The notes under the pieces: model-generated
Told to the model about the DNA's origin: nothing
The model's input: only the letters and a program-made list of their open reading frames with translations
Databases searched by the model: none
Assembly: GCF_003952485.1 (NCBI RefSeq)
Contig: NZ_CP034447.1
Location: 4,106,501-4,170,500 of the forward strand
Reading direction: 5' to 3'
DNA: 64,000 bases
Origin: Mesorhizobium sp. M1E.F.Ca.ET.045.02.1.1
GTDB lineage: Bacteria; Pseudomonadota; Alphaproteobacteria; Rhizobiales; Rhizobiaceae
Made by a program: the position numbers and the translations under genes
In this document: piece by piece, positions 1-64,000 of the stretch
Position numbering within the stretch: position 1 is the stretch's first letter
Layout: each line of letters begins with the position of its first letter

Positions 1-607
1 GCAATAAATCCAGCTCCAATAAGGTTTGGTTGGATCGACTGTCGTACAATCCAGGAATGGAATTTCTGGGCTTGGCGCGTTCGAGCTGGCTCCCCTGGAT
101 CACGAAGTGATACGGCTGGCAGTGCACCGTCAGTCTGCGGCCGAGGCGTCCTAGCGTCTTCAGTCCGATTCCAAATCTTCCCTTGCTGAATGGGTCATTC
201 CGCTTGGTGGATATGAAGGCTAGCGTCATGGCGATTACATGCTCAAGATGAACACGTTCACCATCGTGCACCACCAAAAGCTTCTGCCGACCCCCGGTGC
301 CTTGGACCGCGGCACGGACCTCGCTCGCCCCCAGGTCATCTGCATTCTGTACGACCTCAATGAGACCGTGAAAGGATTCCACATTTAGCTGTTCGGCACT
401 GATTTGCGCGCCGTCGAGGACTTGCCTCAGGACTCCGGGAGTGCCGTGTTGCAGGTGCTCAAGTTCCTCCAGTGCGGCATCTGCGAAATCGCGGGTCAAT
501 GGGTCCTCTACCGGACCTGCATTAAGCCCCAGGCTCCAGAGCCTACGGGCTGCGCCCCGGCCCATGTCGGAATGCGTAGCTACGGTCCTGATTTCACCTG
601 CGAGCAC
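1..607 (-). CDS. GHKL/HSP90-like ATPase-domain protein (3' end outside window)
   Basis: This is an open minus-strand frame from a GTG at 607 that runs off the window edge, so about 202 residues are visible. A good ribosome site (GGGAGGAG) sits a few bases before the GTG. The translation carries the Bergerat ATP-binding signature in order: an N-box (EVVQNADDLGA), a G1-like segment (VVHDGERVHLEHV) and a G2 box (KGRFGIGLKTLG). The family is the HSP90-type/sacsin-like HATPase group, often found in large bacterial proteins of defence islands. Only the N-terminal ATPase is visible, so the effector domain and true length are unknown. It lies downstream of the methyltransferase/helicase operon on the same strand, separated by an IS630 relic. 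Membership in that system is inference. Confidence 0.75.
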   Translation of the reverse strand, partial: MLAGEIRTVATHSDMGRGAARRLWSLGLNAGPVEDPLTRDFADAALEELEHLQHGTPGVLRQVLDGAQISAEQLNVESFHGLIEVVQNADDLGASEVRAAVQGTGGRQKLLVVHDGERVHLEHVIAMTLAFISTKRNDPFSKGRFGIGLKTLGRLGRRLTVHCQPYHFVIQGSQLERAKPRNSIPGLYDSRSNQTLLELDLL

Positions 608-630
608 GTTCTGCTCCTCCCAGCACCTGT

Positions 631-741
631 TTACCGTGGTTTGTCCGCTGCGTTCCAGTTTTCTCCGAGAATTTTGGAATCGTGAAGCTCTCGATAAGCG
701 ACACGGTCGGCGAGAACTTTAGCTTCGGTGGGCGTCGCCAT
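631..741 (-). CDS. possible short upstream ORF (36 aa)
   Basis: A short ATG-initiated frame (MATPTEAKVLADRV...) ends 24 bases before the GTG of the ATPase gene and is in a different frame from it. It could be a leader peptide or the frameshifted N-terminus of the downstream protein. Nothing in it is recognised. The remaining sequence between this ORF and the IS630 relic shows no gene. Confidence 0.2.
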   Translation of the reverse strand: MATPTEAKVLADRVAYRELHDSKILGENWNAADKPR

Positions 742-840
742 TTGACTGGGGAGATCTGCCGCCGGTCATCGATGAAAGCGAACGCTCTTGAGCTGATTCC
801 GTTTGAGGCGGTGCGCAAACTTTCTCTGCCCTAAAGCGTG

Positions 841-1130
841 TCGCGATTAATCGGCCTCATATCCGGCAGCTTTGAAGAAGTTTCTGCATTCGGTTGGGTC
901 GAACAAGTTGGCAGATATCGCCGAGAGCCTGGCAGACTGCGTCGAAGGTTCTGGCCGCCTTCTTTCGCAGCCGCGCCTTGAGTTTTGAGTAGGCCATCTC
1001 GATCGAGTTGAGATCTGGCGAGTATGGGGGCAGGAACAGGAACCAGGCGCCGCTTTGGCGAACCAACTGTGCGGCGCGCTCGTTCTTGTTGAGGCCGACA
1101 TTGTCGAGAATGACGAAATCGCCGGGCGAT
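841..1130 (-). pseudogene. IS630-family transposase relic
   Basis: One minus-strand frame reads GDFVILDNVGLNKNE, then FLPPYSPDLNSIEMAYSKLK. The latter is the last catalytic block of IS630 DDE transposases, with the third acidic residue in 'IEM'. The frame is closed upstream by a stop just before the conserved block. Downstream it drifts, and the expected tail (NLFDPTEC...FKAAGYEAD) continues in another frame, so at least one frameshift is present. The N-terminal two thirds are missing. It sits between the nuclease gene and the GHKL ATPase gene and marks past insertion. The rest of the 1130-1393 stretch shows no gene. Confidence 0.7.
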
Positions 1131-1392
1131 CACGACCCCATCCGCCAACTTGTTCCACCTCCCCCGCCACGCTCTCCCATCCGCCGACCATCGTGGCCTG
1201 CGAAATATAGCCATGGCCACATGGCGTAAGATCGCTCGTCTCGATGATGCCTGAAATTCGATTGGACATCGGACGGGGCATCCGCCTGCTCAAAAGATCG
1301 ATAACTTTACCGTGCCGTCAAAAACTAGGCGCGCCATCCCGACGCGAGCTGCGGCGCGGGGGCTTGGGCGAGGCATCCCCGTGCGATTGACA

Positions 1393-2034
1393 TCAGACCT
1401 TTTCTTCATCGTCGCTGACCGGAGCTATGATTTCCGACAGCCGCTTTCCGTCATGCATCCAGTAGTCCCACCCTCGGACCGACGGCCAGTTGTAGCCCAT
1501 CTTCCGAACTGCCAGTAGCGCCGCGCGCGACAGGTAAACCTCCTGACCTTCGTAGGAGACCTTGCGGTTCGAGACGATGGTGCAGGTGACATTCGGATCC
1601 TTGGAGAAGGTCAGCAAGGTCCCGGGCTTCAAGCCGATCATATCGAAGGTGAGATTGTCCGCGCGCTTGCGAGTGGCGACGATGGCCTCCTTCTCTTCAG
1701 GAGTGAAGCCCTGTTCGGCATCGCTCGGCGTCACATCGGCGGTCGCCACCAGCTCGATGATGGCCTTCGCAAGGTCGGGATCGACCTTGAAGAACTCGCG
1801 CCGCAATCTTGCTCGCTTCTCCCCGAAGACAAAATGCAGCGTTCGCTCCAGTTTCCTGCAATCAGGAACCCTGGCCGAGTAGTGGCATTCGAAAGGCAAG
1901 GGAACGGCGGTCACATCGAGCTGCCGAAGGCGCGTCGCGACGTCGTTTGCCTGCGTCATTCCAATCTTCACGAAACCCGGCATGGCCTCGTTGGTGAAAA
2001 TATAAACAATGCCGGGGGCAGCGGGTTCGGTCAT
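1393..2034 (-). CDS. GIY-YIG/T5orf172-like nuclease-domain protein
   Basis: The 213-residue protein begins with a GIY-YIG-type fold. 'GIVYIFTNEAMPGFVKIGMT' is the paired GIY/YIG strand region of the T5orf172 subgroup (VYI...VKIG), followed by 'RLRQLD' and a helix with 'CRKLERTLHFVF'. The C-terminal half (about 125-213) has a small domain with 'GTLLTF...CTIVSNRKVSYEGQEVYLSRAALL', which resembles the DNA-recognition/DUF4357-type tail found on restriction-associated nucleases. The start at 2034 gives an ATGA overlap with the helicase stop, so it is probably translationally coupled to it; an ATG two codons upstream is also possible. Cleavage activity is inferred from the family. It is the last gene of the defence-like operon before the IS630 relic. 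Confidence 0.7.
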   Translation of the reverse strand: MTEPAAPGIVYIFTNEAMPGFVKIGMTQANDVATRLRQLDVTAVPLPFECHYSARVPDCRKLERTLHFVFGEKRARLRREFFKVDPDLAKAIIELVATADVTPSDAEQGFTPEEKEAIVATRKRADNLTFDMIGLKPGTLLTFSKDPNVTCTIVSNRKVSYEGQEVYLSRAALLAVRKMGYNWPSVRGWDYWMHDGKRLSEIIAPVSDDEEKV

Positions 2035-4766
2035 GACCATCCTGTCCGCATGAAAGCCTCAAGATCGCGCGACGACAAGATTTTCTCAGTCGATTCCCAA
2101 TCGAGTCCCTTGTCGTCAGCGATGTCCCTCCAGTAGCGCTTCTCGACTGGCGACTTCATGAGGTCGACGCGCGACGGGAACATACGGACGGCCTCGCGAT
2201 CCATCAGCACGGCATCGACCCAGGCGTCCTCGAACGAATCCGGCAATTGTCCCAGAACCTTGAAGATGTCCTCGAACCGCTCAGACAAGGCTCCGTAGAC
2301 TTCATCCTCATAGGTACCCGCATAGCGAAGATTGGCGATATGGACTTGCTGCCGCCGCTGTCCGATGCGTTGGATGCGACCCTTGCGCTGTTCGAGGCGC
2401 GCCGGATTCCACGGTAGATCCACGTTGACCTGGGATCCGAGCCGCTGAAGGTTCAAACCCTCGCAGGCCGCGTCCGTGGCGGCGACCAGACGAATGGTGC
2501 CGGTCTTCACTCTGTCCTTGATGTCATCGCGATCGGCACGTCGGCGTTCTTTGCCGAGAAACACGAACGATCGATCGCCACCCGCGTAGAGAGCGACCTT
2601 CTCTCCTGGGAATTGCTCACAGAGCCGTTCGGCGACGAACGCCGCGGTGTCGTAATACTGACTGAAAGCGATCATGCCGTGGTCATCGAGCCATCGACGG
2701 TTCTGTAGGTAGTGGACGATGACCGCAACCTTCGGATCCATTCGGTCGCGCTCGAAGACGGCGACCAGGCTGGTTTCAACCTCTCTTAGCGCATCGATTT
2801 CGGTGGGCGTCAGTGGCAGCCGCGACCTCTCGCCAATCAGATCGTCCTCCTCGTCCATCACTGTGGCGCCAGCAAGCATTGACCGTGTAGTGGCGAGACC
2901 TGCGGCGACTGACGATCCGATGCGGCGCAAGAGAATCGTTTTCATAAAGCCCGCTGCCGGACGCGCCTTCGCGTAGAGGGAGCAGAACCGGATTGCCGCG
3001 TCGTAGGCTTGACGAAACGCGAGGCCCATTTCGAGGCCGCCGCCGTCGAACAACTGTTCGGATAATTCGTCCTCAAGGCGGGGGTGGACCACGACCTCGA
3101 TTGGGGCGAGAAGCTTGGCCTCCTCGAGCATGCCGCGCGAGCGCCGAATCACGCGACGGATGATGGGATTTGTTTGATTCGCCAATCGCTCGAACTGGTG
3201 GCGAAGCTCGGCCCTGACGCCGCGGGACAGGTCGTCGTATCGCGGTCCGTCTACCTTGCTATCGGGAAGTTTCGCCGCCGTCCGAACCTGGCGGTAAATC
3301 GGATCTTCTGCTGAGGGCGGCAAAGGATTGCGGAGCAGAGCCCATTGATCGGTTGGGTTCATGGGCCATGGTATCTCGCCGGTCAGATAGCCCATGCAAG
3401 CGTCGGAAGCCCAGCCGCGGCTGCCTTCGCTCCCGAGCACATGGTTCGCTCCCTTCGCGAGCATCGCGACAAGGTCGTGGAGTTCCTCGGCCCGCAACTG
3501 AATCGGCGTTGCGGTGCCGATTAGGACGCTCTGAGCGTTGACGGCGATCTTCTCCATAAAGGCAAGCAGCCGCTTCTCGCCGACGCGGGTGCCGTCCTTG
3601 CCGCTGCGGTCCGCCCGAGCCTTATGGGCTTCGTCGAGGATGACGACGGCAAACTTCTTGTTGATGAGGTGCCTGATCTCACTGTCCTCATCGCCGCTGA
3701 CAATCAACCCCGTAGAGACAATCCCTACCCTCATGGGACAACGCGCGACCGCGCCTGAATCGCCCTTAAAAGAGAGCGGCAACTCTTTGCCGTCGAGCCA
3801 CTGTTTTGTCGTGCTCGACCAGATCGCCGATGGGATACCAAGGTTGTCCCGAAGCTCCGTCTGCCATTGCCGCATGAGGGTCGCGGGCGCCAGGATCAGG
3901 ACGCCGCCGTTGGAGAGGAGGGAAAGGACGAGTGCGGCGGAGGCCATCGAGAGCGTCTTGCCGAGTCCCACGTCATCGGCAATTAGGAATCGGGCCTTGC
4001 GATAGAGCTTCCAGTCATCGACGCAGGTCTGGACGAATCGCTTCTGCCATGGACGGAGGATTTGGCCGGACTTGTAGATTGGGCGATCAATCAGGACCGA
4101 AGCGGGGTTCTCAATACCAAGCTGATCGCGGGCCTCTTCAATCGAGCGATATTCGATCCGACGAGAGACCGCACCGATGTGCTCGACGACCGCATTCGGC
4201 AGGTCGATGCCGAGCGACCAGAAATGTTCGAATTCCTCGCGCACCCAGGCAGTCGCCTCCGGATCATCGTCCTCCCACATGATCTCGTAAGAATGGAGCA
4301 GGCCGGTCGCGCTCTCGTTCATCGAGCCAACGAAAGCGCTCGACCCGCCATTGCGATACTCAATGATTCCCGCCTTGCCGTGCAGAAATACAGTAGAGCC
4401 ATCGCGAGGCACGACCCTGACCTTCATCCGTCCGGACACAAGCAGGTCGTGCAAAATGCGGTAGCGATCCTTCTCGAAGAGCGCGTCGAGGCTGGTCTGG
4501 TCCGCCATCCAGTTCGCCACGAGCATGCGAGAAATGGCGTTGGTCCCCTCGGAGGCTGCCTTTGCAATAGCCACGTCATTCGGGTCGAGTTCCGCGTTGC
4601 AGACGACCCTAATCTCGTCGACATTTCGAATCTCCTCCGAGACCAACTCCAGGAGCGACGATCGGAAGTAGCCAGCGACGCGCAAATACCGTTCTGCGCG
4701 CGACAGTCGTTCCCCTAGCATGTCGCGTAGCGAGGTGCGGCGAGACGAATGACGCGTGATGGCCAT
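2031..4766 (-). CDS. PLD-domain/SNF2-type helicase fusion
   Basis: A 911-residue protein. Residues about 1-190 form a phospholipase D-like domain with an HxK box at H129/K131 and a following GSMNES segment, as in PLD nucleases attached to helicases. A SNF2-like superfamily 2 motor follows: Walker A at about 263-271 (ADDVGLGKT), DEAH at 378-381, and a C-terminal helicase half ending in the arginine-finger motif VI (EQRKGRIQRIGQRR). The gene lies 17 bp downstream of the methyltransferase and overlaps the nuclease gene by 4 bases, so they form one operon. A role in recognising or remodelling unmodified DNA is inferred from restriction-like systems. DISARM keeps PLD (DrmC) and SNF2 (DrmD) on separate proteins; here they are joined. 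Confidence 0.85.
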   Translation of the reverse strand: MAITRHSSRRTSLRDMLGERLSRAERYLRVAGYFRSSLLELVSEEIRNVDEIRVVCNAELDPNDVAIAKAASEGTNAISRMLVANWMADQTSLDALFEKDRYRILHDLLVSGRMKVRVVPRDGSTVFLHGKAGIIEYRNGGSSAFVGSMNESATGLLHSYEIMWEDDDPEATAWVREEFEHFWSLGIDLPNAVVEHIGAVSRRIEYRSIEEARDQLGIENPASVLIDRPIYKSGQILRPWQKRFVQTCVDDWKLYRKARFLIADDVGLGKTLSMASAALVLSLLSNGGVLILAPATLMRQWQTELRDNLGIPSAIWSSTTKQWLDGKELPLSFKGDSGAVARCPMRVGIVSTGLIVSGDEDSEIRHLINKKFAVVILDEAHKARADRSGKDGTRVGEKRLLAFMEKIAVNAQSVLIGTATPIQLRAEELHDLVAMLAKGANHVLGSEGSRGWASDACMGYLTGEIPWPMNPTDQWALLRNPLPPSAEDPIYRQVRTAAKLPDSKVDGPRYDDLSRGVRAELRHQFERLANQTNPIIRRVIRRSRGMLEEAKLLAPIEVVVHPRLEDELSEQLFDGGGLEMGLAFRQAYDAAIRFCSLYAKARPAAGFMKTILLRRIGSSVAAGLATTRSMLAGATVMDEEDDLIGERSRLPLTPTEIDALREVETSLVAVFERDRMDPKVAVIVHYLQNRRWLDDHGMIAFSQYYDTAAFVAERLCEQFPGEKVALYAGGDRSFVFLGKERRRADRDDIKDRVKTGTIRLVAATDAACEGLNLQRLGSQVNVDLPWNPARLEQRKGRIQRIGQRRQQVHIANLRYAGTYEDEVYGALSERFEDIFKVLGQLPDSFEDAWVDAVLMDREAVRMFPSRVDLMKSPVEKRYWRDIADDKGLDWESTEKILSSRDLEAFMRTGWS

Positions 4767-4783
4767 GCGATATGGACTACCTC

Positions 4784-7705
4784 TTAGAGGCGATCGACTT
4801 CGAGCTTCTGAGCTAGGAGATCTGCTGCCGCGTATTCAGCAGGGCGGGTCTTCACTGTCTTGAGCGCCACATATCGGGCGAACTCGACGAGCTTCGTGCG
4901 CGTCGGCCAGTAATCGGGTCCGTACTCAGTCCGCAGATACGACATGCCGTACTTGGGATCTTCCTTTTGCATAGTCTTGTAGATCGCGAACAGGACGCGG
5001 CGCAGCGGCGATGTCGGGAAGCCTTTGCCTTCCAGGAGACGCGCCTTCATCTCATCGGCACCTGCGAGCGATGCGGCATTCGCCTTGGTCGACCCCATCA
5101 GCGCCTTATGGTCGGCGACGGCGAAGGTCTTTGCGAAATCCTGAAAGTCGGCGAACCGCGTTGTTCCCTTGGATTCCATGTCGAGCATGCGCACGTAGAA
5201 ACGGGACGCCGGATCTAGCTCCCGCCACAGCCCGGTCTGGAAGCCCTCAGGCACGAGCTTGTTGTTGGCCACGGAAGCCGCATATTCAATCAACTCGCGG
5301 ATGACAGTCTTCTCGCCCTTCTTGAACTTGCGGTAGACGTCTGCACCCACCTCGACGCGGTCGATAGTCTCGTAGCCCGTAATGACGCGAAGCGCCGCCG
5401 CGTAGGCCGCAAGTTGTAGATCGCCATCAGTGTAGAGGCGCTCAGCGGTCCAATCCTCGTCCAGGTCATGGAGTACCTTTAATTGCCGGTCCACCTCGGA
5501 CTCGATCTCGCCCTCTATATCCATCCGTTTGGCATTCTTCGCCGCCAGTCTCTTGCGAAGGACGAGCAGGATCGTGCCCTGAACGTAGTTGCCCTCCTTG
5601 AGCGCACTCTCCGTTTCGGTGACGATATTCCACGCAGCTGTCACCCTGAGACCAGCCGACCACATGATTGCCGCCAGGTCAGCCCAGACGCCCGCATCCT
5701 GGTGGGTAAACATGACCACCTGAAGCCCGTTGTCCGGCATGTGGGTGGCAATGGCCTTGTAGGCATCGACCATGTCGGCGCGGAACTTTTCATCGGAGCC
5801 TTTGATGGCCTTTGATCGTTGGCTATCCCACGTCCACTGATCGAAGGGTGGCGGCGCGTTCTTGCGCAGCCAGGCGATGAAGAACTCAGTAATCTCGTGA
5901 TAGTTGACTGCGTCTGCGTAAGGCGGGTCGGTGACAAAAAGCTCACAAGAAACACCATGCATGTTGGCGTTTCGAGGAACAACCTCGCGTCGAGTGTCTG
6001 GAAGTGTCAGTGACGGTATGTTTGTGGAGTTATCAGCTGCATATTCGAAGCTCCGGACGCCATAATTCAGCAAAGTATTGAGAGCCTGGTTTATGAAGAC
6101 GCGATCAATGCAAGTGTCTCGGCCAGAATTAGCACTGCGGGAATGTATTCCGCAAAGCTTCGCATTAAAATTTAGATCGTTGGCTAATATAAGGGCGCCA
6201 AATGCTGAAATACCGCGTCGGCTGAGAGACAGCATGAGCAACTGCCTCGCTCCGAACAAGTGATGCCAATAGGTCCAGCCGCGGGTGCGGATTGGCTCGT
6301 CGGTCTTCTCACCCGGTTCGATTGGCATGTCGGGCACAAGGCCCTCTTCCTGCCAGCGGGCTAGATTTTCTCGGACGACTGCTTCCACCTGGCGTTCCCT
6401 GGCAAGGTCCTCGTCCGTCACTGAAGCGAAGAAGGTGTGCTGTCGGCGCTTACCAAGCGACGCCTTGGTGATCCACTGGATGCAATAAAGACGCTCTTGC
6501 AGAGCGTCTTCAGGTCGGGGCACGAAGTCGTGCTTCTCCCAACGACGCAGGCCGTTTTTGTTGATCCGACCCTCTCGACGATCGCCACGGATCACGGAAA
6601 TCGCGACGCCGTCCTTCTCAGGGTTCATCGGATGAACAAGGCGGCCACCTTGGACGGTGCCCTGTGCAGCGACTTTCATTGCCCCTTCGTCGACGCCGGT
6701 TTCTATGACGATTTCGTAACACCTACGGTCGTGATCAGGAACGAGCCGCGCGACTACGCTGCGGGTCTTCGAGATCACCCATGACGGTGCCATAGGAACC
6801 ATCCAGCCTGTCTTCGGGCAGCGTGTCTCTAGACAATAGAGATAGGCCTTGGCGCGATTGCCGTGGGCATCGTGCTCAACCCCGAGGCGCGTGATCTCGG
6901 CATCGACAGCCTGCGCAACGCGCTTCTGCTCGGCGTCGACCTCGGCACGCTTCTCTTTGCTGGCGCCGATGAAGTTGAAGGCTCCCCAGGTTAGCATGCA
7001 GGCGATCGGGTTGAGATCGGAGGCGTAGACGTCGCACCCCATGCGCGCTGCCTCGAACGGGATCGACCCGCCGCCGCAGAAGGTGTCAGCGACCTTGGGT
7101 CGATGGCCAAACCGCATGATGCCAAGTTGCTCGATCAGCTCTGGGAACGAACGCGCCGACGTTTTGAGATGCGCGTTCACTTCGTCCCAGATGCCGCCAA
7201 GAAGCTCGTCCTCGTTACATTCCTCGGGCCGGAAGCAAAATGCGAGGCGGTCGTCATAGGGAAGCGTCGCTAGCCATTCGGCAATCAACCGGTGTCGGTC
7301 TTCCTTGGTGAGCGTCTTCCTCCAGATCGGGCGATCGCCGGGCTCGACAAGCTTGAGATAACTTGACCAATCTGAATCGATGTCCCTTGGCGAAATTGAC
7401 TTGATGCGCCGGGCGATCGCTGCGTCGTCCATGCCCATTAGCATCAGGAAAATGCGGAGGTCCTTCATCGGATCGTTCGTCGCGGGCAATAGACATCCGA
7501 GCACTGTGGCTCGAACGAGGATGAGCGGCTTGCGCCCTTTCCAGTAAGAGCCAAGCGCCGTCAACGTCTGTCCTGCTCCGGCTTTCCGTTCTTTGTAAGC
7601 CTCAGCGGAAATGCGCCCGACCGGCAGCTCACGCTCAATGAAAGAGGGGGCATCGGCCAGGGACAACGGAGCTACTTTCGGAGGGATTAACGTCATCGTG
7701 TTCAT
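4784..7705 (-). CDS. DUF1156-type N6-adenine DNA methyltransferase
   Basis: A 973-residue methylase of the DUF1156/COG1743 type. The N-terminus (SFIERELPVGRISAEAYKERKAG) is the DUF1156 block. The AdoMet-binding motif I is at about 207-213 (DTFCGGG) and the catalytic motif IV is DPPY at 593-596. This order, with about 380 intervening residues and a Cys-containing insert near 291-296, is typical of this large family. Family members transfer a methyl group from AdoMet to adenine N6 in DNA. Here it would protect self DNA while the DUF499 ATPase and PLD-SNF2 helicase act on foreign DNA; that division of labour is inference. It is close to DrmMI of class 1 DISARM by domain type. Confidence 0.88.
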   Translation of the reverse strand: MNTMTLIPPKVAPLSLADAPSFIERELPVGRISAEAYKERKAGAGQTLTALGSYWKGRKPLILVRATVLGCLLPATNDPMKDLRIFLMLMGMDDAAIARRIKSISPRDIDSDWSSYLKLVEPGDRPIWRKTLTKEDRHRLIAEWLATLPYDDRLAFCFRPEECNEDELLGGIWDEVNAHLKTSARSFPELIEQLGIMRFGHRPKVADTFCGGGSIPFEAARMGCDVYASDLNPIACMLTWGAFNFIGASKEKRAEVDAEQKRVAQAVDAEITRLGVEHDAHGNRAKAYLYCLETRCPKTGWMVPMAPSWVISKTRSVVARLVPDHDRRCYEIVIETGVDEGAMKVAAQGTVQGGRLVHPMNPEKDGVAISVIRGDRREGRINKNGLRRWEKHDFVPRPEDALQERLYCIQWITKASLGKRRQHTFFASVTDEDLARERQVEAVVRENLARWQEEGLVPDMPIEPGEKTDEPIRTRGWTYWHHLFGARQLLMLSLSRRGISAFGALILANDLNFNAKLCGIHSRSANSGRDTCIDRVFINQALNTLLNYGVRSFEYAADNSTNIPSLTLPDTRREVVPRNANMHGVSCELFVTDPPYADAVNYHEITEFFIAWLRKNAPPPFDQWTWDSQRSKAIKGSDEKFRADMVDAYKAIATHMPDNGLQVVMFTHQDAGVWADLAAIMWSAGLRVTAAWNIVTETESALKEGNYVQGTILLVLRKRLAAKNAKRMDIEGEIESEVDRQLKVLHDLDEDWTAERLYTDGDLQLAAYAAALRVITGYETIDRVEVGADVYRKFKKGEKTVIRELIEYAASVANNKLVPEGFQTGLWRELDPASRFYVRMLDMESKGTTRFADFQDFAKTFAVADHKALMGSTKANAASLAGADEMKARLLEGKGFPTSPLRRVLFAIYKTMQKEDPKYGMSYLRTEYGPDYWPTRTKLVEFARYVALKTVKTRPAEYAAADLLAQKLEVDRL

Positions 7706-7717
7706 CTGGCCGCCGGG

Positions 7718-8371
7718 TCAAGCAAAGGCAGATGCGTCGCCGTGACTGGCGATGACCTTGAGAGCGGCGGACTCGAGTTTCGTGCGCTCCGAATTCCGCT
7801 CAGATTGGAAACCGTCATTCTTCCGGGGCGGCAATCGGCCGCGCCCCATCATTGAGCCGAGCGTGAACACATCTTGCTTCGTTCCGAAACACAGCGCCTT
7901 CGCGAGCGCACCGCGCCATCCCAGGGCGGTCTGGTGCGCATAGCCAGTCGAGGCGGCGGTCATGGTGTAGAGCCACCAACGCTCCTCGGGCTTGAGGCCA
8001 GTCCAATTCCGGATGGCAACCTCGCATTGTTCAATCGAAATATCATCACCTTCGATAGCCCAGACAAGCACCAGGAGTTCCTTGCCGAGAAGACGCTGAA
8101 CGGCGTTGTTGCCGAGCGACCAGGATCCAGCCTTCTTGCGTTCCGACTTCAAACGGCGGTTGAATTCTAGGCGGGCCTCGCCTGAGATAGCATCCCATTT
8201 TGCCTTCACAAGATTGGCTCGGTGAATGACTTCGGGGCCCCAGCTTTCCTCTGTCTCCTTCGGAGGACGACCGAAAACCTCGAAGACGTACACATCATCC
8301 TTTGGGGCGCGCGGCACCTGCACGAGATAGCAGTGCTCGAGGTAATGGTCGGCGCAATCGAAGCCAGACAT
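7718..8371 (-). CDS. DUF3780-family protein
   Basis: A protein of 217 residues recognised as DUF3780 from the block 'NWTGLKPEERWWLYTMTAA' and an N-terminal segment with HYLEHCYLVQVPR. The ATG at 8371 is chosen because AAGGGA lies a suitable distance upstream. An in-frame GTG at 8422 would overlap the DUF499 gene by 25 bases. The function of the family is unknown. It is encoded between DUF499 ATPases and DUF1156 methylases, which suggests a structural or specificity subunit of that complex (inference). Confidence 0.8.
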   Translation of the reverse strand: MSGFDCADHYLEHCYLVQVPRAPKDDVYVFEVFGRPPKETEESWGPEVIHRANLVKAKWDAISGEARLEFNRRLKSERKKAGSWSLGNNAVQRLLGKELLVLVWAIEGDDISIEQCEVAIRNWTGLKPEERWWLYTMTAASTGYAHQTALGWRGALAKALCFGTKQDVFTLGSMMGRGRLPPRKNDGFQSERNSERTKLESAALKVIASHGDASAFA

Positions 8372-8397
8372 AACGCGCATTCCCTTGTTGGTTTCGA

Positions 8398-11300
8398 TCA
8401 GTCGACGTTGTCCTGCGTCCACTTGAGGCTCTCGAAATCGAGCTTCATGGTGTCCGCGAAGACCCGGAAATCCTTTCCGGTCGTGAACTTCGTGCTGTTG
8501 AATGCTCCGTTCGCGCGAGTGGCCTCAAATGCGGCTTCACGCGCAATGGTGCTCATGATGGTCTCGACGGCGGCCGGAAGGAGGGCGACCTGATCGCCAA
8601 AGACTGTGTCGACGAACAGGTCGCCCTCCTCAGTTCCGATCTCGAGCTTCCCACCTCTGATGGTCGCGCCTGCCGCAAGCTTGAGCGCTTCGAGCGCGTC
8701 GGTCAGCGCAGTGATCGACACGAACTCCTGACGTTCGAGCAGCAGAACCGGCCGGTCGTCCCGCAGAACCCGCTTCTCGGCCTTCTTGCCGGCGATAAGA
8801 TTGATCTCGACCGTGTCGGAGATGCGTTCGTCGACGGTCGCAATGAGGCGGGCAATAACGGAACCTTCGGGCGCGACCATGGGGGCTTTGGCAGGCGGTG
8901 CCGTCTTCGGATCGCTGCCGTCGAACGTGACGCGCACCTGCGCCGAACGCGGTAGCACTGCCCAAGTAATCTCGAAGCCCGCGGAGGTGGACTGCGCTGA
9001 CGAAGAAAGTCGTACTGGCGCGAGCCATTCGAGGATCGGGCCCGACACCGCTTCATTTTTCGAATCGACCGCCATGAACCACGCCTTGGAGGCGCTAGTC
9101 TCCCACAGACGGCCCTGGACTCGCGCAGACGTGTTCGGATCGGGAGGACCGTGCTCGGAAGCATAGACGACGTCGGCGTCCTCCGGCGTCACCGTGAGTC
9201 GGTAGACGCCCTTATCGATCATCGGTTCGATTGCGCCGTCAAATCTGACCTGCACCGACGTTTGTCGGGTGAATTTCTTCTCGATGAGATTGCTACGCTC
9301 GCGCCAGTGTTTGGTTCGCACGCTCTCGTTGATGACGTAGTCGAGGCCACCCGAGGCGAGCCAGTACCATCCAGGCTTAGCTGCCGACTTCCGCTTCAGT
9401 TCGGCGCGCGGGACCGCGTCGGCATCGAAAAGCTCCTCCTCGGCTTCAGCTCTGATGGCTCGGATATCCTTCTCAATCTTGGCCGCGGGATAGAACTTGC
9501 CCCGCTCCTCCAGCGTCTTGAGGATCTGCTCCTCGCCCTTGTAGTCGTTGTTGTCGAACTCCATGCGGAACTGGCTGTAATCCCGCAGCGCCGCGCCCGT
9601 CGGGAACACGAGCGAGGAGAATGCTTCCCGCACGGCAGAAGTAAACTGGTTGGCAGCCCGCTCCCTGATTTTTTCGACGTCGCGCATCTGCGGGGATTCT
9701 TTGCCATGACGCGACAGGACAGACGCCCCAACGACGGCGATCGCCCGCATCTGCCGAGCGACAGAGCGGAGTGTGCCGAGCGCGTTGCGGTCGGCCGTCA
9801 GGATCAGCACACGATTGCGCCGATCAAGGTCTTCCCACCACTTAACGAGATCGGCGGGAAGCTCTGACGCCGAACGCTCCAGGATAATTAGTGTAACGTC
9901 CTCGTCGCCGATCTTGATCTGATCGAGCGACGGCAGAATCGCGAGCTGGCGGTAAAGAGACTTCGTTTTTGGTTCGAATACGACTTCCAGCTTTCGGCGC
10001 AGCTCCTGGTCGACGACCTCCTCCGCCAAGCTCGACGCAGTGTTATTGATCTCTGATGTGACGTTCGCTGTTTGCCCGAAAAAGATGCGCTGCGATGGAT
10101 CGAAGAAGAGATATTCCGCTTCCTGGGTGAGCTTGTCGATCGCGGACGCGATCGCCGGAGTCTTCGTGAGTGGGTCGATCAGAAACTCAACGATCTCGTT
10201 GCGGCGCAGGCCGAGGATTGGTTGCTCGGCAGTCGACAGGGATGCCATCAGTATAAGCTTGGCGACTGAGGTGGCGGTGGTTGAACCCACGCCGGCATCG
10301 ATCTCCTCGGCCTTTGCCATGCCGCGATCGGCGATATCCTTGGCAATGGCATTGGTGAAGTGCGTGTTGATTTTGCGCACTTCCTCGACCACGCCCTGAG
10401 TGTTGAAATCGAGGTGCTGCAGGCCAATTAGAAAGTCTTGGTCGGTTGATTTCCATGCGCTTCGGACGGCAAGGCGGAGGATGCGGATAAGTGCGCGCGT
10501 CTGCTGGTATCCCGGGTTCTCCTTAAATCGGGCAACCACGTCTCGGATCGAGGGGTGGAAGGGATAGGTTTCTCGGATGCGGGCAATGTAGCTCTCAGGA
10601 ACGACCGGAATATCTTCGACGCGCTTGGCCTTGTTCAACTCGTCAACGTAGGCCTGAGCGATCTCGTCGATCACATCGTCGTCGGGAATATGGTCGAACA
10701 GCTTCCTGCGGATGATCTGAAAAATCTCACCCGAGTTCTGCTGAACGGGCGTGATTGCCTGGGCGTATTTTCCATACTGCTTGTTCAACGTGTTAATTAG
10801 AGTCTTGAGTCTATTCGATCCCTCCGCGAACACGTCGTCGAGCAGATTCGTCACCACCACGCAGGCCGCAGGTAATTGACTGAGAGCGTTGAAGAGCCTC
10901 TCGAGCGCGCCGATCGTAATGTCGGCAAGTGTCGAGTTTCCGACCGTCTGCCCTTCGGCCATCTGAAGATAGCTTGGCAATTCGTCGAGCAGAATCAGGA
11001 CGGGTTCGTCACCGAGAGCCGCGATCCAGTCGTTGACACCAGGGGCCTTGGCGCCGTCTTTCCAGAAGCGCGACATGGTATCCGGACGACCTAGCCGTTC
11101 GGCGATCTCGCCCCACAGAAAGTTCGCCGGGTTCTGGTGACCGTTGAAGACAACGACCTTGGCCGCGCCAAACGTTGCTGTAGGCGCGATAGACGGGATG
11201 ATCCGGTGACGCAGGCCGTCATCCTGGGCTAGCAGGGCGAACGCGATTAGGGAGTGGGTCTTGCCGCCGCCCATCGACTGCGAGAGGTAGAACGCCCCAG

Positions 11301-11502
11301 CGTCCGACCTCCCCGAGAGCCGGTCAAAGCCGCCTCGGATCAGCGTATTCAGCCCGTCGGTGAAATGGTTCCTACGGAAGAATGCATCGGGATCGATCTT
11401 GCCCTTGTGCAGGTCCTCCACGTTGGCGATCTGGTCAACGAGCCCATCATCCTGCACGAGCGGCGAAATTTCGCATAGTTGTTGAACAGTTCTGATCGAC
11501 AT
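8398..11502 (-). CDS. DUF499-family AAA+-like ATPase
   Basis: A very large protein (about 1034 residues) with an N-terminal P-loop SMGGGKTHS (about 76-84 from this start) and a Walker B-like block VLILLDELPSY some 90 residues later. This matches DUF499/COG1483 predicted ATPases, which accompany DUF1156 methylases. The C-terminal third (after about 700) contains a segment 'RVTFDGSDPKTAPP', like the chitobiase-type repeats seen in the family. The ATG at 11502 follows a GGGGGGATCG ribosome site; a TTG four codons upstream is less likely. First large gene of the operon. Probably the motor or sensor of the system; biochemical role not established here. Confidence 0.85.
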   Translation of the reverse strand: MSIRTVQQLCEISPLVQDDGLVDQIANVEDLHKGKIDPDAFFRRNHFTDGLNTLIRGGFDRLSGRSDAGAFYLSQSMGGGKTHSLIAFALLAQDDGLRHRIIPSIAPTATFGAAKVVVFNGHQNPANFLWGEIAERLGRPDTMSRFWKDGAKAPGVNDWIAALGDEPVLILLDELPSYLQMAEGQTVGNSTLADITIGALERLFNALSQLPAACVVVTNLLDDVFAEGSNRLKTLINTLNKQYGKYAQAITPVQQNSGEIFQIIRRKLFDHIPDDDVIDEIAQAYVDELNKAKRVEDIPVVPESYIARIRETYPFHPSIRDVVARFKENPGYQQTRALIRILRLAVRSAWKSTDQDFLIGLQHLDFNTQGVVEEVRKINTHFTNAIAKDIADRGMAKAEEIDAGVGSTTATSVAKLILMASLSTAEQPILGLRRNEIVEFLIDPLTKTPAIASAIDKLTQEAEYLFFDPSQRIFFGQTANVTSEINNTASSLAEEVVDQELRRKLEVVFEPKTKSLYRQLAILPSLDQIKIGDEDVTLIILERSASELPADLVKWWEDLDRRNRVLILTADRNALGTLRSVARQMRAIAVVGASVLSRHGKESPQMRDVEKIRERAANQFTSAVREAFSSLVFPTGAALRDYSQFRMEFDNNDYKGEEQILKTLEERGKFYPAAKIEKDIRAIRAEAEEELFDADAVPRAELKRKSAAKPGWYWLASGGLDYVINESVRTKHWRERSNLIEKKFTRQTSVQVRFDGAIEPMIDKGVYRLTVTPEDADVVYASEHGPPDPNTSARVQGRLWETSASKAWFMAVDSKNEAVSGPILEWLAPVRLSSSAQSTSAGFEITWAVLPRSAQVRVTFDGSDPKTAPPAKAPMVAPEGSVIARLIATVDERISDTVEINLIAGKKAEKRVLRDDRPVLLLERQEFVSITALTDALEALKLAAGATIRGGKLEIGTEEGDLFVDTVFGDQVALLPAAVETIMSTIAREAAFEATRANGAFNSTKFTTGKDFRVFADTMKLDFESLKWTQDNVD

Positions 11503-11525
11503 CGATCCCCCCAAGCACGAAACTA

Positions 11526-11756
11526 CTAGCGGAACGCCGGGTTTGCCCCATTGCCGGACGCCCGGATTTCACGTTCTCGGAGCCATTCCCGGATGGCTTC
11601 TTCAGCGATCTCGTAGCTATGACGGTCGTCATCAACGGCCGCTTTCTTAAGCGCCTTGATAACATCCGGATCGAGATAGACGAGCAACGATCGCCGACCG
11701 TCGATCCGTTGGCTTGGCGCTCGACTCGAGGATCGAACGATTGGTTTTTGCGCCAT
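11526..11756 (-). CDS. ribbon-helix-helix DNA-binding protein
   Basis: A 76-residue protein. The segment RRSLLVYLDPDVIKALKKAA followed by HSYEIAEEAIREWL is a typical MetJ/Arc ribbon-helix-helix: a short strand, helix A with the conserved turn, and helix B. It precedes the DUF499 gene by 23 bp and could autoregulate the operon. The start is uncertain, since an ATG 13 codons upstream is also open. It could instead be an orphan antitoxin, but no toxin gene is adjacent. Confidence 0.65.
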   Translation of the reverse strand: MAQKPIVRSSSRAPSQRIDGRRSLLVYLDPDVIKALKKAAVDDDRHSYEIAEEAIREWLREREIRASGNGANPAFR

Positions 11757-11872
11757 TCGGATAGCCAGATAGCTAGAACATGACATCTTCAGCATCTAGC
11801 AGTTGAGTTTCGTTTTCGACAAGCGGAAGTTTTCGGTGAGGGCGGATTTATTAAATGAAAGGTTCCGCCAGT

Positions 11873-12076
11873 CTAGAGGCTGTCCCGGTTCCCCTTTTGC
11901 GCTTCTCCCGGCGTCACGCCGGCGGCCCGCTCCAAATCCACCATTACCAGGGCTAGCAGATCGCGCTTGGTGCCGTGCAGAATAGACACGACCTGTTGCG
12001 CGAGTTCCATGGTGTCGCGCGCTTCTTCCGGCGTGCGGCCCCAGAGATGCGGGGCAGCGCTCAACAGCATTTCCAT
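11873..12076 (-). CDS. small hypothetical protein
   Basis: About 67 residues starting MEMLLSAAPHLWGRTPEEARDTME, mostly helical by composition. ATG 12076 has AGGA nine bases upstream; an alternative start at 12100 adds eight residues. It overlaps the 3' end of the upstream HTH gene and is probably co-transcribed. No family recognised. Confidence 0.45.
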   Translation of the reverse strand: MEMLLSAAPHLWGRTPEEARDTMELAQQVVSILHGTKRDLLALVMVDLERAAGVTPGEAQKGNRDSL

Positions 12077-12318
12077 CGAATAAATCCTAGGATTTCGCAC
12101 AGGTGGATCATTCGGGTTACATGCATCTTTGAAAATGCACGTTCGTAGCGGCCATAAACCTGCATCGAAAGGCCAAGCAAGGGCGCGAGCTCGGCGCGCG
12201 TCAGATCCTTGCGCCTTGCGGATGAAGGTGGCAATTCTTTGATCGATCTCCCCGAGCGTTTTGATGCCTCCGAATCCCGGGTGGATTTATCGATCTCGGG
12301 ATCAATCGTCTCAACCAA
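12061..12318 (-). CDS. XRE-type helix-turn-helix regulator (small)
   Basis: The C-terminal half reads LTRAELAPLLGLSMQVYGRYER, then MIHLCEILGF, the layout of a Cro/XRE helix-turn-helix. The protein is at most 85 residues and its start is unclear (the furthest candidate is a TTG). It overlaps the next small gene and points toward the defence operon, so a regulatory role is plausible. AT-richer than the flanking metabolic operons, in line with acquired DNA. Confidence 0.55.
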   Translation of the reverse strand: MVETIDPEIDKSTRDSEASKRSGRSIKELPPSSARRKDLTRAELAPLLGLSMQVYGRYERAFSKMHVTRMIHLCEILGFIRWKCC

Positions 12319-12449
12319 ATCGATTTTGTTCTTATAAGGCGTCCATATCCTTAGGCACGTCCCCTCCCTCCCACTGAGAGAAAATCAGCGAGCCCTGGCA
12401 GCAACTATTCGCCAAGTACCCGGTTCGCCCTCGAACACAGCTTCGACAA

Positions 12450-12760
12450 GTTTTCCCCATCGACCCACCCCAGATGCGCCAGGAGTTCGCACGCGATAGT
12501 GCCGATGATGGTCGAACTTGCCGCCAGGATAGCACAATCGACCGATCGCGGCTTTCCGATCATCGCCGCGCTGATGGAGGCGTTGCTGGAACGGAAATTC
12601 ATCCTACCGGCGCCGGGCACGTTGGAGCGAGCGGCTGCGGCCGGCCGCGCCAGAGCGCAGCGCCTGGCGGCCGATGCATTGATCGCACCGTTGACACAGG
12701 ACCATCTCGCTGGACTCGACGTGTTGGTCGTCAATGATCCAGGCGACGGGCCGCAGCTAA
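12450..12760 (+). pseudogene. Tn3-family transposase relic (N-terminal DUF4158 region)
   Basis: A plus-strand frame contains AARIAQSTDRGFPIIAALME, then KFILPAPGTLERAAAAGRAR, then DHLAGLDVLVVNDP. This resembles the N-terminal domain of Tn3-family TnpA. Only about 100 of roughly 1000 residues remain, with no open frame on either side. It forms the right border of the defence-like island and is evidence of transposition there. Confidence 0.5.
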
Positions 12761-12764
12761 CGCC

Positions 12765-12905
12765 GGGCTTTCGCAGGCAGCAACTGCTTTGCCGCAACGA
12801 TCCCGCCATTGACATACGCCGGCCGGCGCGGTGGCTTGCCCACATCCGCGTGTTTCGCCAAGGCGTCATAAGAGCCGTTCGCCAGGGGCAGGAACCCGCC
12901 TTACG
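12765..12905 (-). pseudogene. possible second transposase 3' fragment
   Basis: On the minus strand a short frame reads SYDALAKHADVGKPPRRPAY, followed by VNGGIVAAKQLLPAKARR and a stop. It looks like the conserved C-terminus of a larger protein, perhaps a transposase, abutting the Tn3 relic in the opposite orientation. The family is not identified; recorded as a gene fragment only. The remaining bases up to 13,033 show no gene. Confidence 0.25.
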
Positions 12906-13033
12906 CAAGAGTAATCTGTTGATAGCTGGTCAAAGAGCAGGGCTCTGGTGCCGTTGCGGTGGTATTGATGCTTGCCGCCTATCTCCTTTCCAGATAGGCA
13001 TATTGAACGCTGGAGATCGCGCTCCAGCCGGAT

Positions 13034-13972
13034 ATGCTTACCGTGGAAATCAGGCAGCTAAGATACTTCGTAGGCGTGGTCGACGCGGGCAGTTTTACGA
13101 AGGCGGCTTCGCTCCTTCACGTGGCGCAGAGCGCGCTTAGCTTGCATGTGCGTCAGCTCGAAGAACGCTTTGGTACTCAGCTGCTTCTACGTGACCGGAC
13201 CGGTGTGACCGTGACGGCTTCCGGAGCGAAGCTGCTCGAGCGGGCGCGGACAATTTTAGAGGAAATTCATCTCACCGAAGCGGAACTGACCAACTCGGTA
13301 ATCTCCCCTGCGGGGGAGGTCACAATAGCCATTCCGTCCGGGGCCGCCCGCGTCCTGAGCGGACCGTTGCTGGAATCGGTAATGAACGAGCTGCCGCGGA
13401 TTTCGCTCAAGATGATCGAAGGCATGACCGGGCCGCTTGAGGAATGGATGGCTGCTGGCCGGTTCAACCTGGCGGTGCTCTATCGAACCGCCGAAGCCGT
13501 GGGTCACACGATGGTGCTGGCACGCGAAGAATTTTGCTTGGTGGTGCCGGCGGGTAAGCCGCCTTTCGAAGATTCGATACCTCTTGCCGATCTGCACGCA
13601 TTTCCGCTGGCAGTTCCTATGCGTAGCAACAACACCAGGCGATCGGTCGCAGATGTCGTTGCACAGCACGGGTGCGTGCTGGACGTAAGATTTGAGGTCG
13701 ATTCGCTTTCCACAATCGTCAATATGGTGATCGAGGGGAAGACTTATTCCATACTTACCCCGTCGGCCGTTCACAAAGAAGCCTCTGAGGGACTGGTCCG
13801 GACGGTTAGAATTGTCGATCCGGTGATTACCCGGTCGGTTGTGCTGGCCGTAAATCCGACAGATGAACGTTCTCCGGCCGTCTCCGCTGTCCGTAAGCTC
13901 ATCCCTAAGGTCGCCAGAACGTTGATTGAAAGCCGGTGCTGGTCAGCCACACTTCCGGACAACAACCCCTGA
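13034..13972 (+). CDS. LysR-type transcriptional regulator
   Basis: A 312-residue protein with an N-terminal winged HTH (EIRQLRYFVGVVDAGSFTKAA...AQSALSLHVRQLEE) and a C-terminal type 2 periplasmic-binding-like effector domain. The sequence resembles the Nac/CynR branch. It stands alone: relics on the left, and on the right 400 bp without a gene before the convergent nickel permease. Its target is therefore not obvious. It may once have controlled genes lost through the neighbouring transposition. The effector ligand cannot be told from sequence. Confidence 0.85.
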   Translation: MLTVEIRQLRYFVGVVDAGSFTKAASLLHVAQSALSLHVRQLEERFGTQLLLRDRTGVTVTASGAKLLERARTILEEIHLTEAELTNSVISPAGEVTIAIPSGAARVLSGPLLESVMNELPRISLKMIEGMTGPLEEWMAAGRFNLAVLYRTAEAVGHTMVLAREEFCLVVPAGKPPFEDSIPLADLHAFPLAVPMRSNNTRRSVADVVAQHGCVLDVRFEVDSLSTIVNMVIEGKTYSILTPSAVHKEASEGLVRTVRIVDPVITRSVVLAVNPTDERSPAVSAVRKLIPKVARTLIESRCWSATLPDNNP

Positions 13973-14375
13973 CCGACGGAGGGTCGCGTGTCACCTGCGG
14001 ATCGATGTAGAGGTTGATCGCGACATAAGGCTGCTCGGATGAAGCCTCGTTGATCTGACCTATGGCGGCGGCGAGTTCGGCCCGCCACGACCATGCAGTG
14101 CCCGGCTCCACCAAGCGCAGGCCGACGCCGCTTGGCGCTCGCTATGGATCAGGGGGCCAGCTGACGGTCGCGGTGTTCATGCCAAAGTCTATGCCGCAAA
14201 TCCCTGAACGCGAGTTAAATTGATAACGCCCAGCCGGCTTCGGGAACTCATCAGAAAAGAGCCTTGAACACCGTCTGCTTAGTAGGTGCCGTGCGAGCCT
14301 AAGCGGGGGCGCCGACGCGGATTCGGTTGCGCGGCGTTGGCCGGAGGGCGGTTGGGCATAATTTTTCTCGCCAGG
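13973..14375. other. intergenic stretch without a supported gene
   Basis: About 400 bases between the LysR gene and the 3' end of the nickel permease. Short minus-strand frames (one reading VEPGTAWSWRAELAAAIGQI) look like debris of an older gene but match nothing I recognise. No clear promoter, terminator or repeat was seen. Confidence 0.4.
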
Positions 14376-15428
14376 TCACGGAGCCGTCATCGCTTCCGCT
14401 CTGTCGTAGCCGTTGAGCTTGTAGACAAGATTCGAGACCAGCCAGCAGAGGACAAATATTCCGACAACGATGTAGCCGAAGATGGTTAGGTCGCCATTCA
14501 CGTTGCCAACGACATTCCACACCCCTCCGTGCAAGCTCAGCCTGTCGGCAATCAGCCCAAGCGTCTCGATACCGCCGATGAAGATGGCGACCACCACGGA
14601 TGCGGCCGTAATCGTCATGTTGTACCAGAGCTTGCGTGTCGGATTCACAAACGCCCAACCGTAAGCGCGGGTGGTCAGTACGCTGTCGATCGTGTCCAAG
14701 AGCGACATCCCGGCGGTGAACAGAGCCGGAAAGATCAATATCGTCCAGAACGACGTGCCGGCTGCTGCCTGCGCCGCCGAAATGCCGAGCAGGCCGATTT
14801 CGGTTGCGGTGTCGAACCCGAGTCCGAACAGAAAGCCGACCGGGTACATATGCCAGGAGCGTGTGACGACGCGAAACACTGGCCGGAAAATGCGGGCGAA
14901 GAAGCCGCGTCCGGCCGGCAGCGTCTCCAGATCCTCCTCGACCATGGGCTCGCCACGTTGAGCTTTCGAAAAGGCCCGCCAGATGCTTTTGAGAATGAAG
15001 AGGTTCGCGATGCCAATGGCGAGCAGGAACAGGGCCGAGATGCAGGTTCCAATCATGCCGCCAATTTCGTGAAACCTTTCCAACCGGCCTTGAAGGGCCG
15101 CGGCCGTCCCGGCGATCGCCAAGGATGCCAGCACGACGATCGTGGAATGGCCGAGCGAAAAGAACAGCCCAGCCGAGAAGGGAGCCTTCTTCTCCTGCAT
15201 CAGCTTGCGCACGACATTATCGATCGCAGCGATATGGTCGGCATCGAAAGCATGCCTCAGCCCAAACGTATAAGCGAGCAAGGCCGTGCCGAGCAGGGCG
15301 GGATGATGGGAAAAGGCAAACCAGGTCGATGCCCAGGCGGCTATGTTGGCCGCGATCAGAAAAACGCAAGTGAGCACCGTCTTGCAGCGCAGATGATCGG
15401 GCCGGTCGTCGAATAGATTGGCAATCAT
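14376..15428 (-). CDS. NiCoT-family nickel permease (HoxN/HupN/NixA type)
   Basis: A 350-residue integral membrane protein with eight or so hydrophobic segments and the NiCoT signature H-x4-DH in TM2 (RHAFDADHIAAIDNV). Further family blocks are LGHSTIVV and GFLFGLGFDTATEIGLL. It would import Ni2+ for insertion into HupL by HypA/HypB. It is the last gene of the hydrogenase operon, 77 bp after hypB, which supports nickel rather than cobalt as substrate. Length is typical for the family. Confidence 0.9.
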   Translation of the reverse strand: MIANLFDDRPDHLRCKTVLTCVFLIAANIAAWASTWFAFSHHPALLGTALLAYTFGLRHAFDADHIAAIDNVVRKLMQEKKAPFSAGLFFSLGHSTIVVLASLAIAGTAAALQGRLERFHEIGGMIGTCISALFLLAIGIANLFILKSIWRAFSKAQRGEPMVEEDLETLPAGRGFFARIFRPVFRVVTRSWHMYPVGFLFGLGFDTATEIGLLGISAAQAAAGTSFWTILIFPALFTAGMSLLDTIDSVLTTRAYGWAFVNPTRKLWYNMTITAASVVVAIFIGGIETLGLIADRLSLHGGVWNVVGNVNGDLTIFGYIVVGIFVLCWLVSNLVYKLNGYDRAEAMTAP

Positions 15429-15505
15429 GATCTATGCCCCACTCGCGTAGCGCGCAGCCTTGGCCAAAGACGACCAATCACCTGCGCAATCTTTTTGGCT
15501 TTTGC

Positions 15506-16453
15506 CTAGATTTTGTGTGCGGCGGACCTTTGCGGCGCAATCGCAGAGGACTGGCCAAGAGATCGCCGATGGTTGCGCAGCCAGCCGTACCACTGGTCGA
15601 CGCCCTCGCCGTTGCGCACCGACAAAGCTATCGCCTCGATTGCCGGATTGACTGCACGTGCATTGGCCAAAGCGACATCCATATCAAAATCGACATAGGG
15701 CAACAGATCGGTCTTGCTGATGATCATGAGGTTGGCCGCCTGGAACATGTTCGGATACTTGAGCGGTTTGTCCTGGCCCTCGGTTACCGAGAGAACGATG
15801 ACCTTTGCATCTTCGCCGAGGTCGAACAGCGCGGGACAGACGAGATTGCCGACATTTTCGATCAGCACCATCGCGCCGCTGGGCGGCCTCAGTTCCTGGA
15901 GAGCCTGCGCGACCATGTCAGCCTCGAGGTGGCATCCCGTGCCAGTGTTGACCTGAACCGCCGCTGCCCCGGCGGCGCGAATGCGTTCGCCGTCATTGGC
16001 GGTGGCCTGATCGCCTTCGATCACGAAGATCGGGATTTCGTCCTTGAGGTCCTGAATTGTCCGTTCCAAAAGCGTCGTCTTGCCGGCGCCGGGCGAGCTG
16101 ACGATGTTCAATGCCAGGATTTCCCGCCCCTCGAACCAGCCTCGGTTGCGCATGGCGAGCGTGTCGTTCTTGGCAAGCAAGCGGGCCTCCAGCTCGACGA
16201 CAGTCGTCCCGCGCCCATGGCCATGTTGATGCTCATGGCCATCATGATCGTGGTGATGATGTCCGTGCTCATGGTCGTGCACATGCCCATCGCCATGGTG
16301 GTGGGAATGCGAATGGCCATGATCATGCTCATGATCGTCGCGATGGTGGCCAGGGTGCTCGCTGGTGTGACCGCCCAACGGCCGGACCAGGCCCGTCTGT
16401 AAATTCAGCATCCTGGCGTTGGTGTTTGATCCGCATCCACAGGTCGCGCACAT
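15506..16453 (-). CDS. hypB: hydrogenase nickel-incorporation GTPase HypB
   Basis: A 315-residue SIMIBI GTPase that drives nickel delivery to HupL. The N-terminus has the CxxCGC nickel motif (MCATCGCG). A His-rich stretch of about 50 residues (roughly 29-80) follows and probably stores nickel. The P-loop is SSPGAGKTTLL, with later blocks EGDQAT, ENVGNLVCP and ISKTDLLP. Its start overlaps the hypA stop as TGATG. Storage by the His-rich region is known for rhizobial HypB proteins; here it is inferred from composition. Confidence 0.96.
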   Translation of the reverse strand: MCATCGCGSNTNARMLNLQTGLVRPLGGHTSEHPGHHRDDHEHDHGHSHSHHHGDGHVHDHEHGHHHHDHDGHEHQHGHGRGTTVVELEARLLAKNDTLAMRNRGWFEGREILALNIVSSPGAGKTTLLERTIQDLKDEIPIFVIEGDQATANDGERIRAAGAAAVQVNTGTGCHLEADMVAQALQELRPPSGAMVLIENVGNLVCPALFDLGEDAKVIVLSVTEGQDKPLKYPNMFQAANLMIISKTDLLPYVDFDMDVALANARAVNPAIEAIALSVRNGEGVDQWYGWLRNHRRSLGQSSAIAPQRSAAHKI

Positions 16454-16791
16454 CAGGCAGCCTCCTCGAGTTCCATTTCCCTGATCTTCAGTTCCTCGCC
16501 AGTCAGCCGATCGAGCAATCGCGAGCCGCAGCCACAGGCTTGGTAGAGCGTCGAAGTTTCGAACTCGGCGCCGCAGCCGCGACAGCGGCAGCGGCCGGTG
16601 ATTTCTCTGATCTCGAGCACGGCGCCTTCAAGCGCCGTCCCCTTCGACACGACATCGAAGCAAAAGGCCAGCGCATCCGGCATGACCCCGGCAAGACGCC
16701 CGACATCAAGCGTAACGCGTCTGACACGGCGGCCCTTCGCTGCGTCCTCCACGATCGAAACGATGTTTCGGGTGATGCCGAGTTCGTGCAT
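16453..16791 (-). CDS. hypA: hydrogenase nickel chaperone HypA
   Basis: A 112-residue protein beginning MHELGITRNIV, where His2 is the nickel ligand. The C-terminal half has a zinc domain with two Cys clusters (CRCRGC and ACGCG). It works with HypB to load nickel into the HupL precursor. It starts 6 bp after hypE stops. Length and motif spacing are normal for HypA. Confidence 0.96.
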   Translation of the reverse strand: MHELGITRNIVSIVEDAAKGRRVRRVTLDVGRLAGVMPDALAFCFDVVSKGTALEGAVLEIREITGRCRCRGCGAEFETSTLYQACGCGSRLLDRLTGEELKIREMELEEAA

Positions 16792-16797
16792 GGTTCC

Positions 16798-17862
16798 TCA
16801 ACAAATCCGCGGCAATTGCTCGCCGACCAGCATGTCGACGATGCGCTTGCCACCGAATGCGGTCTTCATCGTCACGCGTCCGGCTTCCCCGGGATAAGCG
16901 TGCCCGATGAGCATGGCGCACGCGCCGAGGGGGTGCTCACGCATCGCGGCCAGGGCCGCATCGATTTCGGCCGGTGGAACCGCGAGGACGATCTTACCTT
17001 CATTGGCGAGATAGAGCGGGTCGAGACCAAGGATCTCGCAAAAGCCGCGGACCTCTTCACGTAGCGGCGTAGCGGCTTCCTCGATTTCGATCGCGACGCC
17101 CGATGCCTCGGCCATTTCGTTGAGCACAGTAGCGATGCCGCCGCGCGTCGCATCTCGGATGGTGCGCGTTCCGGGAGCCGCTTTCAAAATCACATCGATG
17201 AGCCCGTGCAGCGGCGCGCAATCGCTCTCGATCTCCGTTTCCAGGGCAAGATCGCCGCGCGCCGCTAGGATTGCCGCGCCGTGATCGCCGAGGAGACCGT
17301 TGACCAGTATGCCGTCGCCCCGCCTGATGGCGCCAATGGCAAGTTGGATCCCCACCGGGATCACACCCACGCCCGTCGTGGTGATGAAGAGCTTATCGCA
17401 GGCGCCGCGCTGCACGACTTTCGTGTCCCCGGTGACAATCGCGACGCCCGCCTGCCGCGCTGCAGCGGCCATCGACTGGGCGACGCGACGCAGTTCGTCA
17501 ATCTTCATGCCTTCCTCGATGACGACCGCGCAGGACAGGTAGAGCGGCTTGGCGCCGCCCACGGCAAGGTCGTTGACAGTGCCGAAGACCGCCAGCTTGC
17601 CGATGTCGCCGCCGGGGAAGAACAGTGGATCAACGACAAACGAATCGGTCGTGAAGGCAAGCCTGTCGCCCTGAGCAGCCAGCGCGGCGAGCTCGAAACG
17701 CGCCTGGTCTTCAAGCGCCTGCGGCTCGGCAGACGCAAAGGCGCTGACGAAGACATCGTCAATCAAGTCCTTCATCGCCTTGCCGCCACCGCCATGAGCA
17801 AGCGTCACGGCGGGCACGTGGATACGGCCGAGCTTGCGGGGAGGGGGAGACATGAGGTTCAT
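16798..17862 (-). CDS. hypE: carbamoyl dehydratase HypE
   Basis: HypE converts the carbamoyl group received from HypF into a thiocyanate on its C-terminal Cys, the source of the CN ligands of the Ni-Fe site. The protein ends in PRIC with the required terminal Cys. ATP-binding AIRS-type blocks (TLAHGGGGKAM, VNDLAVGGAKP) are present. The start at 17862 gives an ATGA overlap with hypD; the longer open frame upstream lies inside hypD and lacks HypE-like sequence. 354 residues, normal length. Confidence 0.95.
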   Translation of the reverse strand: MNLMSPPPRKLGRIHVPAVTLAHGGGGKAMKDLIDDVFVSAFASAEPQALEDQARFELAALAAQGDRLAFTTDSFVVDPLFFPGGDIGKLAVFGTVNDLAVGGAKPLYLSCAVVIEEGMKIDELRRVAQSMAAAARQAGVAIVTGDTKVVQRGACDKLFITTTGVGVIPVGIQLAIGAIRRGDGILVNGLLGDHGAAILAARGDLALETEIESDCAPLHGLIDVILKAAPGTRTIRDATRGGIATVLNEMAEASGVAIEIEEAATPLREEVRGFCEILGLDPLYLANEGKIVLAVPPAEIDAALAAMREHPLGACAMLIGHAYPGEAGRVTMKTAFGGKRIVDMLVGEQLPRIC

Positions 17863-19007
17863 GGCGCAGCCGGCACCGTGTCGGGCCGTTCCTGCCGCTT
17901 CACGCCGCCATATTGGTAATAGGCCGCGCAGGCACCCTCGGGCGAAACCATCAACGCACCAAGGGGCATTTCGGGCGTGCAGAGCGTGCCGAATACCTTG
18001 CACTGCCAGGGTTTGAGCACCCCTTTCAGAACCTCACCGCACTGGCATGATTTCGGGTCGGCGATCTTGATGTTGGGAATGGCGAACTTGCGCTCGGCGT
18101 CAAAGCGAGCATAGTCATCGCGCACCCTGACCCCGGAATGGTCGATGGAGCCCAGCCCGCGCCATTCGAAGAACTCCCGCAGCTCATAAACCTTTGCCAC
18201 GGCCGCCAGCGCAGGATCATTTCCCGCTTCGGGCACGATGCGCGTGTACTGGTTCTCGATCTCGGCGCGGCCCTCCTTGATCTGCTTCAGGATCATCCAG
18301 ATCGACTGCAGCACGTCGAGCGGTTCGAAGCCGGCGACAACCATAGGACGCCGGTAGAAGTTGGCGATGAACTCGTAAGGCGCCGTGCCGATCACCATCG
18401 AAACATGGCCAGGCCCGAGGAAGCCATCGAGATGGAGATCGGGGCTGTCCAGGATCGCCTTGATCGTCGGCACGATGGTTATGTGGTTGCAGAAAACCGA
18501 GAAGTTCTCGATGCCGTCGGCTTCCGCCTGCAGCACGGTAAGCGCAGTGGAGGGCATGGTGGTCTCGAAGCCGAGGCCAAAGAACACCACCTCGCGGTCG
18601 GGGTTCTTGCGCGCGAGCGCCAGCGCGTCCATCGGCGAGTACACCATGCGCACGTCGGCGCCGTCGGCCTTGGCCTGCATCAGGCTCTTGCGCGAACCTG
18701 GCACGCGCATGGCATCCCCGAACGTCGTGAAGATAACACCTGGCTGTTCGGCTATGGCCACGCAGTCGTCCACCCGTCCCATCGGCAGCACACAGACCGG
18801 GCAGCCCGGTCCGTGGACGAGCTCGATTGCCGCCGGCAGCATGCCCTCCAACCCGTATCGAAAGATCGAGTGCGTATGCCCGCCGCAGACTTCCATGATG
18901 TTGAGCGGTCGGTGCTTCGTCACCTCGATTTGGGAGCACAACTTCTCGATCTCACGCACAAGCGTTAGGGCCTTGTCGCGATCGCGGAATTCGTCGGCAA
19001 ATTTCAT
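17859..19007 (-). CDS. hypD: hydrogenase maturation factor HypD
   Basis: HypD is the [4Fe-4S] scaffold on which Fe(CN)2CO is assembled together with HypC. Conserved blocks visible are EVCGGHTHSIFRYG, HGPGCPVCVLP, GFETTMPSTA and the C-terminal Cys-rich region (CQCGEVLKG, FGTLCTPEMPLGALMVSPEG). 382 residues, typical length. It overlaps the upstream isomerase gene and the downstream hypE by ATGA, which indicates tight coupling. Confidence 0.96.
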   Translation of the reverse strand: MKFADEFRDRDKALTLVREIEKLCSQIEVTKHRPLNIMEVCGGHTHSIFRYGLEGMLPAAIELVHGPGCPVCVLPMGRVDDCVAIAEQPGVIFTTFGDAMRVPGSRKSLMQAKADGADVRMVYSPMDALALARKNPDREVVFFGLGFETTMPSTALTVLQAEADGIENFSVFCNHITIVPTIKAILDSPDLHLDGFLGPGHVSMVIGTAPYEFIANFYRRPMVVAGFEPLDVLQSIWMILKQIKEGRAEIENQYTRIVPEAGNDPALAAVAKVYELREFFEWRGLGSIDHSGVRVRDDYARFDAERKFAIPNIKIADPKSCQCGEVLKGVLKPWQCKVFGTLCTPEMPLGALMVSPEGACAAYYQYGGVKRQERPDTVPAAP

Positions 19008-19696
19008 TGGACTTTTTCCTTCCTGGCCGCGGAGCCGCGCTCATCCGCTAGCAGCGTATGCACGAGGTCCCACATGATGTGGTACGCCGCGACGTGGCAC
19101 TCCTGGATGCGGTGGATCGAGGTCGACGGCACGATCAGACAATGGTCGACCGCGCCGGAAGACTTCATCTTGCCGCCGTCGCCGCCCGCGAGTCCGATCG
19201 TGGAGACGCCCATCTCCTTGGCCTTCACGAAGGCGGCAATAAGGTTCTGGGAATTGCCGCTGGTGGAGATGCCGATCAGGGCATCGCCCTTGCGCGCATG
19301 CGCGACGAGCTGGCGCACGAAGACATGGTCGAAGCCGAGATCGTTACCGACGGCCGAAATCATGGCAAGGTCAGCGACAAGGTTGGTCGCGGCAAGCGCC
19401 GGCCGTCCCGCAGTGACCGGATGAACGAACTCCACCGCGACATGGCTCGCGTCACAACTCGAGCCGCCATTGCCCATCGAAAAAAGCTGGCCGCCGCTGG
19501 AATAGACGTCGGCCAGCGTGCGCGCGGCGGCCACAAGAATCTCGGCCTGGCCGCCGAAGAATGCCTCATTCGTTTCGCGCGAATCGCGTGCCTTTTCGCC
19601 CACCGAATGCAGCAGGGCCGTCTGCAGCTTGGCGGGATCCTGTGTCTTGCCGTGAAGAAACGGATAGAGCCCGCTTAATGTGCCTTCATTCGACAT
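19004..19696 (-). CDS. SIS-domain phosphoheptose isomerase-like protein
   Basis: A 230-residue SIS-domain protein of the GmhA type, with the sugar-phosphate loop MGNGGSSCDASHVAVEF and the second loop GISTSGNSQNLI. GmhA enzymes isomerise sedoheptulose 7-phosphate for heptose synthesis. Here the gene is embedded between hypC and hypD with an ATGA overlap into hypD, and no other heptose gene is nearby. A role in hydrogenase maturation or regulation is therefore possible but unproven. The N-terminal 30 residues are longer than in many GmhA proteins. Confidence 0.8.
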   Translation of the reverse strand: MSNEGTLSGLYPFLHGKTQDPAKLQTALLHSVGEKARDSRETNEAFFGGQAEILVAAARTLADVYSSGGQLFSMGNGGSSCDASHVAVEFVHPVTAGRPALAATNLVADLAMISAVGNDLGFDHVFVRQLVAHARKGDALIGISTSGNSQNLIAAFVKAKEMGVSTIGLAGGDGGKMKSSGAVDHCLIVPSTSIHRIQECHVAAYHIMWDLVHTLLADERGSAARKEKVQ

Positions 19697-19707
19697 AGCT
19701 GATCTCC

Positions 19708-19989
19708 CTAGTGAAGGGCGGATTGACGCATTGCCTCAATTTCGGCCTGCGCCTCGCCAAGTTCTGTGAGGATCTTCAACGTCTCAGCCGCCTCGTTCTC
19801 ATCGATGCGGCTCATCGCAAAGCCGACATGGACAAGCACCCAGTCGCCGACGCAGCTCTCCACCGGGTGCTCCGCGTCGACGATGCAGGCGATGTTGATC
19901 TGGCGCCGGACGCCGCTCACGTCCACGGTTGCAAGCTTACGCCCGGCATCGTCGATCCTTATGATACGTCCTGGAATACCGAGGCACAT
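19708..19989 (-). CDS. hypC: hydrogenase maturation chaperone HypC
   Basis: A 93-residue protein starting MCLGIPGR, where Cys2 carries the Fe(CN)2CO unit and hands it to the HupL precursor. The VGDWVLVHVGFAMSRIDE block is typical. A strong AGGAGGAAG site precedes the ATG. The gene starts within the last 31 bp of hypF. Confidence 0.96.
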   Translation of the reverse strand: MCLGIPGRIIRIDDAGRKLATVDVSGVRRQINIACIVDAEHPVESCVGDWVLVHVGFAMSRIDENEAAETLKILTELGEAQAEIEAMRQSALH

Positions 19990-22415
19990 GGGCTTCCTCC
20001 TTCTGGCCGGACTTTGCCGGCGACCATAGAATGCGCGGCAGCGATCACCGCCTGACCGAGCGCGACGCCACCGTCGCCGGCGGGCACCTCGGCGTGGGTG
20101 AGGACCTTGAAGTCCATCTCCTCAATCCGGCGCAGGGTCTCCTCGAGCAGCACGCGGTTATGGAAGCACCCGCCCGAAAGGACGACTGTGTCAAAGCGCG
20201 GACCCCGCTCGTCGTCGCGGCGCGAAAGTTTCAGCGTCATCGCCGCAAGGGCCTTGGCCAGTCCCCTGTGAAAGCGCGCCGCCATCACGCCCACGGGTGT
20301 CTGCAAGATCAGATCCCCGAGCAGCGCGTTCCACATGGCGAGCGGCTCGATATAGGGCAGGCCGCTTCCCTTGAGATTGGGGATCGTGAGAGGATAGGCG
20401 AGTTCGTCGCCCTCCTCGGCCATGGCTTTCGGACAGACGATCGCCTCCAGCCGCATGGCTGCCTCGCCTTCATAGGCCTGGCGCTCAAAACAGATGCCAA
20501 GCGCGGCCGCGACGGCGTCGAAGAGCCGGCCGCACGAGGACGCCGGCGCGGAATTGACGCCGCCCTTGATCATGGCGTCGAGTGTAGCGCGCGGCTTGCC
20601 GGCAAGCGCCTGCAAGACTTCGAGCTCACCGAAATTCATCGCAAGCTGGGTCCAGCTCATCTCGGCCATGAGGTGCGCGTAAAGATTGCGCCAGGGTTCG
20701 CGCGAGGCTTGCGCGCCGCCAGGCATCGCCACGGGTTTGAACGTGCCGAGCCTGTCGAAAACGCGATAGTCGGCAAGCATGAACTCGCCGCCCCAGATTT
20801 CGCCTGCAGCTCCCAAACCGAGGCCATCAAGCGCGATGCCGAGCACTCCGGGTGCATCCAACGGTCTGTCGTTTTCGGCCAGGCAAGCCGCTATGTGCGC
20901 ATGGTGATGCTGCACCTCGAAAAGCGGAACGCCTTTTGAATGCGCGCGCTGACGGGCCAGCTTGCTCGAGACATATTCGGGGTGCCTGTCGCAGGCCAGC
21001 GCATCTGGTCGATGATCGAACAGATCGCGAAAAAGTGCGAGGCTCTTGCGGTAGTCGTCGAAGGTCGCCGCGTTCTCCAGATCGCCCTGGTGCTGCGAGA
21101 GCACCGCGCGGCCGTCCTTCACCATACAGAAGGTTGCCTTCATTTGCGGGCCGAAGGCAAGGATCTGCGGTGCGGTCCCGAAACCGCGCGGCAGACGAAT
21201 CGAGGCCGGCGCATAGCCGCGCGCGCGGCGAACCATCCGCACCTTTCCAGCGGCCAGACGCACCACGCTATCGTCAACGCGGTTGGCGATATCGCGGTCG
21301 TGGATCAGCGCGAAAGGCGCGATTGCCCCCAGCTTTGCCGCCGCTTCGGCTTCGCCCGTCACCTGCGGTTCTTCGGAAAGATTGCCGCTGGTCATCACCA
21401 CTGGACGCGGCATGCGGCGGAACAACAGCACGTGCAGAGGTGTCGACGGCAGCATGAAGCCGTAGGTCGCCATGCCCGGCGCCACACTCTCGGGCAGACG
21501 CAGCGGCGCCGAAGCATCAAGCAGCACGATCGGCGCGGCGGCGGAGCGCAGCGCCTGTTCTTCCCCAGGCGAGACGGTGCAGTATTTGCGGATCACGTCC
21601 ATGTCGCGCGCCATCAGGGCAAAGGGCTTGCGCTCGCGCCGCTTCAATTGCCTTAGTCGGTCGACGGCATCGGCGCGCGTAGCGTCGCAGGCCAGCTGAT
21701 AACCACCGAGCGCCTTGATGGCGACGATCTCGCCTTTCTGGATCAGGCTCATCGCGGCGTCGACGTCATCGAGCATGGAGTGCTGCTCGTAACTCACCGC
21801 GCGTCCGTCGAAGCGGATCAGCCTCGCCTGCGGTCCGCAGGCGTGACATGCGATCGGTTCGGCGTGAAAGCGGCGGTCCGCCGGGTCGCCATATTCAGCG
21901 GCGCAATCGGCACAAAATAAAAATGGCGCCATCGTGGTCGACGCACGGTCGTAGGGCACGCCTTTGACGATGGTCAGGCGAGGGCCGCAATGGGTGCAGT
22001 TGGTGAACGGATAACGGTAGCGGCGCGCAAAGGGGTCGAGCACCTCGGCCGCGCAAGCGGCGCAAATGCCCGCGTCCGGCGAGATCTCCGTACGAGCTTC
22101 GCCGGTCGTGCTTGCGATGATCCTGAAGCCTTCGCCCAGTCCGCCGACGAAAGGCGCCACCTCGATCGCCTCGATGCTCGCCAGCGGCGGCGGCTCGCCC
22201 CGTAACCGCTCGACAAGGCGAGCAATATCGTCGCGTGGTCCGCGCACCCGGATCAAAACCCCCTCGCCATCGTTCAGCACTTCACCGGTAAGCAGAGCCT
22301 CTTGCGCGAAGCGCCACACCGTCGGACGAAAGCCGACCCCCTGCACGCGGCCGCGTACGCGGATCTGCACGCTTTCGTGCCGGTCCGCGGTCTGCCGGGC
22401 GGGGAGGGCCGTCAT
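19959..22415 (-). CDS. hypF: carbamoyltransferase HypF
   Basis: About 818 residues. Domains in order: N-terminal acylphosphatase (RVRGRVQGVGFRPTVW), two Cys4 zinc motifs (CAACAAEV...CTHCGPR and CADCAAEY...CHACGPQ), a YrdC-like domain, and a C-terminal Kae1-like domain with the HHHAHIAACLAE metal motif. It makes the carbamoyl adenylate from carbamoyl phosphate and transfers it to HypE for cyanide ligand synthesis. Start 22415 overlaps the NHL gene stop by ATGA; an ATG five codons upstream is less likely. Confidence 0.96.
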   Translation of the reverse strand: MTALPARQTADRHESVQIRVRGRVQGVGFRPTVWRFAQEALLTGEVLNDGEGVLIRVRGPRDDIARLVERLRGEPPPLASIEAIEVAPFVGGLGEGFRIIASTTGEARTEISPDAGICAACAAEVLDPFARRYRYPFTNCTHCGPRLTIVKGVPYDRASTTMAPFLFCADCAAEYGDPADRRFHAEPIACHACGPQARLIRFDGRAVSYEQHSMLDDVDAAMSLIQKGEIVAIKALGGYQLACDATRADAVDRLRQLKRRERKPFALMARDMDVIRKYCTVSPGEEQALRSAAAPIVLLDASAPLRLPESVAPGMATYGFMLPSTPLHVLLFRRMPRPVVMTSGNLSEEPQVTGEAEAAAKLGAIAPFALIHDRDIANRVDDSVVRLAAGKVRMVRRARGYAPASIRLPRGFGTAPQILAFGPQMKATFCMVKDGRAVLSQHQGDLENAATFDDYRKSLALFRDLFDHRPDALACDRHPEYVSSKLARQRAHSKGVPLFEVQHHHAHIAACLAENDRPLDAPGVLGIALDGLGLGAAGEIWGGEFMLADYRVFDRLGTFKPVAMPGGAQASREPWRNLYAHLMAEMSWTQLAMNFGELEVLQALAGKPRATLDAMIKGGVNSAPASSCGRLFDAVAAALGICFERQAYEGEAAMRLEAIVCPKAMAEEGDELAYPLTIPNLKGSGLPYIEPLAMWNALLGDLILQTPVGVMAARFHRGLAKALAAMTLKLSRRDDERGPRFDTVVLSGGCFHNRVLLEETLRRIEEMDFKVLTHAEVPAGDGGVALGQAVIAAAHSMVAGKVRPEGGSPCASVFQDVS

Positions 22416-23602
22416 GGCGCCGCCTCCCATAGCAGCACCCGGTTGTTCCCGGTGTCGGCCACCGCAACCATGTCCTCATGCACCGCGATCGCGAAGGGCC
22501 AGCAGAGACTATCGCGAGTGGCCGCCTTCCAGCGATTGTCCCCCTTGAGGCCGAACCCGTTCTGCCCTGCCAGCATGGTTGCCGGAGCGTCCATATCGAG
22601 GCCCGCGAGCGGGAAGCCCACAATGCGCGAATTTGCGGTATCGGCGCAAATCAACGTGCCTTCGCGAACGGCGATGCCATAGGGCATCTGCAAAGCCCGC
22701 TCGCTCGGGTCGTATGCGGCGCGATTATGGTCGATAGCCTCAAAGTTCTTCTGGCCCAGAATGAAGCTCGCCGGCGCGCCGTCTGCATTGGGCATGCCGT
22801 TCCAGGCCATGATGCGGCTGTTTCCAGCATCGGCGACAAAAATCCTGCCGCCGGTCACCGCGATCGTATGCGGCCAGCGCATGCCGGAAGCACTTGCCCC
22901 GGATCCGGCGTTGTCGTCGCGTGCGAACATGTCCGGCTGACCGAACACCAGATCCGCCGGCTGGCCGTTTGTCTCGGGCAAGGCGTTCCAGACCAGAACG
23001 CGTCGGTTGCCGGTATCGGCCACGAAAAGGCGTCCGTCCGCAATCGTCACGCCATAGCACCAATTGAGCGTATCGGGGCCCGCCTGGGCGTCGCCGCGGT
23101 TGGCAAGTCCGCAGCCGAAGTCTTTCTGCCCGAGCACCAGGTCCGCCGGCTGGTTGGAGTGCTCGGGCAGTGACGTCCAGATCAGGACGCGATGGTTCCA
23201 TGCGTCCGCCACGGCCAGGACGCGACCGTCACTGGCAATGCCGGTCGGCATGTCCAAAGTCGCGGATCCGGGCTTGTCTCCGGCGTTGCGGCCTTCCGCG
23301 AAGAAGTCCGGCTGGCCGATGACAAAGTCCGCCGGCGTGTTGTCGGCATGCGGGAGCTGGCGCCAACCAAGCAGCCGATGATGACCGGTGTCGGCCACAA
23401 GCAAAGCGCCGCCCAGCGCGAAGCAGACGCCGCGCGGCCCGAACAGTGTCGAGGGGCCCGGCGCGATCGGCACCGGCAGGCCGTTCGCAGCGACATGGTG
23501 GCCGAGCACGATGCTGGCGCCGGCGGGATCGAGCAGCGGCGCGGCCGGCGAGGGGACCGGGCAAGCCGGCCGGAAAGCGGGTGCGAGCGAGACGCGCGTC
23601 AT
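22412..23602 (-). CDS. NHL-repeat beta-propeller protein of the hydrogenase operon
   Basis: About 396 residues. Repeats of the form 'GRxFVADTGNRRVLVWN' and 'NGQPADLVFGQPDM' recur roughly every 55-60 residues, at least six times, as in NHL beta-propellers. There is no signal peptide, so it is probably cytoplasmic. The start at 23602 gives an ATGA overlap with the NifU/Rieske gene. NHL genes occur near high-affinity [NiFe] hydrogenases of groups 2a and 1h in other bacteria; their role there is undefined. Here a scaffold or assembly role is inference. Confidence 0.85.
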   Translation of the reverse strand: MTRVSLAPAFRPACPVPSPAAPLLDPAGASIVLGHHVAANGLPVPIAPGPSTLFGPRGVCFALGGALLVADTGHHRLLGWRQLPHADNTPADFVIGQPDFFAEGRNAGDKPGSATLDMPTGIASDGRVLAVADAWNHRVLIWTSLPEHSNQPADLVLGQKDFGCGLANRGDAQAGPDTLNWCYGVTIADGRLFVADTGNRRVLVWNALPETNGQPADLVFGQPDMFARDDNAGSGASASGMRWPHTIAVTGGRIFVADAGNSRIMAWNGMPNADGAPASFILGQKNFEAIDHNRAAYDPSERALQMPYGIAVREGTLICADTANSRIVGFPLAGLDMDAPATMLAGQNGFGLKGDNRWKAATRDSLCWPFAIAVHEDMVAVADTGNNRVLLWEAAP

Positions 23603-24468
23603 CTGGCGAGCCTCACCTCGACGCGGTTGCCGATCACCTTGACCATATGCGGCTGGAGTTGCACCTCGGGAGCAGTGAGGCATTCGCCGGTGGCAAGATC
23701 ATAGCGGAAGCCATGCCACGGGCAGGTCACGATGCCGTCCTCGACCGCGCCGCCGTCAATTTCCAGGCCGAGATGAGCGCAAGCATTCTGGAAGCAGGAG
23801 ACGACCGCCCCCTGCCGAGACAAAATCACGTTTTCGCCGCCGACCACCTGGCGGAGGATGCCGCCCTGCGGAATCTCGTCGAGCCGGCAGACCAGATGCC
23901 AGCCGTCCACCGCACCGAGCGCGAAGGGACTGACAAAACGCACGCTGTCGTTGGCGCCGGCACCTGATCCCTTGACCTGGAGGATGTCGGTGATTTCCGG
24001 ACAGGCCTCCTCCACCGCCTTTTTGACGCCGGCATGGAAGGTCAAGGCCGAGGCAGGACACCCGTCACAGGCCCCGGTGAAGCGCACCTCAATGGATGGC
24101 GGACGCACCGACACCAGCTCGACGTCGCCTCCGTGGGAAGCAAGCATCGGGCGCACGCCGTCGAGCGCTGCCTCGACACGTTCGCTCAAGCTCGGCTTGA
24201 GGATGTTGTGGTGTCGCAGCACGGCATAAACGATCTCGTCGGCGGCCGCCGTCTTCATCGCCTGGAGCGCTGCCGGATCAGTTTTTAGAGCTCGGATCAG
24301 ACGCCGGAATGCCTCGCCCTGGAGGTCTTCTATGGCGCGTCGGTAGGCTTCCGCGGCAGAACGCTGCGTCTCGTCCCAGGAAGCAAACAGCGCTTCCAGC
24401 CGCTCGATGTCTCCGGTGTATCCGGCGAGCGTGTCGCGTTGGGTCGGAACGAGATCGACGGCGTTCAT
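23599..24468 (-). CDS. NifU-like/Rieske [2Fe-2S] fusion protein
   Basis: A 289-residue protein with two iron-sulfur modules. Residues about 95-165 match the NifU C-terminal domain, with C134 and C137 in CDGC. Residues about 185-285 form a Rieske-type [2Fe-2S] domain, with C230-x-H232 and C249-x2-H252. The N-terminal 90 residues are helical and unassigned. A plausible role is accepting electrons from HupS or assembling its clusters. Such fusions accompany group 2a/1h hydrogenases, but function here is inferred from context. No signal peptide or membrane segment. Confidence 0.88.
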   Translation of the reverse strand: MNAVDLVPTQRDTLAGYTGDIERLEALFASWDETQRSAAEAYRRAIEDLQGEAFRRLIRALKTDPAALQAMKTAAADEIVYAVLRHHNILKPSLSERVEAALDGVRPMLASHGGDVELVSVRPPSIEVRFTGACDGCPASALTFHAGVKKAVEEACPEITDILQVKGSGAGANDSVRFVSPFALGAVDGWHLVCRLDEIPQGGILRQVVGGENVILSRQGAVVSCFQNACAHLGLEIDGGAVEDGIVTCPWHGFRYDLATGECLTAPEVQLQPHMVKVIGNRVEVRLAR

Positions 24469-24481
24469 CTGCCCATGTTTC

Positions 24482-24706
24482 CTACCGGTACCGAAGGTCC
24501 TTGAAGAGATACGGCTGCACCGCGCCGCCTACGAGGCCGGCCACGGCCGCGGCGGCTACGACCGGGACCCCGATCTTGGCCAGGATCACGAGCAGGGCGG
24601 CCGTGGCCAGGGCTCCTATCGCGGTTTGTCTGTAGACCTTGGCGGGGTCCGCGAAGAGCTTGCCCTTGAGGAAGAGGATGATCGAGCTTTTCGCCATTTC
24701 CCACAT
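24482..24706 (-). CDS. small membrane protein of hydrogenase operon (74 aa)
   Basis: Starts MWEMAKSSIILFLKGKLF with an amphipathic N-terminus, then one long or two short hydrophobic segments (about 29-65), and a basic tail LFKDLRYR. It lies 13 bp upstream of the NifU/Rieske gene and 10 bp downstream of another tiny membrane protein gene. HupS and HupL have no anchor of their own, so these small proteins could tether the enzyme to the membrane; that is inference. No family recognised. Confidence 0.7.
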   Translation of the reverse strand: MWEMAKSSIILFLKGKLFADPAKVYRQTAIGALATAALLVILAKIGVPVVAAAAVAGLVGGAVQPYLFKDLRYR

Positions 24707-24715
24707 GATTGCACC

Positions 24716-24928
24716 TCAGCCAATCAGAGCCAAAAGGATCAAGCCCACGACGATGCCAGACACGCCGCCGACCGGACCGTAGAAGCTGCCCATCATCGCG
24801 GCCAGCTGGTTGCCGATCGCCTTGCCGCCGGTCGCCATGCCGCCGATGGCGCCGCCTATGCCCGACGTCACAATGCCGATTAGCAGCGCCAGCGCTGCTA
24901 CGCCTGCAGTAAGATCCACTAATGTCAC
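24716..24928 (-). CDS. small glycine-rich membrane protein (70 aa)
   Basis: The GTG start at 24928 is selected because AAGGAG sits six bases upstream; the longer upstream frame lies inside the TPR gene. The product begins VTLVDLTAGVAALALLIGIV. It has two hydrophobic segments separated by a Gly-rich loop (GGAIGGMATGGKAIG), a hairpin topology. It is paired with the next small membrane protein. Candidate membrane partner of the hydrogenase; no family recognised. Confidence 0.65.
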   Translation of the reverse strand: MTLVDLTAGVAALALLIGIVTSGIGGAIGGMATGGKAIGNQLAAMMGSFYGPVGGVSGIVVGLILLALIG

Positions 24929-24947
24929 CTCGCGCTCCTTGTTGTCG

Positions 24948-25970
24948 TCAATTGAGATGGTGTTGGACGGGCCCGGACAATCCGTCGGATTTCGTGGCCG
25001 GCGCCGAAAGCAGCTCCCGGTCGATCTGTTCGCAGGCCTCCGCCACGATGCGCGCTTTGTCGGCCTCGCCGGATGCCATGAATATCTCACGACATTCGCG
25101 GTAATATTCGCGCGCAGCCGTCAGGTTTGCGCGATTGCCGTTGGCCGGATCAGCGGGATCGTCGGGAAGGTTCCAGAGGCAGTTCGCCTTGTTGGCGATC
25201 GTGTTGGCGTATTCCAGCGGCATGGCCGCGCGGGTACGCACCTTGAGCGCCTCGTCATAGGCTTCGAGCGCGCGCAGATTATTTTCCACGACATGACTGG
25301 ACGAGGCATATTGCAGTGCGTTGCCGAGATTGTTCTGCAGCATCGCGTATTCGGTGGGATGATCGATCAGGTTGACGATCTTCAGCCCTTCCTCGAACGC
25401 CTGCACGGCCAGCGCCTCGCGCATTTTCGCGCGACTGTCGGTGAAGGGCATGGACAGGAAGGCGGTCGCCAGATTGTTTTGCAGGATGGCGAATTCCTTC
25501 GGAAACCTGACACGGTCGAAGGTGCGCAACGCCCGTTGGTAGGCCGAGATGGCATCGGTGGTGCGGGCCCTGTTCAGCCCGGCGAGATTGTGGATCGCCA
25601 GTCCAAGATTCATCTCCGCCTCGGCGAGCTCTTCCGGTCGGTCGAGATCGGCAAAGTGGCGGGCCACTTTTTCCAGCTCGGTTCGGGCTCTCTCGAGAGC
25701 ATCGGCACCGCCGTTTGGCAGAGCCAGAAGCGCGGTTGCCCGACGAGCGGCAATCCGTGTGCTCAGCAGATGCTCGCCGCTCGGACAAATAGCGCCAGCT
25801 CGTTCGTAGAGATCAATCGCGGCCTCGATCTCGTCAGGCGATTTCGGACGCTGCTGAAGAGCCATCGCGATCTCCATGAGCATCTCGGCGCGATCCTGGG
25901 GCGAGGCGGAAGGGTCGTCGGCAGCCGCCAACGCGGCGCGCACTTCCTCGTCCACACGAGATTGCCTCAC
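24948..25970 (-). CDS. TPR-repeat protein of the hydrogenase operon
   Basis: A 340-residue helical-repeat protein. TPR-like units with the pattern AxxQNNLGNALxY...ALEAYDEAL recur across about 60-310 (EMNLGLAIHNLA, LQNNLATAFL, LQNNLGNALQ). It starts with GTG preceded by GGAGG. No signal peptide. TPR proteins accompany NHL and NifU/Rieske genes in other group 2a/1h hydrogenase loci, so a scaffold or assembly role is likely but unproven. Confidence 0.85.
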   Translation of the reverse strand: MRQSRVDEEVRAALAAADDPSASPQDRAEMLMEIAMALQQRPKSPDEIEAAIDLYERAGAICPSGEHLLSTRIAARRATALLALPNGGADALERARTELEKVARHFADLDRPEELAEAEMNLGLAIHNLAGLNRARTTDAISAYQRALRTFDRVRFPKEFAILQNNLATAFLSMPFTDSRAKMREALAVQAFEEGLKIVNLIDHPTEYAMLQNNLGNALQYASSSHVVENNLRALEAYDEALKVRTRAAMPLEYANTIANKANCLWNLPDDPADPANGNRANLTAAREYYRECREIFMASGEADKARIVAEACEQIDRELLSAPATKSDGLSGPVQHHLN

Positions 25971-26056
25971 CTTTTTCCTCCCATGCTGCTTGGTTGCAGC
26001 TTCTGTTGCGGCTGATGCTAACAGCTTTTTGAGTGTTGTCTACTTAAATTACGATG

Positions 26057-26073
26057 TGCAAACTTAGTTTGCA
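26057..26073. promoter_or_regulatory. palindrome TGCAAAC-TTA-GTTTGCA
   Basis: A perfect 7-bp inverted repeat with a 3-base centre. It overlaps the stop codon of the 105-residue hypothetical gene and lies about 90 bp upstream of the TPR gene. The surrounding CGATGTGCAAACT is also found upstream of hupS at 30,385-30,397. It may be a regulator-binding site; it could also act as a weak mRNA hairpin. Confidence 0.4.
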
Positions 26074-26381
26074 AAAACGCCCCGACCGATGAAGCCGGCC
26101 TGAGAGCTGTCCCACACCACTTGAAGCTCACGCTTGTCATCATCCGCGATCCCGTTCGCCCGAAAGAAGTCGGGAGCGTGCGCCACCCGGTCGCCTGCCA
26201 GGTTCTTACGCTTGAGCAGATATCCTCCTGCCTGCGCCAGCAGCACCGGCAGGATGAGCAGGTCGGCCTCACGTCGCATCAGCACAATGCCGCTGATCCC
26301 GCAGAAATGCCGCTCGTAGGCCTCGCCCGACAAATGCAAGCCGCCGCGGCTCACGCGCACGGTTAAAGTCGCATCGTTCAT
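26064..26381 (-). CDS. hypothetical protein of hydrogenase operon (105 aa)
   Basis: Starts MNDATLTVRVSRGGLHLSG and overlaps the hupD stop by ATGA, so it is translationally coupled to the protease gene. The protein contains HFCGISGIVLMRREADLLILP and no transmembrane segment or metal motif beyond one Cys. Unrecognised. Its position among hydrogenase accessory genes suggests a maturation or assembly role. Confidence 0.65.
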   Translation of the reverse strand: MNDATLTVRVSRGGLHLSGEAYERHFCGISGIVLMRREADLLILPVLLAQAGGYLLKRKNLAGDRVAHAPDFFRANGIADDDKRELQVVWDSSQAGFIGRGVFAN

Positions 26382-26854
26382 TGCTGTCCGGCCGCAAGGC
26401 GGTCCGCCACGATTTCCCCAATGCGCTGGGCCACCACCAAGGCCGCCTTGGCTACAGGCACACTGAGACCGAGCCCCAGATCCAGCTGCCCGGCCTCGAT
26501 CAGGAATACGGTGACGTCGTCCGGGAAGGCTGCGCCGAAGATCTGCCGGCCGGCATGGAGGGCTGCATCCCAGCGGAAGTCGTGCAGATTGAGTCCTGGA
26601 TAATAGGGTCGCGCCATTTCGTGTCCCGGCGCCTCGTAGATCGCGCCCGCTTCGACGCCGCTGCGGGCTGCATCAACCAGGATCAACGACCTGCAGCCGC
26701 GGGCGGCGAACATGACCGCCATGCCATCCGTTCCGGCATCCAGCAGCTTGACTTCCGGTCCTTCCAGTCCTGCTGCGCGCAGCACACGGATCACCTCTGG
26801 CCCGGCACCGTCGTCTTGCCTGTTGAGGTTGCCGCAGCCGACGACCGCGATCAT
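26378..26854 (-). CDS. hupD: HupL C-terminal processing endopeptidase
   Basis: A 158-residue HyaD/HupD/HupW-family protease. The N-terminus VVGCGNLNRQDDGAGPEV carries the nickel-binding acidic residue (within QDDG), a central block reads LLDAGTDGM, and DAARSG follows. It would remove the 16-residue tail of HupL after His516 once nickel is in place. Start 26854 is chosen because the preceding open frame lies in the upstream gene. It begins 13 bp after the second four-Cys protein gene. Confidence 0.9.
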   Translation of the reverse strand: MIAVVGCGNLNRQDDGAGPEVIRVLRAAGLEGPEVKLLDAGTDGMAVMFAARGCRSLILVDAARSGVEAGAIYEAPGHEMARPYYPGLNLHDFRWDAALHAGRQIFGAAFPDDVTVFLIEAGQLDLGLGLSVPVAKAALVVAQRIGEIVADRLAAGQQ

Positions 26855-26867
26855 GCTGGCCTGCCCC

Positions 26868-27185
26868 TCATATCCGCCAAAGCCGGCACGACCACTCCGG
26901 CTCGACCGGCAGGTCGAGTTCGGGAAGCTCACAGAACCTGCGATGCACCAGATAATACATGCAGCTCTCACACGCCTGCTCTATTCCCTGGTGCTCGACC
27001 GGCCGCAAGGTGAAGCCCGCGATCGCGAGCTTTGCCGCCAGATCGTTTCCGGCCGCCCGCAGGCAGGCAATGACGGCGAGCACATCGTCATGGCTGTCGG
27101 CGCGTGGAAATGCTTCCGTGTCCGGCGATCGGGTCAGCAGCGTCTCGATGGTTTCACGCAACTGACCGTCGTCAATGGTCGTCAT
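26868..27185 (-). CDS. four-Cys hypothetical protein, paralogue 2
   Basis: A 105-residue protein, start set by GGAGGGAGG before ATG 27185. The C-terminal 40 residues carry C-x2-C-x10-C-x13-C within ACESCMYYLVHRRFC...SCRLWRI, nearly the same as in the gene just upstream, so the pair is a tandem duplication. Four spaced Cys suggest a metal or Fe-S site. No signal peptide. Unrecognised; specific to the hydrogenase context in this window. Confidence 0.7.
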   Translation of the reverse strand: MTTIDDGQLRETIETLLTRSPDTEAFPRADSHDDVLAVIACLRAAGNDLAAKLAIAGFTLRPVEHQGIEQACESCMYYLVHRRFCELPELDLPVEPEWSCRLWRI

Positions 27186-27223
27186 CGCAGCCTCCCTCCA
27201 GGGCACGCCTGCGCAAGGGCACG

Positions 27224-27538
27224 TCAGATGCGCCAGAGCCGGCACCACCAGTCCGCGTCGACAGGCACCGCAAGCTCCGGCAAGTCGCACCATTCTCGGT
27301 GGACGAGATAATACATGCATTCCATGCAGCGTTGCCTGTCAGGCCCATAAGGATGATCGACAAAGCCGCTGATGACCATCTTGGCCTCGACGTCGTTCGC
27401 ATCGAGCTTGCGCAACTCGTCAAGAATCGCAGCGAATTCCTTTTCGGTTTCAGGAAAAGGTTCGGTCTGCGTCTCGAGGCCCGACTTCATGAGCTGCGCC
27501 ATCTTGCGCAGCAGGGCATGCTGTTGCTCATTGTTCAT
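27224..27538 (-). CDS. four-Cys hypothetical protein, paralogue 1
   Basis: A 104-residue protein beginning MNNEQQHALLRKMAQLMKSG. The C-terminus has C-x2-C-x10-C-x13-C (CMECMYYLVHREWC...WWCRLWRI), shared with the following gene, whereas the N-terminal helical halves have diverged. It lies 83 bp after hupL. The conserved Trp- and Cys-rich tail may bind a cofactor or dock onto HupSL. Function unknown. Confidence 0.7.
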   Translation of the reverse strand: MNNEQQHALLRKMAQLMKSGLETQTEPFPETEKEFAAILDELRKLDANDVEAKMVISGFVDHPYGPDRQRCMECMYYLVHREWCDLPELAVPVDADWWCRLWRI

Positions 27539-27621
27539 CGGCTACCGTCCCGACATTTGGAGAGCGGGCCGATCGCCAGCTTGTGCAGGCGATCGGGCAG
27601 CGTCGTAGAACCGGCAGATAT

Positions 27622-29220
27622 CTATGCCGTGCGGAAACGGGCAAGCTCCTCGCCGGTATTGGCGTCGTGAGCGTGCACGGTGCACACAAGGCAAGAATCA
27701 TACGAGCGACAGACATGTCCGACCTCCACAGGGTCGTTCATATCCGCAATCGGCGTGCCAATCAGCGCCTGTTCGATCGGGCCGAGTTCGCCGCCGTCGG
27801 AGCGCGGCCCCACATTCCATGTCGTGGGCGCAATGATCTGATAATTCTTGATCTTGCCGCCTTGCACCTCGATCCAATGGCAAAGTGCCCCGCGAATGGC
27901 TTCTGTTGCGCCCCACCCTTTGCCGTCCTTTTCGGTCGGTTTGACATACCAGGGATCGTTCAACCGGAACTCCCTGAGTGCGTGTTCGGCCTGCCGATAT
28001 AGCTTGACCCCTTCATGCATGCGCGCGAAGTGGCGCAGCATCACGCTCGCGCCCCCAAGTTTCTTGTACATGTCCAGCACCAGCGGATCAAAGTGCTGCC
28101 AGCTTTCGCCATGCGTGCCGCCGGCGATCAACTGGCGCGCCAGCGGACCTGCCTCGAGCCGTCCGTTCTGGTCGTGTCGCACGGCAACCGACCACGAATA
28201 CTTGTTGTCATAATCGACCGGATTCTTGCCGACTGGCTTGGTCACGCGCTCGAATGGATGCATGCCGCCCGGCTCGTCATACCAGGCATGCCTGAGGTCT
28301 TCTCGCGTATAGACCTGGTCCATCAGCTTGTGCGTATCGCTCGCTCCGTCATAGACGCCGCTCTTCATAAGGACCGCGGAGTTACGGCCCTCAATCGTCG
28401 GGCGGTTATACTTATCCTCATGGGGCAGATAGCCCCAAGAGACGTACTTACCGTGTCCTTGGCCGTATTTGTCGACGCCGACATCAAGGCTCATGCGCCA
28501 GAACATGCCAAGATCCGAATTGGCATGTTCCGGCCGCTCATCCAGCCACGCCATGAAGTCGTCGTAGGACTGGATTTGCTCATAGCGCTCGAAGGAGCAG
28601 CCGAGCCAAACCGGCTCCATCCAGTTGCGGCGGAAATGCTCCAGGATCGACCAGGCACGGGTCACATCGGTCAGCGTCGGGGCGCACATGACGCCGCCTG
28701 GCACCATATAGCTCGAATGCGGCCACTGCCCGCCGAGCAGAGCGTAGATTTCCACCGGGCGACCGGAGATCGTCACGCCGAGTTCATAATTGGTCCCCGT
28801 GAATGGCGACCAGCGCTTGACGGCTTCCTCATAGTATTTCGAGTGAGAGTAATTCTTGTGCGTGTAGTCGATCATGAACAGGCCGTAGTGATGCCTGGGC
28901 AGGCTCTGAAGGCTTTCCACGATCTGTCCCAGGTTGCGGGCAAGGATTGCATTGCGCGGCACCTCGGCCTTCCACGCAGTGTCGAGCGCCCAGGCCGCGC
29001 AGGTTAGGTGGGAGGCACCGCAGATGCCGCAGGCGCGTGGGGTAACAACGAGCCCCGCCTGCGGATCCTTGTCGCGTAGGATCACCTCAAAGCCGCGGAA
29101 GAGCTCGGCTTGCGTCCAGGCGTTGACCACAACGCCATTTTGGATGTCGACACGTACGTCGAGATCGCCCTCAACGCGGCCGACGGGCGATATATCAAGT
29201 GTTTGAACTGCAGCGGACAT
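27622..29220 (-). CDS. hupL: [NiFe] uptake hydrogenase large subunit, group 2a
   Basis: A 532-residue catalytic subunit. The N-terminal L1 motif supplies C64 and C67 (RACGICGASH) and the C-terminal L2 motif supplies C510 and C513 (DSCLVCTVH), the four ligands of the Ni-Fe site. A 16-residue tail after H516 is the expected HupD cleavage product. The opening LDISPVGRVEGDLDVRVDI and blocks such as GGQWPHSSYMVPGGVM match cyanobacterial-type group 2a HupL rather than the membrane-bound group 1d enzyme of classical rhizobial hup loci. It oxidises H2. Cytoplasmic location is inferred from the absence of a Tat signal on HupS. Confidence 0.95.
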   Translation of the reverse strand: MSAAVQTLDISPVGRVEGDLDVRVDIQNGVVVNAWTQAELFRGFEVILRDKDPQAGLVVTPRACGICGASHLTCAAWALDTAWKAEVPRNAILARNLGQIVESLQSLPRHHYGLFMIDYTHKNYSHSKYYEEAVKRWSPFTGTNYELGVTISGRPVEIYALLGGQWPHSSYMVPGGVMCAPTLTDVTRAWSILEHFRRNWMEPVWLGCSFERYEQIQSYDDFMAWLDERPEHANSDLGMFWRMSLDVGVDKYGQGHGKYVSWGYLPHEDKYNRPTIEGRNSAVLMKSGVYDGASDTHKLMDQVYTREDLRHAWYDEPGGMHPFERVTKPVGKNPVDYDNKYSWSVAVRHDQNGRLEAGPLARQLIAGGTHGESWQHFDPLVLDMYKKLGGASVMLRHFARMHEGVKLYRQAEHALREFRLNDPWYVKPTEKDGKGWGATEAIRGALCHWIEVQGGKIKNYQIIAPTTWNVGPRSDGGELGPIEQALIGTPIADMNDPVEVGHVCRSYDSCLVCTVHAHDANTGEELARFRTA

Positions 29221-29262
29221 AATGTCTTTGACCTTTGTCGATCGTGTTCGGGAAAGCGCGCT

Positions 29263-30225
29263 TTAGACGACGAAGATGTCTTCTTCGGCCCAGCGCGGCG
29301 AAGCGGCCTTGGCGGCGGCGGTCAGCTTAATGTAGCCGGTCTTGTCGACGCCGGAGGGCATGTCCTTCGGCACGCCCATAACCGTCTGCGTCTTGAAGAC
29401 GGTGCCTGGTGCCAGATCGAAGAACGGGAATTCCGGTTCGGTGCAGCCCATGCAGGGCATGCCGGCGCGCGTCTTGGAGGATTGCCGGTTCCACAGCACG
29501 CGATTGCACGGAGAATGGGTCATCGGGCCACGGCAGCCGAGGTCATAAAAGAGACAGCCCTTGCGCTGGCCGAACTCGGTGGCGGACACCTTGTAGGCGA
29601 AGTGCATGTTGCGGGTGCAGCCCGTCTGGGTGAAGGAGGTGAAGAAGGTTTTCGGACGCTGGAACTCGTCAAGGGTGAGATCGCCCGCGCGCCCGGTCGC
29701 GACCGCAACGACAATTTGCGTGATCCAGTCCGGATGAGCGGGGCAGCCTGGAATGTTGATCACGGGCAGTCCGGCCTTCGACTTGTAGTCCTTGCCAAGG
29801 AAACCGCCTTGGTCGCGCTTCAGGAATTGCAGGCCCTGGCTTTCGGAAGGGTTCGGCGCCGTTGCGGGTATGCCGCCCCAGGTCGCGCAGTCGCCCACAG
29901 CGACGACGAAATTGGCCACTTTGCAAAGGTCGCTCACCCAGTCGCGCATCGCGCGCCCGGCGAAACGGTTCCATTCACCAGTGCCGTTGGGAGCGTTCAC
30001 GACCGTACCTTCGAAGACGAAGATGTCGAGCGGCATCTGGCCGGAGGTCAGCGCGTTCAGCAGCTTTTTGAGATTATCCCCGAGCTCCAGTCCCAGCGAC
30101 GGATGCCAGAGCACGTTGATGCCGAAATCGGTGACGAGATCGCAGGCACTTGGCTCCTCCGCATTGAGGAACGACATCGTATTGCCCGAGCAGGCTCCGC
30201 CCTGGAGCCATAGAAGATTGGCCAT
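29263..30225 (-). CDS. hupS: [NiFe] uptake hydrogenase small subunit, group 2a
   Basis: A 320-residue electron-transfer subunit carrying the Fe-S relay. The N-terminus LLWLQGGACSGNTMSFL includes the proximal-cluster Cys12; further Cys lie in VGDCATWGG, PGCPAHPDW, GCLFYDLGCRGP and MPCMGCTEP. It has no twin-arginine signal peptide and no C-terminal membrane helix, unlike group 1 enzymes and as expected for group 2a. First gene of the operon, 42 bp before hupL, downstream of a sigma-54 promoter. Confidence 0.95.
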   Translation of the reverse strand: MANLLWLQGGACSGNTMSFLNAEEPSACDLVTDFGINVLWHPSLGLELGDNLKKLLNALTSGQMPLDIFVFEGTVVNAPNGTGEWNRFAGRAMRDWVSDLCKVANFVVAVGDCATWGGIPATAPNPSESQGLQFLKRDQGGFLGKDYKSKAGLPVINIPGCPAHPDWITQIVVAVATGRAGDLTLDEFQRPKTFFTSFTQTGCTRNMHFAYKVSATEFGQRKGCLFYDLGCRGPMTHSPCNRVLWNRQSSKTRAGMPCMGCTEPEFPFFDLAPGTVFKTQTVMGVPKDMPSGVDKTGYIKLTAAAKAASPRWAEEDIFVV

Positions 30226-30285
30226 GAATTTCCTCCTCCGCTACGCCGCTGACCGTTGGGTGCAGCGCGTCTGCGAAAGAGGAAT

Positions 30286-30302
30286 TGCAAGCAACATGCC
30301 AA
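30286..30302 (-). promoter_or_regulatory. sigma-54 (-24/-12) promoter of the hup operon
   Basis: Read on the minus strand the sequence is TTGGCATGTTGCTTGCA. It matches the RpoN consensus, with the -24 GG and -12 GC separated by exactly 10 bases. It lies about 60 bp upstream of the hupS ATG. The adjacent regulator gene has the GAFTGA sigma-54 contact motif, which supports the assignment. Confidence 0.8.
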
Positions 30303-30389
30303 GTCAGGGCGCGGTAAGAAAATCTTTGTTACTCAGTGACTTAGCGAAACGAGTGGCGTTTTGCGGCGCAGCATTCTTCTTTGCCGATG

Positions 30390-30406
30390 TGCAAACTAAC
30401 TTGGCA
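30390..30406. promoter_or_regulatory. imperfect palindrome, candidate enhancer site
   Basis: TGCAAAC-TAA-CTTGGCA, about 90 bp upstream of the sigma-54 promoter, the usual distance for an NtrC-type activator. It has the same 7-3-7 architecture as the perfect palindrome at 26,057-26,073 and shares the flank CGATGTGCAAACT with it. Candidate binding site for the regulator encoded at 30,687-32,135. Confidence 0.45.
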
Positions 30407-30440
30407 GGTGGAAAGTTCGTTTGTGCCGTTTGTCGGCCGC

Positions 30441-30677
30441 TCAGCCGTGGCGGTTGCCGCATGCTGGGCAGGTGACCTCCAGAAGATAGCCGTACCAGAT
30501 ACCTCTGCAGCGGCTGCACCAATGGCCCGTGGTCTGATGTTCAGGGGCGCCGATTACTTTGGCCATTGCCCCAACTCCAAGATACCGCGTCGGTTCGGCA
30601 TGCCCAGACGGCAACACGCGCGACTGCGGAAATCGCAGGACCGTCGTGCCCTGATCTTGCGCTTCATCGGTGCTCAT
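30441..30677 (-). CDS. small zinc-ribbon protein (78 aa)
   Basis: The C-terminus has two CxxC pairs (HWCSRCRGIWYGYL...TCPACGNRHG), a zinc-ribbon layout. It follows the regulator gene by 9 bp and is presumably co-transcribed with it. The first 50 residues have no recognised motif. It could modulate the regulator or the hydrogenase; no direct evidence. Confidence 0.6.
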   Translation of the reverse strand: MSTDEAQDQGTTVLRFPQSRVLPSGHAEPTRYLGVGAMAKVIGAPEHQTTGHWCSRCRGIWYGYLLEVTCPACGNRHG

Positions 30678-30686
30678 GGATGCCTC

Positions 30687-32135
30687 TCAACCGTTTTCAT
30701 TGAGACTGTAGCGCTTGATCTTGTTGGCAAGCCCCACGCGCGACAAACCGAGCTCGGTCGCAGTGCGGCTCTGGTTCCAGTGGTTTCGTATAAGCGCGCG
30801 CCCCACGATCTGTTTTTCGAGACTCTCGACCTGGTCCTTAAGCGTAGTCCCTTCGGGAACGAAGCCCCTTAAACCGTCGCCCTGCTTGCGGGCAGAGGCG
30901 GTCGCGAGCAGTGATGGCGCCATGTTGCGGGTGGTGATGTATTCACCATCCTTGGTCAGTGCGACCATGCGGCGAATTTCGTTTTCCAGTTCGCGCACGT
31001 TGCCGGGAAAGCTGCACAGCGCCAGCTTCTCGAGAGTGTTGGCGGTGATACCAAGAACCTTGCGGCCCATCGCATCGGCATGCTTGGCGGCAAAAAACTC
31101 CGCCAGCGGCCCGATATCTTCTGGACGATCGCGCAGCGGCGGCACCTCGAACTCGAAGCCCTTCAGCCGGAAATAAAGGTCTTGGCGGAACTTGCCCTGC
31201 GCGACGAGGTCCTGCAGCCGCTTGTTTGATGCGGCGATAATGCGGACGTTGCAGTGGATGACCTTGTCGGCACCCAGCGGCTTGACCTCTCCTTCTTGGA
31301 GAAAGCGTAGCAGGCTGACCTGAAAGGATGGCGACACATCCGAGATCTCATCCAGGAAGACCGTTCCTGCATCGGCGGCCCGAAACAGGCCGAGCCGGTC
31401 CGAAATCGCCCCGGTGAACGCGCCGCGCTTGTGGCCGAACAGTTCCGACTGGAGCAATTCGTCCGGCATGCCCCCACAGTTCTGGACAAGGAGCGGGCTT
31501 GCGCGCCTGGGTGAATTGTAGTGGATGGCGCGCGCAAGCAGCTCCTTGCCTGTACCGGTCTCGCCCTCGATCAGGATGGGCAGTTCGGTCACAGCCGCCT
31601 GCCGCGCCAGATCGCACATCTCTGCCATTTTTTCGCTTGCATAGACGAGTTTTTCGAACTGGTGGCTTTCCGGCCTCAACACGGGGTCACGGCGATCCCC
31701 GAACATCAGGGGCCCCGAAATCTTGAACTCCCGAGACAGAATACGATGGCGGCGGTGAAGTTCACGCGCTTCCAAGGCCCGCTCAACGGCTAGACCGAGC
31801 TGCGCCGGGTCGAGAGGCGTCAGAAGGAACTGATAAATCGCTGCCTTTGAAAGCGCTTGATAAGACAGCGACGAGGGCGCCGGTGTCACATAAACACGCA
31901 TGATGTCCGGGTGAGACACGCGCAGCCGGGTGAGGAAATCAAGACCCACAGTCTCATCCTGGCGATCCTCCACGACCGCCAAATCGACATGGATGCTGCT
32001 CATTGTTGTCAGTGCCTCGGCCGGACTGGCAACCGGCAGCACCCGATAGGCGTACCGTTCCGACAGCACCTCAAGGCTATCGGTCCAATCGCTGCCCGGC
32101 CGGGCAACAATGACTACCGTTCCCGAATGGTCCAT
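30687..32135 (-). CDS. HupR/HoxA-like sigma-54 activator with degenerate receiver
   Basis: A 482-residue NtrC-family protein: receiver (1-120), AAA+ domain with Walker A GETGTGKE and sigma-54 contact GAFTGA, and a Fis-type HTH at the C-terminus (TATELGLSRVGLANKIKRY). The receiver lacks the usual residues. The acidic pair after the first strand is replaced (VVIVARPG), the phospho-acceptor position appears as Glu56 (VDLAVVED), and the Lys before Pro107 is Thr106. Phosphorylation control is therefore unlikely. Divergent from the DUF4760 gene and adjacent to hupS, it is the probable activator of the hup operon. No HupT-like kinase or HupUV sensor lies in the window. Confidence 0.88.
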   Translation of the reverse strand: MDHSGTVVIVARPGSDWTDSLEVLSERYAYRVLPVASPAEALTTMSSIHVDLAVVEDRQDETVGLDFLTRLRVSHPDIMRVYVTPAPSSLSYQALSKAAIYQFLLTPLDPAQLGLAVERALEARELHRRHRILSREFKISGPLMFGDRRDPVLRPESHQFEKLVYASEKMAEMCDLARQAAVTELPILIEGETGTGKELLARAIHYNSPRRASPLLVQNCGGMPDELLQSELFGHKRGAFTGAISDRLGLFRAADAGTVFLDEISDVSPSFQVSLLRFLQEGEVKPLGADKVIHCNVRIIAASNKRLQDLVAQGKFRQDLYFRLKGFEFEVPPLRDRPEDIGPLAEFFAAKHADAMGRKVLGITANTLEKLALCSFPGNVRELENEIRRMVALTKDGEYITTRNMAPSLLATASARKQGDGLRGFVPEGTTLKDQVESLEKQIVGRALIRNHWNQSRTATELGLSRVGLANKIKRYSLNENG

Positions 32136-32435
32136 GAAACCATGTTTCCAAAATGTCTACTTGATTAGCAGCTTGCCCCTTCCGGCGCAACGCCGAGCCG
32201 CCCGGACAGCACTTCGACGGTTTCGATCCAGACCGCGAAGCTCCGATATCAGTGCTAGACAGGATTCCCTTGGTGAGCAGGGGATGATACATGGGTCGGA
32301 TTGGTCCGGTTCCCCAGCTGGGCGCCTTGACTTGGATGGCCGCAGGGGCCATATTGCATGTGCTAACGATGCCTGCTGCATTGCGCAGCTTAAAGGGAGT
32401 AGCGAAATGGCCAAGGGCGGCGACACCGGCTTGTA
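32136..32435. other. divergent intergenic region
   Basis: About 300 bases between the NtrC-type regulator and the DUF4760 gene. No gene, repeat or convincing promoter match was seen. It must hold the promoter of the regulator gene and probably that of the divergent gene. Confidence 0.4.
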
Positions 32436-33128
32436 ATGTTTGAGACCGAGGGCGAAATCTCCCGGTCCAACCGACTGACGATCAATTCTCTTTCGCTATA
32501 TGTGATGTCCAGTGTGCTCATGCTACTGGGCATTTTCATTTTTGTTGCAGCCATTTCTCGACATGACAAAGATTTGGTCACGGCTGCGTCCATTTTTACC
32601 GCTGGCGCCGCAGCTGTATTCGCCGTCGCTGCTAAGTTTCAGGCAGACGAACGTGATCGAGCCTTTCGATTCCTAACTGAAAACGTCAACAGTAAGGAAC
32701 TTATGACGTCCATGCACTTCGTTGGTCGGATTATTAATTCGAACAACGATATCGATGCCCTTCTAGCTAGAAACATCTGCGTCTCTCGCGATACCAATGA
32801 CGTCGCGCTCATATCAAAAATCACATATGTCTACAATTTCTTTGAGGAAATGGCCATCGCTGTTGCCAATAAGCAGGTGAATGAGAGAATTCTGCGCGAC
32901 TACTATGTAGGTACGATTTGTAGGTTCACGGAATCCACGGTGGTCTTCCTGCCAATCATGCGCAACTTTCCCGAAATCATTGAAGGTCATCCTTGGGTTA
33001 AGCGCCAGCGCCCCGATATGTTCGTCAATGCAATATGGCTGTACGTCCGATGGCGGCCTTATTATTTAGAATATTTCCGAGACCGGATACCAGCCTATGA
33101 TTCTCGGCGATGGACTGGTCATTCGTGA
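32436..33128 (+). CDS. DUF4760-like membrane protein
   Basis: A 230-residue protein with two N-terminal hydrophobic helices (about 22-42 and 50-68; SVLMLLGIFIFVAA and IFTAGAAAVFAVAA), followed by a helical cytoplasmic domain rich in charged residues. The layout of two helices followed by a helical domain with FVGRIINSNNDID resembles DUF4760 proteins; I hold that loosely. Base composition is clearly AT-richer than the flanking hup and cbb operons, suggesting acquired DNA. The ribosome site is weak. No functional clue from neighbours. Confidence 0.6.
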   Translation: MFETEGEISRSNRLTINSLSLYVMSSVLMLLGIFIFVAAISRHDKDLVTAASIFTAGAAAVFAVAAKFQADERDRAFRFLTENVNSKELMTSMHFVGRIINSNNDIDALLARNICVSRDTNDVALISKITYVYNFFEEMAIAVANKQVNERILRDYYVGTICRFTESTVVFLPIMRNFPEIIEGHPWVKRQRPDMFVNAIWLYVRWRPYYLEYFRDRIPAYDSRRWTGHS

Positions 33129-33177
33129 CCTTGTTCAGGCTCCTCTGCGGGGGCGCTTTGTGGCCACGGATGTCGAA

Positions 33178-33216
<39 letters not shown>

Positions 33217-33413
33217 TTGCTCTGCGGGCGGTCGAAAGTGTCGTCTGGCGAGGCCAAGGCCGCGCCTTGGCGGGCATCAACAGAATGCACCGATGGGAGT
33301 TGCAACAGTTGATTGCCGGTCCCGCAGGCGCGCTCTATTTTCCAACCACTCTGTTGCGGTGCCCTCATGAGAGCTGTACGTCGTCGACGACGCGAACGAG
33401 TCTAAACAACCCC

Positions 33414-33446
33414 AAAAAGGGCCTCTTCGGAGGCCTTTTTCTTTTT
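33414..33446. terminator. bidirectional Rho-independent terminator
   Basis: A stem GGCCTC with a TTCG tetraloop and GAGGCC, flanked by an A-run on the left and a T-run on the right. It can end transcription of the DUF4760-like gene from the left and of the cbb operon from the right, whose last gene stops at 33,658. Confidence 0.85.
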
Positions 33447-33657
33447 GGCGACTTCCTTGACGGGCCGCACCCACGGCGTCGACTCCATGATTGGCCCGCT
33501 TGCGTTGCGTGCTGCCAACGCTGTCAGCTTTCGAGTCCGCGTTTCGTTTTACGCCCGCAAGAACTACCTTTGCAGAGAGTGGCTGCTTACCAAGACGTGT
33601 CGCAAGCTCCCTCGTCGGCGGCGATGGCAGGCTGCCGAGATAAGGTGGCATCTTCCC

Positions 33658-34389
33658 TTAAGCTCGTTCACGCGTAAGCAGACGACCGAGCTCGACCGGT
33701 TGGGCCATCAGGGACGTGTAAGGGCGGAACTCTGCCGAGGACCATGGCATCGCCAGATTGCGCAAAATCAGATCGGCACCGCTAAAATCTTCATGACAGC
33801 TGAACTGGCTGGGGGTGATGACGGTGCGCATGCCTGAGCCGCTTGCGGCCAGAAGCCCATTTCTGGAGTCCTCGATACAGATGCATTGCGATCCTTCCAG
33901 GCCGAGATCTGACAGCACCAAACGATAGACCTCAGGATCCGGCTTCTTGGCTTTGACGTCCTCACCTGTCCGGATGGTTGCGAATAGTCGAGGCCCATCA
34001 TCGCCCAGAGTTGACTGAAGGAGCGACATCACGTTCACCCTGCTTGTCGTCGTCCCGATTGCGAGCAAAAGACCCTTGCGTCTGGCGTGATCGATCAAGC
34101 CCTCCACCCCCGGGCGCAGAGCGATGGCGCCCTCCCGGATCGCCTTGTTATAGAGATCCGTCTTGCGCGCGTGCAGGGCGGCAGCATCGACCTGGCACTT
34201 CATCCTGTGGCTATAGGCGATAATGCGTTCGCGCCCGCCCGCTATCGCGAGCAGTTCAGCATAAAGGGCGCTATCCCAATTCCAGCTTAGGCCGTGCTCC
34301 GCGAACGACTGGTTGAAAGCACGTCGGTGCAGGTCTTCCGTCTCCGCCAGCGTGCCGTCAACGTCGAAGACGATCGCGCGAATTGGCAT
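33658..34389 (-). CDS. cbbY: HAD-family phosphatase CbbY
   Basis: A 243-residue haloacid dehalogenase-type hydrolase with catalytic motif I FDVDGTLAET, motif II GTTTS and motif III/IV KKPDPEVY and CIEDSRNG. CbbY of red-type RuBisCO operons removes the inhibitor xylulose-1,5-bisphosphate. Its start shares one base with the cbbZ stop (TAATG). Last gene of the cbb operon. The assignment rests on operon position plus HAD motifs. Confidence 0.85.
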   Translation of the reverse strand: MPIRAIVFDVDGTLAETEDLHRRAFNQSFAEHGLSWNWDSALYAELLAIAGGRERIIAYSHRMKCQVDAAALHARKTDLYNKAIREGAIALRPGVEGLIDHARRKGLLLAIGTTTSRVNVMSLLQSTLGDDGPRLFATIRTGEDVKAKKPDPEVYRLVLSDLGLEGSQCICIEDSRNGLLAASGSGMRTVITPSQFSCHEDFSGADLILRNLAMPWSSAEFRPYTSLMAQPVELGRLLTRERA

Positions 34390-35093
34390 TATTGACCCTT
34401 GCAGGCCGCGAAGAACCTCGGTTCGAGTTCATCGAGCCGGTCGATCACGACGTCCGCGCCGAGAGCCTCTGGCGCGACGGCCGTATAGCCGCCCCGCACG
34501 ATGGCGCACATCATGTCCGCCGCCTTGGCCGTTTGCACGTCGGTCACGCTGTCGCCGACAAGCATCGCCTCGTGTGCATCGCAGTCGCAGCTCCTGCAGG
34601 CGGCCAGCAGCATCTCGGGGGAGGGCTTTTTCGGGTGGCCGCTGTCGCCACCGATCACAACGTCCAGTTCCGCCAGCAGATCGAAACGCGACAGAATAAT
34701 GCGCGAGAAACCTTCTGGCTTGTTGGTGACCACGCCTGTCCGCAATCCCGCTTTGCGGGCAGCCGACAGGGCCTGTGCAGCCCCGGGCCGGAGCATGGAC
34801 AAGCGGGTGAGATTGTCGGCATAGATGTCGATCATCGTCGCGTGGCGCTCGCGAAATTCCTGACGCGAAAGCGCGACGCCATGGGTGGCGAACGCACGCT
34901 CCACCAGTGCCCCGATTCCGTTGCCGATCATGCCGCGGACAGCTTCCAATGAATGCGGCGCCAGCCCGAAACCTGCCATCAATTCATTGACGGCCGCCGC
35001 GATGTCCGGAGCAGAATCGACGAGCGTGCCGTCGAGATCGAAGAAGACGGCGCGAAGCGACGAGCCTTCGATGTCCTTTACAGCGAGACTCAT
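34389..35093 (-). CDS. cbbZ: phosphoglycolate phosphatase CbbZ
   Basis: A 234-residue HAD hydrolase with motif [16 protein letters not shown], motif [10 protein letters not shown] and motif [11 protein letters not shown], the pattern of Gph/CbbZ. It dephosphorylates the 2-phosphoglycolate made by RuBisCO oxygenation. Start 35093 gives an ATGA overlap with the epimerase stop; the longer open frame upstream is a shadow of that gene. Confidence 0.92.
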
Positions 35094-35779
35094 GCCGGTT
35101 CCCTCGCGGCCACCCTGTCGGCGGCGTGGCGGATCGCGGCTATATTGGTTCGGTAGGCGTCGGCAGTACCGCCCTTGAAGACGGCGGAGCCGGTGACGAG
35201 CACATTGGCGCCGGCCGCGGTGACCAGAGGAGCCGTCTCGGGCGTAACGCCGCCGTCGATCTCGATGTCGATCGGACGTTGGCCGACAAGCGCCTTGACA
35301 CGCCTGACCTTGTCGATGACCGCCGAGATGAAGGCCTGGCCGCCGAAACCCGGATTGACCGTCATCAAAAGCACCAGGTCGAGCCGGTCGAGAACATATT
35401 CGATGACGCTTTCCGGTGTCGATGGATTGAGCGACGCGCCGGCCTTCTTGCCGAGGCTCTTGATCGCCTGCAGCGAGCGGTCGAGATGCGGCCCGGCCTC
35501 GGCATGCACCGTGATGATGTCGCAACCGGCGTCGGCGAAGGCGGCGAGATAGGGATCGGCCGGCGCGATCATCAGATGACAGTCGAAGATCTTGTCGGTG
35601 CGGTCGCGGATCGCCTTGATCACCGGCGGGCCAAAGGTGATGTTGGGCACGAAATGTCCGTCCATCACATCGAGATGGATCCAGTCGGCGCCCGCCCGCG
35701 CGACTGCTTCGACCTCGTCGCCGAGCCGCGAGAAATCCGACGATAGAACCGATGGGGCGATTATGGTCTTCCCGGTCAT
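35090..35779 (-). CDS. cbbE: ribulose-phosphate 3-epimerase
   Basis: A 229-residue TIM-barrel enzyme interconverting xylulose 5-phosphate and ribulose 5-phosphate in the regeneration phase of the Calvin cycle. Conserved blocks: [34 protein letters not shown] and EIDGGV. It overlaps cbbX upstream and cbbZ downstream by four bases each. Confidence 0.96.
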
Positions 35780-36713
35780 TTTGGCTCACCTTCCTCCGGC
35801 TTTAATGCGAAGACCCGGCTGGCGGTGATGTCGTCGGCCGAGATGGTCGACAGCGCCTTGGCGCCAAGCGGTCCCTTGGCGCTCTCGAACAGCCGGTTGG
35901 CCTGCCGCAGCCGGGTCCGATCGAGGGCGTTGCGGATCGAGCGGGCGTTGGCGAAATGCGGCTGCGCGCGGCGGCGTGCGATGTAGTCGGCCATTGCGGC
36001 GGTTGCCTTCGTGTCGAACAGGTAATTTTGCTGGTCGAGCATTTGTTCCGCGATCCTGAGAAGCTCGTCGTCGGAATAGTCGGGAAAGTCGATGTGGTGG
36101 GCAATGCGCGAGCGGAATCCCGGATTGCTTTCGAAGAAGCGGTCCATGCGCTGCGAGTAGCCGGCGAGGATCACCACAAGGTCGTCGCGCTGGTTCTCCA
36201 TCACCTGCAGCAGGATCTCGATCGCCTCCTGGCCGTAATCGCGCTCGTTCTCGGGCGATAGAGATAATAGGCCTCGTCGATGAACAGCACGCCGCCCATC
36301 GCCTTCTTCAGGATCTCCTTGGTCTTGGGCGCGGTGTGGCCGATATATTGGCCGACCAGGTCGTCGCGGGTAACCGAAACCAGATGGCCCTTGCGGATAT
36401 AGCCCAGCCGATGCAGCAGGTCGGCCATTCGCAGCGCGACGGTGGTCTTGCCGGTGCCGGGATTGCCGGTGAAGCTCATATGCAGTGTCGGCGTCTCATG
36501 GGCGAGGCCCATGCGGCGCCGTGCCCGCTCGACCAACAGGAGCGCCGCCGTCTCGCGGATGCGTCTCTTGACCGGGGCGAGCCCGATCAGCTCGCGGTCG
36601 AGCTCGGCCAGGACGTCCTTGACGCCGGAAGTTTCGAATTCCTCACGCAGATCGATCGCCGCTGGCGTGATGGCTTGAGGCACTTCCGTTTCGGCAAAGG
36701 CTGGCGCCGACAT
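35776..36713 (-). pseudogene. cbbX: red-type RuBisCO activase CbbX, one frameshift
   Basis: AAA+ protein that remodels inhibited red-type RuBisCO. Reading from 36713 gives a normal N-terminus with Walker A ([10 protein letters not shown]) and Walker B ([14 protein letters not shown]). At about 36,252 one G is missing (CCCGAGAAC where CCCGGAGAAC is expected) and the frame is lost. The remainder ([20 protein letters not shown] and on to the normal C-terminus) is open in the next frame to 35,776. Restoring one base gives a normal full-length protein. It is one of a cluster of indels, so an error in the sequence is likely. Confidence 0.85.
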
Positions 36714-36733
36714 GGCATTCTCCTCTTGTCCGA

Positions 36734-39733
<3,000 letters not shown>

Positions 39734-39744
39734 TGTCGGTCCTC

Positions 39745-41751
39745 CTAGATGATGAGCTTCATCGCCGCTGCGGCGACGGCTTCGGGCGTGATGTCGAAAT
39801 GCTTGTAGAGATCCGGAGCAGGGGCGCTTGCGCCGAAGCCGGTCATGCCGACAAAAGCGCCCGTCTCGCCGATCCAGCGGTCCCAGCCGAGCCGGGCGGC
39901 GGCTTCGACCGCGACGCGCGGCGCGGAGCCGAGGACGGACTTGCGGTAGTCCGCATCCTGTTCCTCGAACAGTTCCCAGCACGGCATCGAGACGACGGCG
40001 GGGGCGATGCCGTGCTCCCGTTCGAGCCGTTCGGCGGCGGCAACGGCGATCTCGACCTCGGAACCCGTGGCGATCAGCGTCACTGCACGGTGCGCGGACG
40101 GCTCGCGCAAGACGTAAGCGCCGCGGCTGGACCGGTTCTCGTCGCTGCGTGCCTGGCGCAGCATCGGCAGGTTTTGGCGCGAGAGCACCAGCACGCTCGG
40201 CCGCGTTTCGCTCTTCAGCGCCAGTTCCCAGCATTCCGCGGTTTCGATGATGTCGGCCGGACGGAAGACGTTGAGGTTCGGTGTCGCCCGCAGCATCGCC
40301 AGATGCTCGATCGGCTGGTGGGTCGGTCCGTCCTCGCCGAGGCCGATCGAATCGTGCGTCATCACATAGACGACGCGCCGGCTCATGAGCGCCGAGAGCC
40401 GCATCGCGCCGCGAGCATAGTCGGCGAAGCACAGGAACGTGCCGCCATAGGGTACGAACCCGCCATGCAGCGCGATGCCGTTCATGGCCGCGGCCATGCC
40501 GTGCTCGCGGATGCCGTAGTGAACGTAGCGGCCCCCATAGCCACCCGGCACGATGCGATCCATGCCTTTGGTGATCGTCAGGTTCGAATGCGTGAGATCG
40601 GCGGAGCCGCCAACCGTCAGCTCGGTTGCGCCGTTGATCGCGGCAAGCGCCATCTCGGAGGCCTTGCGCGTTGCGACCTTGGTCGCCTTCTCGACATGTT
40701 CCTCGCGGAAGGCGGCAAGAGCCTCGAATACCGCATCGGGCAATTTGCCGCCGATCGCACGCTCGAAGGCCTTGCGCCGCGGCGAGGCGGCAAGCCGCTG
40801 CTCCCAGGCGCGCCGCGCCGCTTGCCCGCGCTCGGCAATCTCGCGCCAGGCGGAAAGGATGTCGTCCGGCACCTCGAACGGTGCGTAGGCCCAGCCGATG
40901 TTTTCTCGCGTCGCGGCAATCTCCGCATCGCCCAGCGGCGCGCCATGCGTCTTTTCCGAACCGCCCAGATTGGGCGCGCCCTTGCCGATTACCGTGCGGC
41001 AGGCGATCAGCGATGGCCGATCCGACTGCCGTGCGGCCTCGATTGCCGCGGCGACGGCTTCCATGTCGTGGCCGTCCACCGACTGGACATGCCAGCCGGC
41101 GGCTTTGAACCGCGCCGGCTGATCCATCGACGTCGACAGCGAGGTCGGTCCGTCGATGGAGATGGCGTTGTCGTCCCACAGCACGATCAGCCGGGACAGC
41201 TTCAGGTGACCTGCGAGGTCGATCGCCTCGTGGCTGATGCCTTCCTGCAGGCAGCCGTCGCCGGCGATCGCGTAGGTGTAGTGGTCGACGAGATCCGCGC
41301 CGTGGCGGGCGGCAAGCATGCGTTCGGCCAGCGCCATGCCGACAGCGGTCGAAATGCCTTGTCCGAGCGGACCGGTCGTCGTCTCGATGCCAAGCGCGTG
41401 GCCGTGCTCCGGATGTCCGGCGGTACGGCTGCCCAGTTGACGGAACCGCTGCAACTCCTCGATCGGCATGTCCTCGTAGCCGAGCAGGTAATGCAGCGCA
41501 TATTGCAGCATCGAGCCATGCCCGGCTGAAAGCACGAAGCGGTCGCGATCGGGCCAGTCCGGCGCTGTCGGGTCGATATTGATGAAGCGGCTGACCAGCA
41601 CCGTCGCGACATCGGCCATGCCCATCGGCATGCCCGGATGTCCGGAGTTGGCCTTCTGCACGCTGTCCATCGCCAGCGCGCGGATGGCGTTCGCCATGTC
41701 GCGCTCGGAGGCAGAGGCGGCGACGGACTTCAATGCTGCCAGGCTGGTCAT
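39745..41751 (-). CDS. cbbT: transketolase
   Basis: A 668-residue thiamine-diphosphate enzyme. N-terminal blocks [14 protein letters not shown] and [11 protein letters not shown]; the TPP motif [13 protein letters not shown]...LIVLWDDN; pyrimidine-domain signature with [16 protein letters not shown] and [16 protein letters not shown]. It transfers two-carbon units in ribulose regeneration. Start [10 protein letters not shown] at 41751 chosen over an upstream start because of GGAGG spacing. Intact, unlike cbbL, cbbS and cbbX. Confidence 0.96.
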
Positions 41752-41761
41752 GGCGTCCTCC

Positions 41762-42634
41762 TCACGACACACGTTTCTTGCGTTCGATCAATTGCAGGAT
41801 GAGCGGCGTCAGGATCAGCTGCATGGCAAGGTCGAGCTTGTTGCCCGGCACCACTATGGAATTCGGCCGCGACATGAAGGAGTCGTGGATCATTGAAAGC
41901 AGGTAGGGGAAATCGATGCCGCGAGGATTGGCGAAGCGGATGACCAGCATCGATTCGTCGGGGGTCGGAATCCAGCGCGCGATGAACGGGTTGGACGTGT
42001 CGACGATCGGCACGCGCTGGAAGTTGATCGCGGTCTGCGAGAATTGCGGGACGATGTAGCGGACATAGTCCGGCATGCGGCGCAGGATCACATCCATCAC
42101 CGCCTCGGTGGAATAGCCGCGCGTGGCGCGGTCGCGATGGATCTTCTGGATCCATTCGAGATTTATGACCGGCACCACGCCGATCTTGAGATCCGCATGC
42201 CTGGCCAGGTCGATCTTGTCGGTGACGACGCAGCCATGCAGGCCTTCGTAGAAGAGTAGGTCGCTCGGGGCGAATTCGCGCCAATCGGTGAAATTCCCCG
42301 GCGGCGTGCCGTACAGCTTCTCCTCGTCCTCGTCATGGACGTAGGTGCGGGTCCTTCCGGTCCCTCGGCGGCCATATTCCTCGAAAACCCCCTCGAGGAT
42401 CCCGAGCTCGTTGGCCTCGGCATGGAAGTGGGTGAAGTTCGGGTTGCCTGCCTTTTCCTGCTTGGCGACCTCCACCTTCATCGCCGCGCGGTCGTAGCGA
42501 TGAAAGGCGTCGCCTTCGATGAAGGCAGCCTCGATGTTCTCGCGCCGGAAGATCAGCTCGAAGATGCGCTTGACCGAGGTTGTGCCCGCGCCCGACGATC
42601 CGGTGATGGTGATGATGGGGTGCCTTGCCGACAT
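41762..42634 (-). CDS. cbbP: phosphoribulokinase
   Basis: A 290-residue proteobacterial-type PRK with P-loop [10 protein letters not shown] and blocks [19 protein letters not shown] and [10 protein letters not shown]. It phosphorylates ribulose 5-phosphate to ribulose 1,5-bisphosphate, the substrate of RuBisCO. It lies 8 bp after cbbF and 10 bp before cbbT. Confidence 0.97.
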
Positions 42635-42642
42635 GATGCTGC

Positions 42643-43692
42643 TCAGGCCCTGAAAAGTCCGCGGCGGCTGAACAGCGGCGCGCGCTCGCCGATAGCGCTG
42701 GGTTCGGTGTGGTAGCGGGCGATCCGCGCGACTTCCCGCGCGGATCCGAAGACCACGGGGACGCGCTGATGCAGGCTCTCGGGTTCGATTTCGAGGATGC
42801 GGGTGATCGTATCGGTCGCGGCACCGGCCGCCTGTTCGATCAGATAGGCAATCGGATTGGCCTCGTAGACGAGCCGAAGCCGGCCTTGGCGGTAACCCCG
42901 GCGTTGGTCGCCGGGATAGAGAAACACGCCGCCGCGCATCAATATGCGATAGCAGTCAGCGACAAGCGAGGCGATCCAGCGCATGTTGAAGTCCTTCTCC
43001 CGTGGGCCTTCGGTGCCTTCCAGGCAGTCGTCGACATAGAGGCGCACGGCCTCGTCCCAGTGGCGGTAGTTGGCGGCGTTGATGGCGAACTCCTGGGTCC
43101 GCTCCGGAATGATCCGGCTTTCGTAGGCCTGGACGAAGGTGCCCAGCCTGGTCGAATGCACGAAGACGTGCGTGCCGCTGCCGAGCGACAGAACGAGCGC
43201 CAGTTGCGGCCCGTAAATAAAGAACCCGGCGCCCAGCATGCTCACGCCTGCCTGCAAAAAGGAGGCGGCCGGATTGGCGTCCGGCGCGCCAGTTGCAGGG
43301 AGGAGCGAGAAAATCGTTCCGATCGACACGTTGGCGTCGATGTTGGAAGAGCCATCCAGCGGGTCGATGGCGACGGCGAGGGGGGCTTGTCCGTCGAGCA
43401 GGACCGGCCGGTCCAGCTCCTCGGAAGCATAGAGCGCGACCGGAGCGTGACGCATGGCGTCGAGAAAGATGTCGTCGGCAAAGATGTCGAGATCCTTCTG
43501 AACGTCGCCGTCGGCGTTGGCGCCGCGGGTTCCGGCAAAGGCGGTGCCGAGCACCCCTTGGTTGATGGCATTGCGGACCCTGGTGGCAGCCTGTGTGAGC
43601 TGACGGACGGTGGCCACGACCGCGGAGCGGCGTTCGTCCGGCGAGTCGCCGAGATAGGAGTTCAGAAAAGCGTCGAGCGTTGGCGCTGGCAT
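42643..43692 (-). CDS. cbbF: fructose-1,6-bisphosphatase, class I
   Basis: A 349-residue phosphatase with the metal-binding block AIDPLDGSSNIDANVS and the active-site region RRGYRQGRLRLVYEANPIA. It removes the 1-phosphate from fructose (and probably sedoheptulose) bisphosphate in the Calvin cycle. First gene of the cbb operon, facing cbbR across a 120-bp regulatory gap. Confidence 0.96.
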   Translation of the reverse strand: MPAPTLDAFLNSYLGDSPDERRSAVVATVRQLTQAATRVRNAINQGVLGTAFAGTRGANADGDVQKDLDIFADDIFLDAMRHAPVALYASEELDRPVLLDGQAPLAVAIDPLDGSSNIDANVSIGTIFSLLPATGAPDANPAASFLQAGVSMLGAGFFIYGPQLALVLSLGSGTHVFVHSTRLGTFVQAYESRIIPERTQEFAINAANYRHWDEAVRLYVDDCLEGTEGPREKDFNMRWIASLVADCYRILMRGGVFLYPGDQRRGYRQGRLRLVYEANPIAYLIEQAAGAATDTITRILEIEPESLHQRVPVVFGSAREVARIARYHTEPSAIGERAPLFSRRGLFRA

Positions 43693-43762
43693 CGTAGCCT
43701 CCCGGTCCGGTCGTGTCTCCTCGGGGCCGGATGGAGGGATGAAACCAAACGATCTGTGCTAA

Positions 43763-43794
43763 GTAAAATTCAATAACTTTACCTGAGCAGTAAA
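43763..43794. promoter_or_regulatory. candidate CbbR operator between cbbR and cbbF
   Basis: TTTACCTGAGCAGTAAA (43,778-43,794) is a palindrome that fits the LysR T-N11-A rule, and a further GTAAA at 43,763 forms a second inverted repeat with the same TTTAC. The position in the divergent cbbR-cbbF gap is as expected for CbbR sites. Confidence 0.6.
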
Positions 43795-43812
43795 AACAAT
43801 TTAGTATGCCGC

Positions 43813-44802
43813 ATGAGAAACCTCACGCTCAGGCAATTCAAGACCGTTCAGGCAATCGTCAGCCACGGAAAAATCGTCAGCGCGGCCAAGGTGTTAGGCC
43901 TTTCTCCTCCAGCGGTGACGATCCAGTTGCGACAAGTGGAGGAGGAGGTCCAACTGGCCCTGTTCGATCGGACCTCGGACGGCATGCGTCCCACCGCCGC
44001 AGGGCTGGCCTTCGTCGAGGCGGCGCAGGCTATCGAGGAGCGGCTTCGCCTGCTCGAAGACGAGATGGACGCCATCAAGGGCGTGCGCGCCGGCAGCCTG
44101 AGGCTCGGCGTCGTTTCCACCGCCAAATATTTCGCGCCACGGCTCATGGCCGGCTTCATGAAGGAGCATCCCGATATCGACATGCGGCTTGCCGTCGGCA
44201 ATCGCGCCGAAACGATCGACAGTCTGAAGAACCACGACATCGACATCGCACTGATGGGCCGTCCGCCCAAGGAAGTTTCGGTGCGCGCTTCGGTCTTCGG
44301 CGATCATCCGCTGGTTGTCATCGCGCCGCCCGAACACCCGCTGGCGTCGGCACGCGACATTTCCAAGCAGAGGATCGCCGAGGAGCATTTCCTCATTCGC
44401 GAGCCGGGCTCGGGCACGCGCATCTCGCTGGAGATATTCCTGAGCGACGTTCCCGGCCGGATCGACGATCTCGGCGTCGAGATGGGCTCGAACGAGACGA
44501 TCAAGCAGGCGGTGATGGCAGGTCTCGGCATCGCTTTCATCTCCGCGCACACCATCGCCGCGGAAACGGAAGCCGGCCGGCTCGTCATTCTCGACGTGGC
44601 CGGGATGCCGATCCGCCGGCAATGGTTTTCGGTGATGCGCACCGATCATGTGATCTCGCCGGCCATGGCGACCTTCAACGATTTCCTGATGCGCAGAGGC
44701 GCAACCTACCTGCCCCTGTTCGGCAAACTGTATCCGTACGCCGAAGCGAATGACGCGGCTCGGATGCAAAAAATGAGAGCGCCTGGAAAGCGGCCAGAGT
44801 GA
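43813..44802 (+). CDS. cbbR: LysR-type Calvin-cycle regulator CbbR
   Basis: A 329-residue LysR protein: N-terminal HTH (LRQFKTVQAIVSHGKIVSAAKVLGLSPPAVTIQLRQVEEE), then effector domain with EPGSGTR and GLGIAFISAHT, both typical of CbbR. It is divergent from cbbF and would activate the cbb operon in response to Calvin-cycle intermediates or NADPH (known for the family). Confidence 0.94.
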   Translation: MRNLTLRQFKTVQAIVSHGKIVSAAKVLGLSPPAVTIQLRQVEEEVQLALFDRTSDGMRPTAAGLAFVEAAQAIEERLRLLEDEMDAIKGVRAGSLRLGVVSTAKYFAPRLMAGFMKEHPDIDMRLAVGNRAETIDSLKNHDIDIALMGRPPKEVSVRASVFGDHPLVVIAPPEHPLASARDISKQRIAEEHFLIREPGSGTRISLEIFLSDVPGRIDDLGVEMGSNETIKQAVMAGLGIAFISAHTIAAETEAGRLVILDVAGMPIRRQWFSVMRTDHVISPAMATFNDFLMRRGATYLPLFGKLYPYAEANDAARMQKMRAPGKRPE

Positions 44803-45030
44803 AGCGCCCGACATACCGGCCGAAGAAATCATGCGAAAGAAAGCCGACAAGGGCGTGGAAAACGCACCGCCATCGATGGCGGTCGGGGGGCTCGCATGGT
44901 ATGTTGCAGTGCGAAAGGGCAGGGGCACGCGCTCTCATACTCGCAGACAAGACGGATAGGCAGCCAACCCCTGCAGACAAATCGCTATGGGTCCCGGGCG
45001 CGAGGTTCGGGAATTCGAAGGGGAAGGGGC

Positions 45031-45231
45031 ATGCTTTATACAATCGTGATGATGGTCTGCATGACGGCGGTGCCGCAGACCTGCGAGCAACGCGAGGAAA
45101 TGGCGGACGGCCTGGCCATGAATCCCGGGGTGGCCTTCATGCAGGCGCAGCCGCTGGTCGCCCATTGGCTGGAGACACATCCCGGCTATTTCGTGCAGCG
45201 CTGGCGTGTGCTGCCCGGCCGGGGATCCTGA
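45031..45231 (+). CDS. small hypothetical protein (66 aa)
   Basis: Starts MLYTIVMMVCMTAVPQTCEQ, preceded by a purine-rich GAAGGGGAAGGGG site. The N-terminal hydrophobic run could be a short signal or membrane anchor. Motifs: two Cys and a Trp-rich C-terminus (HWLETHPGYFVQRWRV). Sequence of this kind is common as an unnamed protein in Rhizobiales. The rest of the 44,802-45,250 stretch shows no gene. Confidence 0.5.
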   Translation: MLYTIVMMVCMTAVPQTCEQREEMADGLAMNPGVAFMQAQPLVAHWLETHPGYFVQRWRVLPGRGS

Positions 45232-45264
45232 CGGGGCATCTTCGAAGCGGGCTTTATTTCGCGC

Positions 45265-45308
45265 AAGTCGTTCTCCCAAAACCGCTGCGCACTTTTGGGC
45301 GACATGCG
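45265..45308. repeat. rhizobial intergenic inverted repeat, copy 1
   Basis: Arms CCCAAAA and TTTTGGG flanked by AAGTCG and CGACATGCG form a hairpin around the core ACCGCTGCGCAC. It sits directly at the 3' end of the gene on the minus strand. This pattern (CCAAAACCG...TTTTGGGCGACATGC) is a widespread short repeat in rhizobial intergenic DNA; the second copy is at 56,730-56,774. Confidence 0.65.
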
Positions 45309-45941
45309 TTATTTCTTCGCGGCAAGCGTTTCCGAGACAGTCTTGGACAGCTGATAAAGCCGCTGCTCGATTATCGTCGGCACATCGCAGACGTAAGTCA
45401 GCGATTGCGCACGCTCGTTGAAGATGCGCGTCGCGAAATTCAGCTGGTCGGTCTGCCGCTCGACCTCGTCCTGATCCGCGTCGGGTTTTGCGCGCAAGAC
45501 ATCGACATCGGACGCCTGCTTGCGCAATTCGGCGGCCATTTCGAGCTGCCTGTGGGCGTAACGGGAAATGCCGGAAATCACATGCGAACGCTCGGCGTCC
45601 ATGTGGTCGAACATGCCTTGCAAGAGCATCGCCATTTTCGGCGCAAGTTGCTCGGCCGGCAGGGAGGCGGCAAAATCCCTGATCTTCATCTGCGCGTCTG
45701 CTATCGGCAGCCTGCGAGCCGCCACCTCCTCGACCAGGGCGGAGACGGAAGGGTCCTGCGACCAATCCTTCGCCGCTGGTGGAAGGTCCGGTCCATTCCA
45801 GACCTGGGCGAGCGAGAGTTGCGGCACCTTGCGCTGAGCGCAGGGCCAGTCCGGATCGGTATTCGCGGCCACGGCGCCGGCGTTCGGCACGAGCATGGCG
45901 GCCGCAACCAGGCTGCGTACAAGCCTCATCCGTTCCATCAA
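45309..45941 (-). CDS. secreted hypothetical protein of the PQQ-associated ABC operon
   Basis: A 210-residue protein with an N-terminal signal peptide (LVRSLVAAAMLVPNAGAVAA), then a helical periplasmic domain with two Cys (WPCAQRKVPQLSLAQVW and YVCDVP). It follows the ABC permease gene with a 4-base overlap. The opening CAQRKVP...LS....W is shared with proteins encoded by PQQ-alcohol dehydrogenase clusters. Function unknown; a periplasmic partner of the exporter is inferred. Confidence 0.65.
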   Translation of the reverse strand: MMERMRLVRSLVAAAMLVPNAGAVAANTDPDWPCAQRKVPQLSLAQVWNGPDLPPAAKDWSQDPSVSALVEEVAARRLPIADAQMKIRDFAASLPAEQLAPKMAMLLQGMFDHMDAERSHVISGISRYAHRQLEMAAELRKQASDVDVLRAKPDADQDEVERQTDQLNFATRIFNERAQSLTYVCDVPTIIEQRLYQLSKTVSETLAAKK

Positions 45942-46813
45942 TCGTTTCCTCCCGTGCCCTGTTTGCGGATTATCAGGCCGCGCGAAGGGTCATAAGCGAT
46001 GATGGCGCCTCCCAGAAACAGCAGCGTGCAGCCGGCGACGACACCCAGCGACACCCAATCGATCTGCCCGTAGAAGGCGAAGCGGATCAGTTCGACGGCG
46101 TAGGTGAAGGGGTTGGCGAGGCAGAGCTTGTAAAGAAGCGGGCTCGCTTCCTGGATGCGCCACAAAGGGTAGAGCGCCGGAGAAGCGAAATAGCCGGGAA
46201 AGATAACGAAGTTCATGATGCCGGCGAAATTCTCGAGCTGCTTGATCATCGAGGACAAAAGCATGCCGAGCGCACAAAGCATCATGCCGGACAGGAACAG
46301 GGCCGGCAGCACGAACAAGTAGCCGAGCGGCGGCGCCTTGACGCCCCAGAACCAGGCAACGATCAGGAAGGCGTAGACCTGCGCGATCGATACGGAAACA
46401 CCGGCGAGCATCTTCGACAGCAGCAGGTACCAGCGGGGGAATGGGCTGACCAGCAGGATGCGCATATTGCCCATCTCGCGGTCGTAGACCATCGACAGCG
46501 AAGACTGCATGCCCGAGAACAGCAGGATCATGCCGCACAAGCCTGGCGTGATATAGACCTCATAGAGCACGTAGGTCTTGTAGGGCGGGATGATCGAAAC
46601 GCCGAGCACCTGCCGGAATCCGGCGGCAAAAATGAACAGCCAGACGAGCGGTCGAACCAGCGACGAGATGAAACGCTCGCGCTGGTGCAGGAAGCGCAGG
46701 CATTCCCGTATGACGACACCTTTGAGGCAGATGAGATAGTGACGAAGGCCGAACGCGCCGGACTTCGCTGGCGTGACAGCGGCGACCTTTTCCGGCATTG
46801 CGGGAGAGTTCAT
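45938..46813 (-). CDS. ABC-2 type exporter permease (PQQ-associated)
   Basis: A 291-residue membrane protein with six hydrophobic segments and ABC-2 family blocks (VRPLVWLFIFAAGF, YDREMGNMRILLVSP, ALYPLW...ANPFTYAVELIR). It couples with the ATPase encoded just upstream (4-base overlap). Related pairs are found next to PQQ alcohol dehydrogenases. Substrate unknown. Confidence 0.85.
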   Translation of the reverse strand: MNSPAMPEKVAAVTPAKSGAFGLRHYLICLKGVVIRECLRFLHQRERFISSLVRPLVWLFIFAAGFRQVLGVSIIPPYKTYVLYEVYITPGLCGMILLFSGMQSSLSMVYDREMGNMRILLVSPFPRWYLLLSKMLAGVSVSIAQVYAFLIVAWFWGVKAPPLGYLFVLPALFLSGMMLCALGMLLSSMIKQLENFAGIMNFVIFPGYFASPALYPLWRIQEASPLLYKLCLANPFTYAVELIRFAFYGQIDWVSLGVVAGCTLLFLGGAIIAYDPSRGLIIRKQGTGGND

Positions 46814-47598
46814 GGCGAGATCTCCGCAATGCCGGCCGCCTCGCTTCGGCTGAGTCTCGAAAAGGCCTCGCCGATCGAACCGGCACCACTTGCCTTGACG
46901 ACGTCGGCCACCTTGCCCTTGGCGACCAGGTCACCCTGCCTGAGCACGACGACATGGTCGCCGTCATCGACTTCGTCGATCAGATGCGTGGCCCAAAGCA
47001 CGCCGATGCCCTCCGTCTCGACCAGCTTGCGGATGGTGGCAAGAATGCCCGCGCGCGACTGGATGTCGAGACCGACCGTCGCTTCGTCGAGCAGCAACAG
47101 GGAAGGGCGGTGGAGCAGCGCCCTGGCGATCTCGATGCGCCGCATCTGGCCGCCGGAAAGGCTGCGAGCCTTGTCATGCTGGCGGCCCTGCATGTCGACC
47201 GTCTCGATCAGCGCCGCAATGCGCTGCCGGGCTTCGTGCCGTCCGATGCCATGCAGCGAGGCGTGATAGGAGAAGTTCTGGTATACGCTCAGATCGAGGT
47301 CGAGCGTGCGTGCCTGGAACACGATGCCGACACGTCTGAGCGCCTCGCCGGAAGCACGGCTGACGTCGTGGCCGAAGATGCGGATCGATCCGTGGCGCGT
47401 GTCGTAAAGGTGGCTGATCAACGAGAACAGAGTTGTCTTGCCGGCACCGTTGAGACCGAGGAGCGCGGTGAAAGTCGCCGGCGCGATCGAAAACGAGACG
47501 TCGTTGAGCGCCCGCTTCGGACCATATGAATGGCTGACGCCGGCGACGTCGAGCGCCGCCACCTCGTCTCCCGTTTTCCCCGTCCCGGCATGCTGCAT
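46810..47598 (-). CDS. ABC exporter ATP-binding protein (PQQ-associated)
   Basis: A 262-residue ABC ATPase with Walker A GLNGAGKTT, signature LSGGQMRR, Walker B LLLLDEATVGLD and the H-loop WATHLIDE. It forms an exporter with the downstream ABC-2 permease. The neighbouring YVTN propeller and periplasmic binding protein place it in a PQQ-dependent alcohol-oxidation accessory operon (context inference). Confidence 0.9.
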   Translation of the reverse strand: MQHAGTGKTGDEVAALDVAGVSHSYGPKRALNDVSFSIAPATFTALLGLNGAGKTTLFSLISHLYDTRHGSIRIFGHDVSRASGEALRRVGIVFQARTLDLDLSVYQNFSYHASLHGIGRHEARQRIAALIETVDMQGRQHDKARSLSGGQMRRIEIARALLHRPSLLLLDEATVGLDIQSRAGILATIRKLVETEGIGVLWATHLIDEVDDGDHVVVLRQGDLVAKGKVADVVKASGAGSIGEAFSRLSRSEAAGIAEISP

Positions 47599-47678
47599 GG
47601 ATGGCTCCTTCAGGATGCTTACCTAGCGCGCTCGACCTCGATGGCCTCGGGGGCAGGCCTCAGTCTTTCGGCTGGTTT

Positions 47679-48650
47679 CTATTGGGGCGATATGACCACG
47701 CCCCAGGGCTGCTGGCCGACGGTGACCGACTGAATCGGCTCGTCGGTCGCCGTATCGATGAAAGTGATATCGTTGGAATTGCCGTTCGTGGTGATCAGTG
47801 TTTTCTGATCGGGGGTGAAGTCCAGATGCCAGACGCGTTGGCCGACGAGGATGTACTTTTCCACCTCGTAGCTTTCGGTGTTGATCACCGCGACATGGTT
47901 CGCCGGGCCGAGCGCGACATAGGCCTTCTTGCCGTCGGCGCTGATGGCGATACCTACCGGCTGAATGGTTTCGGCCCGCAGTCCAGGAATCGCGAACTTG
48001 ATCTTCTTCACGACCGCGCGCTTGGCGTTATCGATGACGCTGACGGTGCCGCCGACCTCGGCACTGACCCAGACCTGCGATCCGTCGGGCTTGAACGCGG
48101 CGAAGCGCGGGCGCGTGTCGACCAGCACGTTGTCGGTTACGTCATGGCTCTCGGTGTCGATGAAGTGCGCCATGCTGGTGGTTTCTGAGGTATTGACCAT
48201 GGTCTTGCCGTCCGGGCTGACGGCCATGCCTTCCGGTTCCACGCCAACTGGAATCTCGCTCTTGACCTCCTTGCTGTCGACGTCGATCGCGGTGACCAGA
48301 TTGTCGTTTTCGTTGGCGGCGTAGAGCGTCTTGCCGTCGGGCGAAAGCACGAACAACTCGGGATCGTCGCCGGAGGGCAGCGTGCCGACGACCTGCAGCG
48401 TCTGGGTATCGATGATTTGGATCATATTGTCGTCGCTGGCGCACAAATAGATGAACTTGCCGTCGTGCGAGATGGTGATGCCGCGCGGTCTCTGGCCGAC
48501 GTCGACGGTCTTGACCACCTGCATGGTCACAGTGTCGACGACGGTCATCGTATTGTCCTTCTCGTTGGAGACATAGGCCGTGTAGGCCGATGCCGGGCTG
48601 GCCATGATGCCGGTTGCGAGAATGGCGAGTACGCGAGCTCGTCTCTGCAC
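47679..48650 (-). CDS. YVTN beta-propeller protein (PQQ-dependent catabolism type)
   Basis: A 323-residue secreted protein: signal peptide (ARVLAILATGIMASPASAYT), then seven or so YVTN repeats of the form AYVSNEKDNTMTVVDT, ...VGQRPRGITISHDGKFIYL. This matches the propeller found beside PQQ-dependent alcohol dehydrogenases. Likely periplasmic. Role in the pathway is not established. Confidence 0.85.
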   Translation of the reverse strand: MQRRARVLAILATGIMASPASAYTAYVSNEKDNTMTVVDTVTMQVVKTVDVGQRPRGITISHDGKFIYLCASDDNMIQIIDTQTLQVVGTLPSGDDPELFVLSPDGKTLYAANENDNLVTAIDVDSKEVKSEIPVGVEPEGMAVSPDGKTMVNTSETTSMAHFIDTESHDVTDNVLVDTRPRFAAFKPDGSQVWVSAEVGGTVSVIDNAKRAVVKKIKFAIPGLRAETIQPVGIAISADGKKAYVALGPANHVAVINTESYEVEKYILVGQRVWHLDFTPDQKTLITTNGNSNDITFIDTATDEPIQSVTVGQQPWGVVISPQ

Positions 48651-48669
48651 GAATTCCTCCCGATTGGCG

Positions 48670-49923
48670 CTACTTGAGAACGCATTTCGTTTCCGGTTGA
48701 TCGATGCCGAGGGTGTCGAGCTCGGAGACCTGGTGGAGATAGCCTTCCTGGGGGGATGTCGAAACGACCGATTTGGTATCGCCGAGCATGATCGGCTGGC
48801 GCAGCTGAAGGTTCCATTTGCGGAAGGTCAGCTTCTGTCCCTTGAAGGCGGCGACCGAGAAATCGTCCGAGCGGATGTAGTCGCTGATCTTTTTCGGATC
48901 GTCGCCATTGATGCGCGTGGTGGCTTCGCCGACGGCCCGCACGGCCGTCCAGGCCGACATGTCCTTGGACAGCATTCGTCGGCCTGTCGTCTTCAGGAAG
49001 CGACTCTGCATCTGGATACCGCCCCATTGTTCACTGGCGGGATGCCATGACGATGCCACGAGACCGGCCGTGCCTGCGACCAGCCGCGATGTCCAGGTGC
49101 GGTAGGGCACGTAGGTCCCGAACACCTCGCTCTCGTCGGCCACAAGCAGCACGTCATGCTCCGGCAGGTCCTGCGTGAATACCGAGATCTGCAGCTGGAT
49201 CTGCGTGGCGCCAGTGTCGGTGCGCCTGGCTGTGCCGGTGTCCTTGAATTCCTTCTCGGCGACGATCTGGCCGCCGAAGCGGGCTGCAGCGCGGCGCAAC
49301 GCGTCCGCATAGAGGTGGTCCTGCTCATGCGAACCGTAGAGCAGCGCCCAGTTCGGCCATTTCTTGACCATGAGATACTGCGCCAGCGCGTCGGCGAGCA
49401 TGCTTCGCGTCGGCGCGATGTGGAAGACATTTATGCGGCAGTCCTCCTCGCGCAGACTGTCGTCGGTGGCGCCGATGTTGAATATCAGCACACCTTTGTC
49501 GCGAGCGATGTCGGCGATCGACAGCAACTGCTTGGCCGAGAGGTCCGCAACAACATAGCGGTCGCCTTTGGCGATCAGGTCGTCGAATGCCTGAACCGCA
49601 TCGGATTCCGGCTTTATCTCGGTGACGTCGAGGCTGAATTTCTGATTGATGAACTTGCCCGTCGTATTGTTGTCGCCGATGGCGACATTGGCGCCGGCGA
49701 CACCTTCGTCGCGCGGCGGCGCATCGAGCAGGGAAAGCGTCAGTCGCGGCGCGTAGGCCCGTAAATAGCCTATCTTGATTTCGGTTGTCTTGCTTTGCGG
49801 CTTGATAGCGCCCGCCGGCTGCAAGGTCGGTTGCTGGGCCAACGCGCCTGCGGTCAGGGACAGAAAGCACAAAAAGGCCACCAAGGTGCCCGGCACCGCA
49901 CTTGTCATCGACAAAATTACCAC
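48670..49923 (-). CDS. periplasmic binding protein-like component (PQQ alcohol oxidation type)
   Basis: A 417-residue type 1 periplasmic binding fold protein with an N-terminal signal (LVAFLCFLSLTAGALAQQ) and blocks IKIGYLRAYAPR, FNIGATDDSLREEDCR and HIAPTRSMLADALAQYL. Such proteins are encoded in PQQ-alcohol dehydrogenase clusters as putative binding components of the adjacent transporter. It is the first gene of the minus-strand operon and is divergent from frmA. Confidence 0.8.
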   Translation of the reverse strand: MVILSMTSAVPGTLVAFLCFLSLTAGALAQQPTLQPAGAIKPQSKTTEIKIGYLRAYAPRLTLSLLDAPPRDEGVAGANVAIGDNNTTGKFINQKFSLDVTEIKPESDAVQAFDDLIAKGDRYVVADLSAKQLLSIADIARDKGVLIFNIGATDDSLREEDCRINVFHIAPTRSMLADALAQYLMVKKWPNWALLYGSHEQDHLYADALRRAAARFGGQIVAEKEFKDTGTARRTDTGATQIQLQISVFTQDLPEHDVLLVADESEVFGTYVPYRTWTSRLVAGTAGLVASSWHPASEQWGGIQMQSRFLKTTGRRMLSKDMSAWTAVRAVGEATTRINGDDPKKISDYIRSDDFSVAAFKGQKLTFRKWNLQLRQPIMLGDTKSVVSTSPQEGYLHQVSELDTLGIDQPETKCVLK

Positions 49924-50295
49924 TTCTTGCGCTTGCTCGGTCGTTGCCGGACTAGCGCGAAGCCAAGGTGCCCCAAGGCGAGCTTAGTGAAGCTGCGGGA
50001 TTTATCAACCTCGTGGGCAGACGTCCTGGCTCTGCTTTAGTCCTATTCCCGCGGCAAGGAGGTCGGCGTCACGGCTTCCGGGAAACTGCGCGGAAAGTGC
50101 AGAACTCTCAGCACACTACCATAGCGGGCTGCCTTGAGGCGGGTGGGGTGGAGGACCTTGGTAGAATAGACTTATGAGATGGATCGTTCGATTATCGCGA
50201 CCTCACGGCAACCAGGAAACGGACATTTTGTTGCGAGGCAGGCCTTAAGCCCGCCGGAATATGAAATTCGTCGATAGCCTTGGGAGGAATGCCTC
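49924..50295. other. divergent promoter region before frmA
   Basis: About 370 bases between two divergent operons (binding protein/ABC and frmA-gfa). No gene or clear palindrome identified. Shared regulation of the two operons is plausible. The frmA ATG at 50,296 is preceded by GGGAGGA. Confidence 0.4.
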
Positions 50296-51423
50296 ATGAA
50301 AACGCGTGCCGCAGTCGCTGTTGGTGCCGGAAAGCCGCTTGAGATCATGGAGGTGGACCTCGAAGGCCCGCGCGAGGGCGAGGTGCTTATCGAGGTGAAG
50401 GCGACCGGCATCTGCCACACCGATGAGTTCACGCTCTCGGGCGCCGATCCGGAAGGCATCTTTCCGGCCATCCTCGGCCATGAGGGCGCCGGCATCGTCG
50501 TCGATGTCGGCAAGGGCGTGACCTCGGTCCGGAAGGGCGACCATGTCATCCCGCTCTACACGCCCGAATGCCGGCAGTGCCCGTCATGCCTGTCGCGCAA
50601 GACCAATCTGTGCACCGCCATCCGCGCCACGCAGGGGCAAGGCCTGATGCCCGACGGCACCTCGCGCTTCTCGGTCAATGGCGAGAAACTGTTCCATTAC
50701 ATGGGCTGCTCGACCTTCTCCAACTTCACCGTGCTGCCGGAGATCGCGGTCGCCAAGGTCAACCCGGACGCCCCCTTCGACAAGATCTGCTACATCGGCT
50801 GCGGGGTGACCACCGGCATCGGCGCGGTGATCAACACGGCCAAGGTCGAACAGGGTGCCACCGCGGTGGTCTTCGGCCTCGGCGGCATCGGCTTGAACGT
50901 CATCCAGGGTCTTCGCCTTGCCGGCGCCGACATGATCATCGGCGTCGATGTGAACAACGACAAGAAGGCCTGGGGCGAGAAGTTCGGCATGACGCATTTC
51001 GTCAATCCGAAGGAGATCGACGGCGACATCGTGCCTTATCTCGTCAACATGACCAAGCGCGGCGCCGACCAGATCGGCGGCGCCGACTATACCTTCGACT
51101 GCACCGGCAACACCAAGGTGATGCGCCAGGCGCTGGAGGCCTCGCATCGCGGCTGGGGCAAGTCGGTCATCATCGGCGTCGCCGGCGCCGGCCAGGAGAT
51201 TTCGACCAGGCCGTTCCAGCTGGTCACCGGCCGCACCTGGATGGGCACCGCCTTCGGCGGCGCGCGCGGCCGCACCGACGTGCCGAGGATCGTCGACTGG
51301 TACATGGAAAAGAAGATCCAGATCGATCCGATGATCACCCATACGCTGAAGCTGGAGGACATCAACAAGGGCTTCGACCTCATGCATGAGGGCAAGTCGA
51401 TCAGGAGTGTGGTGGTTTACTGA
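50296..51423 (+). CDS. frmA: S-(hydroxymethyl)glutathione dehydrogenase (class III ADH)
   Basis: A 375-residue zinc alcohol dehydrogenase. The catalytic zinc site includes TGICHTDEF and HEGAG; the structural zinc site is C-x2-C-x2-C-x7-C (CRQCPSC...LC); the NAD fold has [12 protein letters not shown]. It oxidises the glutathione adduct of formaldehyde to S-formylglutathione, so it handles formaldehyde from methanol or methylated compounds. First gene of frmA-gfa. Confidence 0.95.
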
Positions 51424-51490
51424 AGCAATGCCGCTGGGCCGCGGGCCCGAAACGCCCGTGACCCTTGTGGTCAACATGGAGGAAGGACGA

Positions 51491-52060
51491 ATGGCCGAGA
51501 AACTGCATCCGAAGATCGACAATGGGCTGCCCAAGGAGAGCGCATCCTTTACCGGCGGCACGCTGGTCTGCGCCTGCACCAGCAACCCGGTGAAGGTGAA
51601 GGTCAAGGGCCAGATCGCCCACAACCACGCCTGCGGCTGCACCAAGTGCTGGAAGCCGGAAGGCGCGCTCTTCTCGGTGGTTGCCGTTGCCGCCAGCGGC
51701 GACGTGACCGTCACCGAGAACGGCGACAAGCTGAAGGTCGTCGACTCCTCGGCCCTCATCCTGCGCCATGCCTGCACCGGCTGCGGCGTCCACATGTACG
51801 GCCCGGTCGAGCGCGACCATGCCTTCAAGGGCCTGTCCTTCATCCATCCCGAGCGCTTCGAGGAGGACGGCTGGTCGCCGCCGGGCTTCGCCGCCTTCGT
51901 CTCCTCGATCATCGAATCCGGTGTCGACCCGAGCCGCATGGCCGGCATCCGCGCCCAGCTCAAGTCGATCGGGCTCGAACCCTATGACTGCCTCAGTCCC
52001 GGCCTGATGGACTATATCGCCACCTGGACCGCGAAGAAGTCGGGAGCCCTGGCGGCATAG
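51491..52060 (+). CDS. gfa: S-(hydroxymethyl)glutathione synthase (GFA)
   Basis: A 189-residue Gfa-family protein with zinc-binding Cys clusters ([26 protein letters not shown]). It promotes formation of S-hydroxymethylglutathione from formaldehyde and glutathione, the substrate of the FrmA enzyme just upstream. Start set at ATG 51491, preceded by GGAAGGACG. Length typical. The 145 bp after it show no gene. Confidence 0.94.
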
Positions 52061-52204
52061 TCCGCGTTGCCGCGTCGGGGGGCGCGGCAGTCGGAATTCA
52101 TGAGGCATCTTGTTGCGATAGAACGCAGCGGCGGCAAGCGAGCGTTCTTCCCGCTGACAAGACGTCGCCATCGATCAGGCTTGAAGCGGGCGCACCAAGG
52201 CTTT

Positions 52205-52618
52205 CTACGGCTGCAGTCTGCCGGGCCGCCCGCGGCCGAGCGAGCCGTCCGCGCGGGCCTGCAGATAGGCATAGATATCGTCCACATAGGGTGCGAAGTT
52301 GGGATCGTCGGCGAACCCTTTCATCACCGAGCCGCCGTCGGCACGGCCATTGAGCACGGCGCGCCGGAAGGCTTCGATGTCGGGCAGTCGGCTGACCAGG
52401 GACGGCGCGAAGGTCGACCCCACGCCGTCAGGGCCGTGGCAGCGGTCGCAGCCCGAATGGTAACGCCTGAAACCGTCATAGGTCCGCGCATCGGCCTTGC
52501 CGTCCACAACCCTGTAGAACTTTCCGGGAGCGGCGGCATCCTGCCCCGCCGTGCCTGCGTCGGTCGCGAAGCTCAGGACAGCGGAAGCCAGGACAACCGT
52601 CTGCAGCAAGCTACCCAT
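52205..52618 (-). CDS. c-type cytochrome, methanol-oxidation type
   Basis: A 137-residue secreted cytochrome: signal peptide (LLQTVVLASAVLSFATDAGTAG), a single heme motif CDRCH, and a Met ligand candidate in GSVMKGFADDP. It resembles the small cytochromes that take electrons from PQQ methanol or alcohol dehydrogenases. The dehydrogenase itself is not in the window. Start ATG 52618 is preferred over an upstream TTG. Confidence 0.8.
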   Translation of the reverse strand: MGSLLQTVVLASAVLSFATDAGTAGQDAAAPGKFYRVVDGKADARTYDGFRRYHSGCDRCHGPDGVGSTFAPSLVSRLPDIEAFRRAVLNGRADGGSVMKGFADDPNFAPYVDDIYAYLQARADGSLGRGRPGRLQP

Positions 52619-52716
52619 CTGTCTGTCATCCAACAGCGGCGGGCGGGAGCCCGCGCTGCGTTGCTTCGCCCGAGTCGACGGAATGGGCGCCCCCGCCCGG
52701 TGCCGACCAGCCCGAT

Positions 52717-53118
52717 TCAGGGCGCGGTGGCAGACGTCTTGACCGGCTCCGCGCTGTCCAGCGTCAGGTCGTTCTCCGCGGCGGCGGACGGAATGAAGTT
52801 CGGCTCGCTGACAAGCAGTGCCTTGCCGTCGCGCAATATTTCGAAATCGATCGACGGTTGGCCGACGGCCTGCGGCACGGAGATCATCATGCGCTGGCCC
52901 GGTGCGAGCGTGGAGACGACGCGGACCGGCTGCTGCTCGGCCCCGGAAGCCATGGTCGCGACGACCCGGTAGCCGTCCTGCTCGACCGTGTAGTAGACGG
53001 CGCCGCTGAAGTTGCCGAGCTGGATGCTGTGGCCGCTGCCCGGCGCCAGTTCCGATGCCGCCGCGCCACCCGTGGCAGCGAGCAGCGCAAATGCAAATGC
53101 GCTAAGACGTCTGGTCAT
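52717..53118 (-). CDS. secreted hypothetical protein (133 aa)
   Basis: Starts MTRRLSAFAFALLAATGGAAA with a clear signal peptide and cleavage site, followed by a small beta-rich domain (VYYTVEQDGYRVVATMASG). Start 53118 is preceded by AGGGAGAGA. It lies between the cytochrome c gene and the LuxR-type regulator on the same strand. Unrecognised family; probably a periplasmic accessory protein of the alcohol-oxidation locus. Confidence 0.65.
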   Translation of the reverse strand: MTRRLSAFAFALLAATGGAAASELAPGSGHSIQLGNFSGAVYYTVEQDGYRVVATMASGAEQQPVRVVSTLAPGQRMMISVPQAVGQPSIDFEILRDGKALLVSEPNFIPSAAAENDLTLDSAEPVKTSATAP

Positions 53119-53281
53119 CGCTATCTCTCCCTTCGGTTCGGCGAGTTCCCGGACAGGCGGCCTGCCCGGGACTTCAGGTGACTTGAGGATTTCAGGTGAC
53201 TTGAGCCTACCCCCCGCGGCCTTCGCGCACATCGGTACGATCACCCAAATTTCGGCTGCCGCCTTCCTATTTCGCTGGGGA

Positions 53282-56098
53282 TCAGGGCGCGGCGGCGGTG
53301 GAGAGCAGCCACGGCTCGCCGCGCAGCCTGAGCAGCACTTCCATCCGGTTGGCGGCGTTGAATTTGCCGAGCACGGCCGAAACCTGGTGCTCGACCGTAC
53401 GCGGTGATCGCGACAAGGTGCGGGCGACCTCCTTGTTGCTCTTGCCCTCCGCGATCAGGGCGAGCACCTGCTGCTCGTGCTGCGTAAGCCCAAGTGGATG
53501 CTGACGGGCGACCGTGTACGGACCCCGGCGCATTTTCGGCAGTCGGCCGGCGACGCCCAGGCGCTGCGCCAGCTTTCGCGCCAGCGTCGCGGCGGGGCGC
53601 GCCTCCAGCGCCTCGAGCCCGGTCACGGCGCTTGCCAGTGCCGTCGCGGCATCGGCGCCCCGCACCTGCATCAGCGCGAGCGCCGCCTCGTAGGGAAGGC
53701 CCAGGCGCTCCCATTCCTTGGCCGCCGCCAACGGATCACCGCCAAGTTCGACCGCGCGTCGCCATGGAATCCGTGTCGTCGGCGCCGGCATCGGCTCCTC
53801 CATCCCGCATCGCCGCCACCAGACCGCCAGTTCGCCGAGGTCAGAAGGACGGAAATTGTCGAGATCCATTGCGACCAGCGCCGTCAGTTGCTCGTGGCCG
53901 GCGGCGCGGTCCTCGGAAAGCCAGGCGGCCTCGGTCAGCGCCATACGGACCGGTACGATGCGCTGCAGTTCGCCGGTCGGCAGCCCCTCTTCGAGCGCCT
54001 GCTGCAGGAGCGACGCGCCGCCAGGTTCGCCCAGCCGCACGCGCACCCTGCCAAGCACGGTGAGCGCCGGCAGGTGCATGACCACCGGCAGGCGTTCCAG
54101 TTTCATGACGCCCTGCGCAATGGTCTCGGCGTCGCGAAAGCGGCCCTGTTCCATGCGAAGCTGCGCCTGCCGGCCGAGCAGATACTGCGCCGGCGAATCG
54201 AGGTCGTGCCGGGCGGCGAAGACGATGCCTTCGGAGAGCAGCCGTTCGGCGAGCGCGAAATCCTTGGACACCACCGCATATTCGGCATAGTTGGTGTAGG
54301 CCCGCGCCGCATGGTCATGGAACCCGTGCTCGAGCGCGAGCGCCAGGCTTTCCTCCATCCGTTCGCGACCGCCCGGACGATCGTCGAATAGCAGCGAGGT
54401 GCCGACATTGTTCAAGGCATGGACGCGCGTTTCGACCTCGCCCAGCCGGTCGGCCAGGGTGATCGCGCGCAGTCCCCACTCGATCGCCTCGTCGAAGCGG
54501 TAATGCAGCATATGCAGTTGCGAGCAGGTGCTGTAGGCCATCGCCAGTTCCGGCCCGGGCGGCAGGTTTTCCACCTCGCGCACCGCCTCGTGGGCGAAGT
54601 GCTCCGCCTGCTCGCCCTCGCCACGGCGCCAATGCAGCCTGGAAAGGCTGCGCAGGTTGAGGCTGACCTTGTCCGGGCGGCCGAGTTCCCGCCAGAGCGC
54701 GATGGCGCGATGCCGCGCTTCGATGATCGTGTCATAGACCTGCAGCGCCAGTCCGGCCTCGTAGGCCCAGGATTCGTAAAGCTGGGCGGCCTCGGCCGGC
54801 GGCACCTGCGCGATGTATCTGAGCGCCGTCGCCAGATGCGCGGCGGCTTCACGATGCGCGCCCAGCCGCGCAGCCTGCGCCGCGGCCTGGGGCGCGAGTT
54901 CGAGCACGCGCGCGCCGTTATCTGCGGCGGCGGCGTGGTGCACCCGGCGTGCAAGCTGGGTGCTTGCCTGCGCCGCCGGAAGCCCTGCCATTGCCGCCTC
55001 CACCTTGGCATGAAGCGACCGCTGAAGGCTGGGCGACAGCCGCTCGAGCGTCGCCTGCCTGGCAAGCTCGTGGCGGAAGGTCAGGGCGCCTTGAACGTCC
55101 CGCCGCAGCAATCCGCGGGCCACGCAGCGATCCACGACAGCGTCGACCTCGGCGCCGAGAAGGGCGCGGATCAGCCACGGCTCGACGCTGCCCGGCTCGA
55201 TGCTCATCATCTCCAGCACCTTGCGCTCGCCGTCCGTCAGGCGCGACAACCGCGACCACACGGCGTCGCGGATGGAATCGGGAACGTGCCCCGGTTCCGC
55301 CCCGCGGCTCGCAAGAAGCTCGGAGACGAAGAAGGGGTTGCCCCCCGTGATCTGGTAAAGATCGGCGCCGGCGCGGCCCGACTGTTCGGCCAGTGTCGTG
55401 ACCGCCTCGGGCGAAAGCGGCTTCAGCGCGATGCGGGTCAGCGATGCCGCCGGCAGGTCGCCTCTTATATGCGTGAGCGGATGGTCGGCGACCAGTTCAT
55501 CGCTGCGTGCACTCAGCACCAGCATGGCGCGAAGCACGGAAATGCGGCGCCCGAGATATCGGATGAGATCGAGCGTCGCGTTATCCGCCCAATGCACGTC
55601 CTCGAAAACGAGCACAGTCGTTCCCCTGGCGTGCTGAAGCGCGCTCAGCAGCGCGGGAAAGAGCCGCTCGGGCGCGGCCCCCTGGTCGAGCAGCGCTGCG
55701 ATCTGGGGGTCGAGCGCCCGCGCCATGTCCTGCAGGGGACCGAGCGGGCGCGGCGTGAACAGTGCCTCGCACCAGCCCCACAGCACCCGGCAGCCTTCTC
55801 CCGCGCGCTCGGTGAATGCCTGCAGCAGCGAAGTCTTGCCTATCCCGGCCTCGCCTTCGAGCAGCACGATGCCGCCCCGACCTTCGCCGGCACTGGCCGC
55901 GGTTGCCAGCAAGGTTTTAAGAGGTCTCTCTCGCTCGAGCAGCATTGGCGCAATCGTTTCCAGAACATGTCGCCCAAGAATGCCCCGCGTTTGCGACATG
56001 CTTAAAAACAAGACAGGGAGCGCCTCACAACAGGCGGTCCGAACGCGACGCGCTTCAGCCGCGAGTGTACCCCAACTAGGCTTGCTTTCCATTAGCAT
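53282..56098 (-). CDS. large LuxR-family (LAL/MalT-like) ATPase regulator
   Basis: A 938-residue protein with an N-terminal STAND/AAA ATPase (Walker A EGEAGIGKTS at about 81-90, Walker B TVLVFEDVHWAD), a long helical TPR-like middle, and a C-terminal LuxR HTH (LTQHEQQVLALIAEGKSNKEVARTLSRSPRTVEHQVSAVLGKF). LAL regulators sense ligands through the middle region. Position beside the alcohol-oxidation genes suggests it controls them. The start is uncertain: an ATG at 55,999 (MSQTRG) would shorten the N-terminus by 33 residues. Confidence 0.88.
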   Translation of the reverse strand: MLMESKPSWGTLAAEARRVRTACCEALPVLFLSMSQTRGILGRHVLETIAPMLLERERPLKTLLATAASAGEGRGGIVLLEGEAGIGKTSLLQAFTERAGEGCRVLWGWCEALFTPRPLGPLQDMARALDPQIAALLDQGAAPERLFPALLSALQHARGTTVLVFEDVHWADNATLDLIRYLGRRISVLRAMLVLSARSDELVADHPLTHIRGDLPAASLTRIALKPLSPEAVTTLAEQSGRAGADLYQITGGNPFFVSELLASRGAEPGHVPDSIRDAVWSRLSRLTDGERKVLEMMSIEPGSVEPWLIRALLGAEVDAVVDRCVARGLLRRDVQGALTFRHELARQATLERLSPSLQRSLHAKVEAAMAGLPAAQASTQLARRVHHAAAADNGARVLELAPQAAAQAARLGAHREAAAHLATALRYIAQVPPAEAAQLYESWAYEAGLALQVYDTIIEARHRAIALWRELGRPDKVSLNLRSLSRLHWRRGEGEQAEHFAHEAVREVENLPPGPELAMAYSTCSQLHMLHYRFDEAIEWGLRAITLADRLGEVETRVHALNNVGTSLLFDDRPGGRERMEESLALALEHGFHDHAARAYTNYAEYAVVSKDFALAERLLSEGIVFAARHDLDSPAQYLLGRQAQLRMEQGRFRDAETIAQGVMKLERLPVVMHLPALTVLGRVRVRLGEPGGASLLQQALEEGLPTGELQRIVPVRMALTEAAWLSEDRAAGHEQLTALVAMDLDNFRPSDLGELAVWWRRCGMEEPMPAPTTRIPWRRAVELGGDPLAAAKEWERLGLPYEAALALMQVRGADAATALASAVTGLEALEARPAATLARKLAQRLGVAGRLPKMRRGPYTVARQHPLGLTQHEQQVLALIAEGKSNKEVARTLSRSPRTVEHQVSAVLGKFNAANRMEVLLRLRGEPWLLSTAAAP

Positions 56099-56729
56099 TG
56101 CTTAAAATGAGGCCGAATCCCGGCAGAGCCGATCACTTCCCGGTGCCGTCACGAATCGATCTGCGAGTGGCGGACGCCGAAACGAAGCGTGTGATGCGGG
56201 ATGGAAAGGGGGCGGCGACTGTCGGCGTGGGGCCGATACCGTTGAAGAAGTCAGCTCGTATGTGGGATGGGTTCGACGAACTTCGCATCGAGGCAGCTAT
56301 CCTCACGCCGGTTTCGCGAGGGGCACTGCCGGGCGGATGACTCTTAAATCGGTTGGCGCAGCCTGCAATGATATGCCGCCAGCTGATGTTGTGCACGCAG
56401 GCGTCCTCTTCATCGCAGTGGTTCGGCCGCATGTGGCCGAGCATTCGGGCGACTTTCTGCGGGTGGACACTCATATGAAGAGCGGCGAGTTCGCCGCCTT
56501 TCTGTCGCACAGCGGAATGCCGGTCTTCGACACGGTGCTGACCATGTCGATGGGCAAGCGCCTCGCCGACTTTGCCGTCGGCGGCGCAGGTGCGCCGATG
56601 ACCTATGCACTTGCCAGTCAAACACTTGGGTAGTTGCAGCCGGCCCCATGGAACTTCACGGCCGTGGTCCTTTAAAGCGCGTCGCGATCTTTCAGATTCG
56701 CTCCCCGCGCTTTAAACTATTGATTTTAC
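56099..56729. other. intergenic stretch, no firm gene
   Basis: About 630 bases. A plus-strand frame ending at 56,633 contains FLRVDTHMKSGEFAAFLSHS and APMTYALASQTLG and could be the remnant of a real coding region, but I recognise no family and no good start. No promoter or repeat was seen before 56,730. Confidence 0.35.
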
Positions 56730-56774
56730 GCATGTCTTTGTCCCGAAACCGGTTCCCACTTTCGGGAGACATGC
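56730..56774. repeat. rhizobial intergenic inverted repeat, copy 2
   Basis: Nested arms CATGTCT/AGACATG and CCCGAAA/TTTCGGG around CCGGTTCCCAC form a long hairpin. It lies right at the 3' end of the glpD-like gene, as copy 1 lies at the 3' end of its neighbour. The core matches the short mosaic repeats common in Mesorhizobium and Sinorhizobium intergenic DNA. Confidence 0.75.
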
Positions 56775-56781
56775 TTTAGAC

Positions 56782-58485
56782 TCAGCCAGACCGTCGGTCT
56801 CGCCGGGCAACGGGCTCCGACTGCTCAAAGCAAAAGCGATGCCGCTCCGTGAGCTCCTTTGAGGTCGCTTCCAGCTCCTTCTCGCGCCGTCCGGGGTTCC
56901 ACTCCAGCACAATGGCTGCGGTGTCGGCAATCCGTTCAAGGTCGCGCCGGCTGAGCCGGCCTGTGATCGCCAGCGCGGTGCGGCGCATGACGATATCGGC
57001 CAGGTGGACGACACGTTCGTTGCGCGCCAGCCAATCGATCTCCGCCAGCGTATAGTCGAACGCGTCCGCAAGCGGCTCCGTCTGCCGCCCGGCTTCGTGC
57101 GCCAGAATGGCGCGTGCCGTCGTGCCATAACGGTCGAGCAGAGCCTCGGCGCGCGCCGGCGAGGCCCCTGTCTCAGCCATGACGGAGGAGATCCAGCGGA
57201 CACGCGCAGCCGCGTCGGCCGGAAAATCGCGGCCGCCGCCGATGGCGAGGTTTTGCGTGCTCACGCGCCTGGAGCGGCCAAGCCTCGCCAGCAGCAGGTC
57301 CGCCACCTCTTCGGCAAAACCGCGGAAGGTCGTCCACTTGCCGCCGACCAACGAGACGATCGGCCAACTCCGGCCGCCCTCGGTTTCCATGACGGGCGCC
57401 GAGTGATCGCGGCTGATCAGGCCCGGCGCAGTGCCGTCCGACGTCGGCAGCGGGCGGATGCCAGAATAGGCATAGACGATCTGCTCGCGCCCGAAGGAAA
57501 GACCGGGCAAAAGCGCGCGCAAGCTCGCCAGGAAATAGTCGATCTCGTCATCCTCGCAGCGCACCGTCTCGGGATCGGCGGCGCGGATATCGGTCGAGCC
57601 AACCAGCGCCCGGCCGAGATAGTCGAACACCAGGCATATGCGGCCGTCATTGGCCTCGAAGTAGATCATGCGGCCTTTCAACGCCCGCAGCAAGTCGGGA
57701 TGATCGAGCAGTATGTGCGAACCCTTGGTGCCACCGACCAGTCGCGACGGTGCGCCAAGCGCTGCGTTGACACGATCGATCCATGGCCCCGCCGCGTTGA
57801 CGACGATGCGCGGTCGGAAGCAGCGCTCGCCGCCCTCCGGCAGGGCGAAGCGCACGACGCCGCCGTCGCTGTCCAGCAGATGCGCGTAGTTGAAGGCCTC
57901 GGATTGAGGGCTGGCCCTGATGCCGTCCTGAAGAAGCTCGAGCACCAGCCGTTCGGGATGACGGACGGTGGCGTCATAGTAGGTACCGGCCGCCACGATG
58001 CGTGGCGTCAACGGCGGTATCTCGGTCAACGCCCGCGCTTTCGACCACAGCGTATGCCTGGGCATGACGCGGTGGCGGGCGCCGTAGAAGTCGTACATGG
58101 CGAGACCGATCTTGATCAGGAGAGCGCCGCGGCCGCGCGGCGCGGTCGTGCTGCCGAAAAGGGTGCGCAGCGCCGCCCCGATCCCCGTCAGCCAGGAAAA
58201 GATCGGGATGACGGTCGGCAGCGGCCGCACGGCATGCGGCGCGTTGCGCAACAGAAGGTTGCGCTCCAGCGTCGATTGCGCGACGAGGCTCAACTCGCCC
58301 GTCTCGAGATATTTGATACCGCCATGGATGAGCCGCGACGGTGCGGCGCTGGTGCCGGAACCGAAATCCGCCTTGTCGACGATCGCGACCTTCAGGCCCT
58401 GTTCGCACAGATCGCGAAACAGGCCGGCGCCGTTGATGCCGGCACCGATGATGAGGACATCGACATCCCGTGACGTCGCGGTCAT
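56782..58485 (-). CDS. glpD: GlpD-type FAD-dependent polyol-phosphate dehydrogenase
   Basis: A 567-residue flavoprotein with the dinucleotide fold VLIIGAGINGAGLFRDL, the GlpD block GSGTSAAPSRLIHGGIKYLE, and SLVGGKWTTFRGFAEEV. It oxidises sn-glycerol 3-phosphate or, as in EryB, erythritol 4-phosphate (family knowledge). Longer than E. coli GlpD by about 65 residues, with a charged tail. It overlaps the deoR gene by ATGA and sits with an FGGY kinase, so the operon phosphorylates then oxidises a polyol. The exact substrate is not determined by sequence. Confidence 0.85.
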   Translation of the reverse strand: MTATSRDVDVLIIGAGINGAGLFRDLCEQGLKVAIVDKADFGSGTSAAPSRLIHGGIKYLETGELSLVAQSTLERNLLLRNAPHAVRPLPTVIPIFSWLTGIGAALRTLFGSTTAPRGRGALLIKIGLAMYDFYGARHRVMPRHTLWSKARALTEIPPLTPRIVAAGTYYDATVRHPERLVLELLQDGIRASPQSEAFNYAHLLDSDGGVVRFALPEGGERCFRPRIVVNAAGPWIDRVNAALGAPSRLVGGTKGSHILLDHPDLLRALKGRMIYFEANDGRICLVFDYLGRALVGSTDIRAADPETVRCEDDEIDYFLASLRALLPGLSFGREQIVYAYSGIRPLPTSDGTAPGLISRDHSAPVMETEGGRSWPIVSLVGGKWTTFRGFAEEVADLLLARLGRSRRVSTQNLAIGGGRDFPADAAARVRWISSVMAETGASPARAEALLDRYGTTARAILAHEAGRQTEPLADAFDYTLAEIDWLARNERVVHLADIVMRRTALAITGRLSRRDLERIADTAAIVLEWNPGRREKELEATSKELTERHRFCFEQSEPVARRDRRSG

Positions 58486-59249
58486 TGCACCGGCACGATC
58501 TTGAGATTGACCCCGGCCGCCTTCAGGCTGCCGGCAATCTCGTCGGGAAGGCCGTCGTCGCTGAGCACGAGATCGAAGTCGGTGAGGTCTGCAAACAGAT
58601 GCAGCGCCACCTTGCCGAACTTGGAGGAATCGATGAGCAGTACCGTGCGCGAGGCGGCGGCGGCCATGGCCTGCTTTACGCGCACCACCTGCGGATCCTG
58701 GATCAGCGTCGCGGTCTTGTCGATCGCCGAGGCCGAGCAGATGAGCAGATTCACCCTGATCTTCTGCAGAGCGCTCTCGCAGATGTGGCCGATGAAGGCG
58801 TTGTAGGTCGGGTGGTATTCGCCGCCTAGCAGGATCAGCTTCAGGTCGTCCTTGTCCACCAGTTGTTCCGCCAGAGACAGGCTGTTGGTGACGATGGTCA
58901 ACGGCGCGATCTGCGGCAGGAACGGGCCGACCGCGTTGGCGGTGGTCGAATCGTCAAGAAGAACGACCTGGCCCGGCTCGATCTCGGCCAGAACCGCCCG
59001 GGCGAGCGCCTGCTTGGCGGCGGTCGCATGGGTCTGGCGGAAGCGGAAAAGGCTCTCGTAGACGCCGGACGGCTGCGCGCTGACCGCTCCATGCAGCTTG
59101 CGCAACACACCCTGGCGCGCCAGTTCATCGACGTGGCGATGGATCGTCATGCGCGAGACGCCAAAGGCCGCGACAAGCTCGTCGATGCGCGCCTCGCCAT
59201 GCTGAATGACATAGTCGGCAATGTCCTGCCGGCGATTGTCCGCGTTCAT
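58482..59249 (-). CDS. DeoR/GlpR-family regulator (operon-internal)
   Basis: A 255-residue DeoR protein: N-terminal HTH (DELVAAFGVSRMTIHRHVDELARQGVLRKLHGA), then the phosphosugar-sensing domain with LLDDSTTANAVGP and ILLGGEYHPTYNAFIG. Start 59249 gives an ATGA overlap with the kinase. It probably represses this operon, with a phosphorylated polyol as inducer (family knowledge). Confidence 0.9.
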   Translation of the reverse strand: MNADNRRQDIADYVIQHGEARIDELVAAFGVSRMTIHRHVDELARQGVLRKLHGAVSAQPSGVYESLFRFRQTHATAAKQALARAVLAEIEPGQVVLLDDSTTANAVGPFLPQIAPLTIVTNSLSLAEQLVDKDDLKLILLGGEYHPTYNAFIGHICESALQKIRVNLLICSASAIDKTATLIQDPQVVRVKQAMAAAASRTVLLIDSSKFGKVALHLFADLTDFDLVLSDDGLPDEIAGSLKAAGVNLKIVPVQ

Positions 59250-60772
59250 GGCTTCCCCTTTTCCGCGAGCGCTTCGATCGACGGCCAGGCGTCGGCGAGG
59301 CGGTTGGCGATGTCGCAGTGCAGCCGGTAGCGCTTGTCCATGGCAGCGCTGCGCTCGGGGTCGGGCCGGTAGGCGCGGCCGAGCGTGGCGAGCTCGCGCG
59401 GATCGTGCCGTGGGGAAGCGAACAGGCCGACGCCGGCTCCGGCGCACAGCGCCGCGCCCCACGCGGCGGCCTCCTCCGTCTCGGTGACCGTGATCGGCAT
59501 GCCGAGCACATCGGCGAAGATCTGCGCGAAGGCGGAATTACGGGAAATGCCGCCGGTCAGCCGCGCCTCGCGCGCCGGGAAGCCTTCGCGCAGCGCATCG
59601 ACGTGAACGCGATGGTTGAAGGCAATGCCTTCGATCACCGCCCGCAGCATGTCGCCGCGGTCATGCCAGCCGCGCAGCCCGAGGAAGCCGGCGCTGGCAG
59701 CCGGACCATGCGGCGAGCCGAACAGATAGGGATGGAAGAGCAGTGTCGACGGCCGCGCCAACGCCGCCTCGATTTCCGGACCGACGATGGCGTGGATCGA
59801 GCGCCCGTCAGCTTCCGCCTGCGCCCGTTCGGAACCGCACAGCGTGTCGAGGAACCAGTCGTAGTTCGCCGCCGACGCCGGCGAGATCGACATGTTGTTC
59901 CATTCGCCGGGCTTCAATCCGTTGCGGCAGAACCACCGGGCATCGATGCGTGGCGCGGCCGAGACCGTCTCGTTGATCGAATAGGTGCCGGCAACGATGG
60001 CGACCACGCCCTCGCCATAGCCGCCGATGCCAAGCGCCGAGGCGGTCACGTCGTGCAGGCCGGCCACAACCGGCGTGCCGGCGACGAGGCCCGTGTCCCG
60101 GGCCGCTTGCGCCGTAATGGTGCCGACCAACTCGTCCGGCCGCGCGATCGGCGGCAGGGCATCGCCGAGCGCTTCGAGACCGAAGATCGAGAGGATGTCC
60201 GGCGCGTATGCTTGCGTATCGACCGCCGTGAACGAAGTGCTCGCTTCGGTGAGATCGGTGCCGAGGCTTCCCGTCAGGCAGAAACGCAGCCAGTCCTTGC
60301 AGGCAAGCACGTGGCCGATATGGGCAAAGCGCTCCGGCTCGTGATCGCGTATCCAGGCCAGCAGCGAAGACGGCGCCGAGGCATGCGGCGCCTGACCGGT
60401 CTGCGACAGAGCCTTCCTGGCCGTCCCATCGGCGTTCCATCGGGCCGCAACGTCTCCAGCCCGGCTGTCCAGCGACAGGATGCCGTGTCCGAGCGGCTGG
60501 CGATCACGATCGAGCATATAGAGCCCGTCGCCGTGCGCAGTGGTGGCGACGGCGGCGATGTCGGAGGCCGGTCGGCCGCAATCGGACAGCGCTTGCGCGA
60601 TCGCTTCGGCGGCAGCCCGCCAAAGGCCGTTCATATCGCGCTCGACGTGGCGCGGCTCGGACATGATCTGCGCCACCCGGCGGCGGGCCACGGCCAGCGG
60701 GGCGCCGGCCTCGTCGAAAACCACCGCCTTGGTCATGGTCAGGCCGCTATCAATTCCCAGCAGACAGGGCAT
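59246..60772 (-). CDS. FGGY-family carbohydrate/polyol kinase
   Basis: A 508-residue kinase with FGGY fold blocks: LLGIDSGLTMTKAVVFD, LGIGGYGEGVVAIVAGT, and LTGGISRNSAFAQIFADVLG...EEAAAWGAAL. Start 60772 chosen over an ATG six codons upstream for better fit to the family. It would phosphorylate the polyol brought in by the ABC transporter, giving the substrate of the GlpD-type enzyme. Substrate (glycerol, erythritol, xylitol, L-xylulose or similar) cannot be fixed from sequence. Confidence 0.88.
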   Translation of the reverse strand: MPCLLGIDSGLTMTKAVVFDEAGAPLAVARRRVAQIMSEPRHVERDMNGLWRAAAEAIAQALSDCGRPASDIAAVATTAHGDGLYMLDRDRQPLGHGILSLDSRAGDVAARWNADGTARKALSQTGQAPHASAPSSLLAWIRDHEPERFAHIGHVLACKDWLRFCLTGSLGTDLTEASTSFTAVDTQAYAPDILSIFGLEALGDALPPIARPDELVGTITAQAARDTGLVAGTPVVAGLHDVTASALGIGGYGEGVVAIVAGTYSINETVSAAPRIDARWFCRNGLKPGEWNNMSISPASAANYDWFLDTLCGSERAQAEADGRSIHAIVGPEIEAALARPSTLLFHPYLFGSPHGPAASAGFLGLRGWHDRGDMLRAVIEGIAFNHRVHVDALREGFPAREARLTGGISRNSAFAQIFADVLGMPITVTETEEAAAWGAALCAGAGVGLFASPRHDPRELATLGRAYRPDPERSAAMDKRYRLHCDIANRLADAWPSIEALAEKGKP

Positions 60773-60823
60773 CCGCTCCTCGCCATGCACATAGCGTGCA
60801 TCTCCTAGAGAATGCCCATATCA

Positions 60824-60842
60824 TGATGTTAAATTAACATCA
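60824..60842. promoter_or_regulatory. palindromic operator TGATGTTAA-A-TTAACATCA
   Basis: A perfect 9-bp inverted repeat with one central base, 51 bp upstream of the kinase start and just after the stop of the second DeoR gene. Length and symmetry fit a DeoR-family operator for the kinase-deoR-glpD operon. Confidence 0.65.
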
Positions 60843-60849
60843 ATAAGTG

Positions 60850-61722
60850 TTACAATTCGGATGCCGCGGCGTCTCCTTGCCGAACGGGGGCGACGATGAC
60901 GTTCATGCCGCCTGCCTTCATCGCCTCGATCTGCCTGGGTGGGGTCCCATCGTCGACGACGATGACGTCGAACTCGTTGAGCGCGCACATGGCATACAGT
61001 GCCCGGCGCTCGAACTTGGTGTGGTCAGCCAGCAGGATGCGCATGGCGGAGCTGTCGAACATGGCGCGTTTGGTCTCGACCATTTCCGGCGACTGGTGGA
61101 ACACCATGCCGTCGGTGATGGCCGACATCGACATGAAGACGCGATCGGCCCTCAGCCGCCGGATCTCCGTGACCGTGACCGGCCCCATGAAGGCATTGCA
61201 CCAGTTGTAGAACTGGCCGCCAAGCCCGAGCAGCGTGAGGTCCCGCGTGCCCTTCAACTCGTTCATCAGGGTGATGGAATTGGTGATCGCCGTCAGCGGC
61301 ACGCGCGCCGCAAGATGCGGCACGAGCTGCAGGACGGTGGTGGAATCGTCGAAGAAGACGGCCTGGCCGGGTTCCAGGAAGGCGGACGCCGCCTGCGCGA
61401 TCGCGCGCTTCTCGGCAGACTGGCGCGACGAGCGGTAGACGTCGCTCGATTCGATGAGGCTGGTCGGCGCGGCCGAGACGATGCCGCGCGTCTTGCGCAG
61501 CAGACCCTTCTCGACCAGTTCGTCCAGGTCGCGGTGCGCGGTCATCAGGCTGATGCCGAAGCGTTCGGTGAGGTCCTCGATGCGCATCGTGCCCTCGGCC
61601 AGCACGGCCTCGGCCATCATCCGGCGGCGTGCAAGCTGACGCGCGTGGCGGCTGTCGGCGGGCACCTGATCCGCAGCAAGGGTCTTCAACGCCTGCTCGG
61701 GCCGAATCTCGCGATCTTTCAT
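60850..61722 (-). CDS. DeoR/GlpR-family regulator (second)
   Basis: A 290-residue DeoR protein. HTH at about 60-95 (DLTERFGISLMTAHRDLDELVEKGLLRKTRG), sensor domain with FFDDSTTVLQLVP and LLGLGGQFYNWCNAFMGP. Start 61722 is supported by GGCAGGAGAGG. It is paralogous to the DeoR at 58,482-59,249 (both have the VxFFDDSTT-type block) and has its own promoter region. Likely controls the transporter or the kinase operon. Confidence 0.88.
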   Translation of the reverse strand: MKDREIRPEQALKTLAADQVPADSRHARQLARRRMMAEAVLAEGTMRIEDLTERFGISLMTAHRDLDELVEKGLLRKTRGIVSAAPTSLIESSDVYRSSRQSAEKRAIAQAASAFLEPGQAVFFDDSTTVLQLVPHLAARVPLTAITNSITLMNELKGTRDLTLLGLGGQFYNWCNAFMGPVTVTEIRRLRADRVFMSMSAITDGMVFHQSPEMVETKRAMFDSSAMRILLADHTKFERRALYAMCALNEFDVIVVDDGTPPRQIEAMKAGGMNVIVAPVRQGDAAASEL

Positions 61723-61863
61723 CCAAGCCTCTCCTGCCGATGCCATTCGCATATCTGGCGCCGATGGCAAGCGGTGCGTTAAGGGCGAGCAGTGTTTTGC
61801 GCATCGAATGCATTCTGCGCGGCAGGAAAAGGGGCGCGCATGATGCGCGCCCCAGTCCGTGGT

Positions 61864-62811
61864 TTACTGGGAAAGCGTAAACGGCCCTGTGTATTTGTCG
61901 ACATTGTCCTTGGTGATCAGGGCACAATCGAAGAGCTGCTTCTCGGAGGACGCGCCTGTCGAGCCGGTCTTGATGAACTTGTCGGCCTGCTTTACGGCTT
62001 CGGCCGAGAAGACCGCGACAGGCTGCAGTACCGTGTATTGCATTTCGCCCGCCTTGACGGCGGCGACCGCGTCCGGCGAGCCGTCGAAGCCGCCGACCTT
62101 CACCTGGTCGAGCTTGCCCGCTTCCTTCAGCGCCGCAATGGCGCCAAGGGCCATCTCGTCGTTGCCGGAAATGACACCCGCGACGTCGGGGTGGGCCTGC
62201 AGCAGCGATTGCATTTTCTGGTAGCCTTGGGTGCGGTCCCAGTTGGCCACTTCCTTGCCGGCCTTCTTGAGGTCCGGATACTGGGTAAGCACGGTCTCAT
62301 AGCCGTTCGAGCGTGTCGCCGCATTGTTGTCGGCCGGGTTGCCGAACAACTCGACATAGTTGCCCTTGTCGCCGATCGCCTCGACCCATTGCTGCGCGCC
62401 GATCGCGGCGCCTTGGGCGTTGTTGGAGACGAGCTGTGCCTTGGCGAGACCATCCTGGTTGATCTCGGCGTTGACCAGGAAGACCGGGATGTTGGCGGCG
62501 ACCGCCTTCTTGATCGCGCCGACCGAACCGTCGGCATTGGCCGGGTCGAGGATGATCGCCACCGATTTGTTGGTGATGGCAGTGTCGATCATCGTGCTTT
62601 CGGTATTGGTGTCGCCCTTGTGGGCGCTGACATTGGCTGTGTAGCCGAGACTCTCGGCTGTGGCCTTGGCGACCTGGCCCTCGGTGAGCCAATACGGATT
62701 GGCCGGATCGGTCACGATGATGCTGATCAAGCCCGCCGCCCAGGCATGGCTTGCCATGAACGGCAGCGTCGCGGCAGCGACCAAGAGCATCCTTCTGGTT
62801 TTATTGATCAT
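61864..62811 (-). CDS. sugar/polyol ABC transporter substrate-binding protein
   Basis: A 315-residue periplasmic type 1 binding protein with signal peptide (MLLVAAATLPFMASHAWAA), then IIVTDPANPYWLTEGQVAKA, ILDPANADGSVGAIKKAV and GVISGNDEMALGAIAALKE, as in RbsB-like proteins. The start at 62811 is preceded by GGGAGAGAG. It follows the permease by about 116 bp. Ligand probably a pentose or polyol, in line with the kinase and dehydrogenase. Confidence 0.92.
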   Translation of the reverse strand: MINKTRRMLLVAAATLPFMASHAWAAGLISIIVTDPANPYWLTEGQVAKATAESLGYTANVSAHKGDTNTESTMIDTAITNKSVAIILDPANADGSVGAIKKAVAANIPVFLVNAEINQDGLAKAQLVSNNAQGAAIGAQQWVEAIGDKGNYVELFGNPADNNAATRSNGYETVLTQYPDLKKAGKEVANWDRTQGYQKMQSLLQAHPDVAGVISGNDEMALGAIAALKEAGKLDQVKVGGFDGSPDAVAAVKAGEMQYTVLQPVAVFSAEAVKQADKFIKTGSTGASSEKQLFDCALITKDNVDKYTGPFTLSQ

Positions 62812-62927
62812 TTCTCTCTCTCTCCCTTTTACAGATTGCGGTTGCGGATTGCGGTTGCCGATTTGTCTCGGCCTTCTTTCCGGTCGGTCTCCTTGCGTCC
62901 CGGAGAAGCTTGCGGCGAGGCGCGGCA

Positions 62928-63980
62928 TCATTGTCGGACGCCGCGGGCCCCGTACTGGATGGTGTTCATGAGCACGGCGAGCACGATGACGGCGCCGGTG
63001 AAGACGGTCTGCCAGTAGGACGACACGCCGATGATGACGAGGCCGTCCGAAAGAAAGCCGATGACGAACGCGCCGAGCATGGTGCCGCGCACCGTGCCGC
63101 GGCCGCCGGTCAGCGCGGCGCCGCCGATGACCACCGCCGCGATCGCGGTCAGCTCGTAGGTGGTGCCGGCGGTCGGTCCGGCCGAAGTCAACTGCGAAGA
63201 GAGCACCAAGCCGGCGATCGCCGACAGGATGCCGGAGAGCGTGTAGACCGTGATCTTGACCCGCTTGACCGGCACGCCCGACAGGTCGGCCGCGTTCTCG
63301 TTGCCGCCAGAGGCGTAGAGCCAGCGGCCGAAGGAGGAGCGGCTGAGCATCAGCCCGGTCAGCACGGCGAGGACCGCCAGGACCACCACGCTGATCGGCA
63401 CGCCGAAGAGCCGGTTGAAGCCAAGCCAGTCGAAGCCGGTGTTGCCGAGCTCCGGCCTGCCGGCGAGGTTGTTGTAAGTGAGGCCGTTGGTCATCAGCAG
63501 CGCGACGCCGCGCGCCATGTACATGACTCCCAGAGTGGTGACGAAAGCGGGTACCCTGAACCAGGCGATCAGGATGCCGTTGAGCGCGCCGAGCACGGCG
63601 CCGAGCGAGCAGGTCAGCACGACCACGGCCCACACCGGCGCAAACAGGATGACGCCAAGCGGTTTCAGCTCTATGCCCTGCATCAGCGCGCCCGCGACGA
63701 CGCCGCACAGCGCCAGGATCGAGCCGACCGACAGGTCGATGCCGCCGCTGAGTATGACCACCAGCATGCCGATCGCGAGTATGCCGTAGATGGCCACATG
63801 CGAGGACATGATCAGCAGATTGGAGACGGTGAGGTAGTTCGGCGAGAGGAACGAAAAGACGACGATGATGGCAATCAGCGCGAAGAAAGCGCGGCCCTTC
63901 AGCAAAAGCTTGATGAGGCTGGTTGTTCCCTTGACGGCTGAGGCCGGGGAAGAGATGCGGTTGGCGCTCGTTTGCGTCAT
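62928..63980 (-). CDS. sugar/polyol ABC transporter permease (RbsC type)
   Basis: A 350-residue membrane protein with about ten hydrophobic segments and the RbsC-type blocks MLVVILSGGIDLSVGSILAL and AAVVIGGAALTGGRGTVRGTMLGA. It forms the channel for the binding protein encoded next. The matching ATP-binding subunit is not in the window and probably lies just past its right edge. Confidence 0.93.
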   Translation of the reverse strand: MTQTSANRISSPASAVKGTTSLIKLLLKGRAFFALIAIIVVFSFLSPNYLTVSNLLIMSSHVAIYGILAIGMLVVILSGGIDLSVGSILALCGVVAGALMQGIELKPLGVILFAPVWAVVVLTCSLGAVLGALNGILIAWFRVPAFVTTLGVMYMARGVALLMTNGLTYNNLAGRPELGNTGFDWLGFNRLFGVPISVVVLAVLAVLTGLMLSRSSFGRWLYASGGNENAADLSGVPVKRVKITVYTLSGILSAIAGLVLSSQLTSAGPTAGTTYELTAIAAVVIGGAALTGGRGTVRGTMLGAFVIGFLSDGLVIIGVSSYWQTVFTGAVIVLAVLMNTIQYGARGVRQ

Positions 63981-64000
63981 TGTTCGTTCCCGTGCTCCGC

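Follow-up and report, generated by a model that had tools for sequence, protein, structure and literature searches.

DISARM class 1 relies on an adenine methylase together with an SNF2 helicase and a PLD protein, and the set of genes with which we are concerned here was reportedly listed among restriction-like (RL) systems by Gao et al. in 2020. The sections of PMC12839542 drawn on here name DUF499-centred BREX-related (BR) systems and describe this same set as Type-2 BR: DUF499, a DUF1156 N6-methylase, a standalone DUF3780 protein, and a helicase in which an N-terminal HKD nuclease replaces TUDOR. According to these sections, Type-2 BR occurs in 1120 taxa, with DUF3780 in 98%, and its DUF499 protein has a C-terminal RRM fold, joined in 53% of taxa by FnIII-like repeats; the BR core has homologues in BrxC, BrxXI and BrxHII of Type-3 BREX, some Type-2 BR systems have a DUF3780 protein with a fused RAMA domain (section 30), and BREX is paired with GmrSD-family type IV enzymes (section 35). 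A further point of reference is provided by the wH-GIY-YIG proteins, which are N6mA-dependent type IV enzymes (PMC11037411, whose section 29 mentions uncharacterised GIY-YIG-RAMA fusions).

Our findings now identify the four core genes of a Mesorhizobium locus as a Type-2 DUF499-centred BR defence system, one that is already described and not new. An earlier note on this DNA had called the mechanism of the set unstudied; this wording has to be given up, because NCBIfam already names the set at equivalog level (NF042961-NF042964, anti-phage-associated DUF499/DUF3780/DUF1156/PLD-like) and the set is described as Type-2 BR, the mechanism there being a prediction (PMC12839542, sections drawn on here). 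PADLOC has models for the set as well (DUF499, DUF3780, DUF1156_MTase and PLD_Helicase). The window, i.e. the whole 64,000-nucleotide stretch that was analysed, carries five complete reading frames of 213 to 1038 residues on the minus strand at 1393-11514, and the five minus-strand genes that the note had listed are all recovered by Pfam, PADLOC or NCBIfam, with best E-values across the genes of 4.6e-13 to 8.7e-51 (Pfam) and 2.1e-47 to 0 (PADLOC). The three libraries concur on the four core proteins. The DUF499 AAA+ ATPase occupies 8398-11514 if begun at a TTG, or 8398..11502 if begun at an ATG; the ATG at 11502, preceded by GGGGGGA, looks likelier than the TTG at 11514. It is followed by DUF3780 (7718..8422 from a GTG, with ATG 8380 also possible), the predicted DUF1156 N6-adenine methyltransferase (4784..7705), the fusion of a PLD (HKD-type) nuclease with an SNF2 helicase (2031..4766), and a GIY-YIG (T5orf172) nuclease gene with a C-terminal RAMA-fold domain (1393-2040 or 1393..2034, from ATG 2040 or 2034). 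The 17-nt gap between methylase and helicase genes (4767-4783) and the four-base overlap of the helicase stop with the GIY-YIG ATG at 2034 (ATGA, 2031-2034) are as the note had given them.

The domain make-up of the core is well preserved. The DUF499 protein matches Pfam PF04465 at 1.3e-23 and PADLOC DUF499 (PDLC02192) at 1.5e-201; GGGKT at residue 82 and LILLDE at 173 were spotted by eye, and the strict pattern G-x4-GK[ST] has no match in this protein. DUF3780 (PF12635, 8.7e-51) is a standalone gene inside the locus. In the methylase, which reaches 1204 bits (E 0) in PADLOC, the DUF1156 match lies N-terminally (PF06634, 1.4e-19, residues 27-82), and CGGGS and DPPY motifs are present. The helicase matches PLD_Helicase over residues 1-910 (6.4e-262), with PLDc_2 at its N-terminus (19-183) and SNF2-rel_dom from residue 258 (Pfam). 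Its HGKAG, GSxN and GLGKT motifs and the D, E and H of the DEAH box are invariant among 11 aligned sequences including its own, and the D of HxKx4D, a position that varies within the family, is replaced by E. Of the NCBIfam cut-offs, only that of the methylase is cleared (NF042963, 1305.6 bits against 1000); DUF499 (NF042962, 788 against 1200), DUF3780 (NF042961, 170.6 against 200) and the helicase (NF042964, 1039.5 against 1100) fall below theirs, and automatic annotation may therefore overlook these three. The helicase (1066.1 bits) and the partial DUF3780 (148.3 bits) of the relative L013 likewise score under the cut-offs and, as far as these two proteins go, the low scores common to both loci point to a divergent clade to which the core of the window belongs.

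The locus thus bears the marks of Type-2 BR: a DUF499 AAA+ ATPase, a methylase of predicted activity with N-terminal DUF1156, a standalone DUF3780, and an SNF2 helicase with PLD at its N-terminus, in the order DUF499-DUF3780-DUF1156-helicase. It differs in having a fifth, overlapping gene. Hma, or Type-1 BR, shares a related ATPase, methylase and helicase, but its PADLOC models score far more weakly here (HmaC 5.6e-51, HmaB 1.9e-21, HmaA 1.8e-36), and the window has DUF3780 and the N-terminal PLD nuclease. Unlike Type-3 BREX, it has DUF499 in place of BrxC, and PglZ is absent among the ten ORFs scanned in 1-12908 (Pfam, PADLOC). The scores of the DUF499 protein favour Type-2 over Hma, the trees (DUF499, 84 sequences; DUF1156, 67; helicase, 65) having taken in DUF3780-linked loci only. 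In each of the three trees the window forms a clade of ten (support 1.0) together with L004, L005, L013 and L021-L026. The last six derive from Roseococcus, Roseomonas, Bradyrhizobium, Fertoeibacter, an Acetobacteraceae MAG and a Bauldia MAG, all of which we take to be alphaproteobacteria.

The co-occurrence in other genomes that the earlier note had suggested looking for is seen. An alignment search of genome contigs with DUF3780 gave 564 relatives, and the best 80 of these, together with nine viral contigs, two further genomes and three plasmids, make up 94 loci, which are partly non-independent (L018 and L040 share sequence). By tblastn in these 94 loci (best 80 of 564 included), DUF499 was found in 92, DUF1156 in 90 and the helicase in 70; all four core genes lie together in 70 of the 94, and in 69 of those 70 in the same order. 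Within the order of the window, DUF3780 occurs in only 3 of 397 genomes, its own included, so that the operon is rare there and was probably acquired horizontally.

The fifth gene matters more than the core. Its product matches PADLOC PDC-S57 (PDLC05041) at full length (8.8e-73, model positions 3-208 of 212), and its C-terminal domain has a RAMA fold; describing it as a GIY-YIG-type nuclease was therefore correct as far as it went, and incomplete. It resembles the wH-GIY-YIG type IV enzymes in joining a GIY-YIG nuclease to a reader, here putative, of adenine methylation, and differs from them in that the reader is a RAMA domain, is C-terminal, and is encoded inside an R-M-like operon (PMC11037411). 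Among the 94 other BR loci (best 80 of 564 included; at least 1.5 kb of sequence past the helicase in 59/94) it occurs in none, whether by HMM or by tblastn at 1e-3, the best E-value with HMM filters off being 0.32. The main text of PMC12839542, to which this statement is confined (auxiliary-nuclease lists being supplementary), has no occurrence of GIY-YIG. On the evidence of the 94 loci, the gene is no core component and lies outside the conserved Type-2 BR set. What survives of the self-contained modification-restriction set proposed in the earlier note is a conserved R-M-like operon without DUF1998, its nuclease excepted. GIY-RAMA is uncommon. In the phylum, 14 of 398 genomes have a match (the window's own among them), and in 9 of the 14 it extends over most of the protein; further matches occur in 14 of 369 genomes of the class of G599, and in 3 of 199 genomes of the window's family, the other two matching N-terminally only.

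We examined the neighbourhoods of 32 further GIY-RAMA copies, 28 to begin with and four later additions, one from the well-covered plasmid record H24 and three from phages; on the plasmid side this took in the 7 records, out of 43 with a GIY match, in which the match spanned most of the query, and on the phage side 3 of 89. The 32 are non-independent, and L015, L119, L128 and L172 are split, truncated or interrupted; copies matched in their N-terminal part only (L125 (G272), G453, G708, G689, G238, G808, G749, G1223 and G1117) stand outside the tally. An R-M gene adjoins GIY-RAMA, or in L159 lies one gene away, in 9/32 loci. Five of these arrangements are same-stranded and operonic, GIY being separated by 6-17 nt from the gene next to it: hsdM-hsdS-hsdR, a 235-aa gene (YgjP-type peptidase-like by eye) and then GIY in L159; hsdM-hsdS-hsdR-GIY in L161; hsdM-hsdS-GIY-hsdR in L167; a type III mod-res-GIY in L164, seen by eye and confirmed by PADLOC; and, in L160, GIY followed by a fused 1648-aa enzyme (PADLOC REase_MTase_IIG) that we take to be type ISP-like. 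In L192, GIY stands between hsdR-like and hsdM-like matches; L017 has a divergent BsuBI/PstI-type R-M neighbour, L120 a divergent hsdM with hsdR beyond, and L121 a C-terminal piece of hsdR on the same strand. To these adjacent cases the window adds another, in which a BR core takes the place of classical R-M. No R-M neighbour was recognised in 23/32 loci, family-library scans having covered part of the neighbours; some of the 23 adjoin housekeeping genes, and three lie in prophage-like lysogeny regions (L126, L194, L195), an annotated methyltransferase gene adjoining GIY-RAMA in L195. Relatives also adjoin a uracil-DNA-glycosylase-superfamily gene (L117), an ABC transporter (L123) or threonine dehydratase-like genes recognised by eye (L163, L165).

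A tblastn panel of R-M proteins, partly built from the GIY-RAMA loci themselves and leaving type III genes outside, matched in 11/32 loci as against 0/19 control stretches, which remain of 20 intended, come from 13 genomes including the window's own, hold no plasmids or viral contigs, and in one case span 2.6 kb. Counting only matches from another locus's protein leaves 8/32 (one-sided Fisher p 0.017). The corresponding figures for the earlier 28-locus set are 7/28 (one-sided Fisher p 0.019) and, for all matches, 10/28 (p 0.0025); the 18 genome loci alone give 4/18 by other-locus matches versus 0/19 (p 0.046). The panel matches in L168 and L169 lie at least 6 kb away and may be other helicases.

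How might the locus act in defence? The best explanation, which we hold to be probable, is that the core is a Type-2 BR defence system and the fifth gene most likely an accessory type IV-like nuclease. As proposed in the sections of PMC12839542 drawn on here, the core would combine self-mark methylation, ATPase scanning and helicase-nuclease attack on unmarked DNA. The DUF1156 methylase would put N6-methyladenine on host DNA, the DUF499 ATPase would scan DNA and assemble a complex with DUF3780, and, where incoming DNA is unmodified, the SNF2 motor would translocate along it and the fused PLD nuclease cut. GIY-RAMA could then deal with DNA that gets past the core, for example phage DNA with foreign adenine methylation. 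By analogy with the pairing of BREX and GmrSD-family type IV enzymes (PMC12839542, section 35), we prefer to see it as a backup nuclease that would monitor adenine methylation. The weak step of this proposal is the target of RAMA: if RAMA bound any 6mA, the host methylase would turn its own genome into a target.

It is quite possible that the gene is instead a solo defence or selfish gene that landed behind the helicase by chance, the ATGA being incidental and cooperation lacking. Its absence from the other BR loci, the relatives beside non-R-M genes or in prophage-like regions, and the separate listing of PDC-S57 as a candidate in PADLOC would all fit; the close same-strand spacing in five R-M loci, the overlap with the helicase gene and the excess of panel matches over controls would be unexpected under random insertion. 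We think it unlikely that GIY-RAMA is an integral subunit, with RAMA reading the DUF1156 mark and the nuclease replacing or supplementing PLD in one complex. The RAMA-DUF3780 fusions make a RAMA reader a known partner of Type-2 BR machinery (PMC12839542, section 30), and the gene overlap points the same way, but the PLD domain retains its H, K and GSxN residues, no relative seen among the 94 loci (best 80 of 564 included) needs the protein, and the same protein type accompanies unrelated type I and type III systems. More tentatively than for the accessory role itself, we envision GIY-YIG-RAMA as a portable backup module that might have been recruited independently by unrelated adenine-methylating systems (type I, type III, fused R-M and Type-2 BR) and by prophage lysogeny regions, sensing adenine methylation and attacking DNA that evaded the primary check by methylation.

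The surroundings have the look of mobile DNA that houses a defence region. An IS630 transposase remnant (831-1129) and an ORF at 12061-12318, which has relatives among the HTH genes of rhizobial plasmids (HTH-like match 7.3e-4, below cut-off) and is on reading by eye a frame-broken regulator, flank the operon; beyond the left edge of the window lies a complete 1501-aa TmtA-type protein, and to the right of the operon a series of genes resembling those for hydrogenase maturation (HypD, HypE-like, HypF). Between operon and broken regulator, an 89-aa minus-strand ORF (11526..11795) is a possible candidate regulator by its weak ribbon-helix-helix similarity (RH3_dom 0.012, Antitox_RHH 0.032, both below cut-off); a tblastn search of the 94 other loci (best 80 of 564 included) gave no relative of it. 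The two flanking relics and the low NCBIfam scores might suggest a decaying, non-functional remnant, but with all five frames complete, most motif residues kept and L013 scoring low as well, we consider decay improbable. Even less credible, to the point of being very nearly dismissed, is the DISARM relationship proposed in the earlier note. The part kinds of DISARM class 1 are shared (SNF2 helicase, PLD domain and predicted adenine methylase), and the helicase matches DrmD (1.6e-38) and DrmA (3.2e-26), but both matches span the helicase part only, whereas PLD_Helicase covers the whole length and the best models are those of the DUF499/DUF3780/DUF1156/PLD_Helicase set. DISARM membership was rejected: among the ten ORFs of 1-12908 (Pfam, PADLOC) there is no DrmB (DUF1998), as the note had itself observed, and no separate DrmC PLD protein, the sole PLD protein being the helicase fusion.

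With this core, a recently named system gains what looks like a divergent clade. The fifth gene ties several unrelated R-M operons to a nuclease with a fused, proposed reader of adenine methylation, which suggests that R-M systems may bring along a defence of their own against phage DNA that is methylated, and through this gene the disputed reading function of RAMA domains becomes testable in bacteria.

To the left of the operon, the window's edge cuts a minus-strand gene (2-607) that continues at 10602-15107 of L002, the DNA of the same genome reaching beyond that edge. The complete gene encodes a 1501-residue protein that PADLOC assigns to the TmtA family (E 0) and that carries a sacsin-like ATP-binding domain at its N terminus, making it a second defence candidate adjoining the first. 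Between it and the gene for the GIY-YIG nuclease with a RAMA-fold domain lies the remnant of an IS630-family transposase (831-1129), 90.6% identical to a copy on a Mesorhizobium plasmid. At 11894-12499, the DNA of an HTH regulator, whose reading frame appears broken on inspection by eye, is 84-86% identical to plasmids of Aminobacter and Mesorhizobium. Further to the right, a minus-strand run (14376-23683) encodes NicO, CobW-like, HypE-like (AIRS), HypD, SIS-domain, HypF and NHL-repeat proteins; the set resembles one for hydrogenase maturation but is unusually composed.

Among the 70 relatives with all four core genes, 15 have more than 800 bp separating DUF3780 from DUF1156. In L066 the additional DNA (10543-12498) holds a putative Schlafen AlbA-like protein and in L057 a putative macro-domain-like protein, both judged by eye; gaps similar in size to that of L066 occur in L057, L067, L072, L076, L079-L081, L087, L090 and L096.

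Prophage sites near repressor-like genes and integrases are a usual location of superinfection-exclusion genes. Three GIY-YIG relatives from lactic acid bacteria (L126, L194 and L195) lie close to integrases and repressor-like genes, in prophages or a prophage-like plasmid. Among the best 80 of 564 genome-contig relatives, the DUF3780 piece closest to the window's (77-78%), from Methylobacterium nonmethylotrophicum (L027, 10001-10393), is likely a remnant; a search of its surroundings at E 1e-3 found none of the other core genes. Type-2 BR genes also occur on nine IMG/VR viral contigs (L004-L012), and the four-gene core is complete on eight of these, so the system may be carried by prophages or other mobile elements.
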